From: Rhyzopertha dominica
Lineage: Eukaryota > Arthropoda > Insecta > Coleoptera > Bostrichidae
Assembly (NCBI GenBank): GCA_025024175.1
Contig: QCXZ01000003.1
Span: forward strand, 14,605,621-14,669,620
Direction of reading: 5' to 3'
Length of the DNA stretch: 64,000 nt
Position numbers and translations under genes: made by a program
Shown here: positions 1-64,000 of the stretch, one piece after another
Layout of the letters: each line of letters opens with the position of its first letter
Numbering within the stretch: position 1 is the first letter of the stretch
Notes under the pieces: generated by a model
Told to the model about the DNA's origin: nothing
Database searches by the model: none
Seen by the model: only the letters and a program-made list of their open reading frames with translations

Positions 1-2620
1 GTTTTCGGTGTGACCGGCAGTGCTCTTCTTCTGGAAATCTTTTTACGTACGCAGCTTTCATTTTCTATACCTTGTCATTAAAAATAAATAAGTCGAGCTA
101 TCCATTTTACAGTTACATGTGAATTAGCCTGAACGCTTTTTTGCAAGTCGCGTCGTAAGTTTTAAACGCATTATAAGCACCCCTTAAAGCTGATAAATTT
201 CTCAAAATTTAAGATGACCCATTTTATAACCAATATACTTGGATTTACTTATATCCAATTTTATCAACCTAGTTGTTGACTTTGGCGATATCTTAGAATA
301 AAAGGTTATCGTATTTTATAGAATGAATAACCCATGTGTAGCTAATAATCTATCTGAGTACCAAACCAGCTAAGTAGTTGGCATATAATCGTAAATCCTT
401 AACACTTTCTTTCTCCTAATGCCTTCAAATGAATATTTTTCAACATATTTTCAGATTAACTGTCAAAAACAGATCAATTCATCATTCTTACTTTCTGAGA
501 ACCTAATTTAGTGTAACAAGTGTGCTCGTTAAAATTATTCAGACGCATGCAAATTCTAATAAGTCTACCGCATTCAAGTTTTTTTTGAATTCTCATCGGA
601 GAAAGTAAAAACAACGCAACGCGCTCCAACAGCAAACAATGCGCAAAACTTATAACCTTTGACAACAATTTTCATTTGTTTGGTTCCACTGATAGCAAAA
701 GATATTGCTACAACATTACGCATAATAGACATGCTTGACTGAAGTAATTAGACGCGTGCTAGATGCTACAGGTAGCTTATAGAACCGGTTACGTAGGTCT
801 GTAATCAGTTCCACTGCCATGGTCGGATTCCTCATAATGAACGTGAATTTAAGAGTGCGTCTAACAGCTGGCACTCTTTCACCGCTAGCCTGCGGCTATA
901 AAAGTTATGTGAATCAGATATGTTTAAAACCTGGCGTTAGGCATTTACTAATCAAATGGATTTTCTCATAACCAATAGTTTCGTTTATCTTGAAAATATT
1001 CATAGGCAACAGGCTTTTTACTTTCATTCGAAGCTTCAAGACCAGTTAGCTATTGATATTCTCGAAATTATACGTAGTTGTTATCAGGACTAAATTTGAA
1101 TAGCTAAACCATATTTTTCTCATTAATTTGACCATATGCCCATGCCGACTGCAACCAACATCATAATTTCTTTACATGTATATTCGAAAAGTTTTTAAAT
1201 CGCCTATCTTGGCGTATATGAGGAAAGCAAGATCTGTGCCGTGTTGTTTGCGTTGGGACTATAGCAGTGCTGAGGAGGCTTTATAAGCCGGAAGCAGCTA
1301 TCCATAGATTGTTTTGACGCAGACAACATGTTATAGACGTAATTTTGTTATTAAAAGAATATCAACTTCACTGTATCGAATTCCGCGGACGCATATATTT
1401 GTATCTAGCGTAGCATATCGCANGACGACGACTACCGAAACCGCCTTGTAGATGACTGCNGCCTNTTTCGGACAGGTAAATGACGATTCGTATTGCACCC
1501 TAAGCTCGTGTTATAATTTTTAATTTATGTAGTATAAGGGCAAAACTGTAAAACGTCAACATCAATCCTAAGCACAGTACATGGAATAAAAAACATATCA
1601 AATAAATAATTTTCTTTAATATTTTACAAATAATTTAAGACGCTAGTATATAGTCTATGCTTAGGTTTTTACTACACAATTATAATTAGTAAATATTATG
1701 AAATGAAGTAACTTAGGAAAAAAGCATATATTATGAAACATTAACTAATTCCAGGTAAAACTAAGATTTTGTTACTATAATTTGTGTTACTATTTTGGAA
1801 TTACTTTATTAATTGCTATGGGTTACGAAAATCTTGACAGAATATAATAATACTAATAGTTTTCTTAACCAGTAGACACTGCGAGTTTGAATGATTACAA
1901 ATGACGAGGGCGTTAGCCATAATTTGATTTGTTATGACACAGGTTACTATAATATACTTTAACCCACGTGTATATACAAAGCCTTATCTACATCTGTCCG
2001 TTTAAAAAAAACTCTACAAAATTTTAAATTAGCACTTTCCATTCATAATAAAAATTGACGAAGCTTTCTGAGTGTTGTGGCACCCGCTCAAATATGTTGT
2101 GAACAGCTTTTTGAATTCGAGTAATTTTTTGGTACAATTGTGCATTAACATTCTAATCCCAAAATTATAAATGATTTAGAAACGGAAAATCTGCCCTTGA
2201 AGAAGCTGTTGCAAATATTTTCTTTCTTCTTTTATCAGATACACCCAAGCTAACCAAATACGAAAATTTTTATAAACGGTTTATTGATTGATGAAGATCC
2301 ACTAAGAATAAAACAAAAGAAATAGTAATATTGGCCTTTCTTGAAGAATTATCAAATAAGTAAAAGTGCTCCAGTTTTTTTGGCTTTCCATTTAATGCTG
2401 AGAGTTACAAACTCAAGTGAGCAAAATGGTTATATTAGTATATTAAATAATTTAACTCATTTTTTTTAAAGTTGAAAGAATTCCATATAGGATGTTAAAT
2501 TTTTTCAAGGAAGCTGCAGCTAAGAAATGTATTGTCATATATTGAATTTTTTTAAAATTCATTAAATTAGATCGTTACACATTCTAGAACAGAACGTTTA
2601 CTAAACATGTCAGCATTTTT
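1..2620. other. Intergenic, AT-rich, nothing recognised
   Basis: No coding signal, RNA gene or clear repeat that I can support. Single Ns at 1423, 1460 and 1465. Confidence 0.6.
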
Positions 2621-2623
2621 GTG

Positions 2624-3030
2624 TCATTGCACTTCCCGCAAGCACCGAGTATAATGCTAGCGAAGCATTATGATGTATTAGCAAGTTGAGTATAAATACG
2701 CGGATAAATCGATCGTGAATAACTAGGACCCGGGAAATAACTTAGAGTACTACACAATGTAAAACGATTGTCCCTCTGGCAGGAGCTAGCCCTCCTAGCA
2801 CAATGTAAGTAACAAGGTAAAGTCTTAATTGTCATTCTAATGTATTTCTGTGTGCTACAATTATTAATGTTATTTTGTTAAATGTTTTACAGATCTCTTT
2901 GTTAATAAATAGCTGTACAGAACCTAAGTCGTATCTCTCCTGCCTTCGCCCCTAGTTCTTTGTTTCAGGTAATCACTAGCACAGCGGCGCACAACCCAAG
3001 TCCGAGGGTTGTGACAGTATTTTAATAAAG
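2624..3030 (+). repeat. Possible solo LTR or LTR fragment
   Basis: A run with the parts of a retrotransposon LTR: TGTCATTGCACTTCCCGCAA near the start, TATAAATACGCGG at about 2690, AATAAATAGC at about 2904 and a CT-rich stretch after it. It is followed by a perfect 8-bp stem hairpin (CACAACCC-AAGTCCGA-GGGTTGTG) at about 2991-3014. No second copy, no gag/pol and no target duplication are visible, so this is tentative. Confidence 0.3.
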
Positions 3031-3297
3031 ACAAAAACGTTTTAAATGTTTGATGACAGCTCCTTCTGACCTTCATACCAAGTACAAAGAATCTAGTGAG
3101 TTTTTTTTTTATTACTGTCGGAGGCATGAAAGAGTCAACATGGTTGAAGTAATGCAAAAATATTTTACACTGCATCGCCCTTGGTTACGAAGATGGTGAT
3201 TGCATAAAAGATCCCCTTGGTATAATAACATTTAGTGCAATGCTAAAAAAATTTCCAACTTTCCTTATTTACTATAAGCGCAAGAAAACGCAGGGCA

Positions 3298-3612
3298 TTG
3301 CTTTCGAACATCGTTAACTTCTTAGCAAATATTGAAGGAGACCTATTGACAATAAAGCACCGTGATGGATGGCGATCGAATACCATATGCGAGGTTTGCA
3401 TTAATAATTCTGTTGGAAACGAGAAAAAACCGGCTCAAAAATTCTTAGAGGAGGGATGCTACCAAGATATCAGCCTTCTTGGAAGAGAGCTTGCTATTCC
3501 TCATGTTATAACAGATGTTTCCCGACATCCCAACAAAATTAAAATGAGAATTCAGATCAGGTTTCGCGTTTTCTGTACTCTAAAAAGCAACTTTGGCAAA
3601 TACAGTATTTAA
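3298..3612 (+). CDS. Unrecognised 104-codon ORF
   Basis: Begins LSNIVNFLANIEGDLLTIKH and includes EKKPAQKFLEEGCYQDISLL and RELAIPHVITDVSRHP. The amino-acid composition looks protein-like and the local GC is above its surroundings, in contrast with chance ORFs nearby. The first codon is TTG and no ATG precedes it in frame close by, so it is more likely an exon or a transposon fragment than a whole gene. No known domain recognised. Confidence 0.3.
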   Translation: MLSNIVNFLANIEGDLLTIKHRDGWRSNTICEVCINNSVGNEKKPAQKFLEEGCYQDISLLGRELAIPHVITDVSRHPNKIKMRIQIRFRVFCTLKSNFGKYSI

Positions 3613-3615
3613 TTC

Positions 3616-4298
3616 CTTTGCAATATACATATAATTGTTCGCAGATTAAATGTAAAGTATCGCTAATACGCGATGTTTTACTTTTAGTATATATGCGTTA
3701 TTATATAAAACTACATCGAGTTGCAAAAATCTAGTAACGGAAAATTATTTTTACTTGCATATATGCATTATCCATATTATTACACTGACAAAAATACATA
3801 AACCAAATATAAAAAATGCAATATCGTGGTTACAATCCACATGACACCAATAGGGCGATATCTCCCTAATGGCCAAGTACTATCTAATTATCACTTAATG
3901 GAAGCCTATGTCTGTTAACAAAGTTGTAATAGCCTGGAACTAGATTGTTGCAACTGACAACCGCGCAGAGCAAATGTTTTTAGGAACGTCTTTCTCCAAA
4001 GAAGACCAAAATTCGTCTACTGCACATTCGAAGTCAAGTTATACGAGAAATTGAGTGAACTATACCACGTTGTTTTAGAAAAGCTAAATACGTATTTGGG
4101 CAGCTAGGTTGCTATCTACAGTAGAAGTAAATCGACTCTGTGAAATATTTGTCTGGATTAACCGCCAAGTTCTCAGCGGAAATGGAGATAGGTCAACAAA
4201 ACATCCTTATTTATACTATGCGATTTTACTCTTGAATAAATTTCATATTTAAGTAGTTAGAGCAAGGCAGGTCTCGGAATCGGAACTAAATCTAAATA
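3616..4298. other. Intergenic, nothing recognised
   Basis: AT-rich sequence without coding or repeat signals that I can name. Confidence 0.5.
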
Positions 4299-4306
4299 CA
4301 CTAAGG

Positions 4307-5520
4307 CAGAGATTCCCAAACTTTTTGGAGTCGCGGCGCCCTTGAATTATTTAAGGGTTATCTACAGCTCGCTAACGTAAGTTTAAAAATTAAATAAAAG
4401 AGGCGTAGTCATTAGCATTATCTAATTAAAATTCATACACTACAAAAATATAATAGACATACGGTGCATTATTACAAATCAAACTCATTAATTAAATTTA
4501 TTTTAGTAAAATTAAACATTCAATTTATAGGTTGGATGAGCTTGCTGGTTACTGCACAATTTTTCACTTCCTTTTGAACATTTATTTTCGATTTATACTT
4601 GCTCTTTATAAACACAACCGCCGAAAATCCATCTTCGCTTAAAAGAGCACATTCATCTTTTGTTGAAATCCAAAATTCGGGCAACTCCATGCTGAATCAT
4701 TTCGTTTTGAAAGTGTTATCGCAAGATAGCTCAATTAGATTCTCTTTTTCTGAGAAGTAAATTAGAGTGGAGCACCGGTATTAAAAGGATTTTCAATCCA
4801 TGTAAGCTTGCAGATATTCTCATTTTTAGAGTATTTCTCAAACCAGTTGTTATTAGGATGTACCAAACGTATAATGTGCGGTGAAAATATACAATGCAAA
4901 AGGAATAAAATATTTTTATTAAAAACACCAGAAGCTATTCCATACACATAGCCTATGATAACTAGAAGTATTTTTCTGCTTAGGAAGAAAATTTATGTTG
5001 AAAAAAAAAACAAAAGCGCCAAGCCATATCTGAGTTTAAAAGTTAAAAAGGTTGTNGATTGGTTAGTAGCCTGCGTCACTCTACTCAGAAGCTCCATTTC
5101 TAGAACACTCCAAGAAAATCGTCAGGTCAAGCATGTTAATGTGTTCTAATCGTCTGTATTTTTTCGCAGTGTTGCTTAGGAGGACTTTTCATGTTTTAGA
5201 AATAGCCTAAATTGTCGACTTGCTACTTGAGTTAATTTACATATCGCTAATAAGTTAAAAAGCTAACCGAATCCTGCAACGAAAACTAGACTATGTTCTA
5301 AAACTTTTGAAGGACGTCATCTAATTTAGGCTAGCATGCTGGTAAATTACTAAAAAAGCTTATTTATTTTAGTTCTGGAGTACTATAATCTCCATAGAGA
5401 CTTATCCTAGTTGAACTGAAAACAGGAGTAAAATTATGAATTTTTGCAACATTTCGCGGCGCCCCTGGGCAACCGCCACGGCTCCCCAGGGAGCCGCGGC
5501 GCACAGTTTGGGAACCACTG
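4307..5520 (-). mobile_element. hAT-type DNA transposon, internally deleted, with 8-bp target duplications
   Basis: Ends read CAGAGATTCCCAAAC (left) and GTTTGGGAACCACTG (right), an imperfect terminal inverted repeat (CAGWGRTTCCCAAAC type). They are flanked by identical 8-bp direct repeats CACTAAGG at 4299-4306 and 5521-5528. An 8-bp duplication and CAG-type ends are hAT features. GC-rich CGCGGCGCCC sequences lie just inside both ends. The interior keeps the 3' part of a transposase on the minus strand. At 1,214 bp it is far shorter than an intact hAT. Confidence 0.9.
4520..4750 (-). pseudogene. hAT transposase C-terminal remnant (ZBED5/Buster-like)
   Basis: Minus-strand reading gives EKENLIELSCDNTFKTK, an in-frame TGA, then ELPEFWISTKDE, CALLSEDGFSAVVFIKSKYK, SKINVQKEVKNC and a TGA at 4522-4520. 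This follows the C-terminal end of hAT transposases (ELSCD, EFWISVKNEYP, CE.GFSALV.IKTKYR). The part between STKDE and CALLSE is deleted and a stop interrupts the frame, so it is dead. Confidence 0.8.
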
Positions 5521-5528
5521 CACTAAGG

Positions 5529-8500
5529 TATCTTTATTTCTTTGAATAAATTTATGTAATAGGTGAACCAACCTAAAGGACTCTTTTATAAACTATAGAA
5601 AACACGAATCAAGCATAGGTTGTCGCTGGACAAAGTATTTAATATTAGCGTTTCAAATTAATGTTAAATTGAACACTTTAAATTAAGGACCATTTAGTGC
5701 CACTGAATATTTATCCAACGCAGCGGCGCATTTCAAATTAATGAAGCTGATATAATGTTTTTATTGCATTTGTAAACAGTTAAATTTAGCTGAACTAATG
5801 CACTACACCAGAAGATTTCTCAGTTTACAATGCGTAAACAGCACTACGATTCAAAGGAGCACTAAACACATTGTTTGAAGGTGCTTGGCTTTATAGTTAT
5901 TCAAGATTAGGACATTGTGATTGGGCTAGTTTTTAACCACACCAAATCCACATATTTGCTCGACCCCCAAAGTGTATTTGTCAAAGTAAGAGCAACATTT
6001 CCGTTCTACAAGTAGCATACATTCCCACGGAAGAAATACAAATTCGCAAAGCTGGAAACACTCACACTTTCATATTCTCTCATCCGCTTCCGACATGATG
6101 AGTTTGTGACTTGGAAAATATACAAATCTAGCTAGGTTTGCACCATTTGCGGCAATTATGGTCAATGTTGAAGTCACTCGAGATTGCGGTGTGAATAATA
6201 ATTAACGAATGGAAAGTGTTCCTGCTTAAGCTACATAATTACATGATCAACCGTATACAGTGCAAAATCGCTGCATTATCTTGAAATTGGTCCATTACGA
6301 TTGTAAAGATATTTCCAGATACGTTTATTAATATCAAAATAAATAAATTGAGCGTGTATTTAAACAGCTCATTAGTTGGTAATTGGAAGATAAAGGTGGA
6401 TCCAGTTCAATCTTAGGGTCTGTGCAATACATAAATAAGTACTGTACACCGATAAAATTTAGTACTAAAGTTGATCAAAATTTGCACTAATGTAAGTTTG
6501 TTTTCTCTAAACATTCAAATTCTAACAAATTAAACTAACTAATCACTAAACTAAAAATTGAATCAATATTAAATACACTGCGCCATCTATTTAGTGATTT
6601 TTTCATTAAGGAGATGCAAATGAAGAGTGTCATTCAATGAAAATTGCTTTAGAAAAATAAAGTTGTTGTTACAACTGAATTTCCCTCGGTATAGGGTTGC
6701 AAATAAGCATTTCATATTCTTACAGATAGCAGGTAATAGCAGGTAGTGCCCATTTTTAAAGTTTCCTATGTAAAATTGTCTTTTAGTAAACTGGAAAGAA
6801 TAATAAAATAAAAGTCAGCGGCTATGACTATATATAAAGGCGAGCAAATATTGTTACATAGACTTATAATGTTATAATGTAAGCTATCGCCCTACGTCAA
6901 CGACTATTTTGCAATCGATTTTAAACCGACTCTGTTGAGCTAAATACTCGAATATGATATCTATTTTAATAGTCTTATTATTAACTCAGCATGTTCATGT
7001 AGAAAATAAACTGGTAAACATAACCTTAACGACCACACAACGTTCACAGCAAATAGATACACCACAATTCAAGAATTACAGAGACAAAAATACCCACCGA
7101 CAATAACACAACACTTACACAAACTGATCCAGTTGTTTTAGCAAAATAATATTCAAAATTCCTGCTAACAAGAGAAATCTCAAATTTACGTGAAGAAAAG
7201 CACATATAGCTTTATCAGTTATTTGCCATAATAAATTTTTAAAAGTTATGCAAATACTTTCAAGATTTAAAATGAAAGACATGGGGCGCATATTCATGCG
7301 CCAATTATCTATTTTCATAGCAATGAAAAAATTTATAATCTTAATCATAATTATCGACAACCTGTATGGGGGTTAGGAATCTGCATGGCGTTATATTTAG
7401 ATTTCTTCATGGGACTAGGAGAAATTATTTTATACTTTCTAGTACAATTTAAAAGTACCTATGGCAAATTAAAAATATATTTTTTTATATCGGCACCATG
7501 CTTTCTAATTATCATCCCAAACAAAATTCTATACAGTTGTTTTAAGTTCTACTTACAAAAGGATATGACGTTTATATTTTCATTAAACACATGCTGTAAG
7601 CTTTTCTGTAGCCTGTAGATTTTAGTTGCGTGCCTACTACTGTTAAATGGAAAAAATGTAGATATCTTTCCTTCATTGAAACCTCAGCACATGTAAGTTT
7701 TAAGAATACACGTCATATATAATTATTAGACCACCTACTTTTAACGAAGTCAAGCAGCCTAAGTATGCGTGTAAAGAACCGCTCGCTTCTTTCACAGAAA
7801 CAATAAACGTGAGAAGAGAAATAGCAAGTACCCATAAAGCACATCTGCTACTGCCATAAAAAGCTGCGAAAAGTGAAATCTCTTTTATAAGATCATATAC
7901 GCACCTGGCATGTGATACGCAATTTGAAATAATATCTTACGCAATCATGAATATGCTCTGCATGTAACTAAATTTCACGTATCATATGTAAAAGCCATAA
8001 ATATACACGATGTACAAAATGTTTTCACCGACAGAAAATTACTTTCTTCATGTTGTAATTGTGTTACCGTCGTTGTCTAGTAACAGCATTTATTTACTCC
8101 CATGTCTACTATATAGACATAATGCTTGCATGCTACACGATTGCAGGAAGCAATTAATAATACTTACCCGTACAAAAATACAAGCACACTCTACGAGGGA
8201 TTACACCATTCGTCATTATTCATTGCATGCCTCAACACTTCACTAGCATGTCTAAGATGCTGCCATTTAACTTTCCTTATGGAGATTTCAAGCAATCAAA
8301 GCTATAAGCAAGCAATCTAAAGATCATACAAACCAAACAAAAATATGCTAGAACTCGGAGTAATTTAACATCTCGCAGGTATTATTTAATTCAGAACATG
8401 CACGTCTTAATCATGCAAGGAAGAACAGGAGGAATTATGCTTTCATTTCTCTATTACAATTTTATTAGTGTACAATATTTAAATTCATTACAAAAAATGA

Positions 8501-10000
8501 AGCTCGTATAATGATTATTCTCTAAGCTATCCTTTGTTTATTAAGTTCGTGTTGCTTTTGTTTAAGAAATATAATTTTTAGCCATGGTCGTGGTGGGTGC
8601 AGGTTTGAATCGCTCACTTATAAATAGTTGGCAGTTGTATGATTACAGAATAAACAAATACCTACGCACTCGGAGTAAACACCCTATATGATTTTAATAA
8701 ACCTTGCTTTACACTTCTGCTACAGAAGTTTCTTTTGTGCATCTGTTGTTGTGTTATCCATGTATACTTATTAAAGTATCAACATTTATTGTTCAAATCA
8801 CTGCAGTAAAATTGTATAATTACATACCAGCAAGCACCTTCAATTTTTTATCACCTTCGAAACGAAACAGAGGAAGTGTGTTTGTCAACTGGCGTAAGTG
8901 GATAAAGAAGAAAGAACGGTACTGCATGGTTGTAATCGGTTGTGTACATTATTTAGAAAGATTTTTTTTCTTCAAAATGTAAACTGCACATTCTATTCTC
9001 TCTATGAAGATTTTCACACATTCTATTAGGTCATCGCCACCAGACACTGTTGCTCACTGTTTAGCTCTGTATTAAATACCTACTAAGTCAAATTAATTAG
9101 AATGATCACTGCAACAACAAACCTTTGAATATTCTTTGGAAAGCTAAAAAACGTAGTTCTTCCAGCGTACCTACGTCTACTGTTGCACTGCATTACAGCA
9201 CAAACATGTACACTAATACTGCGATGCATTATTACATATTATAATAATCACCCAAAAGTGATGAAAACATACAAAACTTAAAATTAAAATACGTAATCTA
9301 CCAAACACGTCTGCAAATGATGGCGGTGAGCGGTTGACACTTGTCAGTCAGTGTGTCAGTAGGTATCCACCAAAGATGGCTGGACCTTAACCACACCCAG
9401 AGTGCTTATTCTGGTTGTTTTATTTTTCTGTGGTATGATTATGTCAATATATAGTTTGTGACATTTAGGTTTTATTTCAAAGGCATATGGATAAAATTTT
9501 TCACATATTCATTTATTAAAAATTGTACATACCTTGCCGTTGATATATCAGAAGTTAGCATTAGAGTTAACGAGAACAGCAGCTGTAGACTAGTGGTAAC
9601 AATACGGGTATTAATTTCTGACTTTGGTAACTTCATTAATTCTGAAACCAACTTAGGAATTGTGTAAAGTGCTTTTATTCGTAGAGGTTAAGGAGTGCAT
9701 ATTTTGTTGGTAATGAAGGGAGTTCACGTATGTACTTGCTTTATACTTACGTTAAGTTTCTTCTCGGTAATCCAGAAAAAGTAAAACTTTTTTTTTAATT
9801 CATCTGATGAGCTGCATGCGCCATATAATCCATTGTAGGAAGAACATTCAATATCAAATCTGAACTGAGTACACTGATTATGCAATGGTGCTCAAAATTT
9901 CGTCTGAAAATTCTTTAATTTCAATTTCAAATATTTTAGATTTTTTAGGTTTTTACAACTCAATCAGTTACCTTCCTAAAATGTCACAATTTTCATCCTC
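5529..10000. other. Intergenic, 4.5 kb without a supported gene
   Basis: AT-rich; ORFs are short and low in complexity. I looked for splice-bounded exons on both strands and support none. Confidence 0.5.
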
Positions 10001-10007
10001 TAATGTG

Positions 10008-10300
10008 TAGAGGGTGTTCCATTTTTGTTGTAATTTCACGGTATCTCGGTAACTATTAATCCGATTTCGGTTTGCACATTACTGTCGTACTTTTTGTTGC
10101 GAGTTGAACTGTACCATCGCCATTTTTGTGTAGCATTTTGTTTTAAAGCTTGGCCAACTCTTGATTAATGTAACATTGGAACATTTATTCAGTTCTCAAA
10201 ATTGCGCTTGGTGAGGTACAAAAAAATGTGAATATATTTTTTATAGTTATTTTGAATCCAGTGGAGTATTTTTTAGGGGGGTCACATTTTTGACATATAA
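10008..10300 (+). repeat. Probable transposon terminus, class unknown
   Basis: AGAGGGTGTTCCATTTTTGT followed by a moderately ordered stretch (CACGGTATCTCGGTAACTAT) looks like the outer end of a Tc1/mariner-like element, but no matching opposite end or coding part is nearby. Confidence 0.3.
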
Positions 10301-10705
10301 TAGGGATGGCAATTTCAATTAATATATCGATATATCCATTCATATGATATATCGCAAATCACATATCGATACATTCGATACATCGAAATAAATATATCGA
10401 ATATTACCGATATATCGGTAAAGAAAATTATGATAAATCATGGTATTTACAGTTAAACACATTACATTGAAAAACAACATAGATAATTCAGAATTTTTTA
10501 ATTTTTACACAAAAATAAAAGAATCAACATGTAAAAAATAATGTGTAATTTAGTTCCAATATTCTTTAGGAAGTGACTGCAAAAATAGTCTTTTTAAGTC
10601 TTTTTCCTGTTAAACGATTTCTGGTTTTTATGGCAGTAGCACCTGCTTTGGAAAATAATTGTTCACAGGGAACTGAAGTTGTAACTACACCTAAATATTA
10701 TTTGT
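10301..10705 (-). pseudogene. hAT transposase 3' end and terminus, decayed
   Basis: TAGGGATGGCAATTTC at 10301 resembles a hAT end and is followed by an ATATCGATAT-rich stretch common in such elements. The minus strand from about 10705 to 10550 reads YLGVVTTSVPCEQLFSKAGA, TAIKTRNRLTGKRLKKTIF, then after a one-base shift FLQSLPKEYWN and a stop. This matches the conserved hAT dimerisation region (Y...PATSVPSER.FSKAG, RNRL, LFL...P.EYW). Stops and the frameshift show it is inactive. Confidence 0.8.
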
Positions 10706-12380
10706 CTTCTTTTAACAAATTCGTAACTTGTATTTGTAGAAGCTGATTTTTTTACACTAACCTTTGCACCTACAAGCTACACATAAAACCACTTTTTGCT
10801 GAGTAAGCACATGTTAATACCGTAAACCAAATGTTTCTACTAACTTAGCACATTATCTATCTTACTCTTTATGTTACCTCTACTTATAAACCAACTAGTT
10901 TACTGCAGGTCTACCATCCCAGTAAATACATGAACTGAAGTAGTTACTGTTCAATTAGGAAGCTTGGAAATAAGCACGAGTTTTGCTAGATAGGTCTGAA
11001 GATCGTTTCGACCAAATAACGGTATTTTCACCATATTGCTCAGAATTCTGTCCACGTCCCTATGAAGGTCGAGTTTATAAGTTTGGTAATGTGAAATTCG
11101 TATTGGAGACGTAAATTTTTTTTCGCATATTTACCAAATGTTTTTACTGGTGTTGAAGTGTGTTTTTTTATTTCCATGTTTCAAAGTGTTGAGTTTTACA
11201 TTTTCTTTACCCACAGTAACACTATTTTACACAACTCGTTAAATCAAATATGATTAGAGTGCATCTTAAATTTAAGTCGTTTTAAAGAGGAATTGATACC
11301 AATTTGCTTGCACTGTCACTATGATTGAGTTAAATGTATTTTTAAACCTACTCAACATGATTACTGTTTAGTAATTCATTAAACTAAATGGAAGGTACTT
11401 GCACTAGATTAATTTACGAACTAAAAAATATATATGATTCTAGTATGAAAGATACAGAAATAGCTTTAGTTATTTGGCGAGGGACGTTCGCCCCAAAGCA
11501 TTCAAGAAATCCTGTCAGAATTTTAATTTCAATCTTATTCGATGTGATCATATTACTCCAGTACGTATAGCGGAGACAATATACCTCCCAAAATAGATTC
11601 CAAACTTTTGTACTTATTACGATGATCTTTCTACAAATAATTCGTAACTCGAAACTCTTTCTTAACTATTTAATAAATTACAGTTTCAACATAATGTTCA
11701 TCGTGTTGTTATAAGGTCCTACAAAACTTTAAGTGCATATTATATTGGATAAATTAATTCATCCATGATATTATCCCTTTTTATCACAGCAACGCCAATT
11801 TACTAATTAGGAATTATGCAACAATTGTAAAACGCGCTGTAATCTAATATGTTTTCGCTTTAAGACTAATTAAAGATAACCCTATCTACCTTTAAATGAA
11901 ACGAAACAATCTTAAAGATATTTCTTTGTACATCAATAAGTTAACAAATTAATATTATATTCTTATTCAAAACTATTGGATGTTTTATCACCTTATGTAC
12001 CAGCTTTTGCTCTGTCCCGGATCCCAGCAGCATCTTAGAGAGCAGCTGAAGCCGCGTTCGACTAAACGTACCCAAGTCAGGTACCGCCACTCGACCCACT
12101 ATCCCACAGAAGANAACGTGAGATCATCGCAAAACTCATGTGCGTGTCATTTCTGCATAACTACAGCGCTCGCTTACCACCACTTTTTCCCACAACTCCG
12201 AACAGATAATCGTTTACCATGATCCACAACAATTAGAGAAAGACGAAGAGGTTGGAAAGCCAAGCTTCTAAAAGAAATGAAAGCGCGGCCTCAACTCCTT
12301 CAGTGCCAATGTTAGCGGAGAAGAGCAAGGTCGACTACCCCTGAATGTGTTAGTGTTGGCGAATCGTAGCCAGTGATACA
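10706..12380. other. Upstream region of the cuticular gene
   Basis: Mostly AT-rich. The last 400 bases (about 12000-12380) are richer in GC and probably hold the promoter and 5' UTR, but I cannot place a TATA box or start site with confidence. One N at 12114. Confidence 0.4.
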
Positions 12381-12392
12381 ATGAGGGCAATT
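12381..12392 (+). CDS. Coding exon 1 of the cuticular gene (start codon, 4 codons)
   Basis: ATG AGG GCA ATT followed at once by GTAAGT. A 12-nt first coding exon that supplies only the start of the signal peptide is a common arrangement in insect cuticular protein genes. The 67-nt intron ends in TTGTTTTAG at 12459. Joining in phase 0 gives MRAIICLLYY, a good hydrophobic signal sequence. Confidence 0.85.
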
Positions 12393-15300
12393 GTAAGTAA
12401 CCTTTTCGGATTTAATAAGAATGTATGTGAGTGCTAACAAGGAAATCGTGTTGTTTTAGATTTGTTTGCTGTACTACACGTCTGTGGTGGTGTGTACATC
12501 AACAGAACCTCAAGTGTACGAAGACAGTAATGAAACATATATCGGAAGCATACGAAATGTTAGGCATCCTAAAAAAGATCCCATTGCTGCCAGCCCACCA
12601 GCTTTTGACTACCGAAGAGCTCAACAACAAGATCCACAAAGACTTCGATATTTCCATCAGCAACAAGTGGATGAAGAAAACCGTCTTAAAAATAGTACTA
12701 GTCGTTCATCAAGAGTAAGAAGAGAACGTGTAGCCAGCGGTCCTCAGAAAATAAATTCAAGTCCTCAGATTCGAGCAGATCGCAAAGGCGTTGTATTGGT
12801 TCCAGCGGAAAATGTTAAGGCTTTGCAAAATACAGAGTTTGGTTCCAAGATAATTAAACCGTTACTTCCCACTACTCAGTACGCCAAGAGACTCAAATCT
12901 AATACGTACCAGGTTGAAGAAGTATCAGATTTGGAGACACAAGGTACAGAGTCTGTAAAACGGAAAGATCTTTTAGGTGATATTAGACCAGTTTATTTAA
13001 ATCCGGAGCTATTAAAGAGAATGACCATGAGTGAATCTCAAAGGAAACCAGAAGATGAATTGAAAGCTTTAAACGACCTACTAGGAAAAAACCCGACCGT
13101 TCAGCTGCAAGGACTGAATCAATTATTAAGCAGCCTCTCAATAAGTAAAGCACTTTCTGCCATAGTGCAAGAACCACAACCTTTCCAAACAATAGCACCC
13201 GATATGAAGCCAGTCACCGAAGGCAGTGATGAACCAGCTCAAGCAATGCTACAAAACTTGGGATTAGAACAAAAGGGTATCTACCCCGTTTCCCCTACTC
13301 CCGAATCTCTGGCGCAAATTCAGCTTCAACTGGATGCTACTGCTAACGCTCACGCACACAAAGTTCTAGAGGAAGCCCAGCGACAGGCGCAAGCACACGT
13401 TGAACAGCAGCATAAGGCAATTGCAGCTGCCCAAGAGAAAGCCCGGAAGGCTGCAATGGAGAAAATACGGAAGCACAACGAGGCGATCTTCAGAGAACAG
13501 GGTAAGAAAAAGCCTCCTTCTAAGGAAGAACCGACACAGGAAGCCGCCGAAAGTCGTGTTCAGGCATATCATCACGTACAACAGGATCTTCCACATGCCG
13601 AAGCTCTCCAGGCCGGTACAGAATTTTTTCTGCAGCCGAACGACGGAGTCACTTACGTCCATGCGGAACCAGTAAGCGTTGCTGCCGAAGAAGAAGAATC
13701 CCATGTACAAGAGCATCGACTTGAGGACGAAGCTCTTCCACTACCTGTTCCTTCTGCCGAAACTTATGAGCATCACGTAGTAAACGACCCTCATGAACTG
13801 CAGAAGATAACAGAAGAAAGTATTAAGGCATATGGAGGCGAAGAAGAAGATGTAAGTAAGAATAAATGTAGAAGTTATGTAAGGGAGAAATTGAACATGT
13901 TTAAGCAGCAGTTCTGTAAACATTTAGGAAGTAAGCGCTCTTTAAGAAATCAAAGCAACAGAAACGGGAATTTTATATTAGAATTGAACTGTGCAAAAAT
14001 TGAAACCGCGAGAAATTTCTTTTCTAACAAGTTGAAAGAAATGTACAAAAGCGATCGCAAATCCTTCTTCTCCCTGTGTTTTTTTAACGAGTCCAGTACT
14101 AATCTACAACTAAATCATGATTACATATTTGAAAACAATTTGACCTCTTTCAACGAGCGTCTTGTAAGACAAAAGCGCAACACTAACAGTAACGCCACGC
14201 TTTCAAGCAGTGATTACTATTATTATTATGATTACGATTTTTCCAATGAAAACATCACGCTGGATGATTACTACCTAGATTATGGTTCCGACAGCACACC
14301 CGCTACTACCCATAACTATAATTTTGAAATTAACGCGTTAAATTCCAACAGTTCAGCTGATGACAGCATTGTTAGTCCTGTAGTGCAGTTACCTACAGCT
14401 GAAGCGCTTGTTCGTAAATATTCTCGACATAAATATCCGGGTAAAACAAAACATTCAAATAAAAAGCCTGCAAACCACTCTCCAGTTTATAAACCACTAA
14501 CTGTTCCTAAAGTAACTCTATCTGGCTATGATAACGGCACACCTGACATAAAAAATACAGGAAAGGGACCTGCTAACGTTATAGTCATTAATAACTCTAA
14601 CGACAATCATAACCATGGTTCAAATGTTAATCTGCATAACGGTCTTGCTGCGTACCATCCGAAGAGGCCATATAAAATAAGAAAGAAACCCAAACCGTTG
14701 CATTTGATAAAGTACAAGAAACCTAATTTAAAGAAGATTTTACGCATATCTAAAAAAGTAGATAATGTACTTAGTAAATTAGGTCATAATATTCAAGTAA
14801 AATAGGTTAGGTTCAGCAAATAATTATTGAAGTGCTATATTTTTCAGTATTAGACAGGGTATCTAGTTAAAGTATAAATTTTAGGGAATTTATAGTAGAC
14901 AGGCCGGTTAAAGTATTGTTAAAAAAATTCATGCCAAACACGTACACTTTGCAGATATTCGCAGAATTTTTTTATCGTAATAAATAAGTAGAAATCTCCG
15001 CAAGTAACGTGTTTATTAACTATATGTGTCATGCCACTCCTTGCAGATTTTAAATAGTACGCGGTTTTGTGGTTTTACATCGATTGAATTAGAGAAAATT
15101 TGCTGTTTAGCTTTTGTACGCTGCAAGCTGTATAATGACGAAACAGACAGTCTAGTCTCACAACATTTTCTTTATACATATATCACTATAATGTGACTTG
15201 TAACGAAATGTGACCCGTCTTCACATATTTATTCAACATGCATAATCTAACGATTTTCTGCTTTTACTTTCTACAATCTCATACGTTCACTCATACTTTT

Positions 15301-16167
15301 TTTCATGTTGATACCCAAAAACCTTGACCCCCGATTTTCAGCTTGCGACTAGCGTTTACCTTTATTACTTTCACATTAATTTATTACGTTGGCCGCCAGG
15401 CAATCAAGTTGTACAGAGTAGCTTACTTCTTAATTAGACTGAATTATTATTATTATTTATTCTGAAACAAATGTGGCTGTAACATTTTGTGCAATAAACC
15501 ATTTATCAGATATTCAATTCTTTTGTTTCCTATCCACTCTCACGCACTAGTGTTGTACGAATCCTTTTCACGCCACCTTCATTGCTACAGTCAAGTACCG
15601 CCTGCAGAAATTTAACCGTAAATACTTGCAGTTGCACCGGATATTGCACACAATGACTGCCATGTTGGCACTGTCTAACACCATCTGAGTGAGCTTTCTC
15701 GTTCAGCAAATAATGTCATTAACTTTCTAGTGAACAGAAGGTTGAATTCGAATCGTCTTCATTAGAATGCGCTAAATTAAAAGCTTCGGTCGGAGATTTG
15801 GAGATAACTCGGTGCGTGCGAACGTTTCTTTCGCGCGCGCTAGTTTTATAATAATTCCTAATTGTTACTAACATAAAATAATAATGGTGAGAAACGACAT
15901 TTCAGAATTATTACTTTCAAGTCACGCAGTAATTGTTATTTTATGTTGCAGCTGCAATACGCTTCGAAATATGCTTTCGGGTACAGAATACGAGACTACC
16001 ACAGTGGTAGCGACTTCGGCCATGAAGAAAAGAGAGAAGGGAAAATGACAAAAGGACACTATCACGTCCTTCTACCAGACGGCAGACTGCAAAATGTTAA
16101 TTACTGGGCTGACCCTTCAGGGTACCATGCACAGGTCACCTACGACAATTTTGCTCATCATTCATAA
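12381..16167 (+). CDS. Secreted cuticular protein with RR chitin-binding motif (three coding exons)
   Basis: Coding exons 12381-12392, 12460-13851 and 15952-16167, joined by two phase-0 introns, give 539 residues. Both donors read GTAAGT and the acceptors read TTTTAG and TTGCAG. The start at 12381 is chosen because its four codons join exon 2 to make a clean signal peptide, MRAIICLLYYTSVVV, which exon 2 alone lacks. Residues 89-92 are a furin-type RVRR. About 205-235 is a Leu/Gln-rich segment (LNDLL, LNQLL), and 290-355 is an Ala/Gln/Glu/His-rich stretch likely to form a coiled coil. Exon 3 (469-539) carries the Rebers-Riddiford motif: YAFGYRIRDY, G..FGHEE, KGHYHVLLPDG, V.YWADPSGYHAQV, the chitin_bind_4 pattern. 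Proteins of this family are secreted by epidermis and bind chitin fibres in cuticle. The RR motif is at the extreme C-terminus after a long low-complexity leader. I do not recognise the orthologue. The structure is inferred from splice sites and frame, not from transcripts. Confidence 0.9.
12460..13851 (+). CDS. Coding exon 2 of the cuticular gene, short form (464 codons)
   Basis: Open from the acceptor at 12459 to the donor GAT|GTAAGT at 13851/13852, exactly 464 codons. It encodes the signal-peptide core, a furin-like RVRR, a Gln-rich linker, the Ala/Gln/His-rich helical segment and an acidic stretch (AAEEEES, GGEEED) just before the donor. The exon is richer in GC and in ordered codon use than the flanking DNA. 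The same frame stays open past the donor to 14805 (see the alternative terminal exon). Confidence 0.9.
13852..14805 (+). CDS. Alternative C-terminal coding segment read through the exon-2 donor (317 codons plus stop)
   Basis: If the donor at 13852 is not used, translation runs in the same frame to TAA at 14803-14805 and the protein reaches 785 residues without the RR motif. The segment does not look like random intron. It has a furin-type RQKR at residues 574-577 (long-form numbering), an Asp/Tyr cluster DYYYYYDYDF from 589, further DDYYLDYG, many NxS/T sites, an Asn/His-rich patch and a strongly basic end (KIRKKPKPL, YKKPNLKKILRISKK, about 740-772). An AATAAA lies at about 14980. A pyrimidine-rich tract ending in AG at 14091 is an alternative in-frame acceptor, so the real second form might splice 13851 to 14092 instead of retaining the donor. 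Whether either form is expressed cannot be seen here. Confidence 0.6.
   Translation, partial: VSKNKCRSYVREKLNMFKQQFCKHLGSKRSLRNQSNRNGNFILELNCAKIETARNFFSNKLKEMYKSDRKSFFSLCFFNESSTNLQLNHDYIFENNLTSFNERLVRQKRNTNSNATLSSSDYYYYYDYDFSNENITLDDYYLDYGSDSTPATTHNYNFEINALNSNSSADDSIVSPVVQLPTAEALVRKYSRHKYPGKTKHSNKKPANHSPVYKPLTVPKVTLSGYDNGTPDIKNTGKGPANVIVINNSNDNHNHGSNVNLHNGLAAYHPKRPYKIRKKPKPLHLIKYKKPNLKKILRISKKVDNVLSKLGHNIQVK
15952..16167 (+). CDS. Coding exon 3: RR chitin-binding motif (71 codons plus stop)
   Basis: The acceptor TATGTTGCAG ends at 15951 and the exon opens in phase 0 with LQYASKYAFGYRIRDY. The aromatic positions of the RR consensus are present (Y.FGY, Y in KGHYHV, Y in VNYWADPSGYHA), as is the PDG turn. 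HEEKREGK stands where RR-2 proteins have a charged segment. It stops right after HAQVTYDNFAHHS, so the domain ends the protein. I see no canonical AATAAA in the 490 bases downstream, before the palindrome begins. Confidence 0.92.
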   Translation: MQYASKYAFGYRIRDYHSGSDFGHEEKREGKMTKGHYHVLLPDGRLQNVNYWADPSGYHAQVTYDNFAHHS

Positions 16168-16656
16168 GTCTGATTAGTCATTTGCATATGCACCTTTATT
16201 TTTACACCACCATCGGTTAATACTCGTATGCCAAAGAGGTTTGCCTCGTACCTGAAACGTTGAGCTGAAATTACGCGAAGAACATAAGTATGCGTGTTGC
16301 CATCTATTGTAAATCACTTTCTTTCTAGGCATTAACGGGAATTTGTATGCATCCTTGTTCAGTCATAAATCATATCAGTTTGTTTTTTTCAATTTCCACT
16401 TACTGGCAGCATTGCATGTTTTTTATTAACTGTATTAGTTACATCTTTGAATATTCGGAGCTAATGCGAAATAATCAAAGATCATAGTAAGCTTGAATTT
16501 GTTGAAGCTGGGAGTTCTGTGCAATTTTTTTTTCTTGTTTTTGTCGTTGTTGTTTAGTTTAAGGTGTTTACAATTTAATGTCGGTTTAAGACAACTAAAT
16601 TGTAATGTGCACGCTTATTATTTTAACCTAGGTTTAGTGCGGCTATCACCATAAGA
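16168..16656. other. 3' flank of the cuticular gene
   Basis: Probable 3' UTR and short spacer before the palindrome; no other feature seen. No AATAAA found. Confidence 0.4.
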
Positions 16657-16689
16657 AAGGCGAGTAGGCCTCTGATGGGCGAGCTGGAC

Positions 16690-17122
16690 CAATTTGCATA
16701 TTAGCCCACTCGAGCGTAATAGCGATCAAAATTTTTTAATTTTTCGATTTTTTTTATGTGACGGGATGAGAAATATGATTTGAATTTGCGTGTTGATAAA
16801 TAGTAACTTATTATTAAAAAAAAAGATTTGAATTTGCATGTTGATAAATAGTATCTTATTAGATGCATTCATTTTCCCCGGATTAATGATTCAATATTGC
16901 TGCTATATTGAAAATAATACTTTTCGAGTTGTTTATTAAATTTTAGGGTACTAGATTGAGAGATCTGTATCACTCATTTGCATATTAGCCAGTAGGGGGC
17001 GTTTGAGGGCGCAAAATTACGCATTTGCATATTAGCCCAATCGAGCATGTGTGTAATTCGCGATCAAAAATTTTTTTAATTTTCGATTATTTTTGCTGAA
17101 TGTGACGGGATGAGAAATATGA
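16690..17122. repeat. Subterminal direct repeats of the palindrome
   Basis: ATTTGCATATTAGCC occurs at 16692, 16976 and 17023; the first and third copies are followed by CC(A)CTCGAGC / CAATCGAGC and then by a shared stretch (GATCAAAA, poly-T, TTTTCGATT, GTGACGGGATGAGAAATATGA). A second short direct repeat (TTGAATTTGCRTGTTGATAA) lies between them at about 16780 and 16828. The mirror copies are at about 33.86-34.29 kb. Repeats just inside the ends are where many transposases bind. Confidence 0.75.
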
Positions 17123-17497
17123 CGTTCATACGGTAATTAGCGAATTTATTAAGTGTCAATTATTTTTATTCGACTTTTTTGAATTTGGTATGATGGAATG
17201 AGATGTGAAATTGTGACTGACATTTTGTATTTTATAGCAGTATGTTTCTGACTGAGGCTTTTACGCCCTAGGGAGTTGGGATAATATCAGCAAAGGTGGG
17301 TTGCTGATGTGTAATTGATATGAAATATTTATTTGCTATTATCACATATTGCTATTGTATATGTATGCATGGCGATATGACCAATGTACTCTCCTATATG
17401 TAAACCGTTGTTATGATGGTGGGGGTTGGTACCGCGGTCCACGCTCTATATATAGGCAGCCCCCAGAACAGGGGTAGGCGGGATTTTTTTTACTATG

Positions 17498-17575
17498 CCG
17501 AATGCTGGGTTTGAACCGGGTACCTCCGGTATGACAATTCAGCACTTTACCGCTGCGCCAAACGCACCCTTCCCT
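17498..17575 (-). repeat. tRNA-derived SINE head in the left arm
   Basis: On the minus strand: A box TGGCGCAGCGGT and B box GGTTCAAACCC with tRNA-like spacing, but the anticodon and T stems do not pair well, so it is a SINE head rather than a working tRNA. It is followed on its own strand by an A-run and a GC-rich body reaching to about 17400. The same SINE is in the right arm on the plus strand. Confidence 0.7.
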
Positions 17576-17800
17576 AACGGCCGTTATTCTTGTCTATTTA
17601 AGAGTAGGGCCACTCATCAATTTATCATTTTTAAACTGAGATGGGATATTAGGTAAAACTTACCGCTAAGTCCGCTTAGGGAGCACATTTTGACAGTAAA
17701 TGGTTAATAATTACCTATGCCCATGTTTTTCTATGGTTTTATACTATTTTTTTGTCATATTTCATACAATGGATTTTCTTTATGGCCAGCTGGAGGGTTT

Positions 17801-18399
17801 CAATGATTATCAGTTATCTGGAATAAGAATAAACAAATTAATATTAAGAGTATTCATAGATTTAAACCGTCATTTTGTGGCAAAAACGTCAAATAACGGT
17901 TACAGCGCGACTTAATTGAGCTAAATAACTGTCATTTCACAACCTAGGCTAATCCACAGCAGGTTTGCGATTTCTTAAAAAGAAAATGCACTAAATAAGA
18001 ATCTAAAGCCACCAGCATGCAATGATTATCAGTTATCTGGAATAAGAATAAACAAATTAATATTAAGAGTATTCATGAATATGAACCGTGATTTTGTGGC
18101 AAAAACATCAAATAACGTTTACAGCACGGCTTAATTGAGCTAAATAATTTTCATTTCACAACCTAGGCTAATCCACAGCAGGTTTACGATTTCTTTAAAA
18201 ATGCACTAGATAAGAAATTAAAGCCACCAGCATGCAATGATTATCAGTTATCTGGGATGAGAATAAACAAATTAAGACTAAGAGTATTCCTAGATTTGAA
18301 TCGTGATTTTGTGGTAAAAACGTCAAATAACGGTTACAGCACGACTTAATTGAGCTAAATAACTGTCATTTCACAACCTAGGCTAAACCACAGCAGGTT
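17801..18399 (+). repeat. Three tandem copies of a 214-219-bp unit (left arm)
   Basis: Copies begin with CAATGATTATCAGTTATCTG at 17801, 18020 and 18234; the third stops at about 18399. Internal landmarks repeat in each (TTTTGTGGYAAAAACRTCAA, ACAACCTAGGCTAA, CACAGCAGGTT). A mirror array is at about 32579-33177. Confidence 0.9.
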
Positions 18400-18529
18400 C
18401 AGATAGCTAAGCAAAACGGTGAATATAAGTTTAAAATTACTAAACTAGCATAAATTTACGACTGTTAGTCAACTCTGTTTATATAAAAGAATGGATTTCA
18501 AGTGGTTGAAGTTAAATTAGAATAAATTA

Positions 18530-20060
18530 AATACTTGCTATTATGTCTACTGATAGTCATAGAAGGAACAAGCTGAAGACCAAAACACACACGGTAAGAA
18601 TGTGTTTAAGGCAGGTAAACTACTAAAAAAACACACTATGCTCGTACTTCGTTGTATAACGTGAATTTCCTTTTAACTAGCTTATGCGTACTAATTGTAT
18701 TAAATAATATTAAAATTGCCATCTTTTTAACTATATCGGTCCATCAAAAAGCATATGTTTCATGTCATTGTAATTAAATTGAAATAATTAATTCAGTTTT
18801 GTTTGTACTTTATTAAATATAACTCGCATGTCAGTTATCAATCTTGTAGGTTGAGAAGTTGCTTGTTACTGTCATCTGTCATAGCATACAGGATTTTTGA
18901 TTTAATAAATAATAAGCGACTACATGCTATTATACTAGCAAGAATCTACGATTTGCTAAAACCACCCTCGTACTCCATATGTCGTGATACGGCCTTATTA
19001 ACTTGTAGTCACTTCTTTTTATATAAAAGAATGGATTTCAAGCGATTGAAGTTTAATTAGAATAAACGAAATTGTGTTTTCACAGCATATGGAACGTTTT
19101 AAATATATACAAAAATTGGCGTGTTTTTCCATTATTTTTGCACTAGATTGTTTAAATTATGCCACTACATACTTTTTTTCTCTATAATGAACAATACTCG
19201 CTTAACTTACTAATAATGGAAAAATACTTGCTACTGTGTATGTTGATAATCATAAATGGAGCAAGCTGAAGCACGGTAAAAATTCATTTAAGACAACTAG
19301 ACTGCTGAAAAATATACTGTGTTCATACTTCGCTGTATATCGTAATTCCCCTCTTTACTAGATTCTGCGTGTTAATTATATTAAATAATGTTAACATTTT
19401 CAGCTTTTTAACTAATTCTGTTCATCTAAAGGCATATATTTCTTGAGATTGCAATTAAATTGAAATAATTTACTTAAATGAGTGCTGTTTGGACTTTATT
19501 AAATATAACTAGAATTTATTATATGTTGAGGAGTTGCTTATTACCATCGTCTATCATAGCATTCAGGGTAATTGACAAATAGAAAAATGACGCGATTTCC
19601 TTGTTTTTCTTCCTAACACTTGCTTATTTAAATTATGACACAGCATACGTTTTGTCTAATTAGCAGTACATATGTCTCTTAGTAATACCAATGCTGATAA
19701 ATGTATTTGATAATCATACAAGAAACAAATCGAGAGAGCAGAAGCAAACAGTCGATCAGGAACGATGAAAATGTGTTTAAAAGAACTAAACTACTCAAAA
19801 ATCTACTTCATGGTGTGTTGTAAATATAGTTTCATCAACTAGCAACCGGTATATTAATTGGCATCGACTAATGTTTGAGTTTAATCAATTCTCTTTCTGT
19901 ATTTTATGCTCACATAGCATATAGAGCGTTTGACATGGATAAAAAATATAACGCGATTTCTTTGCCATTTTCCCTTACTTATATTATTACCTGTTTCTTT
20001 CTATACGTAAACCGGTCTTAATGATGGTTGGAAAAATACATATTACTATTACATTTATGT
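18530..20060 (+). repeat. Degenerate tandem units of about 480-680 bp (left arm)
   Basis: Three diverged units share an order of landmarks: TACTTGCTA...GATARTCATA, GAAC/GAGCAAGCTGAAG, GTGTTTAA.RCA/RACTAAACTAC, TTCATACTTCG-like, TTAATT.TATTAAATAAT, GCAATTAAATTGAAATAATT, TGGACTTTATTAAATATAAC. Units start at about 18531, 19215 and 19690. TATAAAAGAATGGATTTCAA also occurs twice (18481 and 19022). The mirror is at about 30.91-32.45 kb. Confidence 0.7.
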
Positions 20061-20063
20061 AAT

Positions 20064-20752
20064 AAAGATGTTTGATAATCTACAACAAACAAATTGGAAA
20101 CCAGAAACGTTTGCCGAATAAGCATACCAATATTGGTTTCGAACAAGATTATGACCATAACCAGCAGAATCGGTTGGTTTAAAGACCGTAATCGAATACA
20201 CAGGGAGCTCTAGGGGTGAATTGGTAGCAGATAATCGTTATAAGGCATTTGCTTTATAAAGTATTACAATTTATTCATCAACAATACTCCTGTTTAGTAC
20301 GTAGTATACCCCAAATTCCTCCTATTTCAGCTGGAAAAAGGTTGAAATGGTAAAGATGTGGAGAAGTTAAGACCACTTGCGTTTTTGTTTCTTGAACATG
20401 AATGCATAAAGATGTTTGATAATCTACAACAAACAAATTGGAAACCAGAAACGTTTGCCGAATAAGCATACCAATATTGGTTTCGAACAAGATTATGACC
20501 ATAACCAGCAGAATCGGTTGGTTTAAAGACCGTAATCGAATACACAGGGAGCTCTAGGGGTGAATTGGTAGCAGATAATCGTTATAAGACATTTGCTTTA
20601 TAAAGTATTACAATTTATTCATCAACAATACTCCTGTTTAGTACGTAGTATACNCCAAATTCCTCCTATTACAGCTTGAAAAAGGTTGAAATGGTAAAGA
20701 TGTGGAGAAGTTAAGACCACTTGCATTTTTGTTTCTTGAACATGAATGCATT
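20064..20752 (+). repeat. Two tandem 344-bp copies (left arm)
   Basis: AAAGATGTTTGATAATCTAC begins at 20064 and again at 20408, and the units are almost identical to the base (both end CTTGAACATGAATGCAT). In the right arm the same pair occupies about 30222-30909 and is broken by the N gap. Confidence 0.9.
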
Positions 20753-23700
20753 ATCTGATCAAAACAGTCTTATGGAAATTATGCTAAGGATATAGATACT
20801 TAGAGCAAGTAAGTCTAACAAATTATAGGTAGCATTTCGAAATTTACAACATACCATAGCATTCAAGAAAAATCTGTTTCTCCAGTATATTCTTAAAAGA
20901 AGTAAGTAATGGATATTTGTCGAAAAATATTCAAACCTGTTTATATATTATCATTAAATTTATATTTCCAATATTGAAAGCACCCTAGTTAGCTCGCATT
21001 TCAAGGGCATTAAACTTCTTTTGTTAAACTGACATGAAAGCCTTGTAGTAATGTCGTGTAAACGTAATTTCTTGCTAACGTTTTGAAACTTACAACTCGT
21101 AATATGTAGCAATGCATTAAAGAAAAATCTGTTTCCACAGTAAATTTTTGAAAAAGGTAACGAGAAATATGAGGGATATTTGTCGAAAAGTATTCAAATA
21201 TTTAATATCCAAAGCCTCCTAGTTAGCTCGCATTCCANGGGGGCATTAAACTTATTTCATAAGTATTAATACACAGTTTAACGTCGAAGGAAATAAGAAA
21301 TTAATATTTTATTTTCTTGAAACTACCGAACTGGACAATATCGTGCCCATTTCATTTGCCATTCATTTCTGCGTAGTGATAGCGGGAGCTATGGGGAAGC
21401 TAAGATACGCATTGACATATATGCATACACACGAGCTTTACACAGGAGAAACATTAGACAACAAGTAGTTTTTATGTGCATTAGAAAACTTTTCATGCCT
21501 TTTCTCCCTAAAACTTACACATTTATGCATTATTTGTAATCCTATATATCCGTCACTGAACCCCATTGTAATAGTTAAAGCTAGAAAACGCTGTCAGTTA
21601 CCTATTGTAAGTCCAGCAGCATTAGTACTATTATTGTTCTAATATAAAAAATAAACGAAAATCAAATAACTACAATAATATATCGCACACTTTGATTTTT
21701 AGTGTATAAATTAATGCGATGCTTTCTTCTTATTTTATCAAATTATCATGTCTTGTTTTAACCAAATAATGGAGATCACTTTATAAATGTCTACAAATTC
21801 GTTAAACTTCTGACAAAAATTGTATCATTTAAAATCGATGGGCATGATCGAATTGTGTGCCATCTAGTTTGTTTTTTAAAGGCTAACCTCCAAATTTATG
21901 AAACAATAAATACATAAATAGACAAATTGGTGTCATCTTACAGGGAAAATGAGTGCATATATAAGAAAAAGGATCAAATATACCTGTATTAAATACTAAG
22001 AATTTGTACAAAAAGACATATATTTGGGGAGAAAAGCATAATTGACTGACAATTTTGTAAATTTACAGAAAATCTTGAATTGTATTTATAAATCTGCAAA
22101 TTTTCTGCTAATAAAAAGAGTGTAAATATGCGTTACATAATGAGTATAAGTTGTTATTATGGTTAGTGTTTCATACAGTTATTCAATTTCAGGATAACAT
22201 GTCTCATAAATATAAAAATGTTTACTATGGAAATCATACCTACAGAAAATATCCCCTTCACAGCTCACCTTACAGTATATTGCAGAGAGACCCATCTCGT
22301 AGGCACATTAGCCACATAAATTACTTCTCTTTGTAACCACCGTATATTACACATTGCTCCTAAAACACCAGGACAGACTGTCTTATTATCATGTAATGAT
22401 TTAAAATACATCAAGAATAACGTAAATTTAGAAGCATAAATAAGTGAAATTTTCTTTTCACACAGTTAATTGTAAAGATAAGTACAGAAGAGCATTGTCA
22501 TTGTAATTACACGGAAATCTTTAAATTATTACCCTTAACCGATAACATCAGATTTTACTTAGAAAAAAAACAACAACTTGTCCCTAGAGAAGTTAGCTTT
22601 AATGTATTTCGGAAAGATCACTACATGCTTGACTACCTACATTAGGTGTAAATGTTAACAATTCATTTAGGAATGTGAGCAAACTAGATCTGAACCTTTA
22701 TGTTCTTGCTACAGAATGGTATACTTTTTCTATGACATAGAAGCGTTATTGACATTTTTTCTGCAAATTAAAGCATTGAGGATTCACACCTGAGATCTAG
22801 ATTGACATAGCGACATGCACTTTATTAACCTTTAACTGCAGGTACAGGTGCATTTCATTCACTTAGAAAACTTCAGTACTGCCTCTGGTTGGTTATAATG
22901 TCAGATATCATTGGTTCACTCAGTAGGAATGTATTAATCTTAATTAATTTTAGGTCAAATATTTATTAATTCAGTGTGTAACATTTTAAAACCAGTTTTG
23001 CTTATATTTTTAAATGGATATTGTGTATGTTATGAAGTGAATGACGCACCTGAAAGATAACAAACAATCATGAATAAGGTAGTTAATTATCTCGAAACTT
23101 TAAAATTCTTAATAACCATGTAGTTTATATAGGACATAACACTGCGTTCAGTGCTTACCAGACTTTTTATTGGATAATAAGGAATAGTTGCTAAAGAACT
23201 CAACTGCATCATATGGCAATACTTTTTGAATGGATCTTAAAATAACTTTAACCTTGCATTTTAAAGAGGAACTTGAGACACTGCAAGATTAATATCACAA
23301 CTGACCCCAACAGATTTATCCCATGCACGACATGAAATTTGTAATCTAGGCGTTCCCTACAGGATAATCTTGTTAAGAAAAGCATTTGCTAGTAATAGCA
23401 TACGTATATTAATAAGTATCAGACTTTTTAACATAAGTACAACAATTTATGTGCCATTGTTTACTTATAGGTATTATTTTGAAATCATATGCCATTTTCT
23501 GATAGTTTACTCTTTCATTTTAGAATTTGGACTTATTATGCGAAAATGTATACCAGTGTACATGCCATTGAGCACTTGTAGTTATCTATAATCACATTTT
23601 TCTTTAGAATTAGCTTCACAAATTTATTATACCTTCTTCTCTGTTAGCTTGTGTCTATAGATTTAGTGTTATTTCTGCCATTGTAATATTTCTAAAAGGA

Positions 23701-25433
23701 GGTACTCACCACAAAAGAAGTGGAGTTCATATTCAACGAATATGTGCTCCTTCTCAACTACACCAAAATATAAATATTTTACTACGGTTAAGCAGGTTAA
23801 AGAGGAATAGTTAATCGAAAATTGAGACTTAATATGGAAAATATCGATCATTGTTATGAGATTGGTGTAATTTTATAGAAAAAGACCATACATAACCATC
23901 CTATATCGGGGCTCAAAATTTCATGAGACATTGCGATTCTATTGCCATGCAGAATATGTTATGTAGACTTCTTATGACTATCAAAGCTACTTTATCTAAA
24001 AGTATAAATACTCATGTTCGTTTATAGCCAACTAGTCAAATATATTGAGAAATCTTACACTTCCTCTGATAGGTATATTTTATTTTATTACGGAATATTC
24101 TTATTACGCCATTAAAACAATGTTAAAATTTGATTATTTAGTTGCATTTCATATGTGAAGTACTAGAGCTGCTTTGAGATTTGATGTTTTTATTTCTATA
24201 AAGCATGACAGCACCACATAGACTGATTTAATACACACAGAAATAGCCGGTTTTCTGAACCCCCCCACATCTTAGCCCACACCCTCTCATGTATAGAATT
24301 GGAGCTATACGGATCGAAGATTGTGATACAAACCAGGTTTTTTATACCTGGAACGCATTTTTCTAATAAAATGTTTTAGAAGATACATAGTAGGCAGTGC
24401 ATACCTTTACAAATCTTCTTTTACACTTCCTGTTAGGTTTAAGCAAGCCGCATTTGATATGATCCACAGGGTAACAAGCATTCATCTGCAATTTGTATAA
24501 AGAAGATGATCGTTTTAAATACATATATTTTTATGTGAAAACATAGACAGCAAAGCTGAATTTTACCTTAAACTAATACAAAAAAGTATTGCTTAAATGT
24601 CATAGCTGCGGATGCTCTGTGATACATGAATATGTGGAATTTGCTGAGTAAACTACTGCACAGTACTGGAGTGTGTGAATCCAAAGATCTATTTCCTCAA
24701 TATTTCCAATCATCAATGCATATTCCTTTATATGATCTTTTCTGGTCTCCTGTTTTCTGTGATGTCTGTTTATGCCCTAAAAAAGTATGATAATCGCGCT
24801 TTTCCTGCAAATTGAAACGATTTGTACACACATCGAACATTTAACTGGGATTTATACCATACTGAAATATTTTTATAATCAACAGGTGGTTTATATTCGG
24901 AGGTAGTTTACATGTTTATACTATTTCTCTTTAACTTCAAATACATTTTTTTAATACATATAGGCTAAGAGCATAGAAGTTGCAGTGTATCACACATCAA
25001 TTATTAAACTTGTAACGAAAATCGATGATATAGCCGTAATAAATCAAATAAGATCAGTTTTCGAAAGAGAAAGAAACCATTCGAGATTAGTCAAAACACG
25101 TTTGTTTTAAGTATATATAACACAGCTTCAGGGTAATTAAGAATTTTCTTAATATCAAAGCAATTTGTTTGAAAACATTGTTAATATCGTAAGGAGTTAA
25201 ATAAATGTTATGTATATTTGTGGTATGATTTCTTAACACTGTTATCATATCACCTCAATTTGGTATGCGCGCATTCTATAGTAACCTTACATTATTATTA
25301 TCTTTCACATTATTTCTTTTTACGAATGTTGAGGTACTTATTCATTTATATAACTTCATCTATAACTAATGACAATTTTTGAACTAAATCACTTCCAATG
25401 AACAACAACTGGGAGAAAACAAAGTAAGGCATA

Positions 25434-25530
25434 CACCTGGTCGCTGATTCTGTATATTCACAGTGATTTAGTCAAACTCCCAGATTGAGGAAGTTAATTG
25501 ATTTTGTTGAAAGAAATTCTATAGCTTGCA
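25434..25530. other. 97-bp unique spacer at the palindrome centre
   Basis: Runs from the end of the left arm (AAAGTAAGGCATA) to the start of the right arm (TATACCTTACTTT). The sequence is not itself palindromic and has no ORF. Its presence gives the two arms a defined orientation relative to each other. Confidence 0.85.
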
Positions 25531-28500
25531 TATACCTTACTTTGTTTTCTCCCAGTTGTTGTTCATTGGAAGTGATTTAGTTCAAAAATTGTCATTAGTT
25601 ATAGATGAAGTTATATAAATGAATAAGTACCTCAACATTCGTAAAAAGAAATAATGTGAAAGATAATAATAATGTAAGGTTACTATAGAATGCGCGCATA
25701 CCAAATTGAGGTGATATGATAACAGTGTTAAGAAATCATACCACAAATATACATAACATTTATTTAACTCCTTACGATATTAACAATGTTTTCAAACAAA
25801 TTGCTTTGATATTAAGAAAATTCTTAATTACCCAGAAGCTGTGTTATATATACTTAAAACAAACGTGTTTTGACTAATCTCGAATGGTTTCTTTCTCTTT
25901 CGAAAACTGATCTTATTTGATTTATTACGGCTACATCATCGATTTTCGTTACAAGTTTAATAATTGATGTGTGATACACTGCAACTTCTATGCTCTTAGC
26001 CTATATGTATTAAAAAAATGTATTTGAAGTTAAAGAGAAATAGTATAAACATGTAAACTACCTCCGAATATAAACCACCTGTTGATTATAAAAATATTTC
26101 AGTATGGTATAAATCCCAGTTAAATGTTCGATGTGTGTACAAATCGTTTCAATTTGCAGGAAAAGCGCGATTATCATACTTTTTTAGGGCATAAACAGAC
26201 ATCACAGAAAACAGGAGACCAGAAAAGATCATATAAAGGAATATGCATTGATGATTGGAAATATTGAGGAAATAGATCTTTGGATTCACACACTCCAGTA
26301 CTGTGCAGTAGTTTACTCAGCAAATTCCACATATTCATGTATCACAGAGCATCCGCAGCTATGACATTTAAGCAATACTTTTTTGTATTAGTTTAAGGTA
26401 AAATTCAGCTTTGCTGTCTATGTTTTCACATAAAAATATATGTATTTAAAACGATCATCTTCTTTATACAAATTGCAGATGAATGCTTGTTACCCTGTGG
26501 ATCATATCAAATGCGGCTTGCTTAAACCTAACAGGAAGTGTAAAAGAAGATTTGTAAAGGTATGCACTGCCTACTATGTATCTTCTAAAACATTTTATTA
26601 GAAAAATGCGTTCCAGGTATAAAAAACCTGGTTTGTATCACAATCTTCGATCCGTATAGCTCCAATTCTATACATGAGAGGGTGTGGGCTAAGATGTGGG
26701 GGGGTTCAGAAAACCGGCTATTTCTGTGTGTATTAAATCAGTCTATGTGGTGCTGTCATGCTTTATAGAAATAAAAACATCAAATCTCAAAGCAGCTCTA
26801 GTACTTCACATATGAAATGCAACTAAATAATCAAATTTTAACATTGTTTTAATGGCGTAATAAGAATATTCCGTAATAAAATAAAATATACCTATCAGAG
26901 GAAGTGTAAGATTTCTCAATATATTTGACTAGTTGGCTATAAACGAACATGAGTATTTATACTTTTAGATAAAGTAGCTTTGATAGTCATAAGAAGTCTA
27001 CATAACATATTCTGCATGGCAATAGAATCGCAATGTCTCATGAAATTTTGAGCCCCGATATAGGATGGTTATGTATGGTCTTTTTCTATAAAATTACACC
27101 AATCTCATAACAATGATCGATATTTTCCATATTAAGTCTCAATTTTCGATTAACTATTCCTCTTTAACCTGCTTAACCGTAGTAAAATATTTATATTTTG
27201 GTGTAGTTGAGAAGGAGCACATATTCGTTGAATATGAACTCCACTTCTTTTGTGGTGAGTACCTCCTTTTAGAAATATTACAATGGCAGAAATAACACTA
27301 AATCTATAGACACAAGCTAACAGAGAAGAAGGTATAATAAATTTGTGAAGCTAATTCTAAAGAAAAATGTGATTATAGATAACTACAAGTGCTCAATGGC
27401 ATGTACACTGGTATACATTTTCGCATAATAAGTCCAAATTCTAAAATGAAAGAGTAAACTATCAGAAAATGGCATATGATTTCAAAATAATACCTATAAG
27501 TAAACAATGGCACATAAATTGTTGTACTTATGTTAAAATGTCTGATACTTATTAATATACGTATGCTATTACTAGCAAATGCTTTTCTTAACAAGATTAT
27601 CCTGTAGGGAACGCCTAGATTACAAATTTCATGTCGTGCATGGGATAAATCTGTTGGGGTCAGTTGTGATATTAATCTTGCAGTGTCTCAAGTTCCTCTT
27701 TAAAATGCAAGGTTAAAGTTATTTTAAGATCCATTCAAAAAGTATTGCCATATGATGCAGTTGAGTTCTTTAGCAACTATTCCTTATTATCCAATAAAAA
27801 GTCTGGTAAGGCACTGAACGCAGTGTTATGTCCTATATAAACTACATGGTTATTAAGAATTTTAAAGTTTCGAGATAATTAACTACCTTATTCATGATTG
27901 TTGTTATCTTTCAGGTGCGTCATTCACTTCATAACATACACAATATCCATTTAAAAATATAAGCAAAACTGGTTTTAAAATGTTACACACTGAATTAATA
28001 AATATTTGACCTAAAATTAATTAAGATTAATACATTCCTACTGAGTGAACCAATGATATCTGACATTATAACCAACCAGAGGCAGTACTGAAGTTTTCTA
28101 AGTGAATGAAATGCACCTGTACCTGCAGTTAAAGGTTAATAAAGTGCATGTCGCTATGTCAATCTAATCTCAGGTGTGGAATCCTCAATGCTTTAATTTG
28201 CAGAAAAAATGTCAATAACGCTTCTATGTCATAGAAAAAGTATACCATTCTGTAGCAAGAACATAAAGGTTTCAGATCTAGTTTGCTCACATTCCTAAAT
28301 GAATTGTTAACATTTACACCTAATGTAGGTAGTCAAGCATTTACTGATCTTCCGAATACATTAAGCTAACTTCTCTAGGGACAAGTTGTTGTTTTTTTTC
28401 TAAGTAAAATCTGATGTTATCGGTTAAGGGTAATAATTTAAGATTTCCGTGTAATTACAATGACAATGCTCTTCTGTACTTATCTTTACAATTAACTGTG

Positions 28501-30671
28501 TGAAAAGAAAATTTCACTTATTTATGCTTCTAAATTTACGTTATTCTTGATGTATTTTAAATTCATTACATGATAATAAGACAGTCTTCCTGGTGTTTTA
28601 GGAGCAATGTGTAATATACGGTGGTTACAAAGAGAAGTTAATTTATGTGGCTAATGTGCCTACGAGATGGGTCTCTCTGCAATATACTGTAAGGTGAGCT
28701 GTGAAGGGGATATTTTCTGTAGGTATGATTTCCATAGTAAACATTTTTATATTTATGAGACATGTTATCCTGAAATTGAATAACTGTATGAAACACTAAC
28801 CATAATAACAACTTATACTCATTATGTAACGGCATATTTACACTCTTTTTATTAGCAGAAAATTTGCAGATTTATAAATACAATTCAAGATTTTCTGTAA
28901 ATTTACAAAATTGTCAGTCAATTATGCTTTTCTCCCCAAATATATGTCTTTTTGTACAAATTCTTAGTATTTAATAACAGGGTATATTTGATCCTTTTTC
29001 TTATATATGCACTCATTTTCCCTGTAAGATGACACCAATTTGTCTATTTATGTATTTATTGTTTCATAAATTTGGAGGTTAGCCTTTAAAAAACAAACTA
29101 GATGGCACACAATTCGATCATGCCCATCGATTTTAAATGATACAATTTTTGTCAGAAGTTTAACGAATTTGTAGACATTTATAAAGTGATCTCCATTATT
29201 TGGTTAAAAACAAGACATGATAATTTGATAAAATAAGAAGAAAGCATCGCATTAATTTATACACTAAAAATCAAAGTGTGCGATATATTATTGTAGTTAT
29301 TTGATTTTCGTTTATTTTTTATATTAGAACAATAATAGTACTAATGCTGCTGGACTTACAATAGGTAACTGACAGCGTTTTCTAGCTTTAACTATTACAA
29401 TGGGGTTCAGTGACGGATATATAGGATTACAAATAATGCATAAATGTGTAAGTTTTAGGGAGAAAAGGCATGAAAGGTTTTCTAATGCACATAAAAACTA
29501 CTTGTTGTCTAATGTTTCTCCTGTGTAAAGCTCGTGTGTATGCATATATGTCAATGCGTATCTTAGCTTCCCCATAGCTCCCGCTATCACTACGCAGAAA
29601 TGAATGGCAAATGAAATGGGCACGATATTGTCCAGTTCGGTAGTTTTCAAGAAATAAAATATTAATTCTTATTTCCTTCGACGTTAAACTTGTATTAATA
29701 CTTATGAAATAAGTTTAATGCCCCCCTGGAATGCGAGCTAACTAGGAGGCTTTGGATATTAAAATATTTGAATACTTTTCGACAAATATCCCTCATATTT
29801 CTCGTTACCTTTTTCAAAAATTTACTGTGGAAACAGATTTTTCTTTAATGCATTGCTACATATTACGAGTTGTAATTTCAAAACGTTAGCAAGAAATTAC
29901 GTTTACACGACATTACTACAAGGCTTTCATGTCAGTTTAACAAAAGAAGTTTAATGCCCTGAAATGCGAGCTAACTAGGGTGCTTTCCAATATTGCGAAA
30001 TATAAATTTTAATGGATAATTATATTAAACAGGTTTGAATATTTTTCGGACAAAATATCCATTAACTTACTGTCTTTTTAAGAATTACTGGGAGAAACAG
30101 ATTTTTTTGAATGCGTATGCGTATGTTGTAAATTCAGAAATGCTACCTATAATTTGTAGACTTACTTGCCTCTAAGTATCTATATCCTTAGCATAATTTC
30201 CATAAGACTGTTTTGATCAGATAATGCATTCATGTTCAAGAAACAAAAATGCAAGTGGTCTTAACTTCTCCACATCTTTACCATTTCAACCTTTTTCAAG
30301 CTGTAATAGGAGGAATTTGGGTATACTACGTACTAAACAGGAGTATTGTTGATGAATAAATTGTAATACTTTATAAAGCAAATGTCTTATAACGATTATC
30401 TGCTACCAATTCACCCCTAGAGCTCCCTGTGTATTCGATTACGGTCTTTAAACCAACCGATTCTGCTGGTTATGGTCATAATCTTGTTCGAAACCAATAT
30501 TGGTATGCTTATTCGGCAAACGTTTCTGGTTTCCAATTTGTTTGTTGTAGATTATCAACATCTTTATGCATTCATGTTCAAGAAACAAAAACGCAAGTGG
30601 TCTTAACTTCTCCACATCTTTACCATTTCAACCTTTTTCCAGCTGAAATAGGAGGAATTTGGGGTATACTA

Positions 30672-30771
30672 NNNNNNNNNNNNNNNNNNNNNNNNNNNNN
30701 NNNNNNNNNNNNNNNNNNNNNNNNNNNNNNNNNNNNNNNNNNNNNNNNNNNNNNNNNNNNNNNNNNNNNNN
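30672..30771. other. Assembly gap, 100 Ns
   Basis: It sits in the right-arm copy of the 344-bp tandem repeat. By alignment to the left arm (20201 pairs with 30772, 20302 with 30671) exactly 100 bases are missing, so the run of Ns equals the expected missing length. Any translated ORF crossing it has no meaning. Confidence 0.95.
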
Positions 30772-32578
30772 GTGTATTCGATTACGGTCTTTAAACCAAC
30801 CGATTCTGCTGGTTATGGTCATAATCTTGTCGAAACCAATATTGGTATGCTTATTCGGCAAACGTTTCTGGTTTCCAATTTGTTTGTTGTAGATTATCAA
30901 ACATCTTTATTACATAAATGTAATCAGTAATATGTATATTTTCCTAACCATCATTCAGACCGGTTTTACGTATAGAAAGAAACAGGTAATTAATATAAGT
31001 AAGGGAAATGGCAAAAGAAATCGCGTTATATTTTTATCCATGTCAAACGCCTCTATATGCTATGTGAGCATAAAATACAGAAAGAGAATTGATTAAACTC
31101 AAACATTAGTCGATGCCAATTAATATACGGTTGCTAGTTGATGAAACTATATTTACAACACACCATGAAGTAGATTTTTGAGTAGTTTAGTTCTTTTAAA
31201 ACACATTTTCATCGTTCCTGATCGACTGTTTGCTTACTGCTCTCTCGATTTGTTTCTTGTATGATTATCAAATACATTTATCAGCATTGGTATTACTAAG
31301 AGACATATGTACTGCTAATTAGACAAAACGTATGCTGTGTCATAATTTAAATAAGCAAGTGTTAGGAAGAAAAACAAGGAAATCGCGTCATTTTTCTATT
31401 TGTCAATTACCCTGAATGCTATGATAGACGATGGTAATAAGCAACTCCTCAACATATAATAAATTCTAGTTATATTTAATAAAGTCCAAACAGCACTCAT
31501 TTAAGTAAATTATTTCAATTTAATTGCAATCTCAAGAAATATATGCCTTTAGATGAACAGAATTAGTTAAAAAGCTGAAAATGTTAACATTATTTAATAT
31601 AATTAACACGCAGAATCTAGTAAAGAGGGGAATTACGATATACAGCGAAGTATGAACACAGTATATTTTTCAGCAGTCTAGTTGTCTTAAATGAATTTTT
31701 ACCGTGCTTCAGCTTGCTCCATTTATGATTATCAACATACACAGTAGCAAGTATTTTTCCATTATTAGTAAGTTAAGCGAGTATTGTTCATTATAGAGAA
31801 AAAAAGTATGTAGTGGCATAATTTAAACAATCTAGTGCAAAAATAATGGAAAAACACGCCAATTTTTGTATATATTTAAAACGTTCCATATGCTGTGAAA
31901 ACACAATTTCGTTTATTCTAATTAAACTTCAATCGCTTGAAATCCATTCTTTTATATAAAAAGAAGTGACTACAAGTTAATAAGGCCGTATCACGACATA
32001 TGGAGTACGAGGGTGGTTTTAGCAAATCGTAGATTCTTGCTAGTATAATAGCATGTAGTCGCTTATTATTTATTAAATCAAAAATCCTGTATGCTATGAC
32101 AGATGACAGTAACAAGCAACTTCTCAACCTACAAGATTGATAACTGACATGCGAGTTATATTTAATAAAGTACAAACAAAACTGAATTAATTATTTCAAT
32201 TTAATTACAATGACATGAAACATATGCTTTTTGATGGACCGATATAGTTAAAAAGATGGCAATTTTAATATTATTTAATACAATTAGTACGCATAAGCTA
32301 GTTAAAAGGAAATTCACGTTATACAACGAAGTACGAGCATAGTGTGTTTTTTTAGTAGTTTACCTGCCTTAAACACATTCTTACCGTGTGTGTTTTGGTC
32401 TTCAGCTTGTTCCTTCTATGACTATCAGTAGACATAATAGCAAGTATTTAATTTATTCTAATTTAACTTCAACCACTTGAAATCCATTCTTTTATATAAA
32501 CAGAGTTGACTAACAGTCGTAAATTTATGCTAGTTTAGTAATTTTAAACTTATATTCACCGTTTTGCTTAGCTATCTG

Positions 32579-33177
32579 AACCTGCTGTGGTTTAGCCTAG
32601 GTTGTGAAATGACAGTTATTTAGCTCAATTAAGTCGTGCTGTAACCGTTATTTGACGTTTTTACCACAAAATCACGATTCAAATCTAGGAATACTCTTAG
32701 TCTTAATTTGTTTATTCTCATCCCAGATAACTGATAATCATTGCATGCTGGTGGCTTTAATTTCTTATCTAGTGCATTTTTAAAGAAATCGTAAACCTGC
32801 TGTGGATTAGCCTAGGTTGTGAAATGAAAATTATTTAGCTCAATTAAGCCGTGCTGTAAACGTTATTTGATGTTTTTGCCACAAAATCACGGTTCATATT
32901 CATGAATACTCTTAATATTAATTTGTTTATTCTTATTCCAGATAACTGATAATCATTGCATGCTGGTGGCTTTAGATTCTTATTTAGTGCATTTTCTTTT
33001 TAAGAAATCGCAAACCTGCTGTGGATTAGCCTAGGTTGTGAAATGACAGTTATTTAGCTCAATTAAGTCGCGCTGTAACCGTTATTTGACGTTTTTGCCA
33101 CAAAATGACGGTTTAAATCTATGAATACTCTTAATATTAATTTGTTTATTCTTATTCCAGATAACTGATAATCATTG
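32579..33177 (-). repeat. Mirror of the 214-219-bp tandem array (right arm)
   Basis: Same three copies in reverse complement, with the same copy number and the same differences between copies as in the left arm. Confidence 0.88.
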
Positions 33178-33404
33178 AAACCCTCCAGCTGGCCATAAAG
33201 AAAATCCATTGTATGAAATATGACAAAAAAATAGTATAAAACCATAGAAAAACATGGGCATAGGTAATTATTAACCATTTACTGTCAAAATGTGCTCCCT
33301 AAGCGGACTTAGCGGTAAGTTTTACCTAATATCCCATCTCAGTTTAAAAATGATAAATTGATGAGTGGCCCTACTCTTAAATAGACAAGAATAACGGCCG
33401 TTAG

Positions 33405-33482
33405 GGAAGGGTGCGTTTGGCGCAGCGGTAAAGTGCTGAATTGTCATACCGGAGGTACCCGGTTCAAACCCAGCATTCGGCA
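33405..33482 (+). repeat. tRNA-derived SINE head in the right arm
   Basis: Mirror copy of the 17.5-kb SINE at the exactly paired position: TGGCGCAGCGGT then GGTTCAAACCC, then ATAGTAAAAAAAATCCCGCC and a GC-rich body. Confidence 0.7.
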
Positions 33483-34321
33483 TAGTAAAAAAAATCCCGC
33501 CTACCCCTGTTCTGGGGGCTGCCTATATATAGAGCGTGGACCGCGGTACCAACCCCCACCATCATAACAACGGTTTACATATAGGAGAGTACATTGGTCA
33601 TATCGCCATGCATACATATACAATAGCAATATGTGATAATAGCAAATAAATATTTCATATCAATTACACATCAGCAACCCACCTTTGCTGATATTATCCC
33701 AACTCCCTAGGGCGTAAAAGCCTCAGTCAGAAACATACTGCTATAAAATACAAAATGTCAGTCACAATTTCACATCTCATTCCATCATACCAAATTCAAA
33801 AAAGTCGAATAAAAATAATTGACACTTAATAAATTCGCTAATTACCGTATGAACGTCATATTTCTCATCCCGTCACATTCAGCAAAAATAATCGAAAATT
33901 AAAAAAATTTTTGATCGCGAATTACACACATGCTCGATTGGGCTAATATGCAAATGCGTAATTTTGCGCCCTCAAACGCCCCCTACTGGCTAATATGCAA
34001 ATGAGTGATACAGATCTCTCAATCTAGTACCCTAAAATTTAATAAACAACTCGAAAAGTATTATTTTCAATATAGCAGCAATATTGAATCATTAATCCGG
34101 GGAAAATGAATGCATCTAATAAGATACTATTTATCAACATGCAAATTCAAATCTTTTTTTTTAATAATAAGTTACTATTTATCAACACGCAAATTCAAAT
34201 CATATTTCTCATCCCGTCACATAAAAAAAATCGAAAAATTAAAAAATTTTGATCGCTATTACGCTCGAGTGGGCTAATATGCAAATTGGTCCAGCTCGCC
34301 CATCAGAGGCCTACTAAGGCG

Positions 34322-34989
34322 TTCATATTGTTCAGGTTTCGTGCCACTTAGCAAATAATATTTCTGGCAAACTTGTATGTGATTTATTTTTCATACTTGC
34401 AAGGTACTGAAGGGTGGTACAACTGTTGTTATCGCTCAATAAATTTAGGCAAATGCCTTTTGAAACAATACTAATATTATATGTCATATTTTTTTCCGGT
34501 CTACTACATCAACCTGGCTATATATTAAAAATGTTTTGGGCATGTGCAATATTAGTACGTTGCGAGTTTTGTATTGTAATAAAGTAAAGATGATTAATGA
34601 TCATCATAAAATAAGTTGTTACTATATTTATATAAAATCTGATGTTAGTTCTATCTTTGTATTATGTTATAAGCCTACATATGCATGAACTCCTGAAAAG
34701 TGTACTAGTAAGATGTGTATGTGAGAAATTTAAAACGTTCAACTGTAATTGTACATAAAGGGTAAGTATAGTAATAAAACAGTTGTAAACGTTTGGTAAC
34801 AATAGCATAAACATAAGCTTACATATAACGTTCTTGATTCACTATGGACAGAAGTGGTGAAAGTATATTTTGGCTCATTAACATCCTGGCCCAAAAACTG
34901 CATTGAACTGAAAGCGGAAATGTAATACAGATATCTTGTAAGATTCAATTAGGAAAAAAAATAAGAAGGCAAAATAAAAGCTTGTACTA
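34322..34989. other. Intergenic, nothing recognised
   Basis: AT-rich flank right of the palindrome. No coding or repeat signal supported. Confidence 0.45.
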
Positions 34990-36000
34990 CTAATAATAAT
35001 ATACAAGGCGTTTCGCGACTCGACAGACAAGATAAAAAATCCAGAGAAAATTTAGGTCGATTTCACGTAAAATATTTATACCTACCCAAGTTTTTTGTTC
35101 CTAAAATGGCCTCTTATCGTTCCATTCCAGAAAATAGTTTATAGATAGTTAATATCTCCGAAACTTGGGGTTAAAATTGATTAGTAAGCAATTGATTCAT
35201 TCACTTTTTTTAGCTTTTTGCACACAAAGAAATCTGTTTTGTCCTACTTGGATACCCTTGTTGATCGCCAGGTGATCTCAAGTTGATTAGCATTAGCAGT
35301 GTCAGTCGACTAGCNTGTAGACCAGTAATAAGAGTGTATTTCTGAAGCAGCTTCAAGTAAAAGAAAAAACTTTATACAAGTATACTTAATACTAAAGGTA
35401 CTAAAAACGATTCACTTCTTAAAAACTTACTTAAGGGAGACAGCTAACTTTATTATCAGCTTTCTTCAAAACTAACTTCGTTAACAACGGTTAATCTAAC
35501 ATAGTATGTGACTATGTGTTTAAATTTTTAAAGTTTGATTAGCTATTTGTTTCTTCAACGCCAAGTTGGTATGGTACATTTTCAAATGAGGAATATTTAT
35601 TTAATTTATGGATAATATTATGGTAAAGCAAACGTAACAGCACGAGAATATCGGCGAAGGTTTCCCAGTGAAGGAATACCTTGTAAAAGTGTGTTCAGAA
35701 TTGTTTAGCATTTTTTGTAAGAAAATGTCCTAAATTTGGTACGGAACGTCTCGTCTAGTAAGAGGGCGCTATTGTTAATATGCTCGAAAACAGTCCTTTC
35801 CAAGCTTAGGAAGAGTATCGAGTAGTTGTTTGTCAAATGAATACCACCATTCACATGTCCAATTTGTCGAGCCTGAAAACTATCAAACGCATATTAAGTG
35901 CTTGATCGCAAATTGACATAAGTGTGTGCAATTGGTATTTACTAATGAAGCCGCATTCACCAAAAATGGAACTAAAAGTAATCAAAATTTACATTGATAT
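34990..36000 (+). pseudogene. Mariner-like DNA transposon relic
   Basis: At about 35620 the plus strand reads YGKANVTAREYRRRFPSEGI then PCKSVFRIV and a stop, which fits the N-terminal helix-turn-helix of insect mariner-like transposases (Y..A..NA..A.R.Y..RFP.R.IP). After broken frames, VQLVFTNEAAFTKNGT at about 35930-35980 fits their first catalytic block (ILFTDEA.FT..G). The C-terminal catalytic part is absent. The lead sequence from about 34990 (AAGGCGTTTCGCGACTCGAC) is probably its 5' end. Confidence 0.6.
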
Positions 36001-37020
36001 GCCCTTAAAAACATTTTGAAACCAGAAAAATGCACCTTTAAGATCGCTTTTGTTTTGAAAGTTTTCTTTTGCTAATGTGCATTAGATCCACTCCTATATT
36101 TATACTCTTAATTGGTTTTACTTATATTTCATTAAGTTTGGGTTTTGGGAAATGGTTTTTTTTACACGAGAAGATCTTATCGGGCTCTTGTTATAGGTAA
36201 TCAAAGGTTACTGCAAGTTGGTGGTAAGTTTTCAGCAGCAGTATATGATGTATAATGTCTTATTCAATAACAACTAAACTTGTGAAAATATCACTAGCTC
36301 ACTTTAATAGAACTAGTAGTATTTCTTGAAATTCCAATACAAATTGCAATTTTTAAAATAAGTGCGTGATTTTTGTTTATTTTCAAAAATGGCGGACTTT
36401 GGGTTATATCAGGTTCCTATACAAACTACAACTTTTTTTTAACGGAGATGCTATTTGCTTCTCGATGGGAATTATTCAAGATTTTATAAAGAAAATGAAA
36501 TAGCTTTGTAACTAACAAAGGTTAAACCTTATGATTCTCGCTACTACAAAGATTAAATAAGATCTTAGACTCTAAATAGGATTGACGTTTGTTTTATTTA
36601 ACTTCGAAACTTGATGTTTTTAAACGCAATGGTGTATGTAGGCGAATAATTTAACTTTATAAAATGACAAATTTTTATAGTCCTGAAGTAATCTCGTAGC
36701 GCCTCTCATCAATGTTCTCTTATTTCTTGGTGCAAGATGTCCACATAACCTGAGCATCTCTGCCTGCCTTAGTTATCANTTAAGGTGTTTAAANATGTCT
36801 CCCAGTCGGTGAATTAGTGGATATACGATTTTCTTTCCAGGTTTATGTAAGCAGAATCCCAGATATACAGCGCCCACATGTACTGTCTTCTCAGTAAAAC
36901 TGTTACAGAGATTTTGAAACACTGCGAATGTAGAATAACAACGACGAATTAGAAACACAGTTGTAATGAAAGAAAAGCACTACGCAAATGTGAAATGGAC
37001 AGCAGTGTTGAAAACTTCAT
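36001..37020. other. Intergenic, nothing firmly recognised
   Basis: Contains two Ns (36779, 36794). A weak minus-strand resemblance to the end of a non-LTR reverse transcriptase at about 36.65-36.80 kb is too poor to annotate. Confidence 0.4.
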
Positions 37021-38046
37021 TAAACAGCAGTATTTTGGTNTGAAAGCTTCCGTGGTTGTTGTAGATAACATGCTGTTTTCCTGGCTGGTTCCCACGTAGC
37101 TTGTTTGGTCTTGACGTTTCCACATTCATGTCTTCCTCAGGAGTAGCTCTGAATCTAAAGTGTCCTAGACTGCACTGGTATTTATATATACCCGTCCGGT
37201 TCGCTGAAGGGTTAAACTTTGCCGCTGTGGATGCTGCTTAGATGGTCCGGCAACTCCTTTATGTCCTATTGCCCATGCGGCCAAACATCCACTACAGTAT
37301 TCCTCCTGGAACTTAGAGAAAGTAGATTTCAGACAGGTCTTTGTTAGTTCAACTAGTTCTTCATTCAGATGTTCTTCTTGTAGACGTTTCTTCAACTCCC
37401 TTAAGGCACCGTCCAGTGGTATCTTCGTGAAGAGAGAGATGATATCGAAGCTTACTATAAGGTGTCGTCCGGATCCAGCTTGATCTTCATTTTCTCAATA
37501 TGATCTTCTGGGTTCCTGATGTGGTGGTCTGTCTTTCTTATAAGTCCTTTCAGGATCTGAACGATGTAGTGAGGATTAGTGGCAGATCCTGTTGCACTAA
37601 CAATCGCTCTCAGTGGTATCGCTGATTTGTGAATCTTCGGTGGGCAGTATAGTTGCGGCACCCTTGTATCGATTTTGATCATGCCGCGATGTAGCTCCTC
37701 TGATATTTTCGATTTCCGTATGGCTGCACTGATGGTCCGTACGATGCTTCTTGCTGGATTCTTCTTTATCTTCTTGTAGGCTTGGCCCTCGAGTATTTAT
37801 TTTCCTCGCCTTTGTTATGTAGGCAATCGTATCCAAGATAATGGGGGCGCTGCCTTTGCCGGTCGGTAATACTGTCAGGTCCGGGTTGTTCTTTAGCTCG
37901 CTTATGGCACTTCTTTCTTTGCGGTTTAAGTTAGACTTCGGGGGTTTGGATTTCCGTATTCTACCGCAAGTACTTTCCGCTATTAAGAGACGGAAAGTCC
38001 CTTTTATTTTCAAACGACAGACCAACCCTTGGTTCGTTACCGTCTA
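37021..38046 (-). pseudogene. Penelope-like retroelement, reverse transcriptase relic
   Basis: Minus strand from about 38025: RKERSAISELKNNPDLTVLP then TGKGSAPIILDT, YITKARKI; after a frameshift VPQLYCPPKIHKSAIPLRAI and VSATGSATNP; then DHIEKMKIKLDPDDTL; after another shift VSFDIISLFTKIPLDGALRE and LKKRLQEEHL. PKIHK..IPLR.IVS and VSFD..SLFT..P are signature blocks of Penelope-like reverse transcriptases, the second holding a catalytic Asp. Frame breaks and loss of the later palm motifs mark it as dead. The tail at 37021-37190 (GACGTTTCCAC...GTCTTCCTCAGGAG) has the look of a Penelope terminal region. Confidence 0.85.
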
Positions 38047-39432
38047 GACGCTAATTATAAATAATTATTTTATGTTTTTTTTTTTGTGATGCAAGGAATT
38101 GAGCAATTTGTATTTGATATTTCAATTGCCACAATGCGTTCCATATGGCTTCAAAAAGATTAGGCCTCTCCTAAAGCAACAAACTGTTTTTAAGTTTAAA
38201 GTTTAAATAGATGAAATGGTCGTAGTGCACAAGCTAACTAGCTCTTTGATCTAAGAGGACCGGGTTTTCTGGGGCTACATTAAGTCTCAAGTTTACTGTT
38301 CTTACAATTAGCTATACTTGAAGACGATGGGAAACAAATCGAGATTGTGTAAAAAAGTACTTAAGAAATGTCCACTATAGTATACCTTGAAAGATATGCC
38401 GATATCTTGAACAATTTCCTGAAATACTGAATTTTCTTCTCTTTCTTGCATTTGCAGTATACATTTTATAGTTTTAGTCCAGAAATGTACCTAAAGGCTT
38501 GCGTTTTTTGAGATTTGGGGTTGTTCACAACCCAGTTTTTCAACATACCAGGACAAGCCCAAATGATACTGCCAGGTTCGAGATTAAGAAATTGATCTGA
38601 GCGATGCACTCGTATGTCCAAAATTGACTTCAATGAAAGATAAATACAACCAAAACGTAAAAAGAAGAAAGAATCCACAGGAGAAGCTAGCACGATTCCT
38701 TCGCAACCGCATAGGCGTATAGTTACCTTTTTTTTAAAACTTAAGGACATTAAACGTTACATCTTTTAGAACCATACTGTTTGTAACAGGATCTCCTACA
38801 GTGGGGTTAGATCATAAATAAGGCACTAGAACAGGTAAGCAGAAGGAGTTTCGCCCAACAAAACGAAATTCTCGGAATTTTTGAGTAGATGATTCGTCTC
38901 ATCATATTTTGTTCTTGGAGATGAGTAAAATCAGTGATTATAGTTCTAAGAAAATGTTAATATTTACTATTAGCGATAAAAGTTTCTGTTGTGTTTATAT
39001 CTAATAAATGCATGCTTTAAACCACCGATATGGTGCTGTCTAAGCATAGTTCTAATCTAGTATGCCAAAAATGAATATCACTCAAGCATGGGCTTTTATA
39101 GAAGTAAAAAAAATAAGAATTAAGAAATCGATATTTCTCATCAAAATGTGATATCCGCAAATACGCTAAAATATCTACAAATAATCAGGGTTCACACAAA
39201 ATTCAACATTTATTTGGTTCCGACTAGTCTTTACAAAAAATAAATACAGCTTTTATAGTACATTTCAGTGCTTCACACGCATGGTTGCGATATTTACAGT
39301 AAGTTCAAGAGTATAAACGGTAACAGCTTATCCAATAGGTAAAGTATGTACAGATTTACAAACTTATAATCTTTTTTACAATGGCGTTTGCTTCGTATTA
39401 TCACATAGTTCACTTAAAAATGAATAAAGAAT
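38047..39432. other. Spacer and 3' flank of the Ig gene
   Basis: AT-rich. The part next to 39433 should hold the 3' UTR of the minus-strand Ig gene. A 94-codon minus ORF at 38466-38750 is not recognisable. Confidence 0.4.
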
Positions 39433-39509
39433 TTATTTACTGACTAGATGCCACAAGGAAATCAGGAACAAGGGCACAATAGCGATGCTTCTTCTGGTGG
39501 CGTCGTTAA
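39433..39509 (-). CDS. Exon 6 of the Ig gene: hydrophobic C-terminus and stop
   Basis: Acceptor TTTTTCTTGCAG ends at 39510. The G left by exon 5 joins TT to give Val, then NDATRRSIAIVPLFLISLWH and LVSK before TAA at 39435-39433. A hydrophobic tail with almost nothing after it is typical of GPI-anchor signals. AATAAA overlaps the stop codon; other AATAAA hexamers lie further along the minus strand (about 39215). Confidence 0.8.
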
Positions 39510-42500
39510 CTGCAAGAAAAATTTAAAGAGATTAGTTATGAAATAGCTGTAAGAAATTTTAGTTTGACAAACACATAAAGTGAAAATAATTTTTAAAAGT
39601 GTTAGCGACTGTATGCAACTTTTAAAACACGAGTTACCAATAAAATTCAGGCACTAGTAGCAATAGTAATGGTTTAAAGCTCATGACATCGGATTATTAC
39701 TTAAAAACAAGATCACAGCTTTGAAGAATGCAAATATAGGTAAACCTGTCAAACAACTATTTTTGTAATTACTTGTAAGTAAATATTTATAATTAATTAA
39801 TTATGAAATTGAGATAACGAAAATTTTTATTAACCTTACACATGCTACAATCGATGCTTTCACTCGTTTGTAATTTTAATTTTATTTATTACCACTAACA
39901 TAAACATGAAATTCACACCACGTACATTGGTTGTAAATAGCTATTGTTAAATAAATACGATTTCTAATAATTCGGGTAAGCATGCATACAGAAGGGGACT
40001 TGTAAGATACCTTGAGTAGTATTGGTTTGTTCAATATTTTCGTCATTACCGTCAATATTCACCACCTCAGCACGTTCGTCGTAGTAAATCGAAGAATTCG
40101 TAAAATTGCTCGAAAATGCATAGTCAGTGTAAATATCTTCGATTTCTGTATATAAAATATACTAGTAAAGAAAAATATTGAAGACTTGCATACGGGCAAC
40201 CATGCATCCACGAACGTGTACGCATGGTAACCATTAAGCGAAGAAGTAGGCGAAAGAACATAGTTTCTTTACACTTCCTAAGTCACTTACCAGGATAAAA
40301 CATTTCTGACTTCAAAACGTGGTAGTCAGTATCAGGAATCGTAAGGTGGCACTCAAATTGTGTAGATCCTGCTATATCAGTGGCTTTATACACCAAAGTA
40401 ATGTTGTACAGTCCATCTTCTTCTTTTAAGTCTGCTTCCTCTACCTCGAGTGTTGCATTGCTACAAATATAAATCAAAGAGATGTAAAACCTTCGTCAGC
40501 GAACTTGTCAATAGTATAGTTTAATTGTCTGTATTTTAACTTAATATCTATCTTTTAATAAGTTATATTAGGATCCTTCAACTGCAAATGTCTTTTCGTT
40601 TACTTTGTTTTTTAATATGTAACTTCTGAGGCTGTATAAAGAGAATTTAACTAGGATTGAGCATCTAAATCCTGAGGTTAAAATTTGGTATGCATCGACT
40701 ACTGTATCTTATGAAAACAACAGACTCCGAATGGCGGCGCATGATTATTAATGTTATTATATATCTATCAGTCAACAAAAATGTAGAAAGGGAAGACTTA
40801 TTGTTACATATTACGATACAAAGCAGGTGATCAAATTTGCTATACTATTTATCGCTTAATACTTCATGAGGCATGAATGTTCATTATACTGTAGCCTTAG
40901 AAATTGTTTATAAACAGTCGGTTCTTTCCAAAACCACAACGCCTCCTTTTCTATTTATATACATACTGACTGACCTACAAATAAGACCAGTCAATAATAA
41001 AAGACTTATTAAAGTAGGTATAGTTGAAAGCAACAATCTATGAGACTCATTATACGAACAGCCGACTACCGCTCACAGTGGTTTACAAGTATTACCTTAA
41101 GCTGTCGTAAATAATAGACGAGTTCGGCACGTTCCACTATTTGGCAGCGGAATGGACCGTATCCAAAAATTGTGTTTAGGCTTTTTTAGAATTTTTTTCC
41201 GTACACAAAAATCAATGAGCGTTATTATAATGATTCTACATGCAGGAGGTAAAAATGGTACCTTGAATGTAAAAACTTAAATGAAGCAAGCGCCGATTAT
41301 CATTCTGATATGAATGCGGACGTGTTTGAAAATTGGTTCAAAAGCATTTTATTGTCATAGTAATGGACAACGCTAGTTACCATTCGGAACAACTGGATAA
41401 CATTCCAAATACAACAACTAATAAGTCAACCATTCAAGAGTTTTTAAGAAAAGAAGATTTATATTTGAAGAGGACTACACAAAAAAAACAATTGTTGGAA
41501 GTGCTTGTCATAAAAAAATTTTCGAAGAAATTTAAAATTGACATTCTCGCTTCTGAATGTGGACACACCATTTTACGATTACCCCCATATCATTCCATTT
41601 TCAACCCCATTGAAATGATATGGGGGCAGTTGAAACAAAGAATTCGACGAGGGAACACCGGTGGAAAATTTAGCAATGTAATGCTGCTAAAAATTAGACA
41701 CAAAGCTGAAATAACAAGTGTCGATGCATGGAGGAATTCAGTGCGGCATGTACTGGACATTGAAAATCGGTACAGAGCGAATCATGTACAAGAATTAATA
41801 ATAGAAGTTAATCCTTTTTTTAGCACTGAAAGTGATAGTGAGTAATTTTTTTTTAGTTTGTGACTCTTGCAATGTGCTGTAATGAACATAATCGGTACTG
41901 TGTATAAATTTTATTGGGCACTATTGTACATTTTTTCTAACAAATGTAAATAATTTTCTACTTACTAGTTTGTAATTTTTATATTAAATTTGTACAAATT
42001 CTTTATGATGTGCAAAGGCTTTTATTTAATACATCGGAAAATTTAAACCCAATAAAGGATCATAAAAATAGCATCAGGTATGCATTGAATAAAATTTGTT
42101 ATAAAATCTTCTATGTTTTATTGATTGCTAAATTATCACAACTAACAAATTTAAAAAATTTAAGTGGAAAAGTTAAAATTTTAGGCAATAATATTTTTTG
42201 AATACGGCCCATTTAGGAACTTTGAAGCGTGCCACAAATCCTAATAATTCAGGACGGCCGACCATAAGGCTGCAAAAACCGCTTTCATCTTCAAGTCATA
42301 TGATGATGATATGTGAGAGGTTTGCTCAGCCAATACATTTCGTCGAGTACATCCCAAACACTTTACAAATTACAGTGGCGTAGCCAGAAAGTTAACTTGG
42401 GAGGCAAAGCTCCAAACACAAGAAAAATGTTAAGTACAAATACAAGAAAAGAGAAGAAGAGCTGCGACTTAAATTTTAATGTTTAATTTGCTAAAATGTT

Positions 42501-45500
42501 GCAACAGCTTGCAACAAATTTGTATGGTTAAATGTAAAAAAGCTGCTTTATTATCAAACTAATTTAGTTCCCCCCCCCCCGGACTACGCCACTGCAAATT
42601 ACATGTTTTTTTTCACTAAATNTGGAAGAAGTTAGCTGTGTATCTTATTTTGGAACATCCTGTACATAAATATAGGTATTTTCAGAGTGCGCCGAATTGT
42701 AGGACCCAAAAATCAGATCAATAGCTTGGATAAAAGAAAGTTATGGAACTTGTACCCACGCCTAGGTCACCCTGTAGGTACCTACGTCGTAATGTTAAAG
42801 TGTTTGGCAAAAAAATGTAAATGTACCTCTACTTACAATAGAAAGTATAAGGTGCTTTAGAGAAACTAAACACGTGCAATTTTCAGTTATCTGATGTAAA
42901 TGCAGATAACGTTTTTGCAATTGCTATGTCATATCTACACATACATTCAACTTTTTTTATGAAAATAAGATTTAACGGCTGAACCATACCGGAGAAAAAT
43001 AATCTAAGCTGTTAGACTATTTTCTTATAGCTAACTAATAATAAGTACATTAATACGTATCAAATAAAAAAATAGCTTTTGACTTAGTACAAACCTATTG
43101 ATACGTTAATAGTATAACATAGCTAATATAATCTAATTAACAGAGCGGTAACATGAATACACTATAACTAGAAATTACTGTAGCATGTCATCCTAATTTC
43201 CCTATCACTCCTAAAATATTATGCTTTTAGCCAGCTCGTATACCTACTGGTATTTTCGAGTTAAGTATGTACTTATCAAGAAGTATTAAAATGTATTTAC
43301 TCCTGTTCTTCCAACTTCAAAACGGGATGTACAAGACAACAGTTTTTATTCTTAACAAATAAATAAGATGACAAAACCTTCGTTTTTATTTCAGTACCCA
43401 AAATTTAAGGCCGAATTTCAATAGCACTGAATCTTATGTACATAAGTTTAATATAATATACATACCCTTCTGCTGCAAGTATGGTCATCTGAGGTTTAGG
43501 ACGGAGACCACTCGCAGAACAAATAATGGTTACGTTTTCACCTTCGGGAACTAGCACGAAGTTTACTTCTTCAGCGGGTTCTAAAAAGATATAAATAATA
43601 GCATGTGTGTCTTATTGTAGTTGGGCACAAGTAAGTAGAGTCATGCAAATTTATTCATTTTATCTGATTAGCAGTCATTCTTTTGTAGGTGCTCAGCCAA
43701 GGGTGGCGAACTGGCACGTGCCAAGAAACTGACGGCACCTTATTTACAGATGGTTAGGTTAGTAGACGGTTTAGAGTGCGCGTTTAAAGTCTCCCTCTCC
43801 CTCAAGATAACCTTCCAATGCGTTAATGACCTGGCTTCTGAATGCGCTAAGAGTAAGATAAGATATATATTTTTCTCAAAATTTCGCCAAAGCCACAATG
43901 AACTCAAAAATTTTAGGTAGCAAGTAGGACTATTTTAATATTTACATAATCGCGTTTAGTAAATAAAACTGGACAATCCGATCCAAAGGTATGAACTATG
44001 AAGGATTGATAGATAATTATCCAGAGTGCGAGGAAAAATAAAAACGAAACGGTATTGAAAGCGAAAAAATAATAACAAAACATTCAATTTAATTTATTTT
44101 AACGATCATCGCTAAAGATTATCTGTTGAGAATTAAAAGTATAATTAAGCCAGATAACACCGAAAGGAAAGAAGTTCGGTTTTAATTAGCATGACTTTGA
44201 AATACTGCTGTAATAGGCAGAAATAGTTTTTCTTAAACATAAATAATATTTTACCTGAATTTTCAATTTTCACAAATTTGATGATGTGATGTAACAGTAT
44301 AATAAAATAGAATCCTTTAGATACCATAACCAATGATGATTTCAACTCCAAAAATAGTATTTTGTTATATGTGAAAAATTAATAAAGTTCTTGGTAAAAT
44401 ACTTGTTTACACCAGATTGTTCATCGGGATTTAGAAAGCTGTTTGTTGTACTAGTATAAAAATAACATAGTATTTAGAATAACGCAATATCCTCGCGAGT
44501 TGTAATGCCTGTATAATGGAGGCTTAAGAAACTCTGTTCAGAATACATAAAATACACGTTATTTACCCGGGTCACACAATTTAATATTCTAGCAATATTT
44601 CGTGTTTGTTCTTTATATTTCCCCAAAGCAAAATAATCACTGAATAAGCCGCTACGAAAATTTTAATTTCATACAGGATTTAATGCTTCCTTGAAGGGAA
44701 AAGTAAAATGCAGTCATAATCTCATAACACATCATAAAACTGAAAAAGAGTTTGCTTACCATATACAATCATATTATTCGCTTTTACATCTTCGCTATAG
44801 TCACTACTGACTTTGCACATGTAGTTTCCTGAAATATCGGGCGATACATCTGTGATATACAGAGCCCTGTGCATTGTAATCGTATCATTGGAAGCTTTGT
44901 ATCTTATGTCAACCTTGTCTTTGAAGTCTCCNAGAGCCTGAGGCAACCTATCTCTTTGTTGTGGTAACCACTGGTATATAATGTCTGCGTTGCTGTTGTA
45001 ATACCATCTTACTTCCAAACCCTTTTCCCCTTCAGCTTCAAAATCACAGTCCAGTACTACCGCATCTGTCGATCCGCTTCTTATCGAGGCTGGTACCTTT
45101 AGTTCTTTAATTTTAAGACTCGCTGACACTGAAACAATACGTTTATTTGACGAGGCTCAAGTGGTCAATGTATGGTAATGAAGTGTTCAGTAAAATATTG
45201 GATGTTTAATTTAAGGTGCCTTACTACTAATTCTTGCATAGATTTAGAAAAGCCGACAACGATTATATTCAGTTTGCACAGTCATTTTTTGCGGGAAACT
45301 GGATATTAATTTCATTCCTGAATTTACACGCTTTCTACAACATCAAGAATGTTGATTCCAATTTAAAGGTTTTGCAATACGTATATTTTACGCAAACAAA
45401 TAGTAAGTTATAAAAATACAAAATGTTTTGGTAAAATAAACGGTTGGCATCAGACGGCCAAGTTCTATCTTTAACATCAGCTTACAGCTTGCTTTATAGC

Positions 45501-47946
45501 GCAAATGGAAGCCTTGACCGACCAAGACTTGGGCGTCACATTAGTTTCCACTACATGAAATACCAGACACAGCCATTGATCTAGTTGGCATGATGAATAT
45601 GTTAAATTGTTTTATAATGGGTCTAAAATGCAAAGATACCTGGATGTTATCAAATCAGATGCAATAGTTTCGTATTAAGTAAATAAATATAAATAGGCAC
45701 CATGAAGTCCCGGCTTTTATGTAATAAAGAATTAAATTAAGCATGCGTTCCTTAATATATGGCATAGTCCAACATTTTAAAGTTTAAGATCGGCGATCCT
45801 ATTCTTTGCAAAACTTGCAAAACAGTTTTCAAACAAAAGAGACACATAATAATAATAACAAGATAACATAATAATAATAATAATAATACGAATTGTACAG
45901 ATTTTGGATAAAACAGGTAAAGATGTCATACTTTTGAAATATCATTACTATTCTTGCCTTACTTAAACCGCAAGGAGAAAACATTGATAATAAACAGGGC
46001 AAAGATACCAGTTTTGCGGTCCAATCATGCGGCTCCGCCAAACCGGGACGACCACGTATCCAAGTATCCAGAAAGGGACGCCCGAGTTAGTTTGTGTTCG
46101 CCTGAAGACAATTACGTCCACGATGAACTCGGCTCTGCAGATGTTAACCACTGCAGTGGGCAAAACGTCAGCAGAGACAACTAACCCGGAATCATCTAAC
46201 AGTACGAACTCCGGCCGTAAAAGCCTTACATTATACCAAAGAGTTTAATGTGGATCATTAACAAAGTAAACCTTGACATATCCTTAGGTTTGACATGGAC
46301 ATGTGTAACCACCTTAAATACGTATAGTAGAGGAGGTAATTAACTTTGTGCTAAAATGAATATGTCAAAGAATAATCTATCAAAGTAATTTTACTTCACT
46401 GGACTTCGCCTTTGCTTTTCTTGTACTTACCAACCGTAACACGTCGTCGACAATTAGGTCTCTGTATTTACAGATCGTACCAGCCTATGTCGTAGCTTGT
46501 AAAATGACCCCCAATATGTGGTGTACGACGTGCCCACAACAAAATCTAACTTACTATGTTTAATTAGGAATTACATTAAGTGAGTTATAAAAGTTTCTAA
46601 TGATATAGCAACAACGTTTCGAAAAAGCCACGCAACATTGTGAAGGGAACTGCGTGTATAAAGTTGGCACCTGGATAACACAGTTAACTAATAGCTATTA
46701 GTAACTAAACCTGTCAGGAAGCGCGACATATCATCTGGTGCAAACTATTAGAGCTATACTAATACTATACTTTCTACCTCTTCAATAAGAATTTATGTTT
46801 CTTAGAATCAGTTTTGGTTGCACCTTATTCATTTGCCATTATTAATAGTTTTTCATCATTATCGAATTGACATATTATTGAACAAAATATGCAAAAATTA
46901 CTTGAAGAATAGCTACAATGTCATTTGATTTAGATCCAATGTAGCTGTCGGTACTTGCTGAAATATCTTAATAACAAATAGATGAACTCCCTTGCGTGAG
47001 TTCCAAATAACTTCTTTAATTTATCAGTATACCTACAGCGGACAGCAGCAAAGATACAATTTTTTCTTGCTGGGAGTTATACCTTCTGGAAAAGTAGATG
47101 AACTAATTTAAAACAAAATCAAAAATAGGTTAAAAAAGGGTCTAAACGCGGTAGTGAGTTGTAGTCGGGCGTGGTTCTAGAAATGTAGAACACGATAAGC
47201 GGGAGGTACAGAGCGTCGGCGAAGAACTTGAAGTACCTGCAGGCCAGTGGTACACAAAAGATGAAAAACTTATTGGGGTGCGAAGCATATGCCGCCGAAT
47301 AAGAAGTTTTAACTTGTTTCCTACAGCTTTTTTTAAATAGTACAATTATTACTGGGTGCTTTTGCTTTTATGTAAACAGTAAAATAATTATGTTTAAGAG
47401 ACTGTTTGCAGAGCCTCCTGCATTGCAGAGAGGTAGCCGCACATGAGACAACCAAGCACCCTGTTACATGCTTGTATGTATATGGCTTTTGTCTATAAAT
47501 AGATATTCATAAATAGCCTTTAACCACAGTGGCTGTTACCCAACAAGTGGGAGTAATAAATCTGAAATATAGGTACAATATTTTCCGGGATAAAATATAA
47601 TAAACCTCCAAAGCATCTACTCGTGTCACATCCACGCGTGATCAAAATAGCAATCAAATTTGGACCTGTATCCCGTTTCAAATGAAAACACATAACGCAA
47701 TTGGGTGACGAGAATCGCAGTTACTTTCGGTATCTGCATGTGTTGATTTGTAAGTACATTAATCAACAGCCATACAGAGGTCAGTATTTCAGCAACGATT
47801 GAGGTAATATTGGCAATGTTCACGGGGTTGGGTGTTAATTTATTGTGTGGCCCATTTGGAGCAGGTCCAAATGTTCCACCCAAAGTTAGGTAAATATGAA
47901 TGAAAAGACACAAACATAGATAACGAAGTATATTTTGCGGGAGCAT
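39433..47946 (-). CDS. Two-Ig-domain secreted/GPI-type cell-surface protein (six inferred exons)
   Basis: Minus-strand exons 47946-47880, 45128-44760, 43580-43466, 40460-40291, 40145-40011 and 39509-39433 total 933 nt, 310 residues plus TAA, with all junctions in phase. Exon 1 gives a signal peptide (ILRYLCLCLFIHIYLTL). Exon 2 is a V-type Ig domain: VLDCDFE, LEVRWYYN, DISGNYMCKVS, MIVY. Exons 3-4 form a second Ig-like domain: EGENVTIICSASG, GLYNITLVYKA, FECHLTI, with paired cysteines. Exon 5 is an acidic, Tyr/Asn-rich stalk with NFT, NSS and NTT glycosylation sites. Exon 6 ends with RRSIAIVPLFLISLWHLVSK, a short hydrophobic tail as in GPI-attachment signals or a terminal membrane anchor. The layout resembles Beat-type insect neural adhesion proteins and related uncharacterised two-Ig proteins; I do not assign an orthologue. 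Exon 1 is the least certain part. Confidence 0.8.
40011..40145 (-). CDS. Exon 5 of the Ig gene: acidic stalk
   Basis: Acceptor TTATATACAG, donor CAAG|GTATCT, 135 nt, phase 1 on both sides. It encodes an acidic, Tyr- and Asn-rich linker (EDIYTDYAFSSN, SIYYDERAEVV, DGNDENIEQTN) with several N-glycosylation sequons, as expected for a stalk between Ig domains and a membrane anchor. Confidence 0.82.
40291..40460 (-). CDS. Exon 4 of the Ig gene: second half of second Ig domain
   Basis: Acceptor ATATTTGTAG, donor CCTG|GTAAGT. It encodes NATLEVEEADLKEEDGLY, NITLVYKATD, then STQFECHLTIPDTDYHVLKS. The Cys in FECHL pairs with IICSA of exon 3. The 3-kb intron before it holds a transposase pseudogene and a MITE. 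Confidence 0.9.
41205..41845 (+). pseudogene. IS630/Tc1/mariner-type transposase, truncated and frameshifted
   Basis: An opening segment reads VIIMILHAGGKNGTLNVKT, a stop, then ADYHSDMNADVFENWFKSIL; after a frameshift at about 41335 a 170-codon frame continues with FIVIVMDNASYHSEQLDNIP, a long linker and HSIFNPIEMIWGQLKQRIRR, ending STESDSE. MDNASYH holds the second catalytic Asp and NPIE the third acidic residue of the DDE catalytic set. The N-terminal DNA-binding part is missing. It lies in the intron between exons 3 and 4 of the Ig gene, on the opposite strand to that gene. Confidence 0.88.
42373..42594. mobile_element. 222-bp hAT-type MITE
   Basis: Ends CAGTGGCGTAGCC and GGACTACGCCACTG are inverted repeats, flanked by the direct repeat CAAATTAC (42366-42373 and 42595-42602, sharing one base with the element on the left). 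This is a 7- to 8-bp target duplication with CAG ends, typical of hAT. No coding capacity; includes a 12-C run at about 42570. It is inserted between the transposase pseudogene and its putative terminal repeat, so it is probably nested in that older element. Confidence 0.85.
42652..42664 (-). repeat. Candidate terminal repeat of the IS630/Tc1-type element
   Basis: GGAACATCCTGTA, in reverse TACAGGATGTTCC, is the usual start of Tc1/mariner-like inverted repeats. The matching left end is not visible, in line with 5' loss of the element. Confidence 0.4.
43466..43580 (-). CDS. Exon 3 of the Ig gene: first half of second Ig domain
   Basis: Acceptor CTTTTTAG, donor GG|GTATGT, phase 1 in and phase 2 out, 115 nt. 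It encodes EPAEEVNFVLVPEGENVT then IICSASGLRPKPQM; the Cys is the first of the Ig pair. It is too short to stand out as an ORF and was found by following the phase from exon 2. Confidence 0.88.
44760..45128 (-). CDS. Exon 2 of the Ig gene: first (V-type) Ig domain
   Basis: Acceptor ATTGTTTCAG, donor TATG|GTAAGC. It encodes LKIKELKVPASIRSG, first Ig Cys in LDCDFE, Trp in VRWYYN, YQWLPQQR, and second Cys in the GNYMCKVS motif with the Asp of the D.SG.Y.C pattern. One N (44932) falls in the wobble base of a Leu codon (CTN) and does not change the protein. Confidence 0.9.
46076..46205 (-). repeat. Interspersed repeat shared with 61.3 kb (probably Penelope-associated)
   Basis: Reverse complement of 61289-61430, with about 21 bases less. 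Shared landmarks: TACGTCCACGATGAACTC, GCTCTG.AGATG, CACCACWGCAGTGGG, AACGTCAGC. The minus strand reads PTAVVNICRAEFIVDV. It lies in intron 1 of the Ig gene. Class uncertain; the ACGTTT...CATCTTCAGAG motif occurs in Penelope-like termini. Confidence 0.55.
47155..47339 (+). other. GC-rich coding-like island of unknown origin
   Basis: The plus frame is open for about 60 codons: VVGRGSRNVEHDKREVQSVG, EELEVPAGQWYTKDEKLIGV, RSICRRIRSFNLFPTAFFK, then stop. Base composition differs sharply from the AT-rich intron around it. It has no start codon and no matching neighbour exon, and I recognise no family. It lies antisense within intron 1 of the Ig gene, so a transposon scrap or retro-copied fragment is most likely. 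Confidence 0.3.
47880..47946 (-). CDS. Candidate signal-peptide exon 1 of the Ig gene
   Basis: ATG at 47946 begins MLPQNILRYLCLCLFIHIYL. Ending the exon at 47880 leaves a phase-1 G that completes the first codon of exon 2 (G+TG, Val), giving LTLVSA|SLK, a plausible signal-peptidase site. The donor here is G|GTGGAA, which is weak, and the frame stays open well past it by chance or otherwise. The phase and signal-peptide fit favour it; another first exon further upstream is possible. Confidence 0.5.
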
Positions 47947-50900
47947 TTATAGCAAGAATGGGCTGAACTACTTAACATTTAATTTATGTCCTTTGATAAC
48001 AGTATTATCCAGGAAATTTCAATTTGTACTTATCTGACGTATGCACTTGTAGGTACCTATTTATATACCAGTTCCAAATGCTTTATAGATACGCCTTGTT
48101 CTTCAAACGGATCAGTATAGATCTAAATATAAAAGCGATTATTTAAGTCTTTCATAATGGATTGCAAACCTCTATCTATCAGACTAATTTTTTTCTTATT
48201 ATGCAGTAAACTCTTCCACTTATTCTACGTCTCATCTTTAACTTATAATAANGTACCATATTTCATTAAAAATAATATCTTTTTTATCTTTAAACAAAAC
48301 TTAAAAGGCGTAGTTTTTAATGATAGGGTATTCTTTTAAATTTTATTATAAAATCCAATAATTCGGTATCAAAAAAGGTTAACTTTAACTAGTGTTCAAA
48401 TAATTGTGAAGGGAATGTTGACATCACTGTGTCAAGAAAGGGCCGTACCAAAGGAAAGCGTACCGTAATTTGATTAGCAAAATTTTAAATTTGTTTGAAT
48501 GCTTCGCATAGAAATATTTTCCAAAGTTTGGTGTATTTTTCTTCCTAAAATGGTTCATTATATAGCAAAACCTATTTTTAGGCCAGCTAACGGAACGGAG
48601 GTGGGAGTTATATTATCTAATTTTCTAAAAATGAAAGTAGAGGAGGAAACTGCAGTAAAGAAGCAATATTAGTTTCTCTGGTTTCCAATGCTCACATGCG
48701 ATTTATTTATTTAGATGAGTGACGTAGCTTCGGATAAAAAATGAGAAAGAAGCATTGTGTGAATTTAGATTCTATTGCTTTCTGCGCTACTCGACTTTCA
48801 TTGAATTTAATAATAAAATAACGAAACTTTTGGATTAAAAAAGTAATGTGTCGAGAAAATGGGTGAACCGATTAATGTAATTTTGGGAATATTTAACTAA
48901 CTTGTTTATTCGTGTTGACTTGCTAAATCCCGCAAAGTAAATAGGCTAGGGTCTTTAGCATAAGCAAACGTAATCTACGCATTTCCTGGTCAAATGTCAT
49001 ACCATTTTTCATTATCACAGTGTGATGTGAGAATTGTAATTGCAAATCTAGAGGTTAAATGAAAGAGAATCTTTAGATTTAAAAATAACTCTCTGTGCAC
49101 ACTGCCAGGGTACTACAAACCATAAATAAGTTATGGTATATTGTCGAGATAAAAATAGTTTAAGTGCGTCTTGAGCTTGACTTTGCTTTATGTACCACGT
49201 TCGCAACCTGCGAGTACTATGAAGCTTGTATTCAACGGTCTGTGTTTACGACTCATGTTCCAAAATTGTAGGAGGATTTCACTATAGTTTCATATTTTGA
49301 AAGCAGGATGCCAAGTTACGAAAACAAACAGGTGCTCGTCACTATTTACCTGAAACCGAATTAACTCAGCGCTGGAAAAGGAGAAAAACCAAAGTTCAGA
49401 ATGCGATGGCTTTTACTCTACGCGATGAGATCTGTAATTCAACAATAACGAATGCACGACGACCGTGGTCAGTTCGTCGTTCTGTTAGAACAAAAGCTCA
49501 CCTATCATAAATAACCTCATGTTCATGCTGTGTAAAATCAAGACTGGCAATGACCACTAAGCATGGAGTGCGCACCGGATATTATTAATAGGTATACCGG
49601 ATGTTGCTAAACATATGCGGGTGGTGCATATTTCGAAAGGGGTGGACGTTGAGTTTGCTTATGAAGGTAGTGTCATGGGAAAATCACGACAATAGTATCA
49701 GTACATGCAGCCAATAGTTAGTTTTGAAAAATAAATGAAAATGTTTTCGGCCACTTGTTCATGCAAATATGAAATAGGTCCTTCGTTGTTAATCACTGGA
49801 AGCAGGTAAATAAAAGTCTTATGTTTTTTAGATGATCTAAGTTATTAGCTTACTACTTAAGATTCCGCCTAATTGTAAGCTTAAAACCGGCGTTTACTTT
49901 GTCCAACGAGTTGTTTAATTAAAAACAATTTTCAAAACTTTAGGTTAGTATCTTCAATTCTAAATAAGGTTGTACATTATTTTTATCATATACCAACTAA
50001 AAAACAAACACTTTAATCTTCAGAATAAGCAACTACTTTTGGTACGTACGGCATGTCTAAATGCATGTCACAACGCCGCTTCAAACAGTAACTTTCTAAG
50101 GGGTTGCATATCCGAATTTTCAATAATGTATTTTATTTAGACAAACGCAATGAAGCTAGGCACATGAATCCAGCTTTTAAGAATGTATTAGATGACGAAG
50201 TCTCATTTTATTGGAGTAAAACAAAAAAGAGCCATGAGCATCTCGAGTAACAAGAACCTACTTAATTTACCGTTCCTATTAACAGAATTACATATTTTGT
50301 ACAGTAATTACACATGCTTAGAAACTCGAAACGCTCTGTTTGATGTTGCTATAGCCATAAAATATAAGTAAGTAATCTTACGTTAATATTTACGTTGCAG
50401 ATTACGCTTAAATATCAGCTGCACCATATGCTTACATTTTTGACGTACATTTTCACACTGTATGAATATGATGGCACAGGTAATTGTCCCGTTACATAAT
50501 TACTAGTGACCCTAAATATCTAAGCTGACATGTAGGCGGGTGCCAAAAGCTATTTACTATATTTCGGCATTGTAGATATGATCAAATCACGTAATAACCT
50601 ACACTAAATGTAAACAAAGAGTTAAGGACTTTTATTTAACTGCTAAGTTGATCTTCACAGAAGTAAGCAAACCATTTCAATTTTGGAAAAAAAAGACAGT
50701 TACATGATCGTCTAGCATGACAATTGCAGTTATCATGATTCTTCGTGCGTGAAAGAAAATATTGTGACCATGTAAATGGCAGCGATTTTAATGATACGTG
50801 CAGTTCTACAGCAATCTGGCAACGAGCAGCAAATAAGACTGTGAGAAAAAGTTCTGACGAATCGAAGACAGGCGGTCCACATGCGGGTGATGAACTATAC

Positions 50901-52100
50901 CTACTTATAGATTATCCTATTAAGTTACTTCGGCGTATTTAGTTTCATCAACGAGTAAGGAGACACCATCTAAAACACACTTGTTTAAATTAGTAGAGCT
51001 TGACAGTTTGTGAACCTGCACATGTACACAGAGATTGTTTGTTTCTTGTTGGAAACACTTGATGGTAATAACCTCAAGATTACAGTTAGAGTGGCTTCAG
51101 ATTTCATACATCCCGTTAGTTTCTTCTTCGTATTTTGAAGTGCGCTTTTGTCGCCTTGTTTATTACACAAGCATCATGTTTCCATTGAGTTTCAAGTAAT
51201 ATGAATAATAATCTAAATCGCACTACATTAACGATTACCATGCGATCTGAGGGAGTGCGTATGTAGTTAAAATAATTATGACCAAGAGCTTTGTGTTAGT
51301 TATAAACAATAATTTGCAGAACACGGAAACCCTTAAGTACTTTATAGTATAGTTTATTATACAGTTTAGTATAAGTACAACAGAAGTAAAATAAAGCTTT
51401 AGCAGTATTTGGATATGTAACGTATTTACAAAAATGTGAATACAGATTTTTGCGCTCAACAACTCAACAGGCANCGAACGCTTACANTATTGTGACGTGA
51501 TTTATCATACCAGAATTAAGTTAAAAGTGCTAGTATTAAATATATATAGTTGTACTAGGATAACCAAATATCATGAAGCAAATCTCCCCTTGGTATAGAA
51601 ATGTAGCCTCTACTGTTTTAATTTTTCGAATAAAGTATAAAGATTTTGGGATGTTAAAGTAAAGTCCGTAATTGTTTCTAAGAGTGCTGAACCTCCTGAA
51701 GATGATGATGCTCAGAAGATCTTTGTTGTTAATTGACTGAGTAATCGATTGCGTTAATTTACTAAAATTTTCACCGTAATTAATATGTACAATAACTACC
51801 TAATCGGGAAAAGGAGAGCACGGCGGTGAGTTTGTTTAAGGCGACAAATATTGCTTAAGATGTTTAAAAAAAAATCCTGCAGATTGAGATTTCTTAAAAA
51901 AATCATCTGTTGTATTACTTTCATATAATTTTTAACATTTTGAAAAAAACAGGTTTGCCTGTGTATCAACCTTAGTTCGAAGTCTAAAATAGGGTAAGTA
52001 CGACCCTTCCCCATAATTTTTGATAGCAAAACATAATACTTTTGTGCAAATTTTAGTAAATGTATCTGAATAGTACGTGATATTTGTTTCATTTCATTGT
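47947..52100. other. Intergenic, 4.1 kb without a supported gene
   Basis: Upstream of the Ig gene as modelled. ORFs up to 75 codons are low-complexity or unrecognised. No repeat ends seen. Confidence 0.45.
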
Positions 52101-52119
52101 TGTTTAGCCTTATGAGTGT

Positions 52120-52800
52120 GCTATCGGGTTTTCAAGTTTTTTTTTATTTAACGAAAAGCAAAAAATACGCTTTGAGGGTGGTTGCACTGGCATTTTTTTA
52201 AATTATTGTAGAGTGATAGATATACAGTTGCCTTATTGTGCATATCGACAAACACAACAAACGTTAAAACAGCACGCTTTACCCTATTATTATTCCTCCT
52301 GAATCCACTTTTTCAAAAAACAATGCACAAGTATACATAGTTAAAGTTACTTTATACTATTTTGAACAAAACATTAATTTGTGAAAAGCTCTTCCCCTTT
52401 TTACCCCCTCAGGGAAGGTATTTCTAAAAACGGCGAAACAGTGCATGTACGTGTCACTTCTTTAGCAAAGGCCAAAATATGAAACTTTATGTTTACTTAT
52501 TATAATTACTTTGAAAATAGCTTCGTAATAATTTAATTTAAAAAATCATCCATTATGTCACCCCCTAAAAGGTGAAATTTTTACAAACACTGACGTTTCT
52601 TGCTTTAACTTCAATTAACATGACAGAACTCCAAAAAAATTCCAAAAACGCTGTAACACGTTTTATTTATCTCTAACCAAAAGCCCAAAAATAAAGTTTT
52701 ATGCTTCTAGTTTTAAAAATGACTGACTTCCATCCCCTATTTAGGACCATATTGACCAAATTTCATGTCCTTGCTTCAATAGTTTACGCGCGGCCATGCT
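52120..52800. repeat. Non-coding interspersed repeat, class unknown
   Basis: Contains recurring modules of the kind CCCCYTWAARGGNGAAATTT (TTTTACCCCCTCAGGGAAGG at about 52400, GTCACCCCCTAAAAGGTGAA at about 52558) and GACCAAATTTCATGTCC. These phrases are characteristic of old dispersed repeats in insect genomes. No ends can be placed. Confidence 0.35.
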
Positions 52801-54845
52801 CAATAAGTTAGTCAGGACATGTTATTTTATAAGCATAGATAAATATTACAAACCCGAATTAAGAGTTTTCACTTGGGTTGTTCCAAATTTGCTAGAATCT
52901 GAGCTTTTGCGGTACAAAAATATGTTAAAAAGAGTTAAACAGACAATGGATTGCTTCCAGAATAGAGTAGAATGGTTGATTACTTTCACTTGAGCATTTG
53001 GCGATTCAACAACGACAATACTTTTCCCAAACCACCATCAAAAATTCGATAAGCTGTACATACATGCAAGAAAGCTGTGTATTTGATTTAAACGCAGTTT
53101 GATTCTTTTTACCCTTAAAGACTTTGTTTTATTTCTATTGCATTCAAGGGTTTTGTCTTGACGTATGCCTATGCAATATAATGTAAATATTATTATCACT
53201 AATTCAAAGTTTTAGAAGCAGCGATTTATGTGTATCTACTAACGAAAAAATATTATGCCACAAATTAACGCGAATGTGAAATCTGCAGAAATTATGTTAC
53301 AAACTTTAGCTCGAGTCTAATGATACGGTTCCCAGAATCCTAACACTTTAGACATTAAAAGGAGTGAAGTTTACTGAATTAAATTCTACGAAAAGAGGGC
53401 ATAGTAAATACACTGATATTTGGTTCTAAATATCTTACCATGCATGCACCCAATATAAACTGTGTCTTACCCTCCAAGTTAACATTAATATTGTTGTGAA
53501 TTATAATACATAAATGCAAAAAAAATATAGTAGCTGAAAATTACATAGCCTACAGTAATGAACTGTCAACAAACAGGAGTTCCGGNCATTAACACAGTCG
53601 TAAAATAATTACTTTTGTTAACAGTTCGTTCTCAACAGCGTCACTGTATGGCTACAGCGTACACCAAAATTCAAGTACTTAGGTATATATGTATAATAAT
53701 AAAAAATGCTTTAGGCGTATGGCGTGAAAACAAAAATTTGTATTTGTCTACTCAAGTGAAATGATTCTCAAACGCCAATGAGCGGAATGTGCAATACAAA
53801 CACAAGGAGAGAGTATCAATACACCCCGTATAATGAAATCCGTTCCACTTTGATGGTTTCTATCATAGAACCATCTGTTGCACGCTTGCAGAGCACAAGA
53901 CTGGATTGTAACCTCTTTAGCCTTTCTTTATAAGGTGCCAATTCAATTACTTCCTGCTACCTGCCTTCCGTTGTACACCCCAACAGCATGGGCGCACGTT
54001 CCACGTCAGCACGTGCCAACGGATGTCCGCTGCTGCATCACGTTGGAGGTAGTACCTTTGCAAACATGAGTATTGAAGCATACTGCCTCGGTTTGAGTAG
54101 GATGTGAATGAATGCAAATACGCTGCTCGCTGTTGTATGCTTTTCGATTGGCGCGAGTCCAGTTAAGGGTTGTACAAGTATTTATCCTTAGCAGCTCCAA
54201 AGTAGATACGAGAATTAAAAAAAGACGCTGCAACTATGGTATTTATTTTCTTAAATTCTAATGGGATCCACAAAGGTATCATTTCAGATTAGGATTGGAA
54301 CCCTCTTCAAGCATGCCTTAATGAAAACAAAACCATCTTAGCTTGTACACATATATACTTTAAATGAAACACACGAGAGAGTGAAGCAGAGGGAAGGTGC
54401 CTAAGAACTATCAGAAACAAACCATGAGCAAGATGTACCACACCACATCCACCTTAAATAAACTTACTGCTCTAAATGAAATTGCATAATTTTATCGAGA
54501 AATTTTGTTACTCGTGTATTTACGAGCTGAAAACCAGGCAACTGGCGTGTCGATATAGGTCAAATGGTTTCATCGTTGAAGCTTTGGTGTTGCAGTGATT
54601 TGTACATTGGAGCGTAAGACACAAATCTTGTTCAGTTAAAATTTTCCCTACTTGGACGCTAAAACTTCAAATGAAATTAAATAACAGATGACTAATGATA
54701 TATTCTCCGGTAAAGCAATAATTGCAGATCTAAGCCTAATTTGGTTTGAATGATGGTGTGCAGTTTTTTTTGCTCCAATAAGTAACAGTACCACGTTTTT
54801 GTTTAATTGTACGTACTAAGCATCCAAGTGCAATAATAATTACGA
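52801..54845. other. Intergenic, nothing recognised
   Basis: Includes a GC-richer patch at 53.88-54.20 kb without a convincing reading frame. One N at 53586. Confidence 0.45.
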
Positions 54846-54849
54846 TTAA

Positions 54850-55937
54850 CCACACTAATTATTTATTTGGGCATGTTGTTTAGATGCTACTTATTGATTA
54901 AATCCAGTCTTATTTTCAAATCAACACACTATAACTTTGACAACAATAAGATAAAGGCCGTTTCTCATGTGAAACATTTGGGAGTCACTTTCGACCAGAA
55001 TATGAACTTATCTGTGCATATAGATAATATAGCTTTTCAGGCAAATAGAATGTTGGGCTTTATATTCGAACAACTAACAATTTTAGTTCTATTGAAGTTA
55101 TAAAAAACCTGTACTTCGCATTTGTTTATAGCAGACTCAATTTTGCATCTGTTGTGTGGTCTCCACAGTATGATATATACAAATTAAGACTGCAGTCGGT
55201 ACAAAACAAATTTTTAAGGTATCCATTTTAAAGTTGTGGGTTCCTATGAGTTAATAAATGTCACAACACTGACCCGAATGTTCAACATAATGAGCCTAGA
55301 AAAGAGAAGATTAGTAGCGGATTTGCTTTTTCTCCACAAAATAATCAATAGCTCAGTTGATTCACCCTCTTTGCTCTCTAGTATCTTCTTAAGTGTTCCC
55401 GTGTCGTTTTTTACCTTCATTTCGCGAATATCTCTTCCGAACCAATTTAGGTCGTAATGGACCTTTAGCCCGCATTACTAGATCATATAATTCGCACTGT
55501 TCTGAAGTCGATATTTTCCATAACTCTTTGAAAAAATTTAGAGCTTTAGTAAAATTAAAATTCAGACAATAGTGTTTCGTTTGTAAATTTTTCTTAGCTT
55601 AGCAATGTTTCTTATATGTAGTTTGAATATTGCATAATGCTTTATAGTTTACTTATTGTATTCGAGAATACTGACCTATATGTATATTTTTTTCTTCTTT
55701 TTTCTGTATATTATACTTATATTATTATCACTTAAGTATGCTATTTTGCTTATCGTCAATAACTGTTTTTTCTTGCTAATATAGATAGACTTATTAGTTT
55801 TGTACACACTAAATTGTAACATTTACGTTTGGTTATTCTCAGGTTTAGCATAATTATGTTTTTTTTTCTAGTGGGTGCCATTTTGGGCTTGCCTGTTCGC
55901 ACCCTATGTAATAAATAAATAAATAAATAAATAAACA
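54850..55937 (+). mobile_element. 5'-truncated non-LTR retrotransposon (jockey-like) with (ATAA)n tail
   Basis: Segments of the C-terminal end of a reverse transcriptase in shifting frames: IKAVSHVKHLGVTFDQNMNL, HIDNIAFQANRMLGFI, then FVYSRLNFASVVWSPQYDIY, LQSVQNKFLRY, then SLEKRRLVADLLFLHKIINS, DSPSLLSSI, and NGPLARITRSYNSH, DIFHNSLKKFRALV. The order V..LGV.FD, LNFAS.VWSP, VQ..FL, RR...D..FL.KI..G is that of jockey-clade elements. It ends with an AATAAATAAAT repeat tail at 55910-55936. At least three frame breaks show it is dead; only the last third remains. Confidence 0.88.
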
Positions 55938-56395
55938 CAAAAAATATCGTCGAAGAACAAGTTATATTAGTCTTTTGTTACACACATTCAATGTGCTGTT
56001 TTCTAAATTACCAATTATGATTAATTATTCATTTTGTATATTTTGTATAGTTTTTGGACGTCATTAAATACTAGTAATAAAACATCTTCTTCAATGGCTT
56101 AACAAGTTCAATAAAAAAAACTCAAAACAATGAAATTCAGTTAAACATAACCTAAGTATAGTTACGAGTACAATGATGAGGGAGTAGAGCACAGAAACTG
56201 GTGCAATGGATATATTCGTTATTCGAATACAATACAGTCCATATCCGTTCAAAATTGCCCCGAATGTTCGTATTGCTCTAAAAAAATATTATTGGTAGAA
56301 TAATTATGTAAGAACAAGCATTTTAAAATATTCATGAATGGAAAATTACATCTGGCATGTGATGCCGGTTTTCTTTGATGCTTGTTGGAATCCTT
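55938..56395. other. Intergenic, nothing recognised
   Basis: AT-rich, no supported feature. Confidence 0.45.
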
Positions 56396-56399
56396 TACG

Positions 56400-56650
56400 A
56401 AAATTGGTCTTCACAGGTCTCTGTTGATTCGAGTGATTTCTTGTAATTCATCTAACGTACGAGATTTGGCCTCATAAACACCCGACTTTAGGTACCTCCA
56501 TAGAAAAAGTCGCATATGGACAAGTCAGCAGACCGAGGAAGTTACAAAACATCACCAAACTCAAAATGAGACGGTTAGGAAACGTTCGACGAAGAACAGC
56601 CATAGATATCCCAGCGGTGTGTGCCGGGATCCCAGCTTGCTAAAACCATG
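56400..56650 (-). pseudogene. Mariner-like transposase C-terminal relic
   Basis: Minus strand: QAGIPAHTAGISMAVLRRTF, PNRLI, FGDV, a stop, LPRSADLSICDFF, one-base shift, WRYLKSGVYEAKSRTLDELQ, EITRINRDL, stop. It follows the catalytic end of insect mariner-like transposases (Q.DGA..H.A, PPRSPDL...DFFLWGYLKS.VY). It belongs to the same broad superfamily as the 35.0-36.0-kb relic, which keeps only the other half; the two are not joined. Confidence 0.75.
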
Positions 56651-57070
56651 AATCTTAAGGACCCACCGGACCCACGATCCTTCTTTGTAAAAAAAAACCG
56701 CTCAGATGTAACAGTTGCAGCAAACCCATTTTCTTCAAAAAGAAAGAAGTATAGGCCAACGACAACAAATTCCATTGCGCACCAAACTGTTGCCTTAGGG
56801 CTATGCAGCTATACCAAAAATACCAAAATTTATCTGTTGACGGCCCCGTTAAAGTGGAAATAGGCATCATGACTCATTATGCTTTCATTCTGCTCCTCAG
56901 AATCAAACTCGCCACAAATCAATCATTTGCGAAAGGACGTTGCTTTAACATCCACGGCTTTGTAATGGTATCCGAAAGTAAAATGCTTTGAGCCAAGGAA
57001 TTAATTACAACATGCCGTATTTCCCTTAAGTTTCTAATGACTTAGCATAACCCAAGTGAATAATACCCTG
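56651..57070. other. Spacer between the mariner-like relic and the hairpin
   Basis: ORFs here overlap on both strands and none resembles a known protein. Confidence 0.4.
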
Positions 57071-57076
57071 TGTTAC

Positions 57077-57170
57077 ATTTTGGGCTTCACTATTGCGATT
57101 AGTGACTTTTTAAAACACAGAGCTCACGTGTTTAAATTACCAACTTATCGCAATAGTGAAGCCAAAAATT
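57077..57170. repeat. Hairpin-forming inverted repeat, MITE-like
   Basis: TTTTGGGCTTCACTATTGCGAT (57078-57099) pairs with the 22-base arm at 57147-57168 with one mismatch; loop about 47 bases. No flanking duplication was placed. Confidence 0.6.
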
Positions 57171-60100
57171 TAAGACAAATTATTTCTTACAACTCCATAT
57201 CTGCACTTACGTTGTTTGACCGGATTTGATTGTTTCTAGCTTTTTTTTTAATTAATATCTGTTAAGCGACTGAAGAAAGCGGTTGAAATTTGAAATTATT
57301 GGTATTTGGCATCGCAAAAAAAATAAACTTTAAAGTATAATTACAGAAAAGTATTTTATTATTAGTGATACTGTCTTTAAATTTCCATTTCACTGAAATA
57401 GTAAAGTTAAACACAACAAACGTTTTAACAATAAAGAAAATTTATAAGTACTCAGAAACATTAAGCGATTCTGATAAAAAGATTGGCAAGGATATCCTTC
57501 AACTGGCCTAAACGTTTTGCATTGTAAAGCATAAAAATCGCTTACACGTGATCTTATATAAACTAAAATCAACTGTCAAGATTTGAACAATGATTTACTA
57601 TTTTAATGCAATGTCGAAATTAATTGTAGATTTTCATAAAAGGATAGAGCAATTGTATTGTTGTATTGCACTTTTGATTCCCCCTGCTAAAAAGAGCAAA
57701 CTTTACAGCTACGTTTGTCCTATTAAAATCCTCAATTCACAGAAGACGTACTAATATTTTGAGAATTTATCTCTAGATCGAATGCTGAAAAAAACTTGCT
57801 ATGTGTAACAAATAAGGGATCATAAATTAATGATAATTATGAATTAATTTTTCTTTGTAAGACTATGGGAGAATCTAGCGTAATATTGTGAAGATAAAGT
57901 CGTCTCGAGCTTATACTCAACACTGCTGTAATTCAGTCAACCAGTTACTAATTACTAATGATAAGGGTATTTCTACTAAAAGTGTAGAATACCTTACACA
58001 AAGGGAATCTCAAAAGGCTTCTGGTTTTCTGCCCCTAATGTGGAGAATTCCCGCGTGCTCTCACTGTAGCTACAACGTGTCATAAGATATGTCTTGCTGT
58101 TAACAATAGCTCCGGATTCTTTACAACTACCCACATGTAATAATTTTGAGTCATTTCACATCTCCTGAAATACAATATAATTAACGATACAGGATTTAGT
58201 GTAACTTTATTAGTGAAACATCCAACATCGAAAACTGATTTGAATGTGGCTGTCAAAAACAAGCTTTTAAACATACTGACATAAACTAAACAACGCTGTA
58301 ATAATTATTCTCTTTTAATAAACCTCGTTGTACCAGTGACAGCGACAGTGACCACTTGCTATTTCTTGAATTTATGCCTGGGAGAAATATTAAACCTAGA
58401 ATAGTCCCAACATGATGAAAAAAATTGAAATGGGTGTACTGAGACTAGACCGGAGCTTAGAAAGTATACACATTTGGTTGAAAAAACTGCTACTAATCCG
58501 GTTATATTAAAAGATTTGAAACGATATACTCAATGGTAATCAGGCAAGATGATCTTTAGGGTAGTCATGAACGGTAACTAATACATGGAGTGAAACTTCA
58601 CGTGCATCAGAGATGATGATTCACGATGCAAGTAGACATGTCAAACGGTTTCTGGGTAAAAGACAAAATGTAGTTTGCCTTAGAACGCAACACACCCATT
58701 TATTTATCAACTGCCACAACCGCCAATGTCTAGGATAATTCCCAGTACGAGAATTCAGTTATCATACGCAAGAAGACAATAGCTATTTGACTTGGTCCAT
58801 ACCTCACGGATATAACTCCGTTACATTTTCTTGTTCAGAATATTTTCCCTGTTGGGTATGAAATAATATTTAAGCTCCAGTACATTTTAGGGTGAAGAAT
58901 GGAAGCCAGATATTGCGGTTTCAATTTAGAGCTGAAATCCGCATCAAGCATTTGGCGGCTGACTCAGTCGATATTAATAACATATAAACTGGCGTTCCAG
59001 AAGATGTGTACGATTCTAAGCAGAAGCATGCGTTGAACTCGAAATGGATCAAAATCGTACTGTATTGATATAATCTATATAGCTTATAGATACAGGCTTC
59101 CTTGAATTCACAGATGTGCTTCTGCTACATAACATTCCCTAAACGCAAATTTAATCCAAAAATGAAAAAGTCTCAGTTGATCGGTATTTCTGTACATTCA
59201 AGTGAAGACCAATAACGTAAAGTAAATTTCTAGATAATTTAAGCACTAGATAAACCGAGAATAGATTTGCAAACTAAATAAATAATGCATTCGTAGTAAA
59301 CAGTTACAGTTTTAAAGTTCTAGTATTTTTTGCTGATGCCTATCTTGTCAACCTGCTTGATTGAAAATTGATAATTTTAGACCATGGGCAACTGAGTGTG
59401 CTACAAGTCCAGTCATTATCGTAAATGAAAATACCTATTATAAAAATTGTAGATTATACATTTCAGCACCAGACTGGTCCAAGGACATTTTTTGCCACAA
59501 TTCTGTTGAAAAATGGGTTCCAAGAAGAAAAAAAGATGAATAAACGCAGTACCGACAAGATGCATTTTGTTGCGTATTACATTATCCAACAAACAAAAGG
59601 TTGTTAAAAAAACTTGTAGTTTACGAAATTACATATAAAAATATTAATACCTACTTTCCAAATCAGGAAAGAATTGACTTTCGTCATCAGTTTATTGTCG
59701 AGTTACGGCACACGTCTAGTTGACTGTATTCGCGAATGTCTCTTTCTAACGTCTGTACTACAGCCTAGATGTTGTCGTGACTCGANAATAAACTGATGNC
59801 CAAAGTTGGTTCTTTCGTGATTTGAATAGTAATCGTTCTGCAAATATTTTTTAATTAAAAGTTTTGTAGTGCGGCTTCTACTCAGTAANATATTAGGAAA
59901 ATACNAAAATATTCCATAAAATTAAATGTTATTTATGTTTATACGGCCTATAGTGGATTTAATTTTTAGAAAAGTTTTCGACATTTAGGGCTCCTCTCGG
60001 TAGCTTTACTCAGGCAAGCAAATTTTTTACAAACTAAAGATATTTAAACCATTATTCGTACGTTTTACACATGAAAGTTCTTTCAAAGACATATGTTTTT

Positions 60101-60560
60101 AGTGTCAAGTATAACCTTTCAATATAAAACTGACAGGAAGGAGCGTTGTAAATCTTTGTGAAATGTAAACGGGGAAGAAAACTGCCATGTTCGTAGCTAC
60201 TACTATCATCAGCTTAGGCTTCAGTTTTATATTCAAAGGGTACAACACATAAAAATCCTTGACACCAATAAATAAAAATTCAGGAGTAACATTACACATG
60301 TAAATGTTTTAATGCAAAATGTCTCAAACATTTTTCTGTCATGGAGTAACATATCGCGTGGTATGTATAGGCGGAGTCAAACTAAATGACACGTACAAAA
60401 ACTAAACAATGACCTAGCTTTTCTCGCTCAAGCACACTATAGTGTACCCATTTAGATAAGTAACTTCGTTTTTCACAGCTGTATTCTGCAAAACTTTTAT
60501 AATTCTTCATTTATTTAAGGAAAGTATCGTAAATATACCATACACTAATTAATTGTCCAA
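57171..60560. other. Intergenic, 3.4 kb without a supported gene
   Basis: No splice-bounded exon or repeat recognised. Several Ns at 59.78-59.91 kb. Confidence 0.45.
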
Positions 60561-60584
60561 ACTTACTGCCCTACGCCACTGCTA

Positions 60585-60710
60585 AAGCGGCAACCACTAG
60601 TCGGACGCATGCAAGCTCCAGTGGATAGCGTATTTGCCTCTAGCCCCTAAGGTTTCGAGTCCCACCCAGGGCATGGGCAGTGTTGTGTATGTCTGTGTAA
60701 TAATGTACTA
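60585..60710 (+). repeat. tRNA-derived SINE fragment
   Basis: CTCCAGTGGATAGCGTATTT (A-box-like) and GGTTTCGAGTCCCACCC (B box) with tRNA-like spacing, then GGGCATGGGCAGTGTTGTGT, a body common to insect SINEs. The stems do not form a tRNA. It is a different SINE family from the one in the palindrome arms. Confidence 0.65.
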
Positions 60711-61288
60711 TATGTAATTTTCTAATAGAGAAATACAAAAATTAATGTGTTAGCTAATTGTCACAAATTGACAGGGTTATTATAAAAAAAATAACCTATA
60801 TACGAAAGTAACAGTAAATACATCTGTTTTTGAAAGACTGTTAATGTGTAAAACATGCGAATAACAGCTTTTATACCTTTAGTTTGTGTGAAATTTGCGA
60901 GCCCGAGAAAGCCCACCAAAAAATAGGGGCATGAGAACATGAGGTTTTCTTCTGTTCCGTTCTGAAATAATTTTACGTATAAACAAAACATCAAAATAGT
61001 ATTTTGCTTTCATGCACAATAAGTAACTAACGTCTGACCCACGTATAGGGGAAGATTGCGACAGATGACGTCTAAAAAAGACAGAAAATACAACTTATTT
61101 GTGACTTAAAATGACAGGTAACAACTGTCACGGTCATGTATTCTTTCGTTAGACAAACTTAAACCTACAAATTTTGTTTCAATTTTTCGAAATCCTGAAT
61201 TTTAATTTAAATTTGCTTCGCGATTGGCGGACGCTGCGACCTAAGTTTAGTTTTAAATTTTATTGTTATTACTTATTAGTAGATACTT
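60711..61288. other. Intergenic, nothing recognised
   Basis: AT-rich; no supported feature. Confidence 0.4.
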
Positions 61289-61430
61289 CTGGGTTAGTTG
61301 GCCGTGGTCGTGACGATTTTCTCTTCGCTGACGTTTCACCCACTGCTGTGGTGAGCATCTTCAGAGCAGAGTTCATCGTGGACGTAGCCGTCTCCGAGCG
61401 AACTCATACTCAGGCCGTGAAAGCCTTAAT
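61289..61430 (+). repeat. Second copy of the 46.1-kb repeat, opposite orientation
   Basis: CTGACGTTTCACCCACTGCT, then GTGGTGAGCATCTTCAGAGC and AGTTCATCGTGGACGTAGCC; reads SPTAVVSIFRAEFIVDVAVS. It retains about 21 bases (TCGTGACGATTTTC region) that the 46.1-kb copy lacks. Confidence 0.55.
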
Positions 61431-62170
61431 CACTATATTTATTTAATATACCAGATTTTTGTTATATTACATTTACCGTATTACAGTAATATACCATCCT
61501 TAGCTGTCAGTAAAGTATGGCTAATATATTCTTTGTGCTGGTAAATTAAAAGGTTTGGAGAAAATCTCAGTAAGATTTCCGAAAATTGGCTTTCATTTAA
61601 AGGTGATTAAATATTATGTTTTTCTAACAAGAAAGACGAACTCAAAAATTTCAAAAAGAGGGTCACATTATGCTTCATTGGTAAGTCACTTTGAATACAT
61701 ACCTAATCATAATTACAATCTGAAAGCTCTTATGTCACATTTCTAGCCCTCATAGCTTTGGAATGGATTATACGATATTGTCTAGTAGATAATCTAAATA
61801 ACTTTTAAATGAGGAGTCGCACAACCTCGGTTGCTATCAATTTTTATTTACCTGAATGTGATACGAGCCTCCAAGCTTAACGTGTTCATAAGTTAAGATT
61901 GGAGAGATTTTAGACAAGCACTGTACTTTTTTTACTGTATAAAAATAATTTAGCAAAAAATTATTCAAGGAAAATGGAGAGCAATTGTTTTATTTGTGAT
62001 CGATCACTTTCCAGTGGCGATATTGTAACAGTGAAACGTGAATTGGGTATTATCACTTTTTTTAATTACGAAAAATGAATCTTGAAACATATATAGCGTA
62101 CATGTTAAAAAAACAAAAAAAATATTTGTAGGTAGAGAATTTCAGGCCTGAAATTCGAATCTTAGGAGTC
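61431..62170. other. Intergenic, nothing recognised
   Basis: AT-rich; no supported feature before the THAP element. Confidence 0.4.
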
Positions 62171-63149
62171 ACCGCCAAAACGCTTCTATCCAAGGTTATT
62201 CAACTCGTGACGTCAAGTGTCATGTAATCATTACCGAGGAGCGTGCTGTGTGTGGTGTTTATTGAAAGGGCGGTGTAAGAGCTCGCACCAAAAAGTGATT
62301 TGTGTAGTTTTACAAGCATCTATTATGTATGGAAAACAAAACAAGTGTTGTTTTGTGCATGGTTATAAGAGTACTTCAGTCAGTACAGTTAACAAAATTT
62401 TTGTAACCGTTCCTCGAGATTATCAACGTATGAAAAAGTTTTTTGAGGCCCCTAGACGTGATATGCCGAAATCGCAAAGTTGTTGTTCTGTTGTGAAGAT
62501 CATCTTAAATCTTACTGTAAATTTCATTATTCTTTTTGGGGTTATAAGTGTTTACCATTCAGTTTCCATTTTGTTATAGCTTGAAGAGGATATGAAAAAT
62601 TATATGGGTTTTAAGTTGATGGAGGGAAATGTTATAAATAAAGAACGACGTTGTTCCCCATATATTCGACTGTTAGCCAGACCTGAAACGAGCCGCAAGA
62701 GCTCCGAAAATAAATGGCAATTTATATTAATTCCAACCTCCAAATCAAATGTCATGTTTAGGGTACATTTTTTATTCTTACATTTTTATGTTTGCAGATA
62801 GTATGTTTTCAACAACCCATTGTGATCAAATTATCAATGCTACGTTAGTTTGATAAAAAGTTCACTTATGCTGTTGCTTTTGCTGTTACGTTCCTCATCT
62901 CCACCGTGTTGAACCGCTCGTCGCAGCACACAAATTCCATAACAATGAAAATGCCTTCAGAAGTCATAACTGATAAGTATATCCTTTTTCTTGGCGTATT
63001 TTAATTCGCTTGTCACAAAATAAACGCAAACAACAAACTGATAAATTGACGGGCTGAGGCTGACGCGTGACTCGCTGACCCCAGATGTGAACAAGCGGCC
63101 ATTTACAAGACACCTGACGTCACGGCCAATATGTTCGAGTTTTGGCGGT
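62171..63149 (+). mobile_element. THAP-domain DNA transposon, short defective copy with terminal inverted repeats
   Basis: ACCGCCAAAAC at 62171 and GTTTTGGCGGT ending at 63149 begin imperfect inverted repeats of about 55-65 bp; an inner block also matches (CGTGACGTCAAGTGTCATGT at 62207 against the reverse of the 63103-63124 block, GTGACGTCAGGTGTCTTGTA). Between them is the N-terminal THAP coding segment only. THAP domains are the DNA-binding part of P-element-type and some other transposases. No clear target duplication was found at the ends. Confidence 0.75.
62217..62801 (+). pseudogene. THAP-domain transposase N-terminus, frameshifted
   Basis: YGKQNKCCFVHGYKSTSVST, NKIFVTVPRD, RMKKFFEAPRRDMPKSQ is a THAP (C2CH zinc finger) start; the later Cys-His pair is read in another frame as FCCEDHLK, and a third frame gives LEEDMKNYMGFKLMEGNVIN. 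The 80-odd bases between the last two pieces end in TTTTGTTATAG and might be an intron, but the frames do not rejoin, and the second Cys of the usual FVPGC is replaced (CCFVHGY). The catalytic part is absent. Confidence 0.75.
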
Positions 63150-64000
63150 CCCTTTAAATATTCACATTTTTAATATTAAAAATACACCTTACGATTCATT
63201 TTTTCGAATTTATAAGCTGTCATAGCTGTTTTGTGAATTAGATGCTACCTATTAATATGCAATTTAATAAAATATAAATATATGGCAAATACCCAATTAT
63301 AGGCTTTAAGAATGCCTAGAAATGATTGACATCAAATCTGATATTGGAGTGATGCAGACTTTAATGCAGTTCATTGTCGTCTTATTGTACTCGCAAGAAT
63401 AGTATTTATTATTCGGGCCATTATGCATTTGATTTAAAAAAAAATGTTGCTTCATTGCGCAAAACTGAATTGTGTCAATGATTTATTTGTTGATTTTATG
63501 CACTATGTGCAACAGTTAGCGAGTCGTCCTTTACAAAATTACAATATGTACTGTTAGTAACGATCGTATGGTAGATAATACACCTCAAGGAACTCTGAAA
63601 GGTGAGCGTAGAAATGGTACAATTAATTCCATGGATTAGCTAGCACACAGTATATCCTGCGATAATTCAACTCAGATGACGATGAAGATGAATATTAGTG
63701 AAGTATTTTATTTTACTATTGAGGCACGATTTAGGCATCTAACCTTCAAGCAGCGCCGATATCATCAAGTACCTTTGACACGCTATTTATAATGGAAAAA
63801 TAATAGTATATGCACAAAAGTCCAGCTAGACAGAAGTTATTGTCCAAATAAATTTCATTATTATCGGACAGCGTCAGCTCAATTTTTAACTTCGTCGTAG
63901 AATTATTTTTGAGTTAAACGTCTATGATAGCAAACGTAAAAGAACTAGGCATATATAACTATTTTAGAAGCACTACATTTACTAGTAATGTTGATAGTAG
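63150..64000. other. Intergenic, nothing recognised
   Basis: AT-rich to the window edge; no supported feature. Confidence 0.4.

What the first reader, a model, noticed from the sequence alone, without database searches (positions are those of the whole stretch)
16657..34321. 17.65-kb palindrome with sharp ends and a 6-bp direct repeat on both sides: a giant foldback-type mobile element
Seen: two 8.8-kb arms in inverted orientation, a 97-bp spacer, identical ends (AGTAGGCCTCTGATGGGCGA inward from both sides), and AAGGCG immediately outside both ends in direct orientation. A plain inverted segmental duplication or a fold-back read would not give a direct repeat exactly at both outer borders. 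Known: foldback elements have long inverted repeats with internal tandem arrays; Maverick/Polintons make 6-bp duplications. Inferred: a non-autonomous element of unusual arm length with no enzyme of its own, moved in trans by an unknown transposase or integrase.
Basis: partly seen in the sequence, partly recalled or inferred. Interest (0 to 1): 0.92.

Follow-up and report, generated by a model that had tools for sequence, protein, structure and literature searches.

The report
Giant palindromic parasite of a Polinton
The window holds a mobile DNA element made of two mirror-image 8.8-kb halves with no recognisable genes of its own, which carries the same ends as a virus-like Polinton transposon in the same genome and is most likely moved by that transposon's enzymes.

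Summary
The element is 16663-34315, with 8.8-kb arms, a 97-bp spacer and AAGGCG on both sides. It belongs to a multi-copy family in a 479-Mb eukaryote genome. All 24 copies of the family with both ends read carry an exact, different 6-bp target duplication and AGTAG ends. Arms are nearly identical within a copy (0.03-0.6% substitutions, seven copies) but copies differ by up to 9% over the terminal 1.1 kb. A/B subfamily mosaics switch at matching places in both arms, so the arms are kept alike as a pair. The window's left arm has no Pfam match in six frames.

The unknown enzyme source now has a strong candidate. A coding Polinton/Maverick family in the same genome (pol B, integrase with chromodomain, packaging ATPase, double-jelly-roll capsid) has the same terminal sequence and 6-bp duplications (6 of 6). 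Of 53 end pairs, 17 hold a capsid match; 36 do not, and 30 of those show arm sequence inverted at both ends.

Best reading: a non-autonomous, fully palindromic satellite of a Polinton, moved in trans, its arms re-matched during replication as a hairpin (inferred). New variant of a known kind. No empty site was found; mobilisation is inferred.

The parts
16657..16662 (.). left 6-bp target-site duplication AAGGCG
34316..34321 (.). right 6-bp target-site duplication AAGGCG
16663..34315 (.). whole palindromic element, 17,653 bp including 100 N
16663..25433 (+). left arm
25434..25530 (.). 97-bp central spacer (loop); sequence at the centre resembles that of copy c4, which has no 100-N gap
25531..34315 (-). 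right arm (inverted copy)
16663..16884 (+). terminal region shared with the inverted repeats of the coding Polinton C64:43056366-43074462 (arm 19-222 matches its right end at 86%; arm 19-143 matches its left end at 67%; B-type palindromes match its left end at 98%)
34094..34315 (-). the same shared terminal region at the right end
   Evidence: mirror of the left arm
16692..16706 (+). terminal motif ATTTGCATATTAGCC; further copies start at 16976 and 17023, mirrored at 33941, 33988 and 34272
   Evidence: 6 matches with up to 2 mismatches allowed, 0.35 expected
16991..17037 (+). internal end-like unit AGTAGGGGGCG...ATTTGCATATTAGCC, mirrored at 33941-33987
17801..18399 (+). 215-bp tandem repeat, 2.8 copies; mirrored at 32579-33177
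20062..20751 (+). 344-bp tandem repeat, 2.0 copies (its mirror is cut by the assembly gap)
30672..30771 (.). 100-N assembly gap inside the right arm

Best explanation
The element is a non-autonomous satellite of a Polinton/Maverick family in the same genome. It supplies only the terminal sequences in cis. The Polinton's integrase and, probably, its protein-primed DNA polymerase act on those ends in trans and insert the element with a 6-bp duplication. SHOWN: copies, ends, duplications, a coding family with the same ends, no recognisable gene in the arm, arms alike within each copy, mirrored mosaics. INFERRED: trans mobilisation, and the way the arms stay alike. The proposed way (about 0.5 likely on its own): a displaced single strand folds into one 8.8-kb hairpin, the whole-molecule version of the panhandle formed by short terminal repeats, and mismatches between the paired arms are repaired, so one arm's changes, including new terminal cassettes, are written into both arms before insertion.
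For: Exact 6-bp duplications, different in each copy: 24 of 24 palindrome-family copies and 6 of 6 coding Polintons. The Polinton C64:43056366-43074462 encodes pol B (7.2e-10), rve integrase (7.2e-15), chromodomain (2.1e-6), Pox_A32 ATPase (4.5e-8) and DJR capsid (2e-83). Its two ends begin with the same 44 bp as palindrome c3. Its left end is 98% identical to B-type arms over 138 columns, its right end 88% to c3 over 229 columns. Nine intact capsid genes of at least 99% identity all lie 1.04-1.05 kb from such an end (positions). The terminal cassette is identical at both ends in 43 of 53 pairs, against a shuffled mean of 1.66 and maximum of 8. In six coding copies the first difference between the two ends comes after 44-114 bp, and in five of them the alignable repeat is 152-326 bp long at 82-97%; five palindromic pairs are 99.6-100% alike over 681-751 columns. 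Mosaics c5, c9, c10 and c15 switch subfamily at mirrored points, at 500-bp resolution. A 0.96-kb hAT-like insert sits in one arm only of c9, so equalising did not follow that insertion.
Against: No mobilisation was observed, and no empty site was found for the window copy. Beyond the terminal 150-235 bp and the internal end-like unit, the arms compared (five copies) match nothing in the C64 Polinton but one stretch of about 40 bp, so the origin of most of each arm is unexplained. In the C64 copy used to identify the family, pol B is broken into several frames and there is a 100-N gap. PF03175 matches fall inside only 2 of the 17 capsid-bearing pairs (C64:43065062, 1e-6, and C136:38138462, 6.5e-9), so an intact polymerase was not shown for this family. 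Of 53 pairs, 4 have clearly different cassettes at their two ends; 3 of these hold a damaged or partial capsid match. The length of identical prefix overlaps between coding (44-114 bp) and palindromic pairs (82 to at least 300 bp). For the closest pairs of copies, within-copy arm difference is no smaller than between-copy difference. Arm equality deep inside gapped copies rests partly on the assembler: of the ten copies seen over most of their length, including the window's, only c4 and c9 have no 100-N gap.
Confidence: 0.8

Rival explanations
1. The element is a Polinton-mobilised derivative, but its arms are kept alike after insertion by ordinary arm-to-arm gene conversion in the chromosome, as in sex-chromosome palindromes, and not during transposition.
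For: Would also give arms alike within a copy and mirrored mosaics.
Against: The hAT-like insert in c9 is not equalised. Within-copy divergence spreads from 0.03% to 0.59% in seven copies, as expected for differing ages. In coding copies perfect identity is confined to the outermost 44-114 bp, which points to a process that starts at the terminus.
Confidence: 0.25
2. It is moved by an unrelated cut-and-paste transposase (foldback, MULE, hAT or P type), and the likeness to Polinton ends is accidental.
For: Long inverted arms with tandem arrays resemble foldback elements in shape.
Against: The duplication is 6 bp in 24 of 24; copy c3 shares 44 exact terminal bp with a coding Polinton whose family itself shows 6-bp duplications.
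Confidence: 0.04
3. Assembly artefact: fold-back chimeric reads or an assembler that walked one arm twice.
For: Eight of the ten copies seen over most of their length hold a 100-N gap, and c3, c6 and c8 show gap-edge overlaps or a lodged foreign stretch.
Against: Unique flanks with matching 6-mers at both outer borders in 24 of 24 copies; c4 and c9 cross the centre without a 100-N gap; copies differ from each other by up to 9% over the terminal 1.1 kb while sharing the arm out to the centre.
Confidence: 0.02
4. A decayed Polinton whose genes were deleted and whose remnant happened to be duplicated head to head.
For: Shared ends and similar total length (16.8 kb in c4 against 16.7-25.9 kb for eight pairs with an intact capsid).
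Against: The window's left arm shows no Pfam family in six frames, five arms show no DNA match to the Polinton interior beyond about 40 bp, and the palindrome centre is shared by several copies, so it propagates as a palindrome.
Confidence: 0.05

Closest known systems
Polinton/Maverick elements (polintoviruses)
   Same: 6-bp target duplications; AGT-type ends (vertebrate Mavericks: 5'-(AGT)2//(ACT)2-3', PMC8097293 section 7); total length within theirs (12.7-24.6 kb, mean 16.9 kb, same section); copy c3 shares 44 terminal bp exactly with a coding Polinton here
   Different: No recognisable gene; inverted repeats span the entire element (8.8 kb against 46-1,447 bp in vertebrate Mavericks); sixth base G or A, not T
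Foldback elements (FB, Galileo and others; recalled)
   Same: Long inverted arms with internal tandem arrays, little unique centre
   Different: Duplication of 6 bp, not 9 or 7 (recalled); Polinton ends; arms not tandem-repeated over most of 8.8 kb
Defective palindromic genomes of adenoviruses and other protein-primed replicons (recalled, no call; one search found no paper)
   Same: Head-to-head duplication of one genome end, replicated by a helper
   Different: Chromosomally integrated with target duplications; the inner arms are not helper sequence

Membership tests
Polinton/Maverick | 6-bp target-site duplication | tested here: met
   24 of 24 palindrome-family copies, 6 of 6 coding relatives
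Polinton/Maverick | AG/AGT-type terminal motif within inverted repeats | tested here: met
   AGTAG at all ends read; in c3 the same 44 bp as a coding Polinton; two other Polinton families here end AGTAGT, read at one end each
Polinton/Maverick | encodes protein-primed pol B, integrase, ATPase, capsid | tested here: not met
   0 Pfam families at E 0.1 in six frames of the window's left arm. It is therefore filed as a non-autonomous derivative, not as a Polinton
Non-autonomous partner of a Polinton | cis ends shared with a coding family in the same genome | tested here: met
Non-autonomous partner of a Polinton | mobilised in trans by that family's enzymes | not testable with these tools
   inferred from shared ends and equal duplication length
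Foldback element | long inverted repeats, small centre | tested here: met
Foldback element | 9-bp (FB) or 7-bp (Galileo) duplication (lengths recalled) | tested here: not met
   6 bp in 24 of 24

The most novel reading that the evidence does not exclude
These palindromes are satellites of a capsid-forming Polinton virus, comparable to defective-interfering genomes. They replicate as giant self-complementary hairpins that re-synchronise both arms each cycle, and they keep a helper-like length of about 17 kb because they are packaged in the helper's capsid. They would be genome-resident, gene-less parasites of a virus-like element.
Probability: 0.3. Interest if true: 0.9.

Novelty: new variant of a known kind. 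Interest (0 to 1): 0.77.

Why it matters
Near-perfect palindromes of this size with a short spacer are expected to be unstable in eukaryotes (general knowledge, not tested here), yet here is a family of some thirty copies that spreads as palindromes. If they use Polinton machinery, they offer a natural readout of how a Polinton replicates its ends, and they show that Polintons can carry gene-less parasites. The mirrored mosaics give a sequence-only test of hairpin or panhandle repair.

Tried and rejected
Rfam and tRNA scans of the element: nothing. Exact 18-mer of the end in viral contigs: 1 hit, L052, judged chance because the arm has no further match to it at 1e-3. The apparent span of 6.8-67 kb among copies was taken for true size variation and then rejected for the copies looked at: three stretches inside c6 (67.5 kb) show unrelated sequence up to a 100-N gap and arm sequence after it, and c3 and c8 repeat arm sequence on either side of a gap. 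The first two Polinton families examined (L053-L058) share the palindromes' end only in AGTAG; the sharing family was found through. In one search the script placed the right end of c10 three bases off and printed unequal repeats; reading by eye gives ACTGAA on both sides, and one search places the end there too. Empty-site search for the window copy found only its own two flanks. Host identity: the ORF at 12466-14805 has only two unnamed relatives and no Pfam match; the host was not identified. Papers: ten searches (three of them gave no paper) in an open-licence library. From the titles and abstract starts listed, none is about a palindromic non-autonomous Polinton; this does not show that none is in print.
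Full report
OBSERVATION. The palindrome is real in the assembly. The arms are 16663-25433 and 25531-34315 with a 97-bp spacer, and AAGGCG stands directly outside both ends. A 100-N gap lies in the right arm (30672-30771). Most arm differences are indels; 11 are mismatches.

A FAMILY. The first 600 bp of the arm match 42 scored places in the 479-Mb genome, all but two in facing pairs (40 of 117 candidates scored). Nine copies besides the window's were fetched over most of their length (c2-c5, c7-c10, c15), and c19 in part. In the window copy and those nine the arms are inverted repeats up to the centre or up to an assembly gap. c19 looks like an internal deletion, with left arm position 1707 next to right arm position 7659. 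c3, c4 and c8 match the window arm out to position 8827, c9 to 8805, c10 and c15 to 8540, c7 to 7660; c2 and c5 stop at gaps; identities of the longer pieces run from 73% to 99%. The central sequence of c4 resembles that of the window by eye. The palindrome is therefore inherited and not formed anew at each site.

ENDS. All ends read begin AGTAG. Exact 6-bp direct repeats, different from copy to copy, flank 9 of 9 copies with both ends (c10 read by eye), 10 of 10 (two further copies had one end only and were left out), and 5 of 5: 24 of 24 in all. The pattern AGTAGN{22,29}ATTTGCATATTAGCC has 148 genome matches and 0 in the reversed control. Of these, 147 are listed; 24 are internal end-like units, which I dropped by their sequence, leaving 123 ends. 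They form 53 facing pairs less than 200 kb apart, with 17 ends unpaired. The variable 23-26-base cassette behind AGTAG and the sixth base is identical at both ends in 43 of 53 pairs, differs by one base in 6 and by more in 4; shuffling gives a mean of 1.66 and a maximum of 8 in 10,000. There are 54 different cassettes.

ARMS KEPT ALIKE. In the terminal 1.1 kb, left and right arms of one copy differ at 0-3 of about 1,120 sites in the eight copies with both arms compared, while copies differ by up to 9%. In the tree (19 rows; the left arm of c9 was left out because of its insert) the two arms of each copy group together, except that c7 and c8, which are practically identical there, are intermixed. 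Over about 6 kb, within-copy differences are 0.03-0.59% in seven copies; for the closest pairs of copies this is no smaller than the difference between copies (c7 and c8 0.04%; c1 and c2 0.54-0.75% against 0.12% and 0.59% within). Copies c5, c9, c10 and c15 are mosaics of subfamilies A and B, and the switches lie at the same arm positions on both sides at the 500-bp resolution used; the bin over the tandem array (1000-1500) differs between the arms of c5 and of c15. After insertion, arms can differ: c9 has a 0.96-kb insert in the left arm only, with ends CAGTGGCGG...CCGCCACTG and an 8-bp duplication, which is hAT-like by recalled features.

NO RECOGNISED GENES. Six frames of the window's left arm, with X at stops, give 0 Pfam families at E 0.1. 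Rfam and tRNA scans of the element are empty. Other copies were not scanned for proteins.

THE HELPER. Pol B family PF03175 has 64 matches in the genome, 18 of them in an open frame of at least 1,000 codons without a stop in the match. Two such Polinton families end AGTAGT, judged from where two copies stop matching at one end. A third family shares far more. C64:43056366-43074462 (18,097 bp, duplication ATTATA on both sides) has as its first 44 bases at each end exactly those of palindrome c3. Of ten open frames searched one by one, six match pol B, rve integrase, chromodomain, Pox_A32 ATPase, DJR capsid and a RING finger, and four match nothing at E 0.01. Its left end is 98% identical to B-type palindromes over 138 columns; its right end is 88% identical to A-type c3 over 229 columns. 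It is not palindromic: its two halves share only about 179 columns at 72%. Its capsid finds nine intact copies of at least 99% identity, and 9 of 9 lie 1.04-1.05 kb inside an AGTAG...ATTTGC end (positions). Five more coding pairs have exact 6-bp duplications. In those five the two ends are identical for 47-114 bp before the first difference (44 bp in the C64 copy) and alignable for 152-326 bp at 82-97%, while five palindromic pairs are 99.6-100% alike over the 681-751 columns aligned, with the first difference after 82 bp or later.

COUNTS. Of 53 pairs, 17 contain a capsid match and 36 do not (checked by eye against all 104 rows, which scored 101 of 276 candidates, so a capsid remnant in some of the 36 is not excluded). 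Of the 36, 30 show palindrome-arm sequence inverted at both ends (tallied by hand). The other six are C44:1267716, C53:24580415, C86:17435541, C136:12002560, C136:24274389 (one side seen) and C136:65372227. No capsid pair appears in the arm lists, which are lower bounds (40 of 117 and 40 of 72 candidates scored). PF03175 matches fall in 2 of the 17 capsid pairs.

MECHANISM. Shared cis ends, the same duplication length and lack of recognisable genes make trans mobilisation by the Polinton integrase the plainest account. [quoted passage not shown] If the strand displaced in such replication folds back, a Polinton pairs only over its short repeats, whereas the palindrome pairs over its whole length. 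Repair of mismatches in that duplex would explain in one step why coding copies are perfectly alike only at the outermost 44-114 bp, why palindromes are alike throughout, why cassettes change at both ends together, and why mosaics are mirrored. This step is inferred. Conversion between arms in the chromosome remains a rival (0.25).

KNOWN. Intact vertebrate Mavericks have 6-bp duplications, commonly (AGT)2 ends, 46-1,447-bp repeats and a mean length of 16,862 bp (PMC8097293, passages and section 7). The length of the palindromes without a 100-N gap (16,840 bp in c4; 17,742 bp in c9 with its insert) is close to that mean, and lies at the lower end of the 16.7-25.9 kb of the eight pairs here with an intact capsid, whose gaps were mostly not checked. 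A packaging limit is suggested at most.

LIMITS. No raw reads, no empty site, no expression data.

Noticed in passing
L053-L058 (C41:37219000, C41:30879600, C41:37227000, C136:65955100, C136:19930000, C136:46950800): Two further Polinton families with long open pol B frames end AGTAGTTATACC and AGTAGTATTACT or AGTAGTATAGGT (one end read each); whether they too have palindromic satellites was not looked at.
   Followed up: partly
window 16991-17037 and C1:10154330-10154423: A second end-like unit (AGTAG...ATTTGCATATTAGCC) lies inside the arm; in some copies it directly abuts the terminal unit, as if ends were added in tandem.
   Followed up: partly
L022:1241-2203: hAT-like 0.96-kb insert with an 8-bp duplication in the left arm only of copy c9.
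   Followed up: partly
C137:3333001-3381175: Three stretches read inside copy c6 show sequence unrelated to the arm up to a 100-N gap at 3381076-3381175: probable mis-scaffolding of the assembly.
   Followed up: partly
L059:1277-1675 (-): RING-finger open frame near one end of the Polinton, possibly an accessory gene.
   Followed up: no
window 12466-14805 (+): 779-codon open frame without a Pfam match; two unnamed relatives at 38-48% identity.
   Followed up: partly
genome-wide, cassettes: Terminal cassettes look modular (several versions of each third recombined in many combinations), while both ends of a copy mostly keep the same combination.
   Followed up: no
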